Below, piece after piece: positions 1-64,000 of a stretch of 64,000 nucleotides of DNA (its first letter is position 1; each line of letters opens with the position of its first letter). The DNA is taken from NCBI GenBank assembly GCA_950295325.1, contig OX485806.1:42408001-42472000 (forward strand), in the 5' to 3' direction. Below the pieces are notes generated by a model. It was given only the letters and a program-made list of their open reading frames with translations. It made no database searches and had not been told where the DNA came from. Made by a program: the position numbers and the translations under genes. This stretch comes from Polytrichum commune. Taxonomy: Eukaryota > Streptophyta > Polytrichopsida > Polytrichales > Polytrichaceae.

Positions 1-405
1 TGTTAACTAGAAAACTCTAGTAGGTGTCACGAGTGTTAACCGTGTACATCCCACACACGCACATGGTTACCTCCTCATACCTTGGACCTCCAAACTCATA
101 GCTTGGTGACCAAACCCTCCTATACATGCATTTGGAACTCTTCCCTTCGTAGGTAGTCAATGGTTCCATATATGTCCATCCAATCTTGAGTTGATCATCG
201 CATTGCCGGAGCAATACTATATCAACCCTAGCATACTTGGCAATGTTGCGCCCACATGCCAACGCCCGTGGAGGCCGTGCTCTTTTGCAGCAGGCGGGGT
301 TGGTCGGCATGACGCCTTCCCATATAAGCCTCTAGGACTTTAGGCCTGGCCCCTATCCCACAGTCAAGTAATTTTTTGTCTCTCTCCTAAGAGTTGGGGC
401 TAAGT

Positions 406-2908
406 CAAACCTCATAAAATATAGCATATGCCATATATGCCATGAATAAACAAATTATGGCACATTTTTGAGCTTAAATATGGGAAAACTAGCATTTGTA
501 TTGAAATGATTAGAATATGCTGTTTAAAACGTTGAATTGCTTGGAATGCTTTACCCATGCGAGGGATAACGTGGTTAAACCCGTACACTTTGCATTTTTC
601 TCGCACTTTACCACAGAGAAATTGGATTCAACTGATGTAGTATTGGAGAAAACAGACGCCAGTCCACCATAGAATTGGCGCAGGGTGAGGAAATGGGTCT
701 TGACGTTGTTCCACATGTCATTGAAAATTTTTTTTGTGATGGGGAGCATCCAAAATTTCCTTGACAGAGGGTTTGCGAGCATAGGCAAAAAGCAAATCCT
801 TATGATAACACTCGATTTTTTTAATTTGTTTAGTCAACTAAAACTTTTCCAAATGTTGATGGAATGGATCAAGGACATTGCTGATGAAAGCACCTGTTTG
901 CATCTTTACTAATTTGGCGGGCATGACTGGAGGTTCCTCAATTGTTCTGGTGGCATTTTTGTGGTTGCGTTTAGCTTGCACCCTTGAACCATTAGACACG
1001 ATCCATATGACAAAAATTCCAATCTCCTTCACAACGCAAATCTTGTCAACATCAGGTAAACTGTCGAATAGATCGCAAGCCCAACAACCCTGGTCTTGAA
1101 TATCTAGGACAACCGACATTTTCTCCAGCCACCAATCATTGGTTGACATAGCTGTCACCAAATCCATGCCAACCGGCAAATTATCAGTTGTTGTGAGGAT
1201 GCCAAAATTGATGTAGAGGTCAGTGATCAAAATGGACACTTCTTGGCACTATTGAGAGATGACCAAGTTTTGCATTTGTATTGTGGCCAGGGTAACGCTT
1301 ATGGAATCAAAGATATGTAATACTTCTGCAGTAATAATCCACCACACACCTAGAGGAACTTGTAAAGGTTGTTTGTCTTGCACATGTTGATGCAGACGAT
1401 GACGATGTTTCAAAATCCAATGTAGCATTTTGTCGAATGCAACCCATCAGGTGGTGTCTTTGGGGCATTTCAATCCGAATTCAGTAATCAAGTTCACATG
1501 CACACATATATGGATAGAAAATAAATGGGCAATTTTGTAGAAATTGCTATCGTCAACAAATCGAGTGGTTTTTCTTAACAATGAGGTCTAACTGCTGTGG
1601 GACAGATAAGATTTGTAAAATGAGATTTATGCATTAATCTTCAAGCAATCTGTCGATGCCTTCGATTTGACCGGTCATTGTATTTCTCCATCATAGCTGA
1701 TTAAAAATGAGTTTGTCATGCTACAATGAATACATTGCATCAAGAATTGCTGACATTAGTTTGACGTAGTTGACACCTATGTGGCCATTAAAAAAAGGAA
1801 CAAGAACCAGATGAAGATTGATCAAATTCCCTTTGAAACACATTCACGCGCATTGATCGAGCATCAAAATCCCCAAATCAATTGAAGCATCCGCCGTCAA
1901 AGCAAATGCCCACACAAATGAAATGACAATCACGTTGGCGATCATTTCAAAAGCAATAACGACAAGGATGCAGACCAACTGACCTACCATGTGGTCGTTC
2001 AAGCATGCAAGTTTGTGATTCTTGCAGCAATTTTGATATTGGGTGATGACGGCGGTGTTTGGCAGAATGAGCGACCTGTGGAGGTGTGGTCAATAGCAAA
2101 CCAAAAACAAAACAAGTTCATGATCGTGACAAGATATGACCCATTTTCTTAAATGTTGGACAATTTCATGACATTCACCTTGGTGATCGGCGTAAAATTG
2201 TCATCATCCTTGTGTTGCTTTGGATTGAAAAACAACTCGCCAATAAAGGAGTTGACAATATTGGATTGTCAAATGACAAATTTGAGGCGGTTTTTGGCGT
2301 TGTCTACAAACTACTAGATTCCAAAGACTTACTTATCATCAAAAAAAAAATTTCGACTCGGAATTCAGGAGCTGGTAGTTGGCCCAATCGTCGGTGTGTT
2401 GGGAGGTGAGGTGCTGATGCTATTGCTCTGGTCAAAATGGTAACATGTAAATCTTCATAATATTGGTGCATTTGTGCTTGAATCCTGGTCCTACATGGGT
2501 TTCTCGGTCATTGTGGACACAAATTTGGCATTGCACAGTCTTGACAATGCATAATGGTGAACATTTGACAATCTTTAGGTCGTATTCCAACTCGTGCTTG
2601 GTCTAAAATGGGGTCTAGCGACTCATGATGCACGTTGTTTATTGAGGATGAATTGGAAAAAAACAAACTGAGGTTGAAATTATAACCTTGGGTGAACATT
2701 TTGGGAGTGTGGTGTGGCAGAGAGAGGTTGGACCTCAACGGGAGCTCACATTCCTAAAACCTTGCCTCAATGCAAGGGTTTGCAAGCTATAAAAAGGGGG
2801 AGGTTTTACCTCTATTCAAGCTCCCCCTGATCCTTGAATTTAAATTGCACAACTGTACGTGAGCTATAAATGTTTTCACGAATAAAATTCCATGTTTTAT
2901 GAGGTTTG
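406..2908 (-). mobile_element. hAT superfamily DNA transposon, degenerate
   Basis: A 2503 bp element bounded by perfect 14 bp terminal inverted repeats, CAAACCTCATAAAA at 406-419 and its complement at 2895-2908. It is flanked by an 8 bp target duplication, GGCTAAGT (398-405) and GGCTAGGT (2909-2916), one mismatch. An 8 bp duplication is the hAT hallmark. Removing it restores the continuous LTR sequence found in the sister copies. Inside, on the minus strand, are decayed pieces of a hAT transposase, so it was once autonomous. Confidence 0.87.
510..2738 (-). pseudogene. hAT transposase remnant (BED-type finger and C-terminal dimerisation region)
   Basis: Reading the minus strand, the 5' part (about 2560-2440) gives a C-x2-C ... 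H-x4-H pattern with CQICVHNDRETHVG and HLTSQH, as in the BED zinc finger of hAT transposases. Near 720-560 it gives FYGGLASVFSNTTSVESNFS followed by a K-x-E-K block and a LTTLSL ... HSKQF ending, which matches the hAT C-terminal dimerisation region (usual form ESDFS...WEK...LTDLSLEG..H.KQ). The pieces lie in different frames separated by stops, so no intact protein remains. The family call rests on these two motifs plus the termini. The central catalytic region is too eroded for me to assign its residues. Confidence 0.7.
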
Positions 2909-3463
2909 GGCTAGGTGGACATTTTCCTTTAACTGTTGGGGCTAGAGTCGCCCAATGACTTCAAAACTTGATAAATGTTTTGTTTGATCTTGTTTCTATC
3001 AAATAACTAGTCCATTGACATTTACTCTTTCCGTAGATGCCGATAAACTCCTCACTTTCCTCATTCGAGCAAGTATTGAGGGAATTATGATTGTTCTAAC
3101 TTTGGCAGTTTTGCGGGTCACTCTAGGTCACTATTGTCCCACCACAATGTCCCTTGGAGTGTTGGGCCCTGTCCTTAGGTAGCGCCCCATTCAAATTGCC
3201 ATATCTCCTAGCTAACACCTTTGATTAGGAAGTTCTTGAGCATTCTAAATTTTGGACGCCATAAGCTACCCAATGCTTGTGGCTTTACCCTTGTGACTCC
3301 TAGTCTCCATGGATAGGAGGCGTTCTTAACGCCCGAGGCCCTTATTCACATTAGGATCACTTGGGCCCTCTCAACTCTGGCACCACAACTCTCGAATGTC
3401 ATTCTGGGGTCTCCCTTGTGCCCATGGTGTTGCAGGCACTCTTCATGGAGAGGTGCGCAATAA

Positions 3464-4335
3464 ATAGGATATGGCCCACAAACCCTTTTCTGTACCAACA
3501 TTCATCATAGATTCATTCTTATTGTAACACCCCATGCAGTCTTGAACTCCATTACTACCACTCCGCCCATGCATTCAATATAAAAATCTAGGTCTTACGA
3601 CAACACTTACACCACCCAATGGGCATAAAAAAGCCTATCCCACCCACCAAGCTCTCAAATTGTAATAAAACACTACATTGGGCCAAAATGATGGTACACA
3701 AGGACCTTAATATTCTCATCCTACCCCACAAATATTGATATAACAAAGAACACCCCTTCACTAGCTGCAACCTTGAGATCAATTTGGGGTGTAATTTAAT
3801 ATTTGCCCACTTCAATGCAGACATCCTTAAAGACTTTTCCAAACGGGTTTCCAACATACCTATCCATAACCAAATCTAAAATAATTATGATCCTCTGTAT
3901 ACACAAATTCAAGAGCCCCTCCCTTATCACCCCAAGATTTAGGTTTTGTCTTGACAATACATTACACTTAACAAATTTGCCCTTTACACAAAATTGCAAC
4001 CCATTGGATAGATCCACTAAGGTCAAGCTATCCAAGAAATGAAACACATCCCACTCCTTCCTATTATGATTAATCCAATTCTTGTTCTGTCATAGCCTCA
4101 ATCTACACACAACCGTAACTCAATTATCCCACCTTCACACCTATTACACAAATAATTTCCTCACCTCTCTTGCCATGGCAATGAAGATTCTACATGCAAT
4201 GTTAACGGTACGTTGAAATTATTATTTTAAAACTATCCAAAGGAGTCAAATCAACTAGTTTGGATAAGGGATAAGATATTACTGAAAGAAAATTATTGTT
4301 GGAAGTGAAGTTAGAAATAAAAGTAGGCAGTTTAA
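3464..4335. other. Non-coding spacer, C-rich on plus strand
   Basis: I see no coding, RNA or repeat structure I can support between solo LTR copies a and b. The short open frames here lack any motif or codon-like pattern. Confidence 0.5.
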
Positions 4336-4340
4336 ATAAG

Positions 4341-5271
4341 TGTCACACACCTCTCCATGAGGAATTTCCGCAACACCATGGGCATAAGGGGGACCTTGGA
4401 GTGACACCCGGGACTTGTGGCGCCATTGGTGAGAGCGCCCAAGTGACCCTAGTGTGGATAAGGGCCCCAAGTGTTGGGAACGCCTCTCACCCACGAAGAC
4501 TAGGAGTCACCTGGGTAAGGCTATGAGTAGCTTGTGGCGTCCGAATTCTAGAATGATCAAGAACACCTTAATCAGAGGTGTAAGCTATGAGATATGGCAA
4601 TTTGAGTGAGGCATTGCCTAGGGACAACACCCTTGGAAAACACTGACCCGGAATGGTGTATGGGATTGCCTAGGTTTGAATAGGTATAACTGGTTTAAAT
4701 ACTTGCTTGAATGGGGCAAATGAGGAGCCTAGTGGCATGAACGTGAGGAGTACATGTCAATAGAGGGGTTGTTTGATAGCACCAAAAATCATATGAAGAG
4801 GTTATGGTGGTTCGAAGTCGCTGGGGCTTCTAGCCCCAACAGCTAAGGGGAAATATCTACTTGGCCCCAACCCTTATAAACAGACAAAATGATACTTGAT
4901 GGTGGGGTAGGGGCCTTGCCCAAAGTCCTAGAGGCTTATACGAGTGAGGTGGGTTTGCCGACCGACCCCACCGGAACATACTTGGCAACTAAGCTTCAGG
5001 TTGTTGTAGTGTTGCTTCGGCAACATGATGATCAATTTAAGAGTGGCTTTTCATGGATGGAAATCCATATCTAACCTTTGGCTACTAACTAAGGGAAGAG
5101 TCCCAAAATCATGTGTTGGAGGGTTTGGTGATCAAACCATGAATTTGGAGGTCCGCGGTATGGGGAGCCAATCATGCACGTGTGTGGGTTGTGCATGTTA
5201 GCGTTTGTGACACTTGCTAGAGTTGGAAAGTGGTCAAGATAAGTTAAGGAAATGTAGCAAGGGTTGTGACA
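4341..5271 (+). repeat. Solo LTR, family R1, copy b (complete)
   Basis: A 931 bp complete copy beginning TGTCACACACC and ending GGTTGTGACA, so its ends are the inverted pair TGTCAC/GTGACA typical of LTRs. It is flanked by a perfect 5 bp target duplication, ATAAG at 4336-4340 and 5272-5276. No gag or pol is attached, which is the state left by recombination between two LTRs of a full element. This copy defines the family. Confidence 0.87.
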
Positions 5272-5276
5272 ATAAG

Positions 5277-6153
5277 AATAGAAAATAATATTTAAGTGGC
5301 GGGAAACAATGTCAAATGTGACCAATATATATAGAGGTTTTGTTTGTCATTACCATTTTGAATCAATGAATGAAAATGTTGCTGGAAATCCTTATTGTGA
5401 GTCTATGAACCTTGAATTAAAGATTATCTAGTAGTGGTGGTGTACCAATCATGTGGGCTAATGTTAGCCATATTGAGGATCTTTAACTAGTGGTAAGGTC
5501 AATCATGCTTACAAGGTGTTGGATCCAGAACTATATAAAGTTGCAAAATGATTGGAGGTAGAGAGTAATAGTTTTATATGTTAATTGGTAGGTGGTAACA
5601 CGAAATATTAAATGAATGTTGAGAGATATTAAAAAAGTTGGGGTTTTCAAGGTGATAAGTGGTTAATGGAAAAATTGGCATCCTGAAGAACAAACAGTAG
5701 TACTCATGGTAGAAAGGGGGCTACCAATACTTAAGGTTGGAATAGATAGTTAAGTATTTCCAAGAATTATGGATAAAGAATACAGTGTCAATTATTGGAA
5801 TCAAGGTAAAAAATTAGTTAATAGTTGTATATAAAGAAGTGCCCGATAGTAATGATAACATAAATATATCGGTAATGAGCCGTTGTACAAATCTTGTCTA
5901 GTAATCTATGGATTGAATACAAAGTAGTTACAATCAAAAACATTCACGCACACTTAAGAATGTTTGGTAACGAGGTTGCCGCTAAGGATGCCATATTTGG
6001 AGCTTAACGGCCCCCCCAATCTACACCGCACACAACACCTCTTTCTTGGCATTCACCATACTCCACCATAAGGCACCTTAAACCCTACCTGTAGAAAAAT
6101 TACACCCGTCAACTGACAACCATAATATTGTTCACATGTAGTAAACTTGCTCA
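5277..6153. other. AT-rich spacer, nothing recognised
   Basis: AT-rich sequence between two solo LTRs, with no reading frame, RNA gene or repeat that I can support. Confidence 0.5.
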
Positions 6154-6856
6154 ACAATTGTCGCGCACCTCTCCATAAGGAGTGCCCACAACGCCGTGGG
6201 TACAAACAAAACCTTGGAGTGACACCTAAGATTTGTGGCGCCATTAGTGAGAGGGCCCAAGTGATCCTAGTGTGGATGAGGGCCCCTGGTGTTGAAAACA
6301 CCTCCCACCCACGGAGACTAAGAGTCACCTCGGTAAGGCTATGAATTATGAGTAGCTTATGGCGTCCAAATTCTAGAATGCTCAAAAATACCTCAATTAG
6401 AGGTGTGAGCTAGGAGATATGGCAATTTGAATGGGGTTGCGTCCCGGGATTGTGCCTTGGGACAGCAGTGACCTGGAAGTGATGCCTGGGATTGCCTAGG
6501 TTTGAACAGGCATAACTTCCTCAAAACTTGCGTGATGGGGCAAGTGTGGGTCCAGCGGCATGTACGTGAAGAATAAATGTCGATAAAGAGGTCGTTTGGT
6601 AGCATCAAAGATCATACAAAGAAGTTGTGGTGTTTTGATGGACTGCAGGTTTTTATGCTTCGGATTGTTGTAGTATTGCTTTGGCAAGACGATGATCAAC
6701 TCAAGAGTGGACTTCCATCACTAGTAGAAAATTTTGCGTCCGGATCAACAAAAAAGTGTTGGTCGCGGTTGTTACTTAGGACGCGTTGACCTGGACACTC
6801 TGTAACACGGTTTTGTTGATCTGTTCTGTTGATCTGGTCATCAAAAGTTTACCAAC

Positions 6857-6887
6857 AAAAATAAAAATAAAAATAAAAATAAAAATC
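6857..6887. repeat. (AAAAT)n microsatellite
   Basis: Six consecutive units of AAAAT inside the CACTA element, left subterminal region. Confidence 0.8.
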
Positions 6888-7048
6888 AATTTTTTAACTT
6901 TCCGGATTTTCCGGAAAATTTTATTTTTTACGGCCTGGATGTTTGGGCAAAAAAAATTAATTTCAGACTACTACCACAGCACAAACTACGTCCCCATCAA
7001 CTCCAACATACTCGCCTAGGCTTGCTAGGCTAGGCTAGAGGTCATAGT

Positions 7049-7116
7049 TGCAAGCCAAGGGATTGGAACCCCCAACCTTGGGCTTCCCACTTGGTGGTTC
7101 TAACCACCAAGTCAAC
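7049..7116 (-). other. tRNA-like segment (pseudo-tRNA or SINE head)
   Basis: Read on the minus strand, TGACTTGGTGGTTAGAAC resembles an A box and GGGGGTTCCAATCCC resembles a B box/T arm, spaced as in a tRNA. The B box departs from GGTTCGANTCC at a key position and I cannot fold a convincing acceptor stem, so this is at best a decayed tRNA or the head of a tRNA-derived SINE. Confidence 0.3.
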
Positions 7117-7156
7117 ACACTTTCTTGATATAAAGGGAGTGCTTTAAACCCTTTTA

Positions 7157-7613
7157 TAGTGCACCCTCCATAAATGTTACACCTATAAGTGTTAACCCTC
7201 TCTAAATGTTAACTTTCTTCTACTACCCACATATTGCACACTATAAATGTTAAACGTGTTAATTGTTAACAAAATGGTACTCCCTTCTTTGTAAATTTAA
7301 CTTTATAAATGTTAACAAATGAAATACAACCATGAGGTGGATGATAAAGACTACACATTCAATTACCAAAGAACCATTGATTCATACTTCACCCATGATT
7401 TGTAAACTTGATATTGAAATAAAGTTTTAATTGGGTTTGCAATTTTATGAATGGTATTCTCTCACAAGCACTCTTCACAATTGCTTATATTTATAAATGT
7501 TAAGATTTGTATATTGCTCAAAAAAATAATTTTATGATTGTTAGATGTTAACACCTTTATAAATGTTAACTTTGATCCACTCCCGGAGGTTAACATTTAT
7601 AGAGGGTAGACTG
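7157..7613. mobile_element. Mariner-like MITE nested in the CACTA element
   Basis: A 457 bp segment whose ends are inverted copies of YAGTSYACCCTCYATAAATG, flanked by TA on each side (7155-7156 and 7614-7615). A TA duplication with a CAGT...ACCCTC terminus suits the Tc1/mariner (pogo-like) group. The interior repeats TATAAATGTTAAC several times and has no coding capacity. Confidence 0.6.
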
Positions 7614-7639
7614 TATGTGAGGAACACTTCAAACCTATT

Positions 7640-8160
7640 TACAATATATTTTGATATATACTATTTAAACAAATTCTTAGTATATACGTATATCCTAAAA
7701 TAGATTATTTATGTATATTATGAAATATACTATTTATGTGTTTTTTGACACATACTATTTACGTATATTTTGACATGTTCTATATACATATATTCTGAAA
7801 TGTAGTATTTACTTATATTCTAAAATATAATATTAACATATCTTCAAAAATATACTAAAAATAATATATTGCAAGTTATACTATAAATAATGTATTTCAG
7901 AATACACTATTTATAGTATAATATATCATATCATATTTTTAATATATTGCAGATTGTACTATTTATAGTATATTTTAAACTATACTATTTTAAGTATATT
8001 ACAGATTATACTATTTATACTATGTTATGTAATATACTATTTATACTTTATTATGTAATATACTATTTATAATATAATCTGCATACACTATTTATAGTAT
8101 ACCCTGCACTATATTATTTATAGTATAATCTGCAATATATTATTTACAGTATTTAGTAGT
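7640..8160. repeat. AT-rich imperfect tandem/palindromic array
   Basis: About 0.5 kb built from repeated TATACTATTTATAGTATA-type palindromic units, often joined by ATCTGCA. It has no coding content and fills the right half of the CACTA element. Confidence 0.65.
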
Positions 8161-8653
8161 ATTCAAGATTCCAAAAGATTCCAATGGTTTAAAAAGATTT
8201 CAAAATACTCGAAAATTTTCCAAAAGGATAATGGAATATTCTAAAGACCCTAATTTTGCGTGAGTTTTGTTGATTTGGCCATTGTACTACTCGAATCAAC
8301 AAAAAGTAGGCACCAAACTGTTGGTTTTGGCAAGAAGTTACAAATTCAGTGAAATAGGTCATTGCAGTGCCCAAATCAACACAAATCTGTTGATTTTCTG
8401 TTGATTTGGTCATGATTTTCTAGTAGTGCATGGATGGAAATCCACATCTAACCATTGGCTTCATATTAAAAGGAGAGTCCCGAATGTATGTGTAGGAGGG
8501 TTTGGTGATCAAGCCATGAGTTTGGAAGTCCGCAGTATGAGAAGCTAACCATGCATGTGCGTGGGATGTGCAGGTTAACGCTCGTGGCACTTGCTAGAAT
8601 TGGATACCGGTCAAAATAAGTTAAGGAAAGCTAGCAAAGGTTGGGACAGCAAT

Positions 8654-10909
8654 GCACCTCTCTATTAACCCTTTCCAATGATTTTTTGTGACCACCCCAA
8701 TGGAAAAACATACAAATCACACAAACCTATTTAACTTCAATACGACCAATATATGGGCAACCAAAGAAAACACATCATCTAGCCCGTCCAATTTTCCTCC
8801 CTCCTTTGCAACCTATGCCCACTATAAGAAAATGACATATGCATTTATGTTTCCTGATTTGCACAAACACCATCCTCAATAACATCCGAACAACCCAATA
8901 AAGCAAAATATATGTCATATAAAGACATTTGCAATGAATGCCAACACCAACTATGCACCTAGAGAACACACTCCCTAGCAATGATCGGGGAGAACCGACG
9001 GCTAGTGTATTATCAGCCGATGGATTTCCCCTCATAGCCGGTCCAAATTTCCAACCATCGGATGGCAATCCGATTGTAATTTCAATCCTCCGGCAATTAG
9101 CCGATGTACTAGAAAATGTCCCGGAAATTTAGCCGATTCATCTTGTGAGTTACCGGATTTTAGCCGGAAGAAGTACTCAAGTACTGGCCGATACCCGGGA
9201 AATGGTAACCAATACCCTCCTGGTCATGAGCAGGGGTATCATGCATGTATGGAGGCCATGAGCATGGGTATCAGCCGTGTATGGAGGGATGCAGGTTCGA
9301 ACTTCGCACCTCCCTCGACGCGCACTTCAACTTCCTGCTTTCGACTGAGTCCTCTTGCAAAGCTCCAAGCTTACAACTCCATCATCTACTAGCCTCTCTC
9401 ACTTCTGCTCAGTTAGGCTCACAATTTTCGTTGAGTTATGACCGTCATTCAAAACAACAAATTCCATCACCCTGCACAGGAGCTATACTATCAGCACATG
9501 GCAATCATCCGACGTTGGTGAAAGGAGGCCGACACTCAGGGAACATCCACAGTTTCGCCGAGGTTTTGTGTTTTGCCATGATTGTTTTGTGTTTAGGGTT
9601 TGCTCTGAGATCAGGTGGGGAAGTTTGTTGTTTGTATCGGTATTGAAAACACTAGGATCTTGACCGTTCTCAAGTGATTTTCTTGAACTCAACAGGTGAT
9701 ATCTCAAACAGAACTGGTGATCTCTCAAAACTCTAAAGGTTATTTCTCAAACCCAAACGGTGATTTCTCTAAACTCAACCAATGATTTCTCAAACTCAAA
9801 CCAAGGATATTAACTCTTCAAATTTAAAGTTTTGAACATGCATTTCTTTTCACTTATTCAAGATTTTGTACTAAGAAATGATTTCTAATAAATTTTCATA
9901 CATTTTTTAAACAATTAGTGCCGATATGAATTCCATTTAATCGGATCTTGGCCGATGAAAATATGAAAATATAGGCAATTGGCCGATTGATTTTACAAAA
10001 GACCGGCTCTTGCCGATGTAAATTGGAAAACAACCGACCCTTCGTAGCAACTACCGGCAATTAGCCACTAAGGCTTCAAAAACTTCCCGAACTCTGCTCC
10101 CTAGATGACTATACCTATGCCTCTGCACCACAAAACCCTACCAATGCAAGGCCATACCCAGACCCAACACCCTATAATCATCAAGACCTCCCCAATATAA
10201 ACCACAGTATACCACCCAAAACTCTAGCATTTATTTCAATGAATTCACATTTAGACAAGATCACATCACCACTAATACTACCCAATGGGACATGGGTATA
10301 TGCCATTCACTATCCTCCAAGCATGCATATGAAGAGGCATCCATATGAACAACAACCTTTTCAAAAAAATTATGAGCAGTAAGCTTTGAGGATTGGAGCA
10401 AGCATGAGGAACTCCAAGAGACGAGGGGTTGAAGTGGCGGAGCTTCGCGTTGTTGTTCCCCCCATGAATGCCCCATAAACTCCCAAAAGCTAAAGGACAT
10501 GCAACTACCCTACATAAGGACTATTGCATCAACCAACAACTAACTCAACCTACTCTAGGCGGACTCTTATTATTGATTCACCCAACCACACATTTGTCAT
10601 AACACTCATAAAGGCAAGATTGTTTCACCCAAGCTCCGCTAACTTTGCCCAACGAACACTACTTAACAGGGAAGTTCCCACCTTCAACATCATTGTTTTT
10701 TGCACGCACCAAAGCTGTAATTACAACGTCAAGACGCTAAGGTGATGAGCTGTGAAGCTGATGTAAGGAGTCATGAGCTGATGATGCAACCCACAATGTG
10801 CAGAGCGATCCAAAACCCACATATATAAGAAAATATACGATGCACAAAGAGGAGAGACCCAAGACCTATTTGAAGCCATCCAAACTTTGACGATTGAATC
10901 ACAACCCAC
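8654..10909. other. Weak coding relics, possibly a retroelement gag region
   Basis: No gene can be called. Two plus-strand pieces look protein-like but match no family I recognise: 8938-9132, and a proline/tyrosine-rich piece near 10080-10360. Between them (9430-9590) lies a broken frame. CCGGCAATTAGCCGAT-like words recur at 9090-9170 and 9910-10065. A decayed gag is possible from the composition and the TE-rich setting, but this is a guess. Confidence 0.25.
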
Positions 10910-11640
10910 TCAGCGAATCAACATCTAAGACAAGTGAGATTGTAGTACTAATATCTGAAATGCAAGTGAGGATGAAGGTAGCAGGCAAGGATTACGAATT
11001 TAGCAGAGCTCTGCCCAAAGGATTGGAGACCATGCAATCTATACACTCAGCAAAAGAGCATCGAGAGACATAGCTGAGTACTTTGAGCCTATGCGTGAGG
11101 ACTGAAGTAAGCTGTGAACTTACTTGGGATATGCACCAAATCAAAGTTTCTAAGTTAGTGAAGATCTACACATATCACAGTAGATCCACCAAGAAGCGCT
11201 TAGCAGATCATAGTAGTAGATTTGACCAAAGAATTGCAAAACTTGCAATCTAGAAGATCTAGAATATCTATCAGAAGTCTGCAAACACTGAGACTAGCTA
11301 AGATCCTCGCAGCCCGTTCGTGAGTTGAGAGAGCCGGAGCGCTAGGAAGTTTTGGGCTGCACTACATAAACTTGTGAACTTTTTCTGAATTGAAGCCGTA
11401 GATCGGAAGTTTTTGACCAAAAAGCTCTGCTTTAGAAAATAAGGATACCATTGAAGCTCTATGAAGTTCAGGGAGCTGCAAAATTGAGAGAACTATGACT
11501 TTGAGAGCTACAAACTTCAGTTAAATTCTCTGTGAGTACTACAAATCGCCAGCTGCGACTACAATTAGATTGAAAATTAATCGAGCTGTTATCAAGGACT
11601 CTATGCGTGAAATGTCACTTATTGCCAACTCACGAAAAAG

Positions 11641-11960
11641 CTGCACCCGGAGATATCTATGGAAGAGTTTGGACCAAAAATCTGCACCCTTTGCATTTGG
11701 AGAGTCATCTCTCGACGAAGTTGCATCCGGAGAAATTTGTGGAAGAGTTTGGATGAGAAACCAACATCCCTTATATTCAGAGAGTCATTTCCAAAGAAGC
11801 TGCACATGGAGGAGTCCGTGGTAAAGTTTGGACAAACAAATTGCACCCTTTGCATATGGAGATTCACCTTTCAAAGAATTTGCACCCGAAAGAACTTGTG
11901 GAAGAATCCAGAAGAAAGATCTGCACTATTTGCATTTGGAGATGTCCTAAAACTTGCTCT
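11641..11960. repeat. Four-copy ~80 bp tandem repeat
   Basis: Units start at 11641, 11721, 11800 and 11880, each opening with a CTGCACCCGG-like word followed by AAATCTGCACCCTTTGCA-like and GGAGAGTCATTTC-like words. A period of 79-80 is not a multiple of three, so the open frames across it shift from unit to unit and are unlikely to be coding. Confidence 0.8.
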
Positions 11961-12094
11961 GCAACACCGAACAGGGGAGTCGCAGCTTCGAGGACCCCAA
12001 CCAGGAGAGGATACCGAAGGAGAGTCTTGACCTGGACAATAGGAGCTGAACAAGCTGTTGTCTTCGAAGCTGTTTGCAAATCTGTCTAAATCAC

Positions 12095-12545
12095 AGGTAC
12101 GTCTATCGATTAGCCCGACATCTATAGTCCATATTTTAAAGGTTTGTTGTCTCAAAGTTGAGTTGATAGAAGTCATTAATTGAAAGGTGAAAGTCAATAA
12201 GAACCTATGGTCTTCAACCACATTATCTCTCACTCTTGAATCAGTACAAGTTGTTCCTCCAAAAATTGACATATAAACATTTGAAAATCGAAATCAGTAG
12301 AAAAAAAATTGTGTTGAATCATAGGCACTATGAATCGCAAAAGCGTTACTCATTAGGCAGGCATCTTAAGTTCATAATTTACAGTGTGTTGTCTTAAATC
12401 GAAAATTCAAGTGGAGATGATAAAAAACATGATCAAAGTTGAGTTTTTGATTTACTAAGAACATATTGTTTTAGACCAGAATCAACACAAGTTGTTGCTC
12501 CAAAACTTGAAACAGAAAAATCTAAAATTTGAGTTAATAGAAAGT
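12095..12545. repeat. Two diverged ~230 bp direct repeats
   Basis: The segment near 12100-12290 (TTAAAGGTTTGTTGTCTCAA ... AAGTTGTTCCTCCAAAAATT) recurs in diverged form at 12360-12530 (ACAGTGTGTTGTCTTAAATC ... AAGTTGTTGCTCCAAAACTT). No coding content is seen. The flank from 12546 to 13276 holds nothing further that I can support. Confidence 0.5.
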
Positions 12546-13284
12546 CTTAGAGGTTCTCACAAATCCAAAGTTGAGAGGCAATTAGTTGATAACTAGATGC
12601 ATTAATCACAACTTCAAAGTGGTAAGGCTAGTAAACAAAGATTGAGTTACTTAGACCAAGTTAATAAAATTGGATTAATTAGATATTTAAATTAAAGGGA
12701 GCCAAATGTACAACCTAAAACTCCAAAACAGGGGTTATTATAACGGATTGTTTCTCCTCACACGTGTATAGAATGTTTATAGTAGCCATTTATGGAAATG
12801 AATGTACGCACAATTTTTGTTGCTGAATGTTTTTCCTATCTACGGTTTGGATTTGTTTTTAGGAGCATGTTGTTTTTATGGTGCAAATTGCATAGTTATG
12901 CAAGAGTGCCGCAAATTCTCTATCCTTCCAAACAAATCGATGGCAAAAAAGAACATTTTTTGCACCTTACACAATTGCCATTTTATATAGAGGTAGATGA
13001 GTATTCATGACTTTCACTAGATTACCATATTGCTTTGCAATTTGAGGGGTATAATGAAAATTATTTTTTCAAATTATTCAAGAAAAATAGCATCTAGATT
13101 AAAAAATATGAATATTACCCTTGGAATATTAATAAAAAAAACTATTATTGTTTATTATTATTGAGTAAATTTTTTTTTTTTGAGGTTATTAAGGTTCATG
13201 TGGAGTTTACGGAAAAGGTGTTTCATCCTCAACTTGGATAATAATTGTTCTTCCTTTGGAATAATTGACAAACATTATTATCCC

Positions 13285-13530
13285 CTCGGGGGGTTCACTG
13301 GCAAAAATTGTAGAACAACGTGCGATAAAAAATAGGGTCCAATATATTCATTGTAGATAAATTTTATAAAAGATGTACATGTAAAATAGGGGATTTTTAA
13401 AATAATGAAACATGTTTACATGTAAAATACCATCACCTTATAATCTTTTCTGCAAGGTAAATAACCCCCCCAATAAATAGGTCCTGAGCGCACGTGTATG
13501 CAAAATATAAGAGGAAGTGAACCCCTTGAG
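13285..13530. mobile_element. MITE, CTCGGGG family, copy 1 (hAT-type target duplication)
   Basis: A 246 bp element with terminal inverted repeats CTCGGGGGGTTCACT (left) and CTCAAGGGGTTCACT (right, complemented), flanked by a perfect 8 bp duplication ATTATCCC (13277-13284 and 13531-13538). It shares an ACGTGCGA...ATAGGG core with the MITE at 18599-18945. Confidence 0.8.
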
Positions 13531-13919
13531 ATTATCCCCCATGTTACCTCTAGTAAATTATTTACTAAAATAATAAAATTTTATCTTGAAAATATCAAAG
13601 GACAAGCTCTTGTGAGGTCTATTAAAGTTGAATCATTCGATAAAAAAAACTAGATTATGATATAAGTAAAATAGCAAAGAAAATTGAAGAAAATTTTGCT
13701 AGGGTTACTACCATTTTTGTCGAAGCTGTTGAAAAATTCTCAAATTTAAAATAGCATTTGAAAATGAACTAAAGACGCTAGACATCATGGTGAGGAGAAC
13801 AAATTCCTCCTCAAAAGATGAAGTGGCCAAATGAATATATTTGACATTAAGGGAAGCTAATATGTGAGCCATAAGCGGTGAGTAATGAGTAATGATATTT
13901 GCCAAATCTAGTAATTAAT

Positions 13920-14888
13920 TATCGTAACCCTTGCTAAGCCCGTTAACAATCTTGCCCATTTTCATTTCTAGCAAAGGTTACGAGCACTAACCCTTCGCAT
14001 TCCGCCATGCTAATGGTTAGCTCCTCCTACCCCGGACCTTATAGTTCATAAGAGGGGAACCAACCCCCCTACTTTGCTTTCGGGACTCACCCCTTAATTG
14101 ATAACCAATTCTTAGATGTGGACTTCCATTCATGGAAGTCCAATCTTATGTTGATCATCGCATTGCCGGAGCAACACTATAACAACCCGAACCATACTAG
14201 GCAACTATGTCCTCACATTGGGCCCATGGAGGCCGTGCCGTTTGGCCTCGGGTGGGTGAGGCCACACCATCTCACCCATACAAGCCTCTAGGATTTTAGG
14301 TAGGGCCCCTACACCACCATCAAGAAACCTTTTTGTCTCTCTACCAAGAGTTGGGGCCAAGTAGACATTTTCCCTTAGCCAATGGGCCTAGAAGCCCCAG
14401 CAGCTTCAGACCATCATAACTTCCTTATGTGATCTCCGATGCTAACAAGCGACCACTCCATCAACACATACGCTTTACGTAGATGCTGATGGAATCCTCA
14501 CTTGTCCCATTTGGGAAAGTATTGAGGAAGTTATGCATGTTCAAACCTTAGCAGTCCCGGGAGCCACTCCCAGGCCACTGTTGTACCAGGGCGTTGTCCC
14601 GAGACAGTGGCCCCACTCAAATTGCCATATCTCCTAGCTCACACCTCCAATTGAGGTAATCTTAAGCATTCTAGAATTCTCACGCCGTAAGCTAGAAATA
14701 GCTGATAGCCTTATCCTCGTGCCTCCTAGTCTCCATGGGTGGGGGGCGTTCCCAACGCCCGGGGCCCTCACCCACACTAGGATCACTTGGGCCCTCTCAC
14801 CAACGGCACCACAAGTCCCGGGTGTCACATCGAGGTCCCCCTTGTGCCCATGATATTTTGGGCCCTCCTCATGAAGAGGTGCGTGACA
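13920..14888 (-). repeat. Solo LTR, family R1, copy d
   Basis: A 969 bp minus-strand copy. Its 5' end on that strand is TGTCACGCACC, near 14888, and its 3' end GGTTACGATA, near 13920. The 5 bp flanks TTAAT and ATAAT match at four positions. It has the same internal landmarks as copies a-c. Confidence 0.8.
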
Positions 14889-15129
14889 ATAATCATGGTT
14901 TAAGATACATACTTTAAAATTGGTTCTTAAAACTTTCAAATGTTTAATTATAAAATACTTGCATTATGATAGAACAAGACTGAAGGAAGCTATTACCATG
15001 GATATTTTCAAGAACGATGAATACATTGTTTTTTATATATATAACAATCCACACCAATACATGTCACTTATTGAAATTCTCAAACATGTGGTTGAACATA
15101 ACACTCGGAATATTGCCCACATTCTATCA

Positions 15130-16350
15130 AACCTACAAGTTTAAGTAGCCGCATGACCTTGTTATAGGAGTACATTGGAGCATGAATGAAATTGTTACTA
15201 TTGTAAACCACCTTACATAAAAATTTAAACACATGAATAAAGATGTTTGCAATACACCCATTTTTCTTTCATTCCCAACAACTGAGATGACATTTTTATG
15301 AAATGAGGGCATGTGCAAAGCGGTAAGTCACCAATTATGACATGGCATGCAATGTCTTTCTTGGAGATGATGTTGATTAACACTCCAAATCCTAGATATG
15401 GAATGGCAATATTTTTTACCACATAATAACCATCCATGAGCCCGACGTTCTCCCATTTGTTTTCGTTATTTGCCATCGGTGTTGTTAAATTATCGCACAT
15501 TGTGTTGTTAAATCATAGCGCATTGTTTTTCCAAACCTAGAAGTTGGATGGGAATCCGGATTTAGTGGAGCATGGAAATCTATTTGAGAGATTGGAAAAT
15601 TTGTATTGCAATCATGGAAAGCCTATGGGAAGGAGAAAAAACCTCCCTCTGCTGCAATTGGAACCTAGTGTCTTGGAGCACCAATACCTCATGTTTGGAG
15701 AGATTGGCGTTGATACTCACCGGCCATGTTTTGAGTACTACAAGACAGTCCAATACATATTTCTTTTTGCTACCATTTACATAATGCGTGATGTTCTTAG
15801 GCCAAAACCAAAACTCGTACTTCACATTGTTGGTGGAGCAATATTCTTTCTTGAATTCCTTGTATGTAAGAGCAGGGGTGCCATGTTTGCCAATTCCAAC
15901 TTTGGCATTGCACAAAGTTTTGATATTGGCTTGCATCACCCAACATCTTTTGGCAAAGTTGGTTGGCAATCTTGTAATGTGCCAATGGGAAGAAATGACA
16001 ATCAATATTTAGTACCAATATGGCATGTGCCACACCATGCTTTGCATAATTCAAAGATTCCTCTATGCATGTCTTTTTAGCCCTAGTATTTGGACAAGGA
16101 ATTGAGTAATTCACTCTGTCAGATTGATATGGATCACAATCTATATTTGGTGGCAAATTAAGCTTCCATTTGGTAAATCCAAAAAACTCAAACCCCTCCA
16201 AAACACAATCCATAGTGTTGAGAACTTCCGCCCTTTTGGTAGGGCTTTGTGGCATATGCCAATAGCTTTGGATCTCCACACTTGGCAACAACCTTCAATT
16301 TCAAGGACGGGAAATCATGGCCTCTATAAGTAAAAACACCTCTCAACCAC
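15130..16350 (-). pseudogene. Decayed SWIM zinc-finger gene, MULE-transposase-like C-terminal part
   Basis: Minus-strand frames, interrupted by stops and shifts, give a SWIM-type C-x-C-x(n)-C-x-H motif (CTCPHF ... YCKHLY) near 15325-15240, followed by a tail ending in a Y-N-K-V-M-R-L-L block. Upstream, an open stretch (about 16200-15800) is rich in C, H and W with no domain I can name. SWIM fingers of this spacing occur at the C-terminus of MULE-type transposases and related plant proteins. Together with the fragment at 21595-22200 it appears to come from one abundant TE-related gene family. The plus-strand frame over 15544-16080 is a shadow. Confidence 0.45.
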
Positions 16351-17277
16351 AACTTGTAATTTGCAATTTGCATTCATTTATAGATCAAATCATTTATTAT
16401 TGTTTTGTCCAAACAAATCATTTTGTTTCCGGATTGTAGGAGGCATTTGTTGTGCACCGTCTCTACAAGGTTACATGTTGGCATTTTTGCACATTCATTC
16501 ATAGTCATTACCTGCACATATTACACAAATTATAGTAGATTGTATACATCATGGATATTCAAATTAAATAATATTACAAAATACACAAAGGTGATGTACT
16601 AATAATAATCATATGACCACTCCACATGACCATGATTCTCAAAAGGCAAAGTAAAGTGCACATAAAATTTAGAAGTTCCAATGGTAGGCATGAGAAGAAT
16701 CAAAGGAAAATTGAAAGACATTGGAGTATGTAATTGAACCACTATGAAAAAACCCAATATCCAACAACTATGAATATAACCATTGTTGGACAATTAAATG
16801 GAACAAAAACAACACATAGAAAAATGGCAATTTGGAAAAAATTGGAAAATGATTATCATAGAGGCATTTAAGAAAACTAGAATCACCTTCCCAACAGTGA
16901 CCTTATCCCTTGAATATCATTATGAAGTTGTTTCTTGGGGTTGGATTTGATCAACCAAACCCCAAGTTTTGAATCTACAAATTTGGATCTTATATACGAG
17001 ATATGTTGTGGAACATTAAAATAATAAAAATATTGTATAATTATGAAAATATTATGATAAATGCATTTTAATTAAAACATAGATAAAATTCTCTATTTCT
17101 CTATGTGTGTGTAGGATTATGCATCAAACACCATGTGCATGTCATGAATGTGGATTGTGGAGCGATTAGGTTTTAATATCACATAAAAAAAACTTGAGAA
17201 TAACATGCAAGCGAAAGATAAAAAAGAAAAAAGAAATGAATATTTATTACAACAAAGAGAGTTCAAGAACGAGTGAG
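16351..17277. other. AT-rich spacer, nothing recognised
   Basis: No supported gene, RNA or repeat. Confidence 0.5.
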
Positions 17278-17595
17278 TACACAAAATATGATATTTAGTG
17301 TTAGGTACACTAAATACGAACACTACACTAAATATCACTAACCCTATGAAAGTAAGTAACATTAAATGTAAACTCAAACACTAAATATCATCTATGGTAA
17401 TATGTGAAAGTTACATGCACGAATTTAGTGTTTAGTAGGAAAGAGGTGGCAACAAGGAAGGCAGAGGCGGCGCATTTATGTTTAACACTAATTATCAAAG
17501 AATTGAAAATTAGTGTTGAGCAGAGTAGGGTGGTAAAACACTAAATCTAATCAAACACTAAATCTAATCAAACACTAAATATCATATTTTGTGTA
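17278..17595. mobile_element. MITE with 25 bp perfect inverted ends
   Basis: A 318 bp element whose ends are perfect inverted copies of a 25 bp sequence, TACACAAAATATGATATTTA plus GTGTT. The interior repeats AACACTAAATMT-type words, including a tandem AACACTAAATCTAATCA pair near 17539-17575. If the outer TA is the target duplication, it would fit Tc1/mariner; the superfamily is not settled. Confidence 0.65.
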
Positions 17596-18590
17596 GTTTG
17601 AAAAATAATCCTACATTGTACTACACAAACCTACTGACAATTTAGCAAAAACACAAAGGTGTATAAATTGTTTGTGATATGTAGTAGAAAAAAATACAAA
17701 ATACAAAATCATGATGCATATGTACTTGATGATACTACGGAAATATTTGAGGGACATGAAAACAACACCAAGGATGAACACAAAGTAGATTAAACCAAAG
17801 ACAAATTCCATAGTGCTAGTATTCACCTTAAACTTCTCATATTTTAAGCAGATCATAGTGATACAAAATCAAAATAATTGTAACAAATATTTTTCATATT
17901 TTAATTCATAGGCATTTGCAAATTAAAATTAACAAGTATTTGCAAAAACACAACGCATATTGGCAACAACAATATCATTGTGAAACAAAACCAAAAAAAT
18001 TTATTAAAGCACAAGGGAATTAACAACACCGCCGATAACCTCATGATACAAGTCAAAAATGTTTGTTAGCGTACTACCAATACCTTTGTGATACAAAATA
18101 TTTATGAAAGCATTTGGGTATTGATGGAACTATCAATATCCTTGATTAATTTTTTTCAATGCTTGGATGCAACCACCATGAACAAACTATGAACAAACTT
18201 GCAACATAATATTTTGCTTTTTTTTAAGTGGCCTTTTACAGTGATGGATGGAATCAAGGTTTGGTAAACTACAAACAATATGCTAATGATGTAGGTTTTG
18301 ATAGGTAGCCTAAGGTTTTGTGCAAGAATGCGGAGAGATGTTGCCTTGGGTTTGGTTGACCAGTGCTTCAAAATTGAGCCTCAACATGTGGATTGGTCAA
18401 AATTTGGTAAAAAACTACTAATTTGGTTGATTCAATTTCAAGATTGTGTGATACGTTTTGAATAATGTATAATAAGTGTGTGAAATGGTTAATTGAGAAA
18501 ATGGCATTGGTTTAGGTGGCATGGGGTATGGATTAACGCATTTCTTGTTGGTGTTGTTCCGCTATCCTATGAAAAATACAATGATAGTTT
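17596..18590. other. AT-rich spacer, nothing recognised
   Basis: Short frames only, with no motif. No RNA gene seen. Confidence 0.5.
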
Positions 18591-18598
18591 GCATGATC

Positions 18599-18945
18599 CT
18601 CGGGGGGGGGGGGGGGGGGCAGTGTGTTAAAAAGTTAAGGATATAGGTGCGAACAACCAATATTTTATAGGGGGGTATTACTTTCAATTTTCTTTTCACA
18701 TGCTATCATTATGTAAATTTCTACTTTGGGTTAATAGAAAAATGGCTTGCATTACTTATAATTCCAAATGACCTATTATTCCATACCCTATAGTACTTTA
18801 AAGATGTCCAGTGCCATTTTTGATACCCTATATTACTCTTAAGTCCATTTATAATTTTTAGCCCCCATGTTTTTAAAATACCCTATCATTTGTTCGCACG
18901 TATATTGCTACTCCAACCAATGACTACCCCCCCCCCCCCCCCGAG
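18599..18945. mobile_element. MITE, CTCGGGG family, copy 2 with long homopolymer ends
   Basis: A 347 bp element starting CTC then 18 G (18602-18619) and ending in 16 C (18927-18942) then GAG, flanked by a perfect 8 bp duplication GCATGATC (18591-18598 and 18946-18953). The inner sequence ACGTGCGAACAAATGATAGG (complement, right end) matches the core of the copy at 13285, so both belong to one hAT-type family in which the terminal G run has expanded. Confidence 0.82.
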
Positions 18946-18953
18946 GCATGATC

Positions 18954-20870
18954 TAAGGGCGTATATACATTTGATTGTTGGATGGTGTTTTTTGTTGTTA
19001 TCTTGAGGAAGTGCTTAGGTGAGGTATCACTATACAAGTTATGTGTTGGTTATTTCTAGTGTTTGGTCCCACTGGATAAAAAATGAGGCAATAGACATTT
19101 GGAACACAAAATTGTTTGGTGTTCAACGAAGTATTTGCAATTTGTTTGTTTGTGCTTGTGTTTTTATCCGTTTCCATGCTGCAATTGATGGCAATATTGG
19201 AGGATGTTGGGAAGGTGAACATGATTAGGATTTGAGGAGGTGGTTAAGGCAAATATTGATAGTGAGGTTGAAACACATTGTTTTGTTGTGAGGATTGTTG
19301 ATGTTGACACTGGATAGGAATGGACATTGTGGCAATTCCAAAGATGTTTGCAACTTTTGTGGCGTCAGGTCATGGTAGTTAATTTGTAGCTTGTGAAGTT
19401 AACCATAAGGTTTAGTTCTTTGTAGTTTTGTTCTCGTACACGCAACATAATGTTGTTGAGAAATGTAAATTGAAATTTGTGGAATTTGGAGGGTTTGATT
19501 TTTTTTTCTTAGGGTTACAAAAGGACTAAATATTCTAGCTAGAACCAATTTATAAGAAATTATGTTGTTGTCATATGTTTGATCTTTTTGTTCATTTAGT
19601 TGCTAAATTTAAGAATCTAGCCATCAATTATTTTTCAATGGCATGTTTTTTGGCTGAATTGTTATCTTAGGTGGGGGACATGATCTTTGAAGGAAGTGAC
19701 TGACAAAGTTTGCCAATTTCAACGCCCATGACATTGTTTACAAAATTTGTAAACAATTTAATGTCATGATTTCCAAGTGTAACCTACATGTAAGATTTCT
19801 TGAACGACCTCATGCATGTCTTGCTTGAAGTTATTTCATGATGATTTTTAAATGTCAGCTCTATGAGGTAGCATCTAAATTTTCACGGTTTTTTCTAACA
19901 ATACATAATTAATGATTGTAATTGGCATTACAAAATTTATGAATGCATTATTCAACAAGCTTACATATTTTACAGTAATTTGTGATCAAACGATCTTGTA
20001 CGTCCTCGATTGGTTTATTTGTGGGCAATGTTGTGGACATATACGCATTTGGGAATTTGTCCATGTCCACTTTTGTGGGGTTTGGTTGATCCATTCTAAA
20101 TAAATAGTGTGCTACAACATGTTTTCTCCCTAGATTAAATATTATTTCAAATTATAATAACATCATAAGTATGATCCGTCTAGTCATTCAGCCAAAATAA
20201 CAAGGTGATTGACTATAAATTGAAATTTATTTCCATGTAAGTAATTTTTGAATCTCATATTGACATACATCATGGTAAAAGTTTTTTTGTGGATGAATAT
20301 TTTTTATTTTCCAAGATTAATATTTGGTTTGATTAAATGATTGATTGATTGATTGGTGCGTCATGTTGGATTTTGAGCTAACATGGTGTGTAAGGCCTTG
20401 CCATAAATGCTTGAATGCACTAGTAACTATAAATCCCATGTAATTGGGATAAACACTAGGAGGTTTAACTATTCATTTATATTTTTTTGTAATGTTTTCT
20501 CCACCAGTTCATCATATGTCTATTGTAATTGTATAATGGTTTATTTAAAGATATAATTTATGCCAATATCTAGGCTAAAATTGTTGATGAACATCCAATT
20601 GAATTGGGTTGAACCCACAAATCATTATATTTTCTCATATATTGGTGATTGAATTTGAAAAATATTTTAAGTTTTGGGAAAATTTGGTAATTGCCCTATA
20701 TGGCACACAATGTATCTCAATATTTAATCAAAGATAAATAAACATATACATTTATTTGAATTTAAACTAATATTATTATTATCTTTCCACATGTCTAAAA
20801 TTGATTCAAGTTGTTGAATACAGTCTTTGCCATATATTATGCCAACCTTTAATTGAATATTTTCTATTAT
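18954..20870. other. AT-rich spacer with a short (TTGA)n tract
   Basis: No gene recognised in 1.9 kb. A (TTGA)n microsatellite lies at about 20337-20355. Confidence 0.5.
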
Positions 20871-20874
20871 TGGC

Positions 20875-21450
20875 TAAATATCCTCTCCATCACAAAGTGA
20901 AATGTCATTGGCGCATCCATTGCGCAAAAGGGCATCCTTTGATATTGACATGATCCCCTTTTGCGAGAATTTTTTTTTTCTTCATCTCTTTAACCATGGC
21001 CAGTTGATAATATTAGAAGAATTTTTTTTTGATAAATGAATAAAGTTTGTGGCATGCAATTCAACGATGATTGCTTCCATGTATGGGAATGAATGATGGT
21101 TTTTGCAAGTGGCAACGTTTAATTCACGTAAATCCATATAGATTCAAAGCGCGTTATATTTCTTAGGATAAGCACCATGGGCCATATGCTTGGCATTAAA
21201 CTGATGTGGGAAATAAATCTGGTCGTGAATAATTTAAATTTTAAAATTTTCTTTCCTTTTCCAAAAAGAATGCTTAGCGCATAATAGAGATTCATGCGAT
21301 TTTGTTGTTGCTTAATTGGAATCGCATCAAGCTTAAGGTCAATTTGATGTTTGGTTATGGTGGCCATGATGCATTTCAAATGGTCATGTGTCCAGACGAA
21401 TATGTCCTTATTTTTTGAACAAATGAATTGCTTCCTCTTTTAGTGCTTCT
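20875..21450 (-). pseudogene. Ty3/gypsy reverse transcriptase remnant
   Basis: Minus-strand frames give, in order, a KNKDIFVWTHDHL block, a LDAIPIKQQQNRMN block (usual form PIRQ...RRM), a degenerate catalytic-entry block ending IWIYVN (usual LRICVDYR.LN), a HHSFPYMEAIIVEL block (usual DHFPLPF.D..L) and YQRMPFCAMDAPMTF (usual F..MPFGL.NAPATF). The order is correct for a gypsy RT, but the frame is broken repeatedly and the YxDD motif was not found. No LTRs were seen nearby. Confidence 0.62.
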
Positions 21451-21594
21451 GGCATGTTGGTAATGAGGGTGTTATACTTAGGCTTTGAGTTCATATTGAG
21501 GTTGGGTTTCATATATTTTCCTTGAGGATTAACCATGCTTCCTATAATATGTTAACCTTGCAAAGAATTTATGCTCGATTGTTCATGGTGGTTG

Positions 21595-22200
21595 TTATAT
21601 GTGCTTCTCATTCAACATATTTATGTCCGGTTGTTCATGTTGAATGACCAACTCCATATAACAACCACTAGGAATGAATGACATGATATTTAGTTTTGGC
21701 TTCATTAATTGTTTTTGCGTACTTGCATAGATATTTGTGTTGAATTTGCAACAATGCCTTGATATAGTTTTACGTAACCTTATCCAAATTTTGCGACATT
21801 GGAAAAGGCAAGTGTGTTGGCCACCCATTATTGGTAGATTTGGATCACCTTCATCATATATCTTCTTGACATCAATGCAATTGGCATGAGCATTGTCCAC
21901 CATGAAACCCTTGAAATTCACTTCCAACAATCCATTCTCTGCCATGATATAATTCAATTTTTTTCGAACACAATTGAGTTGTAACATCTTCATATTGCAT
22001 GTCATAACACGCAAAAATCAATACCTTATAATATTTGGTATTGTAAACATAGTATGCTAGTGTGGTCCAATTTTTTAGACGTTTGACAAATATTATCCAT
22101 GAATTGTTTATATCTCCTCCAACATTCATATGCTTAACAAAATCCACACCACTCCATGGAAGGTCCACTGACATTTTAAAAACAAATACTTTGTTTTTTG
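21595..22200 (-). pseudogene. MULE-like transposase core fragment
   Basis: Two overlapping minus-strand frames give GGDINNSWIIF, then VNFKGFMVDNAHANC with a D-x-A-x-A pattern, then a GDPNLP ... TCLFQC block. This resembles the central DDE region of a family of SWIM-bearing MULE-like proteins common in TE-rich plant genomes. A frameshift separates the two parts. It is probably the same family as 15130-16350. The assignment is from remembered motif patterns only. Confidence 0.42.
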
Positions 22201-22221
22201 CTGCTTTAAAAATCTACTGGT

Positions 22222-22500
22222 ATGAAGGTTGTTGAAGCTTACACGGATTTTGAGCCTTATGATACAATCCATTATGCCCATTACATTACAAACAAAATGC
22301 TTGGAGCCTCATACAAAATTGGGTGCAAGGATGGTAAAGTGGACCAAAAAAGTGCTCTGGAATACTAAAACCATAATTTTTTTGGTCAAAGGCCTAAAAG
22401 TAGTAGCAAAGAGTTATTTAAATTGGAATTTTTTTATGATAACCTCTATTGTTGTGTTAAATACTCAAATGTAGAATATCAAGTTGAGATTTTCAATACT
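22222..22500 (+). pseudogene. Unidentified coding-like fragment
   Basis: A plus-strand frame from an ATG at 22222 reads MKVVEAYTDFEPYDTIHYAH and continues with protein-like composition to about 22500 with one internal stop. I do not recognise it. Its middle part (from about 22318) is repeated in inverted orientation at 22908-22942. Confidence 0.3.
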
Positions 22501-22942
22501 TAGCATCAAAAGTGATGCTAAAAAACAAATGGTTGAGTCTGGTTTTGGATGTAGATTTCATGACCTTAACTATTTTGAAGTTAGAATTTTTTTATATTCC
22601 TTGAATTCATTATCTACTTGAGGGCATCACCACAAAACTTTGTAAAAAACCATCAATTTAATGTAATTTTATCATATTTTAAACAAATTTTAGACAGTCA
22701 CTTATTCAATATCACCTACTTGCACGCCACTTGCACCGTCTTCTAAAATAGGTAGACTTTTCTTGGAATTATTTCTGTCATCATAAATTGCTTGGCTTTG
22801 TAGATCAAGATGTTTTTAAAATGTCTATGGTTTATTTCTTCACAAAATTCAAAGTTAGTACATAAAATTGAATCACTTTCACTTAACACTAGGCAAGGAT
22901 CAAGAGTTGTCCACTTTACCGTGCTTGCACCCAATTATGACA
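22316..22942. repeat. Inverted repeat pair, ~28 bp arms
   Basis: AATTGGGTGCAAGGATGGTA (left arm, continuing AAGTGGAC) is matched by AATTGGGTGCAAGCACGGTA (same continuation) read on the minus strand at 22942-22908, 26 of 28 identical. About 0.6 kb lies between. No target duplication could be fixed, so it may be a MITE or an inverted duplication of a gene fragment. Confidence 0.45.
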
Positions 22943-23395
22943 ATTTAATTAGGCAAGAACAATAAATTTATCCATGATGATTTCCAAGGACATACTTGCC
23001 AAATGATGTTTTCAATTGTGAGGGGTTTTATGAACATGTGTAGAATCCAAAGGTGGAGTGGGAGTTATAGTTTTAAAAGGAAAAAAATGTAATATCCAAA
23101 AGATCAATAACATGACAAAAATTATAATCCATATCCGAGAATTGGAAAAAATATATCGTCACTTGATTCAATTTGTCACATTAGACACAACAGGTAGTTG
23201 GATGTACAAGAAGTGTTTGTTAGTAAAATAGTGGATGCTTGAAATCTAAATCCAAAAATGACCATCTTCATTCATGTTTTTTTACAACAAGATTATCTTT
23301 GAGATATCACTGTCTTAAAAATACATCTCCATGCACATGGTTCCTATCCATGTATTAAAACTCAAACTAAACAAATTCTTTAATACACTTACATG

Positions 23396-23587
23396 TATTG
23401 GAAAGTAAAAAAGAAAGAAAAAAACCCTATGTAGATAGATAGTACATAAGACATGTTGATTGCATACAATGGAGAGATTGGTTGGTTCCTCCCCTTATGC
23501 TTTTATTTAATTAACTAGGTTACAACCAACGTTGGACAACCCATATAGGATAATGTCAACAATGCAATCTAATACTATCTTCCAATA
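23396..23587 (-). repeat. 3' LTR of the copia element
   Basis: 192 bp with TATTGGA at one end and TCCAATA at the other, an A-for-G/C variant of the common TGTTGGA...TCCAACA copia ends. Its body aligns with 27519-27703 throughout (shared CTAGGTTACAACCA near 23514 and 27633). Confidence 0.85.
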
Positions 23588-23706
23588 CTCCCACTTTGGG
23601 AGGTGGCATTATAGTCCAAACCCATTATTTCACTCAATGTCTCATGCTTGTTATTTGCTAAAGCCTTTGTTAGAATACCTGCTAACATATATTGTGTTGG
23701 ACAATA

Positions 23707-26465
23707 TTATAATTCTACAATTTTATTTTTGATATATTCTCTAACAAAGTGGTGTTGCACATCAATATGTTTTGACCGATCATGGTTCATGGGGTTCTTG
23801 GCAAGAGCCATAGATCCTTGATTGTCGTACATGATTGTGGTTGCCTCTTTTTGCGCAAAACCTACATCCTCCGTTAGTCGCCTAAACCAAATGGCCTCCC
23901 TTGTGCATCGGTTTGTTGCCATGTACTCTGTTTTCATTGTAATTTGTGCTATCATTTGTTGCCATTTGCTATTTTACAATATGCCCCCCCCCCCTTCAAC
24001 AAAGAAAATGTATCCGGAGGTAAACCTACGGTTCTCCACATTGCCAACCCAATCTACATTGGAATACCTTTTTAAATTGATATGTTTGTTGCCAATGCAC
24101 AATCTCATATCTAAGGTGTTATTCAAGTATTGCATGATTTTTTTGACCGCCATCCAATGCATTGGACTGGGTTTTGACATAAATTGGCTTACCTTGCTTG
24201 CCGCAAATGCAAGGTCTTGTTTTGTGGCCACCATCACGTACATCAACGAGTCCACTAGTTTTTTTGTATAGAATTGTTTTCATTTTGTGCAAAACGTCCT
24301 CATGCTCCTCCTCCAAAAACATTGCCAATGAGGTCTTTGCATCGAGCGGGAATCTGATTTGCAATTCCCCATGCAAAATGTCTCCAAAATGCTTTCAATG
24401 TAGTTCCGTTGATGCATAGTAATGGTGTGGGTCCAAAATGAACTCCAAGAAAATAATGCAACTTGTCGAGGTTACTCATCTCAAATTTGTGTTTGAGCTA
24501 GACTTCAACTTGTTGATCATATCCATATTGCTTACCAAATTGATGATGTCATCTATATATATGATTATAATCACAATGTAGTGGCAAGTTTGCAAAACAC
24601 ACAATGAGTGATGTGCATGGCTCTTCTTAAAGCATTTATTTACAATGAATATGTGAATGTGTTTGTACCAAGCCTTTGAGGATTGCTTCAAACTGTAGAG
24701 TTCCTTAATTTGCATACAAAGTGTTCTCGGCCTTTTTGCACAAACCCTTCTAGTTGCTACATGTAGATCTTCACTTCCAATTCACCATATAAGAATGTAT
24801 TCTTGACATCCATTTGATGCATCTCAAAGTCCATGGCCACCCTTAATATGAGTATGACTCTAATGATGTTGAATTTGGCCATCACAACAAATGTTTTGCC
24901 ACAATTCATACCTTCAACTTGCAAGCACCCATTTGCTACCAACATTGCTTTGTAACAAACCACTACACCGTTTGCATCCTTCTTCGTGCAAAATACGCAC
25001 TTGCACTTCACGGCCGTGCGGCCCTTTAGCAACCAAGTTAACTCCCACGTACCATTAGCTATAAGATATACCGTAGTACCATAGCTGGTTCGTTCAAAAA
25101 TAATTCTAAAAATAAAGAACGTAAAAATTATGAAATTATGAAGACAAAAAAACGAAAATAGAATAAATTAATTTTTGCAATCTTTTGGTGTTTCTAAGCC
25201 ATTTAAGGTCATTTTTACTGATTTTTTTGCTAAAAATGAAAATTGAGAAATTCAGTTTTTTGAGAGGCGAACCTTATTTTTTCAAAATAAATAAATATTC
25301 GTTCGCCAGGGGACGAACCAGCTATTGTGTTACGGTATTGACTCCTCTTGCATAGCCAACTCCCACTCACACGCATCACTCAATTGAAAGGTTTCTAGCA
25401 AGCTTCTAGGTTCCTCAATGATTGCCATGTTTGCATGCTCTTTGTCTTGGGTTGGCAAAATGTGGTTATTCCATCATTCCCAAACGGTTTGCATGCTCAA
25501 TCCAACTACCTACATTTGCCCGTGGTTTCATTGCCATATGTAGTGTGGGAGGTGGTTTAGTTGCAATTTTCTTACTGGCGTCAAGTATCAATGCATCCCT
25601 GCTACGAGTGGATTTCATGACCAAAATGTTGGCCTCCAAAACGTTGCCGCTCGCCTCCATATCCTCCTCTTCCAATTTTGGAGATACATCCACCTTGACC
25701 GCATGTCCTTCATCAATGCTCTAAATGTGTTTTGTTTTTGAAAAACATCACCTCCAGACTTCTGACGATTTTCTCCATCTATAAGCAAATGAGGCGATAT
25801 GTCTTTGTGCCTTCACAAAATTTGAAAAACAAACACTTGATGCCATTTGCTTCCAACTTGGTTTGCGTTTAATTATGCACCTTTGCATAAACCATGCAAC
25901 CAAACACGCAAATGTGGGAGATGTGCATCATTTTCCCACTCTATGTTCTTGGGCGACTTTTTTGTAACGGCCTTAGTTGGACACTGGTTGCGCATGTACA
26001 TTGCATTACACATTGCCTCCATCCATAATTCATGGCCGATGCGTTGGGCATGAATTATGGGTTGTGCCATCTCCACAATGATTTAATTAGATTTTTCTCC
26101 ATCACCTGGTTTTGTTATCGTGTATTAGGTGAAGAGGTTTGCTCTGCAATGCCATCTTTGAGCAAAAAATCATCAAAGGTTGGACAAAATTTTGGTCTCA
26201 TGTATGTTTCATAATGGTTTTTGTGAGTCCTTTGGACCTTTTGATGTGCACCAATTTCTTGTCCACCAAGCTCATGGCATTGATGGGAAAGATTTTTTGG
26301 CATCATCGTTTGTATGCCCTTTTGTTGTTGTCATTGGCAATGGATGGTGGTGGCCACTCCAAACCGTCCACAATCTCCCAAAGATCTTTGGGTGGCCAAC
26401 ACCATCTTTAATTTGAACTTGTAAATGTTGAAATTCTTGCCATTGAACTTGTCGACCGTTATAAG
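23707..26465 (-). pseudogene. Copia polyprotein remnant (integrase, RT, RNase H)
   Basis: Minus-strand pieces in order: a gag start (TVDKFNGKNFNIYKFKLKM) near 26460; integrase pieces (HELWMEAMCNAMYMRNQCPT; CVFGCMVYAK near 25910); the linker ending KKIVRSLEVMFF-like; RT pieces (AMDFEMHQMDVKNTFLYGEL; LYSLKQSSKAWYKH; the YIDD box near 24555); then RNase H (SNVDWVGN...TSGYIFF; TMYDNQGSMALAKNP; HIDVQHHFVRE). The usual YVDD is YIDD and multiple stops and shifts break the frame, so it is inactive. Plus-strand frames here are shadows. Confidence 0.8.
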
Positions 26466-26759
26466 TTTTTTGTCCTCACTAGAAACCATTTGATGACTCA
26501 AATGCAAGCTCTCACTCGCTCAAAGTACCATGAGGATTGAAGAACATTCAATGGGACTTTGATTTTGTTTAAATCTATATGAAGTCCACTCCCAAAGGCA
26601 AACCAACACTTAGGTGCTTAAACACTATGATGGAACCTTCTCTCTAATGAAAAATAATGTTTTTGTGTTTTAAAACACTAGAAAATTTCAAATTCCTTGA
26701 AATTTATACTTCACACTTGAGAGTTTAACAACGTCCCTTAAAACTCTCAAGGTAACAAA

Positions 26760-27245
26760 CCTAAGTCATTTGGAATAAAATAGATTCAAATTGTTCACTG
26801 AAGGTTGCTCCGCACTCATGTCAACACTTTGACACTCTAAATTGGTGCAAAAAAACAAGTCTACACTTCTTGGTACTCAAATCAACCCAAATTACTCACA
26901 AAGGGTCTCATTCACTCAAGTCAACAATTTAATGCTCCAAATTGATTTACTCCAAAAACTTAAAGGAAAAAAATCTAGGTTTTTTGGCACTCAAATGACA
27001 TCAAACCACTCATAGAATGTAGAATTCACTCAAATCAGCACTTAAACTCTCCGGGTTGATGCAATATCACTCCAAACACCTCAAGAAAGGAAATCTAAGC
27101 CTTTTGCACTCAAATGACCTCAAAAAATTCAAAGAATTTTGGAACCACTCAAGTCAACACCTAAACCCTTCGGATAGATGCAATATCACTCACATCTCTT
27201 AAATTAGCAAATGTAAGATGTTTGCCACTCAACATAGATTAAACC
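26760..27245. repeat. ~115 bp diverged tandem repeats inside the copia element
   Basis: About four units with recurrent words: TTTTGGCACTCAAATGAC, CACTCAAGTCAACACYTAAA and GGTTGATGCAATATCACTC (near 26925, 27040, 27160). They occupy the place of the 5' leader/gag of the element. Confidence 0.6.
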
Positions 27246-27518
27246 ATTCACAAAGTTGAATTTCCCCTCAAAACAAATCGAAATATAGTCATGTATTCAA
27301 AAAATGGAATCATACAAAATAACCATCTCGATGTAGCAACACTCAACCAAGGTGTTCCACGCTCCATTCCTCCAAGATTACGATGAGTTACTCCAAAGAT
27401 CCCAACCCAAATTCCTCCAAAAGCTCCAAAGACCCCCAAAACGCCTCCAATCAAATGTAGCCCTTCCAATATCCTCTTTAATCGATCTGCTCTTCTAAAG
27501 TGAAGTGGGCCCATAACC

Positions 27519-27703
27519 TATTGGACATAAAAGAAGGCAAAATGACCAACATAAAATATAGTACACAAAACATGATGATTGCATAGAATGGAGAGAGCAG
27601 TTAGCTCATCCCCTTATGTTTTTATTTACATGACTAGGTTACAACCATAGTTGCCAACCATATGGGACAATGTACCAATGCAACCTAGTACTATCCTCCA
27701 ATA
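27519..27703 (-). repeat. 5' LTR of the copia element
   Basis: 185 bp with TATTGGA/TCCAATA ends, outer end at 27703 next to the ACATA flank. The internal sequence directly following it on the minus strand is GGTTATGGGCCCACTT, which sits where a primer binding site should be, but I cannot match it to a tRNA 3' end with confidence. Confidence 0.83.
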
Positions 27704-27708
27704 ACATA

Positions 27709-28454
27709 ACTATGATCCTCAAGAAACAAAGTGAAAGGTACAAAAGGTTTACAAGTTTTAATGGCTTTCGTGATAAAATAAGGAAAAAGTTGAAAAGCAG
27801 TGGAGTTTATAATCAAACGATTATTTTTATTGGTAATACAAGGTCAATTTAATTAGATAAAATAAAATAAAATAAAATATACAAAATTTTGAACGTGGAT
27901 ATACCTTTTAAATACAAAAATCAAATCAATGTCAATATTAACAAGATGAATTATATCAACGATGAGCACGACAAACCACAAATGCCAACATAATATAAAA
28001 AACAATGCATGGCAAAATTGCCAAGTAGAAAGAAATGGACAACTGTTATTATAGATGACCCAAAAAATAAAGCAAATCCCCACTTCAACCTCAATCCTAA
28101 ACCTAACCTTAAATTTAATGCCTAAATGGTTGCTTAGGGCACGGTATGATCAACTAAACCTCCATGCTATGGCCTTTTATACTATGATTCTTGAGCCAAA
28201 AACCATTACGAGATTGTAGGTCATTAATATAACAAGCAAATTATATGTAGTCAAAATATATAAAAATAAACATAATTAGGCACTCGCTATATCCCTAGAC
28301 CTAGCCTAACCCATTAATATAACAACCATTAACAAAAATTTTGAGAAGAAATGTATTGTTGTCTAATCAATATAGTAAGAAAATAATATATTAACTTAAA
28401 AAAAATTATACGTGAGAGCATAGATAGGTAATAGCAGTGGGGCCAGTACGCGGA
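27709..28454. other. AT-rich spacer with (AAAAT)n tract
   Basis: No gene seen. A run of AAAAT units lies at 27857-27879. Confidence 0.5.
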
Positions 28455-28700
28455 AGACATAAATGAAAATGGATTTAAGTGGATTTGGGGTATTTGCGGT
28501 GCTGCCAACACACGTTAACATGAAAATAAAAAATGGGTTTGGATAGGTCTAGGATTATTGGCATTGTTGTAAATCTTTGTGATTTTAAAAATTGAAAATG
28601 GGTTTCGATAGGTTTGGGGTATTGGTCGTCCCACTAGTATTTGTAAACAAAAAAATAAAAATGGGTTAAGCTAGGTCTATGGATATTGCGAGTGCCGTCG
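28455..28700. repeat. Four-copy ~64 bp tandem repeat
   Basis: Units are marked by AAAATGGRTT at 28466, 28529, 28595 and 28657, each followed by a TAGGTYTRGGATATT-like word. Diverged, non-coding, immediately upstream of the gypsy fragment. Confidence 0.6.
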
Positions 28701-28742
28701 AAAGTCGTCAATGGAGAAAATAATGACTTTGTAGGATAAAAG

Positions 28743-29220
28743 ATTGAATTCTTGGGCCATGTGGTGACAAAAAATTGAATTAGGCTAGATTTAAAGAAGG
28801 TCAAGGCAATCCAAGAGTGGAAATGGCCCTCCACCCAAGAAGGGCTTAGGTCATTCCTTGGCCTAGCCAACTACTACCATTGTTTCATTTTAGATTTTTC
28901 TAAGGTTGCTAGGCTTTTGTCCGGATTTTTGAAAAAAAAAGTATTCCAAAAGTGGAATGAACCTTCTCACCAAGCCTTTTGGGAGCTCAAGAGCAAGTTG
29001 ACTTCGCCGTCGGTGCTCCAATTTTCAGAGTTTGACAAACCTTTTGAGGTGCATATGGATGCGAGTGGCATTGCCATTGGTCAAGTGTTGATGTAAAATG
29101 GATGGCCCATCGCATATGACAGCAAAGAGCTCAACAATTGTCAAAGGAAAGGGCCAACTTTTTGTCATAGTGCATTGCTCGTCCATCCCAACTTAGTTGT
29201 CACAAGCTCATACCATGCAG
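28743..29220 (+). pseudogene. Ty3/gypsy RT-RNase H fragment
   Basis: One plus-strand frame reads IEFLGHVVT, then LRSFLGLANYYHCFI, a short connection region (VFQKWNEPSHQAFWELKSKL), then FDKPFEVHMDASGIAIG and PIAYDSKELN. This is the classical end of a gypsy RT running into RNase H (usual RSFLGLANYYRRFI ... FEVHTDASDFAIGGVL ... PVAYESRKLN). The frame is intact except for a TGA near 28777 and a TAA where the RNase H LMQ triplet usually lies, so it is a point-mutated relic. No LTRs were found. Confidence 0.75.
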
Positions 29221-29346
29221 TTAGTTTAGGAAAGAAAAGAGTATGACAAGAAGGGGGAGCGACAGACTGACACTTTGCAAAGCGTGTTGTAGCAAACACG
29301 GAGGAGTTTCAACGTAACTACTAGATGAGTTTTTGTTGCTTTTCTA

Positions 29347-29869
29347 ATGCCCCCTTCTCCCCTGACTTTAGTTAAGACCCAAAGTATTTCCTAAAAATGA
29401 AGTAAAACTCCCTCGGTTATAGGGGAGGCATCCGACTATCCCAATGCACCTACAAGAACTCGCTCCGGAGATTTTCAAGTAGGTTTTAGTTAAGTAGCTT
29501 TCACACATGTTCATTGTTTTATCTACCAAGCAATGAATGTTGGGTAGTTTTTGTCCCATCCCCAAATGCCTTACTACTCACCTATCTTACCATTGGTTTT
29601 TGTTAATGGAGCTCCTCGTGCCCTTATAGCTAAGACTAAAAAGCAACCAATGACAAGGGTGGGAGGCAAGACTTTTAAAGCTCCTATATTCTTGCCTCAT
29701 GTTTAGGTACCGATGGGAAGGTCGGTGGTTGAGGCTTAAAACCTCCACTTTTAAGCCATGCCACATCATTTGCCAACTAGGCTCGGCACTAGATAATGTC
29801 GATGGTGTGAATGCCGGTTTGTTAGAACCAACTTTTAGTCTTAGCTAAAGTCAGGTGGGAAGGGGGCAT
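29347..29869. mobile_element. MITE-like element with ~38 bp inverted ends
   Basis: A 523 bp segment with ATGCCCCCTTCTCCCCTGAC TTTAGTTAAGAC at the left. The right end, complemented, reads ATGCCCCCTTCCCACCTGAC TTTAGCTAAGAC. Similarity fades after about 38 bp. The target duplication is not clear, so the superfamily is open. No coding content. Confidence 0.62.
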
Positions 29870-31176
29870 AAGTGTATACTTTCTGCTAAGTGTGCCATTT
29901 GTATTATTTTAAGGAAGCATCCATCTTACACACAGGCTATGGAAGGAAATAAACATGTGTTGATCTCTGTAAACCAAAAAAAAACTATGGTCAGGTTAAC
30001 AACTAGGGTAAATGAATAGCTTTTGCAGGAACAACAATAAAGTTCTGCTGTTGGGTTTTGCTCATTTTTGTATACTTTCTGATGGCAGTAAAAGACGTTG
30101 ATACAAAGATAAGTAAATGAGATATCTTAAGGCAATGGCCTAAGTGAAACAGATGCTTGATGTGAATTGAAAGACTATGGCCTTGCTGAGAGCTTAGGTT
30201 GAGTGACCAGCTGAGAAACAGGGAGAGAAAGAAAAAATGGTTGCTGAAAGAGAATGTTGAGGGCAGAGGAGAAGCAATTAGGGTTTTTCAGTAACTCATA
30301 TATAGTTTCAAGGAATAGCAAGTGAGTAAAAAGTAGAAAGGAACGAGAAAATTTGCAAAATAGTGCTAAATGAGTTCTGAGGAGAGATTTATAGGAAGAA
30401 TGCCCCCCAGAAGTAGGAAAAAGAGTGAAAAGAGAGGAAAAGAAGAACCTTTGGAGAGAAATCTGGCAAGAACAAGAAAGATATATTGTAGAGGTTGCAA
30501 CATGGACTGACAGAGAGAATATGAGAGCAGTAAGCTTTTACCACCTATTAGACTCTTAATCAACTTTCAAGGTTGTTCGGTGAATGTTTTAGAAAAGGTA
30601 GAAAATAGAACCTGGAAATAACTCAGATAGGTCAGTTAAGTCAGAAATGCTTGAGATGAGAGGAAAGATGAAAGAAAATAAGTAGTGGAAGAGTAGAAAA
30701 CTAGTGTTGAGTGAAAACAGTTGAGATTTCTTTGCCTTTAGTTACACAAAAAAATTTAGAAGAAGTGTTCTTTGAGAGATTACGAAGGAGGAAACAATCA
30801 GAAGTTATATGAAAAAATGGCCTGGTACTTTAAAGAGAACCAAGAAGGTATTTACCAAGAAAAAAAACCCCTGGAAATCAACTAAATATAGTTAACAAGT
30901 TTCAGACTATCTTGAAAGAATTTCAGGGTTAGATCTCAAAATGAAAGAGAGAGTTCTTTCTTCGAATAGGGCCACTACTGCCAATTAGTCTACAAGCTCT
31001 AAAACTCATCTTTCATCTCAGAAGAGTGATTTAGGCCTAACCAAGGGTAGATCAGTCTAGGATCAATATCAAAATTTTCAACAAACTTCCACTACTTCCA
31101 AATCGGACCTTGACCATAGACTGATGAGTTATTTGGTAATTACATGATTGAGTTACCCACCATTTCAGATTATAGG
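29870..31176. other. Purine-rich spacer
   Basis: About 1.3 kb rich in GAGAAAG/GAAAGA words on the plus strand. No supported gene; it ends at the target site of the next element. Confidence 0.45.
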
Positions 31177-31184
31177 CTAGGGGT

Positions 31185-32200
31185 CAGGGTTGTCTATCGC
31201 GACGTCATGACGCGTCGTGTCGGGTCGGACCCCTCCGTCACGACACAATAGGCTCCTCGTAGGGTCAAACTAGGGTCAACCTAGTAGGGTGGGTAAAATA
31301 CTTACCTTCTTGCCAAGGTGGCGTCCTATGTGGCAAAAAATGCCGACGTGGATGTTCATATTTCCCTTGGCATGTAAACCATTTTGCCATTGTGTTTACC
31401 ATTTTGTTAAAATCAAAGTAATAAAATATTACTAAGGAGGGTGTAGGTCGGACGGGGGGAACGGGTGGGGAGCGCGGGCGGACGTGTGGGAACGCGGGGG
31501 AACATGGGGTCGGACGGGGGGGGGGATGGGTCGGACGGGGGGGGGGAAGGGTCGGAGGGGGTGGGGGAGGGGTCGGACGGGGGGGGGGGATGGGTCGGAC
31601 GGGGAGGGAGGACGGGGAGGATGGGGAGGACGGGGAGGGAGGACGGGGAGGACGGGAAGGTACGGGGTTAGGGTACGGGGAACGGGGGGAAGGTAAGTGG
31701 GAACGGGGGGGCGGACGGGGGGGAACGCGGGGAACGTGTGGGAACGTGGGGAGCGGGGGATGGGAGCGGGTTTAGGAGGTTTGGATAGGACGGGATGGAT
31801 GGGAACGGGGGAGGGGAACGGGAGGGAGGACGGGAAAAGGTCGGACGGGGGGGTCGGACGGGAGGGAACGTAGGGAACGGGTTAGGGAACATGTTAATGG
31901 GCTAAGGGAGCGGGGTTAGGGTACGGGGAACGGGGGGGAACGGGGGCGGACGGGAGGGCGGACGGGCGCTAGTAATTTTATTCCCCACTTTACCTCTACT
32001 TTGTTGACATGTCATCACATGTGGACATCGTAACTCCTACGTGTCCGCAATGGGGTAATGTAAATACACAAAAAATTCGGTAAAATTCAAGTTCGGCAGG
32101 ATAAAGACATCATCCGGCATAATGTCGTGACGGATACGTGTCGTGACGGCACGACATTATGTCGGGATTACCCTCCGTCACGACACAATAGACAACCCTG
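31185..32200. mobile_element. Non-autonomous hAT-type transposon carrying a minisatellite
   Basis: A 1016 bp element with inverted ends CAGGGTTGTCTATCG (left) and CAGGGTTGTCTATTG (right, complemented) and a perfect 8 bp target duplication CTAGGGGT (31177-31184 and 32201-32208). CAGGG-type ends and 8 bp duplications mark hAT elements. Subterminal GTCGTGACGGAGGG-like words occur in both arms. The centre is a G-rich minisatellite, with no transposase. Confidence 0.85.
31440..31970. repeat. G-rich minisatellite (GGAACGGGGG / GGACGGGG words)
   Basis: About 0.5 kb built of short GGAACGGGGG, GGTCGGACGGGG and GGACGGGGAGGA words in varying register. The plus strand has many G runs of four or more, enough for G-quadruplexes. 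The glycine/arginine- and proline-rich frames across it are by-products of composition. Confidence 0.8.
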
Positions 32201-32270
32201 CTAGGGGTGTATATTTCAAAAAATGAGATATTAGCCACAAATTTGTGTGCTACAACCCTGTTATCTCACC

Positions 32271-33506
32271 ATGGTTTTACATAGTTATGCTACCACGGAA
32301 TTTGATGGGTTGGAAGAATCAGAGAAGGCCTTAACCCTCAAGCCGATGGTGTTACCATTAATTACCTTGGCTTTGAAGAAAGCCTGGAAGGCTAATCAGG
32401 AACAGCTGGAGCAAGCAAAGATTTTCCAATTTTTGTGTTGCATCCAAAGTGCAACCAGAGCAGCTTATGTTGAAGAGGTCATTCAATTCATCCAGATTTA
32501 CTCGTCAGAGGCTGAGACCGCTCAAGTGAAAGGCATGACCATAGACTTCTCGGCCCAGGTGGTGGCAAGGCAATTGAGGTTACCTGCCAATGCAGAGGAG
32601 TTGGATAACATGCCAGGACTGACAAAAAAACAATATGTGGAGATGTTTGAGGGGGAATTCCCACGTTCACCAAGAGGATGCCAACTTGATACAGCTAAGC
32701 CTCATTGGAAGGCTTGGCTTAAGTTTGTGAACAATTATCTCGTGTTTCGACCTCAAAAGGACATGATGACCCAGAAGATTACTGTGGCTACTTTGCATAC
32801 CTGTGAAGGAAAAAGAGTTAATTGGGCTCAGATTGTTCAGCATAAAATGGTTGAGGAAATTGCAATGCGGACGACTGAGAAAACCAAGACTATGGAACTC
32901 TACTCAGCTTTTTCCATTTCGGTCTGCTGTGAAGAATTACCGAGACCTGCGACTGCAACAGAGATTGCTTCAAGCTCGGGATTCACCCCGAGTCCATTGA
33001 CTAGCCCTGAGAAGTCTAAGCAGATGGAGAATGAGATCCTGGAGCTGCAAGCCCATTTAGAGTTTGCCCAGACTATTGCCAGTGAAAAGCAGGAACAATT
33101 GATAGCAAAAAGCGAAGCCTTGGTGCAATGCCAGATTGCAAATGTAAAGACTCTCTCTGAGCTGGCTCACGCCATGAAAGCAAACATGGACGATCTCAAG
33201 GAGAGGGAACGATTAAAGAAGGAGTTAGAGATGAGTCAAGCACAAGTAAAGATAAAAAAAAATGAGTTTCAAACCTTGAAGATGCAGTTACAAACCCAAC
33301 AACAATTGCAGCAGGCATTGAGGGAGTGTCGCGAGGAGGTTCGACAATCAAAATTAGAAAAACACCAGTTGAAGGAGAAGATGCAGTTACATCAGGAGGA
33401 TTTTGAACGTCAACAAGCTACAGACCGCAACAAAAATTTTGAGGTTCCCTCTGCTGGTTTTGCAGTCGTTTTCTCTGCAGTACCCTCTATTTTTATTTTA
33501 TTTTAA
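32271..33506 (+). CDS. Unidentified TE-associated protein with coiled-coil C-terminus
   Basis: From the ATG at 32271 (context CACC-ATG-G) the frame gives about 411 residues. Residues ~85-215 include GMTIDFSAQVVARQLRLPAN and later KITVATLHTCEGKRVNWAQI. The arrangement resembles the putative plant transposon protein domain (Transposase_32 type) found in TE-derived plant genes, but I am unsure. From ~245 on, a long Glu/Gln/Lys-rich heptad region (SKQMENEILELQAHLEF onward) predicts a coiled coil. The last ~20 residues (FAVVFSAVPSIFILF) look like translated intron. The same phase reopens at 33543, so the true gene probably continues and is then split by the MULE. The hAT-type element ends 70 bp upstream. 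Confidence 0.5.
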   Translation: MVLHSYATTEFDGLEESEKALTLKPMVLPLITLALKKAWKANQEQLEQAKIFQFLCCIQSATRAAYVEEVIQFIQIYSSEAETAQVKGMTIDFSAQVVARQLRLPANAEELDNMPGLTKKQYVEMFEGEFPRSPRGCQLDTAKPHWKAWLKFVNNYLVFRPQKDMMTQKITVATLHTCEGKRVNWAQIVQHKMVEEIAMRTTEKTKTMELYSAFSISVCCEELPRPATATEIASSSGFTPSPLTSPEKSKQMENEILELQAHLEFAQTIASEKQEQLIAKSEALVQCQIANVKTLSELAHAMKANMDDLKERERLKKELEMSQAQVKIKKNEFQTLKMQLQTQQQLQQALRECREEVRQSKLEKHQLKEKMQLHQEDFERQQATDRNKNFEVPSAGFAVVFSAVPSIFILF

Positions 33507-33542
33507 TTATTTTTTGAAGTTATAACCAGATTATGAGGGTGG

Positions 33543-33698
33543 GAGTCACATGGACCGGTGCCGAAGGAGTTGTTTCGTCTTTATGAGAGTCAGAGGGATT
33601 TGTTTCTCATTACTCATGGGTTAAAAAACGTTGAGTGGTTAGACCATCAACATTTTCAGATAGTGTGGCAGAAAAATGTAGAGATGGGAGTAGTGAAT
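33543..33698 (+). pseudogene. Left part of the reading frame split by the MULE
   Basis: In the same phase as the frame at 32271 this stretch is open for 52 codons (starts ESHGPVPKELFRLYESQRD) right up to the MULE target site. The matching right part starts at 46070 (LFAEMLARKHLQLSDPHSVF) after the duplicated 9 bp and stays open at least to about 46200. The two parts read through in one frame when the element and one target copy are set aside, as expected for an insertion into a coding exon. The product is unknown. Because the MULE's own genes are decayed, the disruption is probably old. Confidence 0.5.
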
Positions 33699-33839
33699 GG
33701 CGGACGCTAAACACCCCCCCACGAACTTCTAGGGATTCTATCTGACAGCGACAGGGCTGCCCATAAACATACGTCAACAACGAAAAACTTTCTCGTCCAC
33801 ATAACCTTCACGTCCATAGACGTCCACGTCGAAGGCAGT

Positions 33840-34045
33840 CATGCAGTCCCGCAGATCTTGTCCCACAGTCCCACAGATCTTGTCCCACATATAATGTCCT
33901 ACAATTCATGTCCTACGGGTAATGTACTACATATATTGTAGCACATACCAATTACAGCATATCATGTACAACATATAGTATTATTAAAACGTTGTTCTAC
34001 ATTTATTGTAGAACACATATTGTCTTGCAGATATGAAAGTTTCAA
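33840..34045. repeat. MULE left subterminal repeat zone
   Basis: A cluster of short words such as GTCCCACAGATCTTGTCCCACA, ATGTCCTACAATTCATGTCCTAC and TTGTAGAACACATATTGT (33844-34030). They share a GTCCYRCA or TGTAGAACA core that recurs near the right end, so may be transposase contact sites. Confidence 0.5.
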
Positions 34046-34361
34046 TATTTCCGGATCTAGGGTTTGGGGGCGCTCGAAGCCAGACCGCATAGTTCTTCGA
34101 ACCCAGTGCACACAGTTCTCCGCATGTCGTGTGCTATGCGTCACATGTGTTTAGGGGTTGTAATTTGTATGTTTCATTTTCAGTTCTTTGCACTACTTTT
34201 TCTAGTTCTTGTTGTTGGAAGTAGTTTTTGTACGAATGCCATGGTTTACTGACATGTGAGGTAGCTAGGGTTTAGGGTATTGTTGCAGTCTTCATCGCTG
34301 CTTTCACCTCCATTGGAAGGACATAGATTTTGAGGTTTATTCCGTCATCACAGTCGCCTCC

Positions 34362-37300
34362 ATGGAGATTGCCTCCACAAATAATGTCCTGCATACGGTG
34401 AACGCACATATTGTCAACTCTCATCTTGAATCCATTCCAGAGTCAGATGACGAACTCACTTATTTTTCTCTTGCAACATTTCGTGCAAAGCAGGCTGACC
34501 TATTTTCGTTGAGAGAGAAAGTTCAGAATCCCACTCCAGGCGCATTTGCCATGGATGACTTGGTGTGGACCAGCCACGTTACGCACGGCCAGGGTTTACA
34601 CAAAACATCTATGCTAGCAGTCATATTGTGGGATAGACTTCAGGATTTCATTCAAGGCGAGCAACAACATCCTCATTTTCCCTGCAAATTCACAAAGGAA
34701 ATCGTGTGTGTTAACCTGCCAAATTCCTTGCGAACACCTCGTGCACACAGTCCGGCACTTGTTTTGAGGTTTGACATACTGCTTACTCTGAAATTGGACC
34801 CAAATTCACTATTCTTCATGTTCTGCTTGTGATAATGTGACAATAATGCAATTACCTTTAATGTTTATGGGTTTATACAATGAAGGTTTAGGGAGAACAC
34901 TGTACTTACGGATCAGTATGGTGCATAAATTTAATGTCCTTCACCTCCTGGATATTGCTTTTACTGAAGATACTTATGCAGCCAAACATCTTCAAAGTGT
35001 TGTGCAATGCCCTGAGCATGTGTGTTCTGCATAGAACATTACAGGCAATTGAGTTCACATGAACCAGTTCCAACATATACCAGTATACCAATCCACATCT
35101 ATTATCATTAATGTTATTCTTCCCTGGCCATTCCAGATACAGGTGCAACTTTGGCCCTGAAGATAAGTCTTCTATAGTGGCACATGATATGAAAGCTCTA
35201 CTGAAATCAACCCAAAAAAAAAGAAACAGAAGATGTTGCAAAAAAAAAAAAAGGAAGAAGGTCGTACCGGAATACGAGTCTTTCCCTATGACCAAATCAA
35301 CTCGTCCAAAGGCAACGCGCATTGGCAAGACAATAGCAGGCAACTCCGTGAAGCGAGGGTGCCAAACATTGCTTTGTTGCGAAGAAGCCATACCTGGACC
35401 ACTCGTTGTGTTTGCTCATTTACGAACATGCAAAACACTTGAATGTCGGTGGTGAACACTGTCATGGCACCATGGTCAGTGGCTTTAGATATGCACTTGG
35501 TTTAGGAATATCTGAGGAAATGAAACTAAATATCGTTCAAATGCATGCCTATGGGTTATCACCTGCCCAAATCATGCAGCAGCACACCAAAGAGGTTTGG
35601 GAGTTGGCCGCGTCCAACGGGTTGGTCACCCGCGACACATTCTTGTTGCCGTCGGATGTTATGAACATTTGCCGTAAGAGGGCGGAAGAACTGTGGGAGA
35701 AACATCCATCTGACCCCGTCAACGTCCGTATGTGGGCAAATGAGAATCCATAAAACTTGTTGTACTACCAAGAACACTCTCTTATGGACTTCAATTCACA
35801 ATCACAAGATGACTCACCTTTCACCATAGGCATTCAAACTGAATGGCAACTAGAGATGATGGCAAAATTCGGCCACAACAACGCTCTATCCATTGACGCC
35901 ACATTTGGCACCAACCAGACTCGGGTGCGATTGAAATCTATGTCCTTCATCCTTGAACATTTGTTCTTCACTGTCATTGACTCATGCTAATATGTTCACC
36001 TCGTGTATCCTGTCATTCCGTCTGTGAATTATTGTTTCATCCTGCTTGGCCCCTATTCTAACTATGCTAGTGCAAGTTATCTGCAGTACCCATTCTATAC
36101 TGTCATGGTGTTCGACGATTGGAGAAATGGCATACCTGTTGTTTTCTTCGTCATATCGCGGACACGTGAACAAGACCTTCGCCCAGTTCTCCTGGCTCTA
36201 CATCACAAGGTTCAAGGCATTAAATCAGATTGGAATCCATCTTCTATTATCATTGACAATGCACAGGCAGAAATTAATACTTTGGGGTAAGCTATTTGCA
36301 CATGTTCTTCCCACATGTTTAATTGTATATTCACTAAATATTTGTGTCCTTCATAGGCAGAAAACACTCATACATTGTCATGCAAATAGTATTGGTGGAA
36401 CACAACAAATTTATATAGTGACATACTTGTTCCTCACTTCTTGTCCTGCATCTCACACCATCTTCTGTTCCATGTTGCCTGCGCAGCATGGTGTGGCCGG
36501 ATGCCAAAAAAAATTTGTGTCTATGGCACGTGAGGAAGGTATGGGCAGAGATTGCAGTGAAAAAAATATCAAATGCTAAAGAACGCACCAATATTCTCCA
36601 AATGCTTGGTGACATAATGTATGGAAAAGGTTGCAAAGTTGATGATCCTGTGGACTGGGCCCTGCACCAACTCGACAAGATATCATTGTCTTGTCCACAA
36701 GCAACCTCCTTTATGCGGTACATGAATGAAGTTTGGCGACCAAAGACCACAATGTGGTGTGTTGGAGCCCGACGGATACCGCATGCAGGACAGAACACAA
36801 ATGCTGCTATTGAGTCCTACCATTCCAATTTGAAGAGTGTTCTGCATTCTGCAAAGAAGAGGTTTGTGGGCAGGCGTATGGACTGGCTTATCTATCATCT
36901 AACATGTGATGTTTTGACTCACTATTGGTACATTGTCCAATGCAAAGCATATGGATTCATACACAACAAGAAACAGGAGGGCATTGTTGCATCGGCAATT
37001 ATAAGAGCGAACGACATACCTGACATGAACGTCTTGATTTGCATGGACGAAGATGTAGCATATGTTGGGTCTGTAAACAACTGCCCGAAGGTATGGACCA
37101 TCAAATGTCCGGACTCCGAATGGGCACAATGCGACTGCCCCGTCGCCATGGAAGGCATGATTTGCAAACATACTGTCAAAGTATTCAAGATACTCCACCC
37201 TGGTGTTGACGATGGTGTCATAGTTCGTGAGGCGGGTACAAAACATGGAACACAACGCTCCACTCCAATGGCACATGCCTATTCGAGGATGTCGCAACAA

Positions 37301-37648
37301 ACTACTCGACTCCATGTTCCGTCTGACGTGGGGAACCCTTTCGTCGTCGAGCCTGTGGTGCAAGACAATGTTATTAATATGGACGTTGATGAAGAACACA
37401 CTACTTTACCTCATCTAGACTCTATCTTTGTTGAATCAGAGCACCCCTTACAGTTCTCATCCCAGTCTACACATGTAGAGTCTTGCACCCCCCTGCCCCT
37501 TTCCCAAGAGAGTTCTTCACCTCGAGCTCCGGCCACAACCGCAGACGACATATTCTCCTCGATTTCACGGAAGGCAGAGCAACATCCAGTTCTTCAAGAT
37601 CACTTGATTGCCGGCCTTAAGGAAATTCGTGGCAAGCAAGAGTAGCTC
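34362..37648 (+). CDS. MULE transposase with SWIM zinc finger (four exons, lesions)
   Basis: ATG at 34362. Exon 1 runs to 34768 (donor AG|GTTTGAC); exon 2 from 35137 to 35924, exon 3 36087-36286, exon 4 36487-37648, all with GT-AG borders and matching phases (2, 0, 2). Exon 1 holds the N-terminal VWTSHVTHGQGLHKTSML region; the DDE core shows D in ALSIDATFGTNQT, D in SIIIDNAQAE and E in NAAIESYHSNLKS. The SWIM finger is CDCPVAMEGMICKH near 37130, followed by a Ser/Pro-rich tail. Exon 2 carries one frameshift (35350-35400) and one in-frame TAA (35751-35753), so this copy is probably inactive unless those are sequence errors. Exons 3-4 are clean. It would act in the nucleus on the element's inverted ends. 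Confidence 0.82.
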
Positions 37649-39079
37649 ATAGCCAGAGGCGTCACAAAGGTGCCGTCGACCCCTACGCCAACTTCATTCC
37701 CATAAAGAACAGGTGACAACTCTTTAAAACGCCGCCGAAGTTTTCTAGAATTTCCTACACCGAGGAAGAGGCTATCCCTTGCAAGATGAGTCCCCTGATT
37801 CTTTTTATTCAAGCAATTATGTTATCCTATACACCTGCAAACATGTCCAACGTTCCCTACACCTCATATACTACAACGATCCACAAGAGTTGTAGTGTCC
37901 TTTCTATATTCTGTAGTTATATATTATCCTACACAATCAGTCCATAGTGTTTGGGACTGTTAATCCTTGGGTCTTGCTATTATATACTGTATCGTTTTAT
38001 TATTATTGCAAGTAATATCATTTTACAAACGTTGTTCTACCACATAAGCTGATAGCCCAATGTTCTGCATTATCTGAAACCATATTGTACATGATATGTT
38101 TGTTTGTGTACTATTGTGTCTTGTCTATGAGGGATTGAAAACCTATTCCTAGGTTGTGGAGATTGTGGGCTTTCACAAAGTATTATAGCAACTCATAATC
38201 TGACTTATCGACAGTGATTTTACAAAAATGTTGTGTCTTTAAAAATATAATGTACATGATAAGGGTGATGGACGCTTACAAGGTCTTGCACGGCTCCGCG
38301 CCCAACCACTCAACTACATCGCCTACATGTTGTTGTTGATATACTGGATGACCTGCACACAAAATTATCGTCAATAGTTTCTTTCATACTATCACAGAGT
38401 CCTACAAAGTTCCATAGAGCTATAGTGCCATAGTGTTCTACAAAAATGACCAAACACATCCACTACACAATGATTTACAAAATTTTAGGGTCTTGTAATA
38501 CATTACTTATTGTGTGCAGTAAAGCGTTGCGTGTCCTTCAGGAATGTCAATGGTCTTCACCACCAATTTTGTGTGCCCTTTCAGTCCTTGCAACCTTTCG
38601 GGTCTTTGCAATATCGTCTATATAAGAACATTTAATATACTATGCATACCATGACTCACATTTCATAACACATGCCACTATACAGAACATGCTGCAAAGC
38701 ACAACAAATACTCCCACCCCTCCCCTCCCATCCAAGTGCAACAAATACCCATTCATTTTTACCCATGTGAAATGATAATTCTTTATAAAAAAAATGGGTG
38801 CGCATGAATGCAGTACAAGTGGTATTTTGACCATGTTGTGTTCTGTGTCCCATGAATTGGGCGTCCACAAAAACTTTGAAATTGTACACTGAAGAAAAAT
38901 CTGCCTGAATTTTACAACATTTTACACATGTTATAAATACACCCTATTGTTTGTCCTCTAACTGGAGAGGTTGGACCTTGACCCTCACGTTTGGCTGCAG
39001 GTCGTCTGCGTACGCGATGTTGTTCTGCAGTATGCAGTACAACTTTGACATTCCAGTCCGTCGCGTTGTGTAGTCCTTT
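37649..39079. other. Spacer between the two convergent MULE genes
   Basis: AT-rich, non-coding. It contains several TGTTCTGCA/TTGTTCTAC words (38031, 38061, 39041). Polyadenylation of both genes would fall here; no specific signal stands out. Confidence 0.5.
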
Positions 39080-42000
39080 CTAGATGACATCAATCAATGC
39101 ATTCCTAATGACTTTCCTCGTACGTAATGCCTCTGTCCTGCTATAATTCAATGCAAATCCCTGCAAGAAGATGTACACCGTCAAAACATGTATTGAAGAA
39201 CATAACAAGACTCCTCGTTAAGCGATACACACAACTAAGCGTAGTCTCTATGACTATGCTTCAATATAATTAGAGGTCTATGTACGATTTACCTCACACA
39301 GTGTGTGGGGTCTATCTCTCACGGTCTTTGTGTATTCCATAATGTTCTTCAACATGTAGAACCCGCAGGCCCAACCTGAATTTTGTTGGGGCACATTAGC
39401 TTGTATCCAGACATGCGATGAGTGTACCCCAACCCACATGTCAGTGTCATCTGTAAAGCCTCTCCATGCAGCCCACAACTTCGCGAGGCTCACACAAAAT
39501 TCTGTGTGGGAGTGGAACCCTGCGTCGACCAGGGAATCAAAATGATAAAACCCAAGCTCCCCTACTACGTAGAGGCTCCAGTGTTTTCCACATGTGTAAG
39601 GAATTAATAGAGTGTTAAATTCTTGCGAAGGGAGAGCCCCATATTTGTCGTGTATGAACCCTACATAGCCCTCTAAACTGTCATGTCCTTCCTCTGTCAA
39701 ATGCGCACGGAGTAGAGGACCAAGATAAGGACAAGTTACATAACACTTTAAATTCTCAACCTGGGGATTGAGCCACAACCCAATCCATTCCATCATGTAG
39801 TTGCTTAACTCCCCATAATTTTCAATCAATGGTTTCAAATCTTCCTCCCACTGCAGACTCAAATTATCACCACGATACGTAAATTCAAAGCTTTGGATTT
39901 TCTTCCTACCTGCGTCAGCAATGATGGTGTTCACAAGTTCTTCAAGTCTGCAGAACATAAATGTACATGTCAGACTCTATTGCCAACATTTATGGACATG
40001 TAGACTTTTATGTTCTGCAGTATGAATATATTAGAATACTCACCGTCCATCAGATTTCTGCGTAGTCCTTCCGAGCACGTCATCCATGGTTGTGTCCCGC
40101 TCAGGATGGGGAGGACAAGACTTGCCTTTCACAGTTGCAGCACGCTCCACGACCCCTGGTAGAACTGTACATGTGGTGGGAGTTGAAGGGGAGCCATCCT
40201 TAGTGTTAGTCAACTCCTCACATACGTTCTTCACCACTGTATATGCGTCGTGGAACAGTGACCCCTAGTCTTCAAGCACATCTGCGGTGTTCTGCTCTTG
40301 TAGAGAACCTGGAGGGCTCATGTCGTCAATGATAATCCTGCGTGCAGGCGACACCATTGTCCTGTCACCCGGAGGCCCTATGGCAAGCGTAAGGGAAGGG
40401 GTCCTGGAAAACCACGGTCCCTTTCATAAACCCTTAGTAAGAGGTATAGCGTTGATTGGGTTACCATATTGGAAGTTTCACGATAACTCACATGGTGAAA
40501 AGGGTGTGGGACAAGACACGAACCTCATTGGGGAGTTCTGCAAATCCGATCTCAGTTGCGTTAGGGAAAGATCCTGCGTGCTAATGCGGTCGACGCCTTC
40601 AAGGTCGCAATGTATTGGGATTGCATCAAGACTCCCGAAGCTCATGGCTTCCTGTGTAAAACCCACGAATCCCATTGTTGGTTCAGGTGGTTCTCCTAGC
40701 GCCATCGCCACCTCCTCTCCCAACAACGCTCTCGTGCAGTGTACATCTTGTGCAATATCATCCCTTGCCTCTTCCTCTCCCAATCCACAATTGAATAGAC
40801 GCAATTGTGTTGACCTTACATTTTGCAAGCCCTGTACCATCTCTCCCACCCGCAACTGCACGCAATGGCTCTTCTTATGCAGATGTTCCCACGTCCACAT
40901 CTTCCCGGAAAATTAATGTAGAACATAAAACCTGCCTCACACAACATACAATTATGTTTGTACAGCATAATGAAGGCATAAAGGCAATAGATATATTATG
41001 AAAAACACACAGGCTTGGATGGACGGCATGTTTGGAAGAGAAAATATATCAGACAACACACATGAAGAACACCTGAAGAACAAGAGTAAAACATTTATGT
41101 CATGTCCTTACCTCTTCCAACTTCGCATTTCGATCGTGGGTGACGTCCCTATTGTACCACATGTCAGCAAGCTCGTCTGTACGGTGCATGCGAACCATGT
41201 CTGCAATGGCTTGTTGCGCAATCCGGCCTATGAATGACTCAATCTTCTCCATCACTGCCATTTGCCTTGATGGCTCGTATCCAAGCAAACCTGCAACGTC
41301 TGAGAATAACTGTTCAAAGCTATCTGCAGCTTTCTGCATGCCAGGAAAAACGTTCCATCCCATTAATGGGAGACTGTGAGCAACGCTTGACAAGGCGACT
41401 GTCAAGTTCGAGTCATGAGCAACATTCAACATGTACTGCTGACCCACACCTCTAGTTGGGTGAGATAGTGGACGTCTGTGCCACTCTAGAGTCCTAACCA
41501 AGTACAATAAGGCTCTCAATATATGGGGGCATTCTTGTTCCAATGAAAGAAGCTTTCTCCTTGTGTTCTCCAGAAGAACAATAGACATCTCCAGCCACTC
41601 ACCATCTGTGTGGTCCCAAGGTCCGTCCCTAAAATTTATAAGAGGCCACTTTCTAAATATCTGGTACAATGGGGACCATTTCCACTTGGACTCCTCCTCC
41701 TTCTCTTTCTCTGTGCGGTCGAATTTCAGCAGTTTGGCTTCGACATGATTTCTACAAAATCCTGGAAGTTGATTTTTGCGGCAGCAACCTTGTCATCATA
41801 CTCCCTTTGTTGGATGCGGTAATGAAGATAATCCTTAATATTCTTCAGTTCTTCATACACTTGGACATCTGAATTGGTCTTAAAACACCTAACCTGCGCT
41901 TTGACTTTATCCAAAAATTCGCTGTGATCTCCAGGAGTCTTTGTGTTCTGCATTATAAAGGCAACAATGTCCATTATGCATGGCTTTCACAAATGATTGG

Positions 42001-44573
42001 AATAACATAACACCCTTGTAGAACACCAATACAACAATTGTATAAGAAGAAAACATTGCAAGTTAAGAAAATACCTGGGCATTGCCATATAAATACCACT
42101 GCCCGAATGCACTTCCAATACGGTGTCCTATTGTGCCATCCTCCAATTGTTTGTGCAGGTACTGCATGCATGCATCAGGGTTGTCTAAGAGATTCTTAGG
42201 AACCCAGTGCTCGTCAATCTCCATGATGAGGATGAAGAGTCCATTGACTAGTACTGGTTCCGGAGGGGTCGCAATCTCATTCTGCGCATTGAAGAGTGTC
42301 GTGGCCTCCTTGTACGCTTGTTGTTTGCACTCCTCGCGTGAGATGGGCCGAGGTTGGACATGTTCAATCAAAGGTGTGGCTTGAAGAACATCCTTCTGCG
42401 AGAGGTGGCTCTGAAGAACATCCTTCTACGAGTGCGGGCTCTGAAGAACATGCTCGTGCAAATCCTGGTGAGCAAGCTGAGGCTGGTGCGGCTCCTGTGC
42501 ATTTACAACATGCCCGTCGGAATCTTGTGCACATGGATCAGGCTCATGCGGAACCACCGGATGAAGAACATGCTCATGCGGAACAGGCTCAGGCTCTCCA
42601 TGAAGAACCAGGTCATGTGAAGGTTGTTTGCTAGGAACATGATCATGTTTCACAATCCTAAACTCACCATGACCACTCTTCTGGGAATCCGGCGTTGCCA
42701 CTTTGGTCGCTGACTCTGACTCCTCATGCGAACTGTCTGAATTTAAATCTTCATCGCTAGACAACACAATGGTCTTCCGAGGTGGTTTCTTTACCTTCCG
42801 TCGACGCCTAGGGGATGAGGGAGACCTGGGAATTTTTGGTGTTGCCTTCACTGCAAGGTTGTAAGCCTTGCGGGGGGGGGGGGGGGCGATAAGCAGGGAA
42901 TGTCAATTGATAAGTTGCGTTGTCTACCCCCCACGACATGAACATGATCCTGAGAGGGCACCACTGTGTTCTGCATGGGCATTGCTAAATGGAGTATATA
43001 GAACAGGATGGGGATCTAAATACATAGGTGGTGGAACAACAGTAGGGGATGGAGAGTGCGAAGCAGTTGGCGAGGACAATTTCCCATATTTCGCAGCAAT
43101 CCTCGATTTCTCTCCATGATTGCTAGGCTCCCAAGTTGGATACATCTTCAGAGGTTGCTCTCCCGTATAGCCCTTGCAAAGGTTGAACATCCTATGGTAC
43201 AAAAGCGTGTTCTTATCCTTATGTGACTCCTTACAATGAATACACGAAAATATGAACCTATTGTTTCCCATCTTGGTTTTGGCCTTGGCCTACCAGTATG
43301 CCTCTAGCACTAGTTTTTCATATTCATCTTTGGAATACATAGCAGCGCAATTCCGCCGATTTTGCTTCATAGTACATTGAAAAATCCTAGATCGTCCATC
43401 CTCGCCAGCGAACACCTGCAAAAAATTAAAAGAAATAAAAATAACAAAAGACTTAACTTTTATTCAAAATGCTGAACACTTAATCAATATTCAGAACAAT
43501 TACTTAATATGCATAACAGTTCATCATGCAGAACACATCTGCATTGAAACGTTTATTCACCCAACTGCACGTATGGATGGTGAATGCAGAACACATTGTG
43601 TCACGAAATCCTTATTAATTTAAATTTAATATTGAGGCCATATAAAAATTGCAGAACATGAAGTGTCTAGTGCACAATGCATATACAAAGTTCTTAGCAT
43701 GAAATATAACAAAATAAAAAAAAATAAAAAAATAAAAACACTTGATAGCACAAATAACATATTCATGAAAGTCTCAAAGAGTTGTTGGAGTTGCACATAA
43801 ATTTATCTCTTGTGCAGTTATATACAAGTAACTGTAGCCTAAACCCTATTCATACAGTAGCTGATGTGAGTATCACATGGAAGGAATTTCAACAATCAAA
43901 AATCACATACATGCAAACAATCTCAACACAAAAAAACCACTAAATTGATAACAAATTCAACAACTCAACAACGCTGAGCAATTCGTGGAAACCCCAAACA
44001 CAGATTTCCAAACGAGCTGTCCACACAAAAAACACATATATGCTACCAAAATCAATACGCCTGAATAGCATAAACACAAAACAAATCAAGGAACCCCTAT
44101 ACAGATTTGCAATCGACTTCATCACACCAAAAACACATAAATGCTATCAAATTCACCTCGCCTGGAAAGCAAAAACCCTAAACATAGAAATGCGAACCCA
44201 TTGAAAACAAAAAATACACAAAAATGAAACCCAATTAACACACACATTTCACCTAAATGCAAACAGATTTAACACACAACCAACATAGATAGGCTAAACC
44301 ATTGAACGCTAACAGAACACATAAATGCTAACCAAATGATCACAAAATAAATCAAAACACAGAAGGAGAGGGAATGCATGAAAGATATAGTAGTTCAAAA
44401 TGCGCACTTACCCCGTGCTGCCAACCTTGCGAACCATGAATGCTCAACTCCACAAATTTATCCCTGCCCAAGGCCCTTATCATGTCCTCATCTTCCAAGA
44501 CGTACAAATCCACCGCAAGCGCCTTTGGAAGGAGATTTGCCGTAGTCCATTTTTTGGGAGGTTTAGAAGCCAT
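39080..44573 (-). pseudogene. MULE second gene: zinc-finger plus Ulp1-type (C48) cysteine protease, decayed
   Basis: Starts at ATG 44573 (MASKPPKKWTTANLLPKALA). Exon 1 ends at 44412 (GGG|GTAAGT); exon 2 starts at 43416 and holds a C-x2-C-type finger (CIHCKESHKDKNTLLYHRMF). Further exons start near 42848 (basic RRRRKVKK stretch, acidic SSDEDLNSDSS, then HEHVLQ-type repeats; donor at 42075), 41950 (ends 41112) and 40900, then the protease exon 39947-39293 and a last exon 39160-39080. Breaks: in-frame TAG at 43290-43292; TAG near 42424 where a neighbouring repeat has CAG; a shift near 41737; and stops in the exon around 40450. Ulp1 proteins cleave SUMO-like conjugates; inside a MULE the role is unknown. 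The protease exon alone is intact. Confidence 0.72.
39293..39947 (-). CDS. Ulp1/C48 protease domain exon
   Basis: Acceptor CTGCAG at 39948 and donor GAG|GTAAAT at 39293. The exon reads LEELVNTIIADAGRKKIQSF and contains the complete cysteine-protease signature in order: His in GKHWSLYVV, Asp in FYHFDSLVD, Gln in VPQQNSGW and Cys in GWACGFYMLKN. All four catalytic positions of the family are present with normal spacing. It belongs to the minus-strand MULE gene, whose other exons carry stops. Confidence 0.82.
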
Positions 44574-45164
44574 TAATTCATGCAGGTTAAATTATGAAAA
44601 TTTACCCAAAAACTCACTTAGACTACACAATGAAAACCACTCAAGCGCTGAACCCTAAACAGGAAACCCTACGTGCACATTTAAAGTAAGATGGACCGCC
44701 AGAAATTAACGCTTACGAGTTGGAAAGCAATGTTGGAGCGGGTGATTGGGTTCGCAATGAATTTGCGAACCCCAGAAGACGGCAGAATATAATGGCCCAC
44801 AACATGAACACCAAATGAAACACTTAAAACCATTGAAAACTACTCGAACTCCACTGTCTGATGCTCAAACCCCATTGAATCCCACTCAAACCCCATTGAA
44901 GCTCATTAACAACTGCACTAATCACACTCAAGCCGCTTCACATGAACATTCTCACTCAAACCTCCACGAAACCACTCAACGCCCACAATGACAAAACCCT
45001 CGCGCCCTCAACTAAACAGACTATATCATCTCTCCCAAATAGAATCTCTCCCATCGACATGGACATGAACCCTAACCGTCACATCAAATCGTATCACGTT
45101 CCCATCATTGCAACCGCCGTCATGAAAACGGTTTCTTTACTGCAATGTAACCGTACAACAGAAT

Positions 45165-45375
45165 AGGAGCCGCGCAGAACAGGTAAGGGCAGGACAGTAA
45201 AAGCAGGACATCTTCAATACAAAGGTTGCGCAGAACATGTAAGGGCAGGACACTAAATGCAGGTCATCTTCAATACAAAGGCCGCGCAAGACATCCTCTA
45301 TACAAGGGCCGTGCAAGGACACTAAATGCAGGACATATTCAATACAAATGTTGCGCAGGACAAATAATGCAGAAC
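45165..45375. repeat. ~60 bp tandem repeat in the MULE right arm
   Basis: About three and a half units marked by CGCAGAACA / GGGCAGGACACTAAATGCAG / TCTTCAATACAAAGG words (45172, 45230, 45315). Non-coding, upstream of the minus-strand gene. Confidence 0.65.
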
Positions 45376-45539
45376 ACACAATTCATTATAGCAGGTGATG
45401 GAAACATACCATTTGGGTGAAATGAGAACATGTGAGTGTGAAGACACTAGATGAAGGACATTATAGCCTTTCAGGTACATGACACCAAATGAGATACATG
45501 ACAGCAGTACATGACACCAAATGAGATACATTACCCTAA

Positions 45540-45930
45540 ATAGGAGTCCTGCAGAATATGCTCTGCAGGAACACCTATATAGGAGTCCTACAGAATATGC
45601 TTTGCAGGAACACCTACATAGGAGTCCTGCAGAATATGCTTTGCAGGAACACCTAAATAGGAATCCTGCAGAACATGCTCTACAGGAACACCAACAAAAG
45701 GAGTCCTACAGAGCATGGTCTACAGGAACACCAAAAATAAGAGCCCTGCAGAACATGCTCTACAGGAACACCAAAAAAAGGAGTCCTGCATATAATGTTA
45801 TGCGGGAACACAAAAAAGGAGTCCTGCAGAGCATAGTCTACAGGAACACCAAAAAAAGGATTCCTGCAGGAACACCAAAAATAGGAGTCCTACAATGCAT
45901 GCTTTGCAGGACCACCAAACCCATGTCCTG
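45540..45930. repeat. 39 bp tandem repeat at the MULE right end
   Basis: About ten units of ATAGGAGTCCTGCAGAATAT ... GCAGGAACACC. The first ones are 39 bp (13 codons) and stay in frame, later ones drift. The open frame across them (RSPAEYALQEHLY units) runs on through the terminal repeat into the flank, so it is not a genuine protein. Each unit contains TCCTGCAG, the same core as the left subterminal words. Confidence 0.85.
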
Positions 45931-46213
45931 CAAGACGTCGGTCTGTCACGTCCATCCGTCGGTGACCGGCCTGGCCGGTTGCTTCCTCGCGAGCGGGCAA
46001 CACCTGGAATTTCAGTCCAGGTGCCCCCTAGAAGTTCGTGGGGGGTGTTTAGCGTCCGTCGTAGTGAATTTGTTTGCCGAGATGTTAGCTCGAAAGCATC
46101 TCCAACTGTCTGATCCCCACTCTGTTTTTTTAGTCCTAGGAGATATGGGAGCTCGTGTTCTCTTATATTATTCGTCTTTAGAAAATCAGTGGTTCCTCCG
46201 TCAACAGTGCCCA

Positions 46214-47095
46214 GCTCAAACATGTGCTTCACCTTTAGTATGTAGCTTCACCTCAGTTGTAGTGCACTTAGAATGCTCAAACATGTTGAGAGGGAATGCG
46301 GGTAGTAGTTCCACTGGAGCTCTCAATACCCTTACATTATTGAGTGTTTGTTTTTTGCATTGTTCTATTTCCAAATCTGATATTCCCGCCCATGTCTTCC
46401 ACATGAGTATAGATATAGGTGCCAGGAGGTTAGTGTTACCAACCGCCCACATCTTGTGTTGGTGGTCCACAACAAGAAGTTCCACACATCGTGGTGGTTT
46501 AACAGGTACCAAGGGTCCCTTTGTGTTAACCATCAGCTGCTTCTCCTTCTCAATTTGTGAGGATTGGATATCCTCAGTGAAGTCCTCGAGGGCGGTCATC
46601 TCCACTGACGAGATCTTGAGTTTCAACAATAGAGGGTGAGTTGTGCTACTAGCACCGAATGTGTCACCGGCTGTTACTGTAACAGGTAGTGGGGTTTCTA
46701 GTGCATCATTATTGGCCATTTTCAGTGCTTCCTCAATAATGGAACAGATGCCAATTGATTTGTGGCTTCTTGTTCATCCTGCATAAGTAAGCCATTTAGT
46801 CTGGCGTGTGCAGACTTAATGTTGGCCATGGTTCTGTTGGGGTCATTTGTGGCCATAACAAATAGTGAGGTCCACAATGCGAGATCAAGTGAATCAAGTA
46901 ACAGGGGCAGATGTGCACCTTCCTCATCGCAATTCGCCAATGTGGCATTGTCACATTCCTGGATAAAGTTGTGGAGATCGGGTAGATCAATGGCTGATAA
47001 GGTTGTCTGAATTGCAGGAATGGGTGCAGGTAGCGGCGGGCCGTACCCCATAGCTACTAGTTCCCCATTCCATGTTGGTCCCTTGTTATTGTTCT
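46214..47095 (-). pseudogene. Unidentified minus-strand gene, 3' part with one frameshift
   Basis: An exon begins after a CATTGCAG acceptor near 47095 and reads NNNKGPTWNGELVAMGYGPP. It continues with normal protein composition to a shift near 46747, after which the frame ICSIIEEALKMANNDALETP runs to a stop at 46216-46214 (ending KLHTKGEAHV). Together about 290 residues. I recognise no domain. The plus-strand frame over 46210-46639 is its shadow. Further exons should lie upstream (above 47100) but I could not place them. Confidence 0.4.
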
Positions 47096-47099
47096 GCAA

Positions 47100-49200
47100 T
47101 GTTAATCAATCACAAAAATTGTACCACAATCTCATAAGAGTATGAAGGATCAGGTAGTGGTTTCCACGCCACTAAAGGATAATCCAGAGAGAGCTGACTT
47201 TTCAAAACTTTTTACAAAGCTTGAACTCTCTCTTTTCAGAGGCCAAATCCTTCAAAATCTTCCTTATTGCCATACAAGTGTGGGTGGGTGGGAACTTTGA
47301 CAAAACTCTTTCTACCACTAATGCATTTCCTTATTGATTTACACAATATCATTTTTGCATGATGAAGTTGTTTGTCCTCAAGTCTAACACAATATGTTGT
47401 ATAGTATAGACTTGTTGTACCACAACTTATTTTGCTTTGCAAGAGTATATGCCATACTTAGGGTTTCTATCATCTAATTGTATCCTATACCAAACCATTG
47501 TTCTTGACTACCCGATACCTTGCAAGTTTAACCTACTATCCTCATGTTTTTACCCTAGGGTATGTATACCTCATCTGCTCTATATATGGAGTGCTTACAA
47601 AGGAAACATTCCTAGTAACATCAACCACAAGATATGCATAAAATGTCATAATCCCAATACACCATCGTATTGTAAGTGTGAAGGGCCTGCCTCACCTGTG
47701 CCCATGCACCCAACCAACAAACATTTGAGGATTAGTTACGTACACGAGGTAAATAACAGCAGGACCCAGTTGTTATCCATGTCACACACCTTTATGTTTC
47801 ATCAAATGCATAGCAGTTTTTCAAAATGTAACACTCATTGCAAAATGACAAATGGGTGTTCAAACCTGTTCCTTAGCCATGATTGAGTCACCCCAAGTAG
47901 AATACTCCTCTTGGTGATTAGCCCAAGTTTCCTTCACCTTCCTCACGTATCTACCCCTTTGGTGAATACTCCAAGAGTTACCTCCCCTTGCGTTTGTATG
48001 AATGGTAGAAGAGAGGTTCATTTTAGGGTTAAGGGTTTATATTGGAGTTCTTACCTGCGGTAAGTTCTTCTAAACCCTATTTTAACCATGAGTTAAAGAT
48101 GTGAGTTACATAGGTAACTATGGTTACATTACCCTATTCCTCCATAATCTTATTACCTTTTTAGTATGATAAGCATGATCACTTTCCATACATGTATATT
48201 AAGGATATCATGTGCTTATAGTCGTCTTTTTGTAAAGATGACTTTTGCTAAGTGAATATTTTGAAGGTTCATATTTATAAAACTTAAAATCATGGTATTG
48301 AACAATAGAGAGAGAGAGAGAGAGAGCAGTTCTCTACAATTTTTACATTGTCTCAATCTTATTTTTAAGTTTTGACTGAAATATTTGGCTCTTGAGCAGA
48401 TCTCAAATTGAATTAATCATAGTACAGTTTATGGCCGGTGCATATTTGTGAAGTGATTATTTGCATTTAAAAAAAAAGTTGAGGTGTGGTCAGGGGGATT
48501 GTACTGGCCGACCGGTAGCTCTGTTTGAAACTAAAGAATTGATCCCTTGCTTTTTATTGTGAAATTTGGCATTGAAATTTATGAAATAAAGTTAAAGCAT
48601 CTGAAACTGCGACTGGATTAGTTTCTCCCAATGTGTCGAATTAGGGTCTGGCATTGAAAAGTCCTTGAGAGATTGGGAATGATTATTATGTTATGTCGGG
48701 ATTACGACAACTCAATAAGATTGTTCAGAGCGAGAATATTGAATTGTCTGAGGATAAGCCAATGCCTAAGTTTATCTTTTGAGTCAAGGTCTGATAGGAC
48801 GGAATGCAACTTGTGATTTGCTATCAGTTGGAATGATTGTGTGTGGTTAGGCAATTTGTTGATTTACTCGGACATAACTGGAAGAGTAAAGTTTACGCTC
48901 TTACTCCAGAATGTGAGAAGAAAACTTGAGTCCGCAATGGTGGATACATAATTGACTTTACTCTCCTTGAGGGGCCAACGAGACTGATAGAATAGTTATC
49001 TGAGAACCACGAGTGTAAATCATGTATTCAAGTTCAAATTGTTGCAAGGAAAATCACGTCATCAAACCCTTGTTGGGTTGTAGTTGAATTATGTACTTGG
49101 TACTTGCTTACTTTCTATGGAAAATTCTTTTGGTGTCGTTGTAATATGGAGAGAGGAGCTTGCATGGAAAAAAATGTATACTAAAATATAATGTCTTTGG
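47100..49200. other. Non-coding region with (AG)n tract
   Basis: No gene supported. The open frame at 47437-47886 has a C-x2-C...C-x-C cluster but is likely chance. Confidence 0.45.
48307..48326. repeat. (AG)n microsatellite
   Basis: Ten AG units. Confidence 0.85.
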
Positions 49201-49571
49201 AAGGTGAGCCCACAGCAAGCAGACACAGCAGAGAGCACCGCATTGAGAATACGCAGAAATGAGTGCACACAGCCGCGAGCAACACGAGCATCAACAGAAG
49301 CCTACCCTCTACCCTGCGCTACCCCAGCAAGTTCAACAAACGAGGTAGCAGATCCACATTCAAAGTGCGAGCAAGCTCGGAGAAGCTACAACCCAGATCC
49401 AAATTTGGGAACCACCCACAAGGCGAACACCGAATCAACGTGGACAAACACCGAATCACCGCGGCGAGAGAGCCAAGAACTTACTACAGCAAGAGCGCAC
49501 CAAGGAGAGAAGAAGAACCTAAGCACATATCCAAATCTAGAAGCAGACAAAGGCGGAGCATTTAGGCCAAC

Positions 49572-51407
49572 ATGCATTATCAACCTTGGGGTCTCACCCC
49601 TCTTCATAAAATGGGTGCTTATAAGCACCATAATTTTGTGTATCTACACACCTCACAAAGCTCACTCACAAAAGCTTCCTTCACCAATCTCTCCATCAAG
49701 ATGCCACTAACCCCCAATGCGGCCACCCACTATCTACTCATCAAAACACCACACAATAACACCAAAAGAAACTCCACCATACTACCACTCCCTACTACCA
49801 ATCCTCACAAACATAACCCTACACCACCAGCAAGAGCCACCTCCAAGATCGGCACGCACTCCACATACACCAATGCCGCCGCCGCCACCCACACCACACA
49901 CACAATGGTTAGAAACATCACTTGCACCTACCAAACACCTACCAACACCAAAAATCACCCAAATACCCAAAACAAACCAGTTCCAAACTTACCTCCAAGG
50001 AAAGCAAATCGCCGCTCCAAGATCCTCCCCACAAAGCAAGGTCAGCTACTCCCTTGTCCAAAAACCACCAGAACACACATAAGACATAAGCAAAACGCTG
50101 TCACACACACAAGCTCATCACCCACAACCCCAAAAACTGCCCACCCAACAAACAATCCAACCCACACAAAGCATGCAACCCCCCAAACTCAACCAAAATA
50201 CACCTCACTCCCCCATATTAGATCTGACAATGCAACCCACCACCCTAAGTATGCAGAAACCCACAAAACCAACCTCCAAAATCTACTCACACACCCAAAA
50301 ACAACAGTCCGCCATCCATCTCTCTCGCTACACACACACACTCAAATACCCTCCCAACTCACACATTCTCACACTCCTCTCCCTCTCACATTGCACACCT
50401 CTCTCCCTCCCACCTCTCACACATCTCTCCCTTCCACCTCTCACACATCTCTCCACCCCACCTCTCACACCTCTCTTACCACCCTCCCAGACACAATGAC
50501 ACCCAGCAACAACCCAGTAGCCGCGAATCCAGAAGCAGTGCCCCGAATGCGAGGAGGATCGAACATCCAGGCAGTCCTGGCACGCCGACACCCAGGATCA
50601 GGCATCAAGCTCAGTAGTAGCAGGCTCAGGAGTAGCGCCGAAGGCAAAATGGAGGAGAGAACGAGCGGAGGGCAACTCAACACCGGCACAGGTGCGGGAG
50701 CGGGAGGCGCCAGCAAGCTCCACACCGGAATAAGGGCGAGAGCGGGAGAGGGAGGAGCCAGTAAGCTCTACACCGATACAGGTGCGGGGGCGGGAGCGGG
50801 AGGAGCCAGAGAGACCACCAACGAAGCAGCCAACGGCCGGGAAGGAGGCGGCCCCATAATCGAGGTCGGGACCGGACAACAACTCGGGAGCACCAACAGC
50901 AAGCACCGTAGTAACACCAGCACACGAAGTGCAGGCAGAAGGAGGGCACTTATTCAAGATTATAGTGATGATGAGGAAGAGATCGCCATACCACCTAGCC
51001 AACCAACATTTTTTAAGGAGAAAACCACACCTTACCATGATGCCGACATCGACATGCAACTCGACAATGTCACACCCGAGCATGGGGGAAGCTCCCTCCA
51101 CATTTCAACCTCAAACGATGAGTACTTGGCTGCCCCCCGCCAAGCCGCCATGTCGCTCGACCAAATGGACATCATCAACCTTGATGAAGCAACACCTCCC
51201 AACAACCCGCACAAAAACCCTAGGCTAGAGTTCGTGAAAGACACACAAAGCGCCAAACGTAGGAGGAGTGAAGTATTTGGTCATGCACTCAACTCCGACG
51301 CAAGCAAACTTTCAAACACGCGCACCAAAGAGGCAATTCCAAGCATTGACATTGTGTCACACATGTGGTTAGGCTTCTCAATACACGAGGCCATCACAAA
51401 GGGGTAA
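49572..51407 (+). CDS. Unidentified low-complexity protein, strongly strand-skewed gene
   Basis: An open frame of up to 611 codons. The first 300 (to ~50490) are Thr/Pro/His/Ser-rich, set by a plus strand almost without G, and may be leader or intron. From an ATG at 50497 (MTPSNNPVAANPEAVPRMRG) it reads as a plausible protein: three ~22-residue repeats (GTGAGAGGASKL-type, 50681-50812), a basic stretch (STRSAGRRRALIQDY), then acidic SDDEEE and a disordered tail. The stop near 51405 is followed in another frame by a further protein-like run (KEIIHETRTHEEFERLGTPT, to ~51660), so an intron or a shift lies there (AAAGGG|GTAAGG is a good donor). No known domain. It converges on the methyltransferase gene. 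Confidence 0.4.
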   Translation: MHYQPWGLTPLHKMGAYKHHNFVYLHTSQSSLTKASFTNLSIKMPLTPNAATHYLLIKTPHNNTKRNSTILPLPTTNPHKHNPTPPARATSKIGTHSTYTNAAAATHTTHTMVRNITCTYQTPTNTKNHPNTQNKPVPNLPPRKANRRSKILPTKQGQLLPCPKTTRTHIRHKQNAVTHTSSSPTTPKTAHPTNNPTHTKHATPQTQPKYTSLPHIRSDNATHHPKYAETHKTNLQNLLTHPKTTVRHPSLSLHTHTQIPSQLTHSHTPLPLTLHTSLPPTSHTSLPSTSHTSLHPTSHTSLTTLPDTMTPSNNPVAANPEAVPRMRGGSNIQAVLARRHPGSGIKLSSSRLRSSAEGKMEERTSGGQLNTGTGAGAGGASKLHTGIRARAGEGGASKLYTDTGAGAGAGGARETTNEAANGREGGGPIIEVGTGQQLGSTNSKHRSNTSTRSAGRRRALIQDYSDDEEEIAIPPSQPTFFKEKTTPYHDADIDMQLDNVTPEHGGSSLHISTSNDEYLAAPRQAAMSLDQMDIINLDEATPPNNPHKNPRLEFVKDTQSAKRRRSEVFGHALNSDASKLSNTRTKEAIPSIDIVSHMWLGFSIHEAITKG

Positions 51408-51669
51408 GGAAATCATCCATGAAACTCGTACCCATGAGGAATTTGAGAGACTAGGGACCCCCACAAATGAAGTCATAGAGTTCAAAACCATTAGACGTGC
51501 ATTTCCGAGAGTACCACAAATATGTTATCCAAATGAGAGGCCGGATGCGGTACCCAGCAACCACCTCCACTTCACGCAAATTCCAAGGCAAGAAAAAATG
51601 GACCCCACCACCGGACTTTCCGAGGGCTTCCACATCACCATCCGTTTCGAGGGAAACTCAAGTATGTGA

Positions 51670-52198
51670 GCATAGCTCGGAGAGCGGAGAGCAGAGAGCG
51701 GAGATTTTTAAATTTGTTGGAATATTTTAGGGGAAATCGTGCCTATTTCCGTGGAATTTAGTGATAGTTTGTCTTCAATTTGTCGAAAAAGCCACCCCAT
51801 TCCCGTGTAAATAATAACCGAACCTTGTTCGGTGAACCAACCGAACCTATAGGCGTGGAAGATAGTGTTTGTTATCAAACATCTTATAGTCTAGGTTTCG
51901 AATACGTTTATATTAAATTAGGGCTTACGTCATCAATTGAACATATGAGTTAAGCCTTAACACAAACATTCAAACCATTCAAAGTCACTCACAACCTTAG
52001 CATCTCTCAAGTACAACTAAAGTAGACAACCTTCAAAGTATACTCAACCCGTCCACCCAACCTATCTAGAGAATTGAAATCAAACACCAACCAACTTCAA
52101 TAAGAGATTGAATGAGGTTTGCAATAGCCACATAAAAATTGAAGAAATAAACTTATAAAGTAAAATCAATACAAACAAAATGGAGGTCCGAGGCGTAG
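51670..52198. other. Spacer between two convergent genes
   Basis: No feature that I can support; likely 3' ends of both neighbours. Confidence 0.45.
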
Positions 52199-55100
52199 TC
52201 AAGAACTAGGACTACCATGTCTATCACTATCCTCACCCTCCTCGGCCTCTATGTCTAGAAAATCCTCTATTAGTTTGTTGAAAGGTCGGATGCGACTAGG
52301 AGGTGGAGACGGAGCTTCCGCTAAAAGATTGGCAAGACTAACAGCATAGGTTGGGAGCTCGAACGTCTTGGAAGGACTCGAACTCATACATGCGTTCTCC
52401 CTTGGCGCTCTGAACCAATAAGCAATAAGATTAGAAACAACATGACACACAAAGATGGGAAAATGACAAGAACGTAAATATGAGAAAACATAGAAATAAA
52501 ACTTACGCACAAAGAAAACCGAATGCGCGTTTGGTCATCTTCTTAGGAGGATCAAACATAGAGGTGGACGGTGTGGCATTTGAGCGAGAAGTCGCGAAGG
52601 TTGGTTTTCACGCATGGGGAGTAGTATCGCATTAAAAATCACTGGGTCACTCTCAAGGGCCACAATATGCCGCTCAATGGAACGACACGCTGTAATCGAA
52701 CCACCTACACCACATTGCCAGTCCATAATAACATCATTATTATCGGTGAGAGTAGCAAAAAGGATAGAAAAAAAAACTTGATGCTTTTCGCGAGCACCTC
52801 TCCAGGGTATCCCATCACTGCGCATTGTCTGGCTCTTCTCATCGGTGAAAGCATTCAACCATCCATCTCGCTGGAGGTAGTAACCATACTCCTGGGTGGC
52901 CTCCAGTCGCACTTTCAAAACGGAGTTAGCACGAACAAGAACCTTGATATTGAATTTGCGAGTCTGAAAAAATGACAACGATTTCATAAGAATCGGAATA
53001 AGTAAAATGAAAAACAAAACAAAAATGGACTAGGAGATGGATAGTTGCTTACCACTCCAGAGGGGTCCACCGGAGATTGGAGGTCCAAATCAACCATTCC
53101 GAACCAATCTTCGGCGACGTAGAAGTCGTAAGTGTGTGCCCAATCGAAAACCATCCTAGAAACACTTGCACTTGCACAATGGATAAGGATAAGGACGCCA
53201 TGATCATAGAGGTTAGATTTTGCAAATGCAAAAAAAACACTCATAGTAAGAATCATGGAGCTTGTTCCATTCAGGAACATCCGTGGAGATGTTGGGCACC
53301 GGCAAATTTTCGGGAATGTCCGCGAAGAGTAAATCGAGGCCCTTGTGAAATGTAGAGGAGGTGTTCACACGGGAGCAACCTTCCCCGGCCTGCAATGAAA
53401 AATTCATAAGAAAAAATAAAGAAGGAAAAACAAAAGCAAACCAAACGGAAAGGAGTCTGATGAATGCCAAAAGAAAACATACAAACCTTGGCAATGAACT
53501 CTTGAATGCGCGTATATGCCGGGAGGGGACCTCCTGCAAGGTCGGAATCGAGCATGAGTTGTACCATGTCCACATTTTTTATGAGGGCAAGCGTGGTAGG
53601 GGAATCCGAAGAGGTGGCACTCGTATCCAATAGGGCGGCCTTCCTCTTGCGAGGCAAGGAGAGTAGAGAAGTGCCACTGTGTGAAGGAGTAGCAATAGTT
53701 TGTGGACGAGATACGGAGGGGGTGATAGAGGGGGCAACTGATGGAGCAACTGATGGAGCAACGGAGGGAGTGCTAGGTGGACTCTGTGAAAGGGTGGGTG
53801 GTTGAACAAGGGTCTTTGAGGTAGACCGAGTTGATTGAGTGCCAGTATTCCTAGCTTTTCCCTTTCCCTTTGGTGCCTTGGGCGGTGGAGGAGGAAGCTC
53901 AACAATGTCGGGCTCCTCAAAGGGGACAAAGGTCACCTCGGGAGCACTACTCACAAGGCTGGAAAAAAGAGGCTTCTCTACCTCAGGCACAAATCCTCCA
54001 GAACAATCCAAGTACCATCCCCCAGCCTGCAAGTGAGAGTCCGAAAACTTGGAAACTTGCACGGGCGTATACACACAAAGATCGGAGTTGACATTGACCC
54101 AATCTACAAGGAAGGTTGGCAAGCACGAAGAAGGCAAAGCATTCTTCACAACGAGCTCACGGTGGATGAACCTGTAAAATGAAGAACATCATAAACAAAA
54201 ACGGTGGCGGGATAGAAATGAAACAAAAACTATATGAACTAAAAGAAAACTCAAAATATTACCGATAAGCGACGCGTTTGATTGCTATGGGGCCTTCCTT
54301 AAAATCCATGAGATCAAGGCCTTTGATAAATTTCAAATCTCCCTTGTCGTCAAAATAATCAGAAATGCCTTGTCCCAAAGATTCAGCCTCCAATGCTCAA
54401 CATAATTGGCCGGTTGATAAATATCCTCCGCGGAATTCCAATCGATTTCAACGGAACACTCATTTTCAAATGAAGTTATCTCATCCTCAACCCCCTTCTC
54501 CAACTATGACAACAAAGAAAATAGTAAGGGGATGGTACTTGATAACATACTCCACTCTAACTTGAACCATATATCAAAAACAAAATTCAATTTTGACAAC
54601 ATAGACCTCTAACATGGCCCCTTAAGACATTAGAAATCGGAACTTAGCTTATTAACTAGAAATCTGAAACCTTAACCTCGCCACTTATTAGGCTGAAAAT
54701 CTGAATTTAGCTTATCAACTACAAATCTGAAACCTCAAACATGGCCACTTATTAGGCTCATAATCTGAACCTTGCTTATCAACTACAAATCTGAAACCAC
54801 TAACATGGCCACTTATTAGGCTCATAATCTGAACCTTGCTTATCAACTACAAATCTGAAACCGCAAACATGGCCACTTATTTCCCTCTTAATCTGAACCT
54901 AGCTTATCAAGTACAAATCTGAAACCTTTAACTTGGCCACTTATTAGGCTCATAATCTGAACCTTGCTTATCAACTAAAAATCTGAAACCTCTAACTTGG
55001 TCAATTCTTAGGCTCATAATCTGAACCTAGCTTATTAACTACTAATCTGAAACCACTAACATGGCCACTTATTAGGCTCATAATCAAAACCTTGCTTATC

Positions 55101-58100
55101 AAATACAAAGCTGAAACCTTACACATGGCCCACTAAAACCCCACTATCCCCACCCTCTCGGAATCGAGAGGGTCCCCCCCCGGTCCAAATATTTAGTGGA
55201 CCTCAAAACTAGACTGAAAATCTGGAATTAGATTACATACTAGAAATCTGAACCCTCTAACATGGCCACATATTAGGCTAATAATCTGAACCTAGCTCAT
55301 TAACTACAAATCTAATACCTTAACATGGCCCACTAAAACCCCACTTACCCCACCCTCTCGGAAACGATAAGCCCCCCCCTGTCCAAATATTTTTTTGACC
55401 TCAAAATTAGACTGAAAATCTGGAATTAGCTTACATACTAGAAATCTGAACCCTCTAACATGGCCACTTATTTCCCTCATAATCTGAACCTTGCTTATCA
55501 ACTACAAATCTGAAACCTCTAACATGGCCACTTATTAGGCTCATCATCTGAACCTAGCTTATTAGCTACTAATCTGAAACCACTAACATGGCCACTTATT
55601 AGGCTCATAATCAAAACCTTGCTTATCAAATACAAAGCTGAAACCTTACACATGGCCCACTAAAACCCCACTTACCCCACCCTCTCGGAATCGAGAAGGT
55701 CCCCTCCCCCTGTCCAAATATTTAGTGGACCTCAAAACTAGACTGAAAATCTGGAATTAGCTTACACACTAGAAATCTGAACCCTCTAACATGGCCACAT
55801 ATTAGGCTCAAAATCTGAACCTAGCTCATTAACTACTAATCTGAAACCACTAATTTGGCCACTTATTAGGCTCATAATCCGAACCTTGCTTATCAACTAC
55901 AAATCTGAAACCACAAACATGGCCACTTATTTCCGTCATAATCTGAACCTAGCTTATCAACTACAAATCTGAAACCTCTAACTTGGCCACTTATTAGGCT
56001 CATAATCTGAACCTTGCTTATCAACTACAAATCTGAAACCTCAAACTGGCCACTTATGAGACTCATAATCTGAACCTTGCTTATCAACTAGAAGTTTGAA
56101 ACCTCAAACATGGCCACTTATACGACTCATAATCATAACTTAGCTTATATTCTAGAAAATTAAAACCTTAACCTGGCCACTTATTAGGTTGAAAATATGA
56201 ACTTAGCTTATTAACTAGAAATCTGATACATCAACCTGGCCACTTATTCGACTCATCATCTAAATTTAGCTTATCTAATTCAAATCCAAAACCTCAACAT
56301 GGCCCACTAATACCCCACTATCCCCTTGAAATCCGAAACCTTGGCATGACCCACTCGAATCCCACATGTAGAATGGAAAGGAAGAAACGGAGTCAAAATA
56401 CTGAGGATGCACCTGAGCCCAGAAAGAAGCTTTGTTGAGCCAGTTGTCGAGGACTTTCTCCCTAAGAGGGAGATCGGAGGGAAATCTATTATTATCCTTG
56501 ACCTCAGGAGGAGAGTTCCACCAACGTAGCCACTTGGCCTTGAAGTGGGAATCTACATGTGCGGTGGCCACCTTTTGAAGTTTCTCAATTGTCATATCTG
56601 TGACCAGGAAAGTGGAGAAATGACGGTCAATCTGCCACATAGAAGAAAGATAAGTAAAATAAAGATAAAACAAGCACGGCAAAATTCATAGGAGGATGAA
56701 AAACTAAACCAAAAAACAAAGATAGGAGAGACACCTCGTTGAAGAAATCATCACCGTTGTCCTTGTGGGCAACGGAAATGAACTTCTCAAAGTTCCAAGA
56801 ACGAATGGTTTTGATCAACCTATCTTGGGCTTTTGTCATAGCATTCCAAATATCGGCAGCAGTTCTCTGAGCCTCCGGAGTAGCCTCACGATATAACCTT
56901 GCCGCGGTATCAGCTGCGTTGGATATCTCCCTCTGAAACAAACAAAAATAAGGATAAGAAGCGCACATAGACGTGGGAGAAGGATGGGAGTGGAAAATGT
57001 ACACAAAATTTACCTTGTATAAGAACTTGACGAAGACATCTAATGTCAAGGGATACCAAGTAGGACTCTTCTCCATCTTGGACTCACACATCTTGTAGTC
57101 CGAAACGGAAGGGAGGTCTTTGAACTCCTCTAGCCTCATCTTTCCAAACGTGCGAATGCGAAGTAACTTGGCGGGGAGGTTGTCCTTAACATGGTCATGC
57201 TCCGTGGACCTAGACAAATAAAATGTTAGAGGAAAAAATGCGAACAAACAAAAGAAAGGATCAACAACATTAAATGTTGAACTCACCAGTTGATGTCATT
57301 CATAGCATTAAGGAAGAGAGCGGTGCAATTTCTTGCATCCACCACAATACAATCAGCCCATATATGCCAATTTTTGTCCAACGGGTGATGATTGTTGATG
57401 TGCCTCCACCAAGCTGTCAATCGATGGTTCCCTTCCCACACGAAGAACATTTTGCCAACAAAGTAAGCAAGGTCGGAGTCTCTTTGGAGTATGGCATCAA
57501 ACTCTGCATTGGCCTCCTGCCCTATTGGACTCCAGGAGGACTTGATGTCATCGGAAAGATCAAGAGGCTCATCGAGGTTGTTGTATGCTGAGACGTACAT
57601 AGCTCGGTCACCATCACGATACCCCATCACAAACTCATTCTCCAAACGAGAAACATCAACGTCGTTGATTGGCCAAACAAGAGGAAGAGTCTGCAACCGA
57701 CACAATGGAATTGAGAAACGAGACTTCCCTAGAGGCTTGAATCGAACCCGCTGAATCACGGTGTTGGAGTCTTGTTTTTGCGATCTACGAATCGTTAACT
57801 CTGCTTCAGCTGGATTCAACTCAGCAAGAGGTTTTATGCAGTCGGGTACAGCCGGAACATCAATCTACAACATAAGAGAAGCAAAGCATAAGAAAAAAAC
57901 TCTAAACCCAGAATGTGAATGAAGCATTGATACAATACAAGAACACCAGTATCATATGTATGAATCAAACGCCTCTTCTTGTGAGATGTCATCCAAAGCC
58001 GCATGGCTAGCCTCAGGAGGCGACAATATAACAACCCCATCCGCCATGTATTGCACCCGTGCTACAGGAAGAGCCAAAGACTCCGATGCCTGCATGCACA

Positions 58101-61100
58101 AAATACACCTTAAGACACTAGAAAACACAACAAAGCATAGTCTTTGCAAAATTAGAAACCCTCCAACCTGCCCCTGTAATCGTACATGACCCACCTTGTC
58201 GATTCCAAGAAAAATCCCCTTATTCACTATATCTCCAAATCAAAATCCACTATTGACAAGAAAGAACTCAACTTGGGCCCCTCACACCCACCCTTTGGTT
58301 TCCGAGAGGGTCTAAACCTTGGACTCATAATCTGATCTTAACGTATATACTAGAAATCTGAACCCTCTAACATGGCCACATATTACGCTCAAAATCTGGA
58401 CCTAGCTCATTAACAACAAATCTGAAACCACTAACATGGCCACTTATTAGGCTCATAATCAAAACCTTGCTTATCAAATACAAAGCTGAAACCCTACACA
58501 TGGCCCACTAAGACCCCACTATCCCCACCCTCTCAGAATCGAGAGGGTCCCCCCCCCTTGGCCAAATATTTAATGGACCTCAAAAGTAGACTGAAAATCT
58601 GGAATTAGCTTACATACTAGAAATCTGAACCCTCTAACATGGCCACATATTAGGCTCAAAATCTGAACCTAGCTCATTAACTACAAATCTGATACCTTAA
58701 CATGGCCCACTAAAACCCCACTTACCCCACCCTCTCGGAAACGAGAGCCCCCCCCCTTGTCCAAATATTTAGTGGACCTCAAAACTAGACTGAAAATCTG
58801 ATCTTAACGTATATACTAGAAATCTGAACCCTCTAACATGGCCACATATTAGGCTCAAAATCTGAACCTAGCTCATTAACTACAAATCTGAAACCACTAA
58901 CATGGCCACTTATTAGGCTCATAATCAAAACCTTGCTTATCAAATACAAAGCTGAAACCTTATACATGGCCCACTAAAACCCCACTATCCCCACCCTCTC
59001 GGAATCGAGAGGGTCCCCCCCCCTGTCCAAATATTTAGTGGACCTCAAAACTAGACTGAAAATCTAGAATAAACTTACATACTAGAAATCTAAACCCTCA
59101 AAGTGGCCATATATTAGGCTAATAATCTGAACCTAGCTCATTAACTACAAATCTGATACCTTAACATGGCCCACTAAAACACCACTTACCCCACCCTCTC
59201 GGAAACGAGAGGCCTTTCCCCCTTGTCCAAATATTTAGTCAACCTCAAAATTAGACTGAAAATATGGAATTAGCTTACATATTAGAAATTTGAACCCTCT
59301 AACATGGCCACATATTAGGCTAATAATCTGAACCTAGCTCATTAACTACAAATCAGATACCTTAACATGGCCCACTAAAACCCCACTTACCCAACCCTCT
59401 CGGAAACGAGAGGCCCCCCCCTGTCCAAATATTTTTTTGACCTCAAAATTAGACTGAAAATTTGGAATTAGCTTACATACTAGAAATCTGAACCCTCTAA
59501 CATGGCCACATATTAGGCTCAAAATCTGAACCTAGCTTATCAACTACAAATCTGAAACCTCTCACTTGGCCACTTATTAGGCTCATAATCTGAACCTAGC
59601 TCATTAACTACAAATCTGAAACCACTAACATGGCCACTTATTAGGCTCATAATCAAAACCTTGCTTATCAAATACAAAGCTGAAACCTTACACATGGCCC
59701 GCTAAAACCCCACTTACCCCACCCTCTCGGAATCGAGAGGGTCCCCCCCCTGTCCAAATATTTATTGGACCTCAAAATTAGATTGAAAATATGGAATTAG
59801 CTTACATACTAGAAATCTGAACCCTCTAACATGGCCACATATTAGGCTCAAAATCTGAACCTAGTTCATTAAATACAAATCTGATACCTTAACATGGCGC
59901 ACTAAAACCCCACTTGCCCCACCCTCTCGGAAACGAGAGGCCCCCCCCACCTTGTCCAAATATTTAGTGGACCTCAAAACTAGATTGAAAATCTGGAATT
60001 AGCTTACACACTAGAAATCTGAACCCTCTAACATGGCCACATATTAGGCTCAAAATCTGAACCTAGCTCATTAACTACAAATATGAAACCACTAACATGG
60101 CCACTTATTAGGCTCATAATCAAAACCTTGCTTATCAAATACAGAGCTGAAACCTTACACATGGCCCACTAAGACTCCACTATCCCCACTCTCTCGGAAT
60201 CGAGAGGGTCCCCCCCCCTGTCCAAATATTTATTGGACCTCAAAACTAGACTGAAAATTTGGAATTAGATTACATACTAGAAATCTGAACCCTCTAACAT
60301 GGCCACAGATTAGGCTCAAAATCTGAACCTAGCTTATCAACTACAAATCTGAAACCTCTCACTTGGCCACTTATTAGGCTCATAATTTGAACCTAACTCA
60401 TTAACTACAAATCTGAAACCACTAACATGGCCACTTATTAGGCTCATAATCAAAACCTTGCTTATCAAATACAAAACTGAAACCTTACACATGGCCCACT
60501 AAAACCCCACTATCCCCGCCCTCTCGGAATCGAGAGGGTCCCCCCCCTGTCCAAATATTTATTGGACCTCAAAACTAGACTGAAAATCTGGAATTAGCTT
60601 ACACACTAGAAATTTGAACCCTCTAACTTGGCCACAGATTAGGCTCGAAATCTGAACCTAGCTTATCAAATACAAATCTGAAACCTCTCACTTGGCCACT
60701 TATTAGGCTCATAATCTGAACCTTGCTTATCAACTACAAATCTGAAACCTCTAACATGGCCATTTATTAGGCTCATAATCTGAACCTTGCTTATCAACTA
60801 CAAATCTGAAACCGCAAACATGGCCACTTATTTAAACAAAATGCAGGCTTAAACATCAAACCTGTCTATGCCGAACTTCTCCGAACTATGGGATTGTGGA
60901 TGCTCCTTCCACATTCGACACTACACCGCAAGGTTGTCGGCAAGGGTTTCCTCCTCTCTTCTCTCTCCGAACGACAAACTAGGTTAGCCACAATGGTTCC
61001 TTGGTGTCGGCTAGGGTGGACTACCTCCATCTATTATCCATACTAGAAATTTGAACCCTCTAACATGGCCACATATTAGGCTCAAAATTTGAACCTAGCT

Positions 61101-63198
61101 TATCAACTACAAATCTGAAACCTCTCACTTGGCCACTTATTAGGCTCATAATCTGAACCTAGCTCATTAACTACAAATCTGAAACCACTAACATGGCCAC
61201 TTATTAGGCTCATAATCAAAACCTTGCTTATCAAATACAAAGCTGAAACCTCTCACTTGGCCACTTATTAGGCTCATAATCAAAACCTTGCTTATCAAAT
61301 ACAAAGCTGAAACCTTACACATGGCCCGCTAAAACCCCACTTACCCCACCCTCTCGGAATCGAGAGGGTCCCCCCCCTGTCCAAATATTTAGTGGACCTC
61401 AAAATAAGACTGAAAATATGGAATTAGCTTACATACTAGAAATTTGAACCCTCTAACATGGCCACATATTAGGCTCAAAATCTGAACCTAGTTCATTAAC
61501 TACAAATTTGATACCTTAACATGGCCCAATAAAACACCACTTGCCCCACCCCCTCGGAAACGAGAGCCCCCCCCCTTGTCCAAATATTTAGTGGACCTCA
61601 AAATTAGACTGAAAATATGGAATTAGATTACATACTAGAAATTTGAACCCTCTAACATGGCCACATATTAGGCTCAAAATCTGAACCTAGCTCATTAACT
61701 ACAAATCTGAAACCACTAACATGGCCACTTATTAGGCTCATAATCAAAACCTTGCTTATCAAATACAAAGCTGAAACCTTACACATGGCCCACTGAAACC
61801 CCACTATCCCCACCCTCTCGGAATCGAGAGCGTCCCCCCCCCCTTGGCCAAACATTTAGTGGACCTCAAAACTAGACTAAAAATCTGGAATTAGATTACA
61901 TACTAGAAATCTGAACCCTCTAACATGGCCACAGATTAGGCTCATAATCTGAACCTTGCTTATCAACTACAAATCTGAAACCTCTAACATGGCCACTTAT
62001 TAGGCTCATAATCTGAACCTTGCTTATCAACTACAAATCTGAAACCTCTAACTTGGCCACTTATTAGGCTCATAATCTGAACCTTGCTTATCAACTACAA
62101 CTCTGAAACCGCAAACATGGCCACTTCTTTTCCTCATAATCTGAACCTAGCTTATCAACTACAAATCTGAAACCTCTAACTTGGCCACTTATTAGGCTCA
62201 TAATCTGAACCTTGCTTATCAACTACAAATCTGAAACCGCAAACTGGCCACTTATGAAACTCATAATCTGAACCTTGCTTATCAACTAGAAGTCTGAAAC
62301 CTCAAACATGGCCACTTATTTAAACAAAATGCAGGCTTAAACATCAAACCTGTCTATGCCGAACTTCTCCGAACTATGGGATTGTGGATGCTCCTTCCAC
62401 ATTCCACACTACACCGCAAGGTTGTCGGCAAGGGTTTCCTCCTCTCTTCTCTCTCCGAACGACAAACTAGGTTAGCCGCAATGGTTCCTTGGTGTCGGCT
62501 AGGGTGGACTACCTCCATCTATTTTCGAACTCTTCTATTTCCTAGGTACCTTGCCCCAAAATATAATGGGCCGAAAGCCTAGTTGCTATGGGCCATGTTT
62601 GGGAGGTGGCGGCCCCGCACAACTTCGTGCTTAGCCAATACCCTATTCGTGGTGCATAATTGTTGACCCTCTCGTTTCCGAGAGGGTTCGGTTGTATATC
62701 CCCATCTAACCAACTTTAACAAAAAAATAGCTTTCAACATTCAACGTGTTGGTCATGAAGAATCACATTACATAACTCAATATCAAATTCCATCTTGTAA
62801 ATTACCTAAATGTATATCTGAGCCTAGTGCATAATACGCTAAACCAAACTTACTGTGCCCATTGAGTCCTCCTTTGTCTCCTCCTCAGATTCGCTTGAAT
62901 CCGAATTGCTTCGATGCTCGCTCTCCCCCATCGATTGTTCTTGTGATCCACCCTTCTCCCGTTCTTCCTCTATCCGTTCCAGTTCCTCGTTCCTGCTAGA
63001 TGTCCCTGTCTCTGCCTCTCCGCCCGTCTTGCTCAAATCTGTTGGTTGCTCACTTCCTTGTGTACAGGATTGCTCCTTCTTCCTCAGTTCTCTCCGTTTC
63101 CTTTGTTTTGAATTGCTAAAACTTGTGCCTCCCTTTCTTTTCTTTCTCTTTCTTCCAGGATCGGCTGTGGAGACTTGAGTATTTCCTGGTTCCTTCAT
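52199..63198 (-). CDS. ParB-like / DNA amino-methyltransferase fusion gene, ~12 exons
   Basis: Exons on the minus strand, with GT-AG borders and mostly matching phases: 63198-62854, 58218-58168, 58089-~57950, 57864-57287, 57209-57012, 56932-56735, 56631-56413, 54503-54263, 54171-53487, 53389-53053, 52963-52507, 52409-52199 (stop). Order of parts: basic/acidic nuclear-type N-terminus, ParB-like domain, helical middle, Pro/Ser-rich linker with APSVAPSV repeats, beta-class methyltransferase, acidic tail (DFLDIEAEEGEDSD). Lesions or errors: a TGA at the end of exon 3 whose junction I could not resolve, shifts near 54400 and 52610, and an 8-T run at 53230-53237 where the frame needs 7. ParB-methyltransferase pairs are known from phages and bacteria; a role in adenine or cytosine N-methylation of DNA is inferred from motifs only. 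Satellite DNA fills introns 1 and 7. Confidence 0.7.
52507..52963 (-). CDS. Methyltransferase exon with motifs X and I
   Basis: Acceptor TTTTCAG, donor TGC|GTAAGT. It reads TRKFNIKVLVRANSVLKVRL, then IPWRGAREKHQVFFSIL (motif X position, like H-P-x-x-K-P...L), then NNDVIMDWQCGVGGSITACR (motif I, the S-adenosylmethionine loop, usual form D-x-F-x-G-x-G-T/S) and RHIVALESDPVIF (the acidic end of the second strand). This is the C-terminal half of beta-class N4/N6 DNA methyltransferases. After MRENQP the frame shifts (near 52610) to one reading SMFDPPKKMTKRAF before the donor. Confidence 0.72.
53053..53389 (-). CDS. Methyltransferase exon with motif IV region
   Basis: Acceptor TTGCAG, donor GTG|GTAAGC; joins the next exon in phase 0. 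It reads GLDLLFADIPENLPVPNIST, which sits where the catalytic motif IV block (usual D-L-I-x-x-D-P-P-Y/W) is expected, then HGVLILIHCASASVSRMVF, the strand of motif V/VI type, and YDFYVAEDWFGMV. Motif IV preceding motif I is the beta-class order. The catalytic tetrapeptide reads D-I-P-E instead of D-P-P-Y/W/F at 53320-53309. An 8-T run at 53230-53237 breaks the frame by one base. Confidence 0.65.
54600..56335. repeat. ~64 bp satellite array 1 (inside intron 7 of the fusion gene)
   Basis: The monomer is about 64 bp: AACATGGCCACTTATTAGGC TCATAATCTGAACCTTGCTT ATCAACTACAAATCTGAAAC CTCT. It is mixed with a higher-order module containing CCCACTAAAACCCCACTTAC, then the hairpin CCCTCTCGGAATCGAGAGGG, a C run, and TCCAAATATTTAGTGGACCT. 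Three hairpin copies (55153, 55353, 55680). Confidence 0.9.
57287..57864 (-). CDS. ParB-like domain exon
   Basis: Acceptor TTGTAG, donor ACTG|GTGAGT, splitting a Trp codon that is completed by the next exon. It begins IDVPAVPDCIKPLAELNPAE and contains DLAYFVGKMFFVWEGNHRLT followed by AWWRHIN and WHIWADCIVVDAR. E-G-N-H-R-L-x-A matches the ParB/sulfiredoxin-fold signature (G-x-x-R/H-R-x-x-A) that binds nucleotide in ParB-like proteins; strand-helix order around it also fits. The frame is fully open over 192 codons. Family membership is by motif only. Confidence 0.62.
58290..62318. repeat. ~64 bp satellite array 2 (inside intron 1 of the fusion gene)
   Basis: The same satellite as at 54600-56335. 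Twelve higher-order hairpin modules start near 58528, 58730, 58994, 59194, 59396, 59722, 59922, 60189, 60519, 61349, 61549 and 61813. Monomer variants alternate between ...CTTGCTTATCAACTACAAATCTG and ...CTAGCTCATTAACTACAAATCTG. The array is interrupted once by a 205 bp non-satellite segment (60831-61035). Confidence 0.9.
60831..61035. repeat. 205 bp unique segment duplicated within the satellite
   Basis: TTTAAACAAAATGCAGGCTT to CTACCTCCATCTATT is nearly identical to 62319-62523. The second copy joins the non-satellite sequence leading to exon 1 of the fusion gene, so it is probably the original and this one was carried into the array by amplification or unequal exchange. Confidence 0.85.
62319..62523. 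repeat. 205 bp segment at the satellite edge (source copy)
   Basis: Partner of 60831-61035. Downstream at about 62661-62680 a single hairpin, CCCTCTCGTTTCCGAGAGGG, recurs outside the array in the opposite loop orientation, as it does at 58300-58315. Confidence 0.85.
62854..63198 (-). CDS. First exon of the fusion gene: charged, nuclear-type N-terminus
   Basis: The first ATG in frame is at 63198 (MKEPGNTQVSTADPGRKRKK). Basic clusters RKRKKRKGG and KQRKRRELRKK are likely nuclear localisation signals. A Ser/Glu-rich acidic region (SDSSESEEETKEDS) follows. The exon ends ACA|GTAAGTTTGG, a strong donor, phase 0, matching the exon beginning at 58218. Linking it to the downstream exons is an inference from strand, phase and donor; the intron would be 4.6 kb of satellite. 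Confidence 0.55.
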
Positions 63199-63521
63199 GT
63201 GTGCGTCCTGGTTTCCCAATACTCGTCTCTCTCCTATCCTCTTCTATTAGGGCATCGCACTCATATAATAACTCGTTCCTTTGCTTGTATTGTTCTTTAT
63301 ATTGCCAGTGCTTGAGGGTTAGGGTTTCCCTCTTTTTGGCAGCCGTCCCTTTTTTTCCCTTTTTGGCATCCTCCCCCTACTCCTTTTTTATATACATTAG
63401 TTCCTCAAATTCTGTTCCTTTGGTGATGCACATGGTGACATCACAACGTTTGTCTTCACCATTCTTCTTCCTTATAAATCTTTGCATCTTTGTGCATTTA
63501 CGTTTCTGTTTTTTTGCCTTC

Positions 63522-64000
63522 ATGGCTTCCAGCTCAATGGCCGAACTTCGTTCCAATGCCAACGATGTCCTTATTCTCTTCCCCATTGGTGCACAGGGTA
63601 TTGTTGTTGTCTCGGAGCTTCATCTTAGCATTAGGTTCTCTCTTCAAGTTAATACAATATGGGTAGATCGTGAGATCTTCAATGATACTGGATTGCTCGT
63701 GCATACATTCCATGAGCCCTCCAAGGTAACTGACAATGGCAATGTAGTGTGGGAGCTTGGCGCAGGAAAGTAAAGGGTTTGGGGCTGGCCAGATTCTCAG
63801 ATGGGAGTGTCAACAGAACTCCATGCTCCTCTTCGATCTTCCACTGCTGACTTTAGCACACCTCTGGTAGTAAGTGTCAAGACCGAGCCTGACATAGACA
63901 ACGTTGTAGACTTGTCTGATTCTTCGACTGAAGATGTATCTATGAGGAAGGCTGATGTTCATGATTCCCCTCCTTTGTTTCCCTCTGATTCCTTTGTAAC
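63522..64000 (+). CDS. Unidentified gene, 5' end, divergent to the fusion gene (runs off the window)
   Basis: ATG at 63522 (MASSSMAELRSNANDVLILF) opens a frame of 83 codons to a TAA at 63771-63773. The same phase then stays open to the window end with ordered composition (VSVKTEPDIDNVVDLSDSST), so either an intron spans the stop (GGAAA|GTAAAG is a possible donor) or it is a nonsense change. V-K-T-E-P fits the SUMO-attachment consensus and N-V-V-D-L-S-D-S resembles a SUMO-interacting motif. No catalytic domain is visible. The 320 bp between 63198 and 63522 would be a shared divergent promoter. Confidence 0.45.

Follow-up and report, generated by a model that had tools for sequence, protein, structure and literature searches.

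The gene read on the minus strand of positions 52199–63198 of the 64,000-nucleotide stretch analysed here (the window) sits in a 16,807-bp DNA transposon that runs from window position 51651 to 4.5 kb past the window. It is very probably the accessory gene of a two-gene DNA transposon, encoding a ParB-methyltransferase that would act on the element, catalytically or not. The copy in the window is a broken, decaying transposon copy. The features of the element in the window, which lies on contig C4, are as follows:

51641–51650, no strand: left copy of the 10-bp target-site duplication TCCGTTTCGA, found by comparing flanks (right copy at C4:42476458–42476467, outside the window)
51651–51692, plus strand: left terminus and terminal inverted repeat, beginning GGGAAACTCAAGTATGTGAGC, placed by the end of homology and the inverted-repeat match
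52199–52409, minus strand: exon 11, acidic C-terminal tail and stop codon
52507–52963, minus strand: exon 10, with RGAREKH (motif X-like) and DWQCGVGGS (motif I-like); the window copy has a frame break near the 3' end
53053–53389, minus strand: exon 9, motif IV-like DIPEN; frame break in the window copy
53487–54171, minus strand: exon 8, GGWYLDC block and Pro/Ser-rich linker
54263–54503, minus strand: exon 7, frame break in the window copy
54605–56304, no strand: minisatellite array of 64-bp units within the exon 6/exon 7 intron
56413–56631, minus strand: exon 6, from the spliced reading; similar stretch in the sister element
56735–56932, minus strand: exon 5, from the spliced reading
57014–57209, minus strand: exon 4, intron position kept in relative P0116; similar stretch in the sister element
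57287–57864, minus strand: exon 3, ParB/sulfiredoxin-like domain with WEGNHRLTAW
57971–58089, minus strand: candidate exon 2, similar to what lies immediately ahead of the ParB domain in relative P0003
58322–62320, no strand: minisatellite array with the same 64-bp unit as 54605–56304 and recurrent palindromes CCTCTCGGAAWCGAGAGG
62854–63198, minus strand: presumed exon 1, basic then acidic N-terminal region, tied to exon 2 by position only
63522–64000, plus strand: start of the divergent transposase-like gene, whose frames run on beyond the window to about C4:42475041

Reading and splicing the minus strand of 52199–63198 gave nine consecutive exons, E3–E11 (57864–52199), which join in phase with AG/GT borders when three frame breaks of the window copy (in E7, E9 and E10) are set aside; of their eight introns, five lie between codons and three split a codon. 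E3–E11 are real exons of one gene, in whose product a beta-class (IV-X-I) DNA-methyltransferase-like domain comes after a ParB/sulfiredoxin-fold domain. E2 (58089–57971) and E1 (63198–62854) are less certain, E1 being linked to the other exons by position alone across a 4-kb minisatellite. The initial annotation had described about 12 minus-strand exons in this interval: the strand and the AG/GT borders stand, but 11 exons are counted and E10 runs to 52507, and while the gene does lie there, the unit extends past both sides and the three frame breaks had been missed. Its motif assignments are borne out, with the E-G-N-H-R-L ParB-type motif present as WEGNHRLTAW in E3, the IV-like block as DLLFADIPEN in E9, and the X-like (RGAREKH) and I-like (DWQCGVGGS) blocks in E10, in beta-class order. 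Searches at E ≤1 returned 139 relatives among 182 candidates for E3 and 107 among 211 for E9+E10, in both cases more than chance. The 1040-aa spliced core used as a full-length query had no match among 5657 candidates, probably because the database consists of exon-sized frames, and exon-wise searches succeeded. Some relatives (for example P0156, P0168, P0181, P0183, P0198 and P0201) have an intron-like stretch within motif I of E10, between DWQCGVG and GS, which is absent from that motif in the window's subfamily and in P0124, P0127 and P0128.

A fold search with the predicted model of the E3 region matched the ParB/sulfiredoxin superfamily and shows the predicted fold of the window's ParB-like domain to be of this type. 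At the level of sequence profiles, Pfam (PF02195 or relatives) gave no match to the window exons at E ≤10, the ddrB-ParB profile gave one match (E 0.19) among 34 ParB-exon relatives, and the E3 profile produced only chance-level matches to PDB sequences. Across the 34 aligned rows, N146 and H147 of the E-G-N-H-R motif are invariant, E144 and G145 are conserved in at least 90%, and the arginine is present in 29; the counterpart in the sister element is DGNHP, from which the arginine is absent. G-x-x-R has a role in the ParB/sulfiredoxin superfamily. Several ParB-exon relatives (P0054, P0056–P0059, P0061, P0065, P0073, P0095, P0108, P0119 and P0120) come from assemblies whose longest contigs measure 95–470 kb, and no E9+E10 match came from assemblies with a longest contig in that range; these relatives perhaps represent another host or a ParB-only branch.

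For the second domain, the evidence that E9+E10 are homologous to methyltransferases is weak but one-sided. A PHROG methyltransferase matched E9+E10 of the window (E 0.002) and five of the seven members of set A3 (best E 1.8e-4), and a PDB adenine-specific DNA methyltransferase was matched at E 0.039 by the single sequence and at E 0.0033 by the profile. All 20 listed of the 25 phage matches are annotated as methylases, as are 16 of the 20 listed of 31 plasmid matches. Profile-profile comparison with seven phage and plasmid methyltransferases gave 95.4% for E10, with a score of 55.6 against a maximum of 20.2 in 40 shuffles, a comparison that is not independent because the seven were picked from the query's own matches; E9, which is less selected, scored 23.0 against at most 17.8 in 40 shuffles, with DIPEN aligned on DPPYG. 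The quoted maxima come from a rerun with 40 shuffles, an earlier run having included one shuffle of 60 that scored 132.67, above the real pair at 68.1. No Pfam profile recognises the window's own exons, and the cut-off of PF01555 (N6_N4_Mtase) is not reached by the window lineage. The predicted model of the methyltransferase domain (pLDDT 49) was too poor to use and was left out of the argument.

The strongest link of the window family to methyltransferases is a sister sequence in the same genome, L013, a 577-aa frame that passes PF01555 with 32.4 bits (cut-off 26.7, residues 309–524) and aligns with the family composite in BLASTP (3e-15, 26% over 223 aa), its D-I-P-Y falling on D-I-P-E. The order IV-X-I is seen in the window exons, in the profile comparison and in the alignment of this sister frame. 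The element around L013 has a divergent transposase-like frame in the same two-gene layout as the window element, ParB exons recovered by profile (E 1.7e-21 and 1.4e-10, 137 frames searched) whose joined alignment contains an in-frame stop, and stretches resembling E4, E5/E6, E7–E10 and E11 at 22–33% identity; the shared layout in so divergent an element indicates that the module is old. With the fold search and the profile comparisons, L013 upholds the earlier reading of a ParB-like domain fused to a beta-class methyltransferase-like domain. L009, L010 and L011, on contigs C10 and C12 (47 and 61 kb), also match PF01555 strongly and are possibly bacterial contamination of the assembly.

Instead of the catalytic tetrad D/S/N-P-P-Y/F/W, the window lineage has D-[I/V]-P-E. 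Among 54 readable motifs (55 strings from 227 database proteins of the E3 and E9+E10 searches, less one artefact), D-[I/V]-P-E-N accounts for 39 and the fourth place is never Y, F or W, the pattern used being loose and missing variants with another residue before D. Among the 17 copies in the same genome with full-length E9+E10, D-I-P-E occurs in 14, D-I-P-K in two and D-I-S-E in one. Since D-I-P-Y or D-L-P-Y tetrads occur in plasmid and phage enzymes, the second residue is not unusual here; it is the fourth that is. The aromatic residue of the tetrad has a base-stacking role. In L012, nearly identical to L013, motif IV reads D-I-P-D(G) as against D-I-P-Y(G). The window lineage appears, from sequence comparison, to keep the domain under selection without a canonical catalytic motif, which is new relative to the literature that we found.

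The limits of the element were established by comparing copies. The genome was searched over 407,808,757 bases in 64 contigs (seven of 42–78 Mb), and E10 has at least 227 matches, spread over all seven large contigs; as 150 matches were scored and listed from 1430 first-look candidates, the counts are lower bounds. When 30 loci from this search (L014–L043, L014 being the window) were aligned to the window, homology ended at 51651 ±2 in 22, the others, besides the window itself, being L023, whose similarity continues into the flank, L018 (51634), L029 (51678) and L040–L043 (earlier or at the locus edge). The motif GGGAAA(C/T)T starts at the terminus, or within two bases of it, in 22 of the 24 ends printed; it lies 20 bases further in for L018 and is absent in L029. 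The right end of the window element is at C4:42476457, and TCCGTTTCGA flanks 51651–68457 in extended coordinates. The terminal inverted repeats are about 42 bp long, a claim that rests on the far end of a second copy (L016/L054), whose right end scores 24.0 against the window left end (maximum 10.0 in 3000 random pairs), since the degraded right end of the window copy itself scores 7.0, not above random. This second copy has its own 10-bp duplication, CGTGCGGAAC, so that a target duplication was seen in two of the four copies tried; for L015 the stretch examined (L052) did not contain the right end, and L017/L053, which sits among repeated leucine-rich-repeat-like units, gave no clear duplication.

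Joining the two flanks of the window element restores one open frame, and uninterrupted paralogous target sites exist for this insertion. Among the 40 matches listed (72 candidates) for the joined 160-base empty site, 37 cross the junction and five cover at least bases 1–158 at 94–97%, while the window's own halves match bases 1–80 and 71–160. The place of L023 (C4:43191791–43195150, 730 kb away) matches bases 1–80; element and flank alike are shared with the window at about 95%, which suggests duplication of the insertion along with its surroundings. Of the 150 listed E10 matches, 48 are on C4, many at 42–58 Mb, a density of 0.81 per Mb compared with 0.21–0.38 on the six remaining large contigs. 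A second element with the GGGAAACTCAAGTATGTGAGC terminus begins 2.0 kb past the right end of the first (L044 from 6580, L045; C4:42478480 onward) and has frames that resemble the ParB domain (WDGNHRLQAW), exon 8 and exon 9, together with a gypsy-type insertion recognised by eye. Viral contigs, searched by single sequence and alignment, and prokaryote genome contigs, searched with the ParB alignment only, gave no relatives; scans of this sort detect close relatives only, so they lend no support to an origin from viruses or contamination, and a distant one is possible.

The second gene of the element diverges from the first, its first candidate ATG at 63522 being 323 bp from the presumed E1 ATG. 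A 398-aa frame of this gene has at least 104 matches in the genome at 80–100% identity (1961 candidates, 104 scored), many of them in longer open frames of, for example, 766 aa. A listed E10 match lies within 50 kb of 84 of these 104 (78 divergent) and within 20 kb of 63 (60 divergent), compared with a mean of 1.6 and a maximum of 6 pairs within 20 kb in 1000 runs of random placement. The transposase-like gene and the ParB-methyltransferase gene move together. We infer that the divergent gene is the transposase, although Pfam gave no transposase family at E ≤1 for two of its frames, the MULE transposase profile was not matched and there was no match in PDB. Mutator-like elements have target-site duplications of about 9–11 bp, and the 10-bp duplication, with a CxC...CxH stretch seen by eye at the end of the divergent gene, may recall them; as no transposase profile was passed, we withhold placement in that superfamily.

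Elsewhere in the window, two neighbouring sequences suggest a plant host: a reverse transcriptase of copia type (PF07727, E 8.8e-18) and a weak, below-cut-off match to a 'plant transposon protein' (PF20167, E 7e-4). A set of seven large chromosomes might, speculatively, be that of a moss, since some mosses have such a number; an algal host would bring the finding nearer to the published cases. At 21595–22017 (minus strand), inspection by eye shows a similarity between the frame GFMVDNAHAN...DEGDPNLPIMGG and the element's transposase-like protein (GFMADSAQAN...GSRDPKVPMEG). A Ulp1-type peptidase (PF02902, E 2.5e-5; 39281–39976, minus strand) and a nearby large frame with a CxC...CxH stretch seen by eye (36422–37642, plus strand) form another transposon-like pair, and positions 1–15000 hold a cluster of long inverted and direct repeats (70–85%).

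Copies L014–L034 (21 in all) were compared from the end of E7 to E11. Introns are retained in the copies aligned, and five (L015, L016, L017, L024 and L025) are open with the expected splice sites over this stretch. The lengths of E9 and E10 in the window copy recur in none of the other 20, and its E7 length recurs in one (L026). Among the 11 stop-free copies of the 17 with full-length E9+E10, dN/dS was 0.95 within subfamilies (27 close pairs) and 0.26 between them (28 pairs, mean dS 0.157; pairs not independent). Copies thus decay approximately neutrally, whereas the source lineages are constrained.

ParB-methyltransferases have already been reported from algal transposons. As described in PMC12477816, which cites Iyer et al. 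2011 and Petroll et al. 2025, the brown-algal transposon Sola1-1_Ec32 carries a ParB-methyltransferase accessory protein, with similar proteins in green and red algal transposons. That protein resembles ours in size (about 1100 aa), in combining ParB-like and N4mC/N6mA-type methyltransferase domains, and in being encoded, within a large DNA transposon (21.5 kb in the alga, 16.8 kb here), on the other strand from the transposase. The present family differs in having a host that is probably a plant, at least 227 exon matches, a 10-bp duplication, a transposase assigned to no superfamily and a D-[I/V]-P-E motif IV, the algal proteins being compared by their published description. On this basis the gene is a variant within a kind already described from algae and not a domesticated plant gene. 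The earlier statement that plants are not known to carry such a fusion is accordingly narrowed, the combination being in print for algal transposons, although we found no land-plant report of a ParB-methyltransferase in the open-licence papers searched. What is new here is the probable plant host and a transposon with 10-bp duplications that matches no Pfam transposase profile tried. Bacterial and phage ParB-methylases, such as Bce_0392, which has nicking activity according to PMC5512222, and a 392-aa Lactobacillus phage T280 protein (L003; ParB_N plus N6_N4_Mtase, DPPY), share the order ParB, then motifs IV, X and I; unlike the T280 protein, ours has about 500 extra residues between the domains, introns, and no aromatic residue. 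The bdelloid rotifer N4CMT (SPPY, a chromodomain, activity shown in E. coli) is likewise a beta-class amino-methyltransferase domain in a eukaryotic nuclear gene, and the term 'ParB' is absent from the paper describing it (PMC8885841).

The initial annotation left open whether the protein had been domesticated or mobilised. A host gene domesticated from a bacterial ParB-methylase, with the genome copies as retrocopies or duplicates, would suit the spliceosomal introns and the nuclear look of the basic and acidic tails, but we give it almost no credence: the E10 matches are dispersed, aligned copies keep their introns, they have a common terminus with differing flanks, the target site is duplicated and has uninterrupted paralogues, dN/dS within subfamilies is near 1 and the window copy is frame-broken. 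Mobilisation, in turn, is supported by copy number, common terminus, target-site duplication and the co-mobile transposase-like gene. Plant DNA transposons are well known to capture genes, and a captured passenger with no function for the element would be a further reading of these data; it is improbable given the conserved divergent layout at 22–33% identity in the sister element and the dN/dS of 0.26 between subfamilies.

Building on the observed element structure, co-mobility of the two genes, modelled fold of the ParB-like domain, homology of the second domain and selection, we favour an accessory protein that most likely acts on the element itself. Two divergent genes, transposase-like to the right and ParB-methyltransferase to the left, would be expressed from the one 323-bp region between them, a shared start that we can only infer because E1 is not proven. 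The ParB-like domain would bind or clamp element DNA, and the SAM-binding methyltransferase-like domain would place a 6mA or 4mC mark on it or, alternatively, D-[I/V]-P-E may define a non-catalytic SAM/DNA-binding partner; either could protect the element from silencing or let the transposase recognise it. VANC proteins of Arabidopsis VANDAL elements are transposon-coded anti-silencing accessory proteins and would offer an analogy for such a protein acting on the chromatin of its own element, although to our knowledge they have no ParB or methyltransferase domain. An active enzyme marking the element's own DNA agrees with the retention of the X and I blocks by most of the copies and relatives that were compared, with purifying selection between subfamilies and with D-I-P-Y in L013, and has been proposed for the algal elements in PMC12477816; D-[I/V]-P-E in the window lineage, 54 readable motifs devoid of an aromatic residue, and D-I-P-D in the near-identical L012 speak against it. 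A non-catalytic SAM- or DNA-binding module, with ParB targeting the element for anti-silencing or transposase assembly, would account for a domain that has lost the base-stacking residue yet remains under purifying selection, but unusual catalytic tetrads can still be active. Because the tetrad lacks the aromatic residue, we hold catalysis to be possible but somewhat doubtful, and a non-catalytic role to be slightly more likely, though still short of even odds.

Both minisatellite arrays, in different introns of the ParB-methyltransferase gene, are expansions of one 64-bp unit. Strict palindromes number nine in the element: the arrays contain eight, all CCTCTCGGAAWCGAGAGG, and the ninth, CCTCTCGTTTCCGAGAGG, lies between the second array and E1. 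These could be ParB sites. The pattern also occurs in five of the 30 loci L014–L043, which cover about 1.5 kb on each side of E10, all five in one subfamily 83–84% like the window in E10. A more specific proposal, which we regard as unlikely, is that a plant transposon keeps under purifying selection a ParB clamp and a methyltransferase domain without the aromatic residue, and that the protein loads on parS-like palindromes (CCTCTCGGAAWCGAGAGG and its variant) to mark or shield the element in a partitioning-style form of anti-silencing.

Eukaryotic transposons with their own bacterial-type DNA-modifying protein could write marks outside the host 5mC system, or escape it. Because this high-copy family includes copies that are open across all the exons compared, has deep subfamilies, and shares its genome with a sister element whose motif is canonical-like, the questions of methylation and of the ParB target are directly testable, and the family offers an enzyme candidate, or a clear negative, for the disputed 6mA and 4mC signals in plants.
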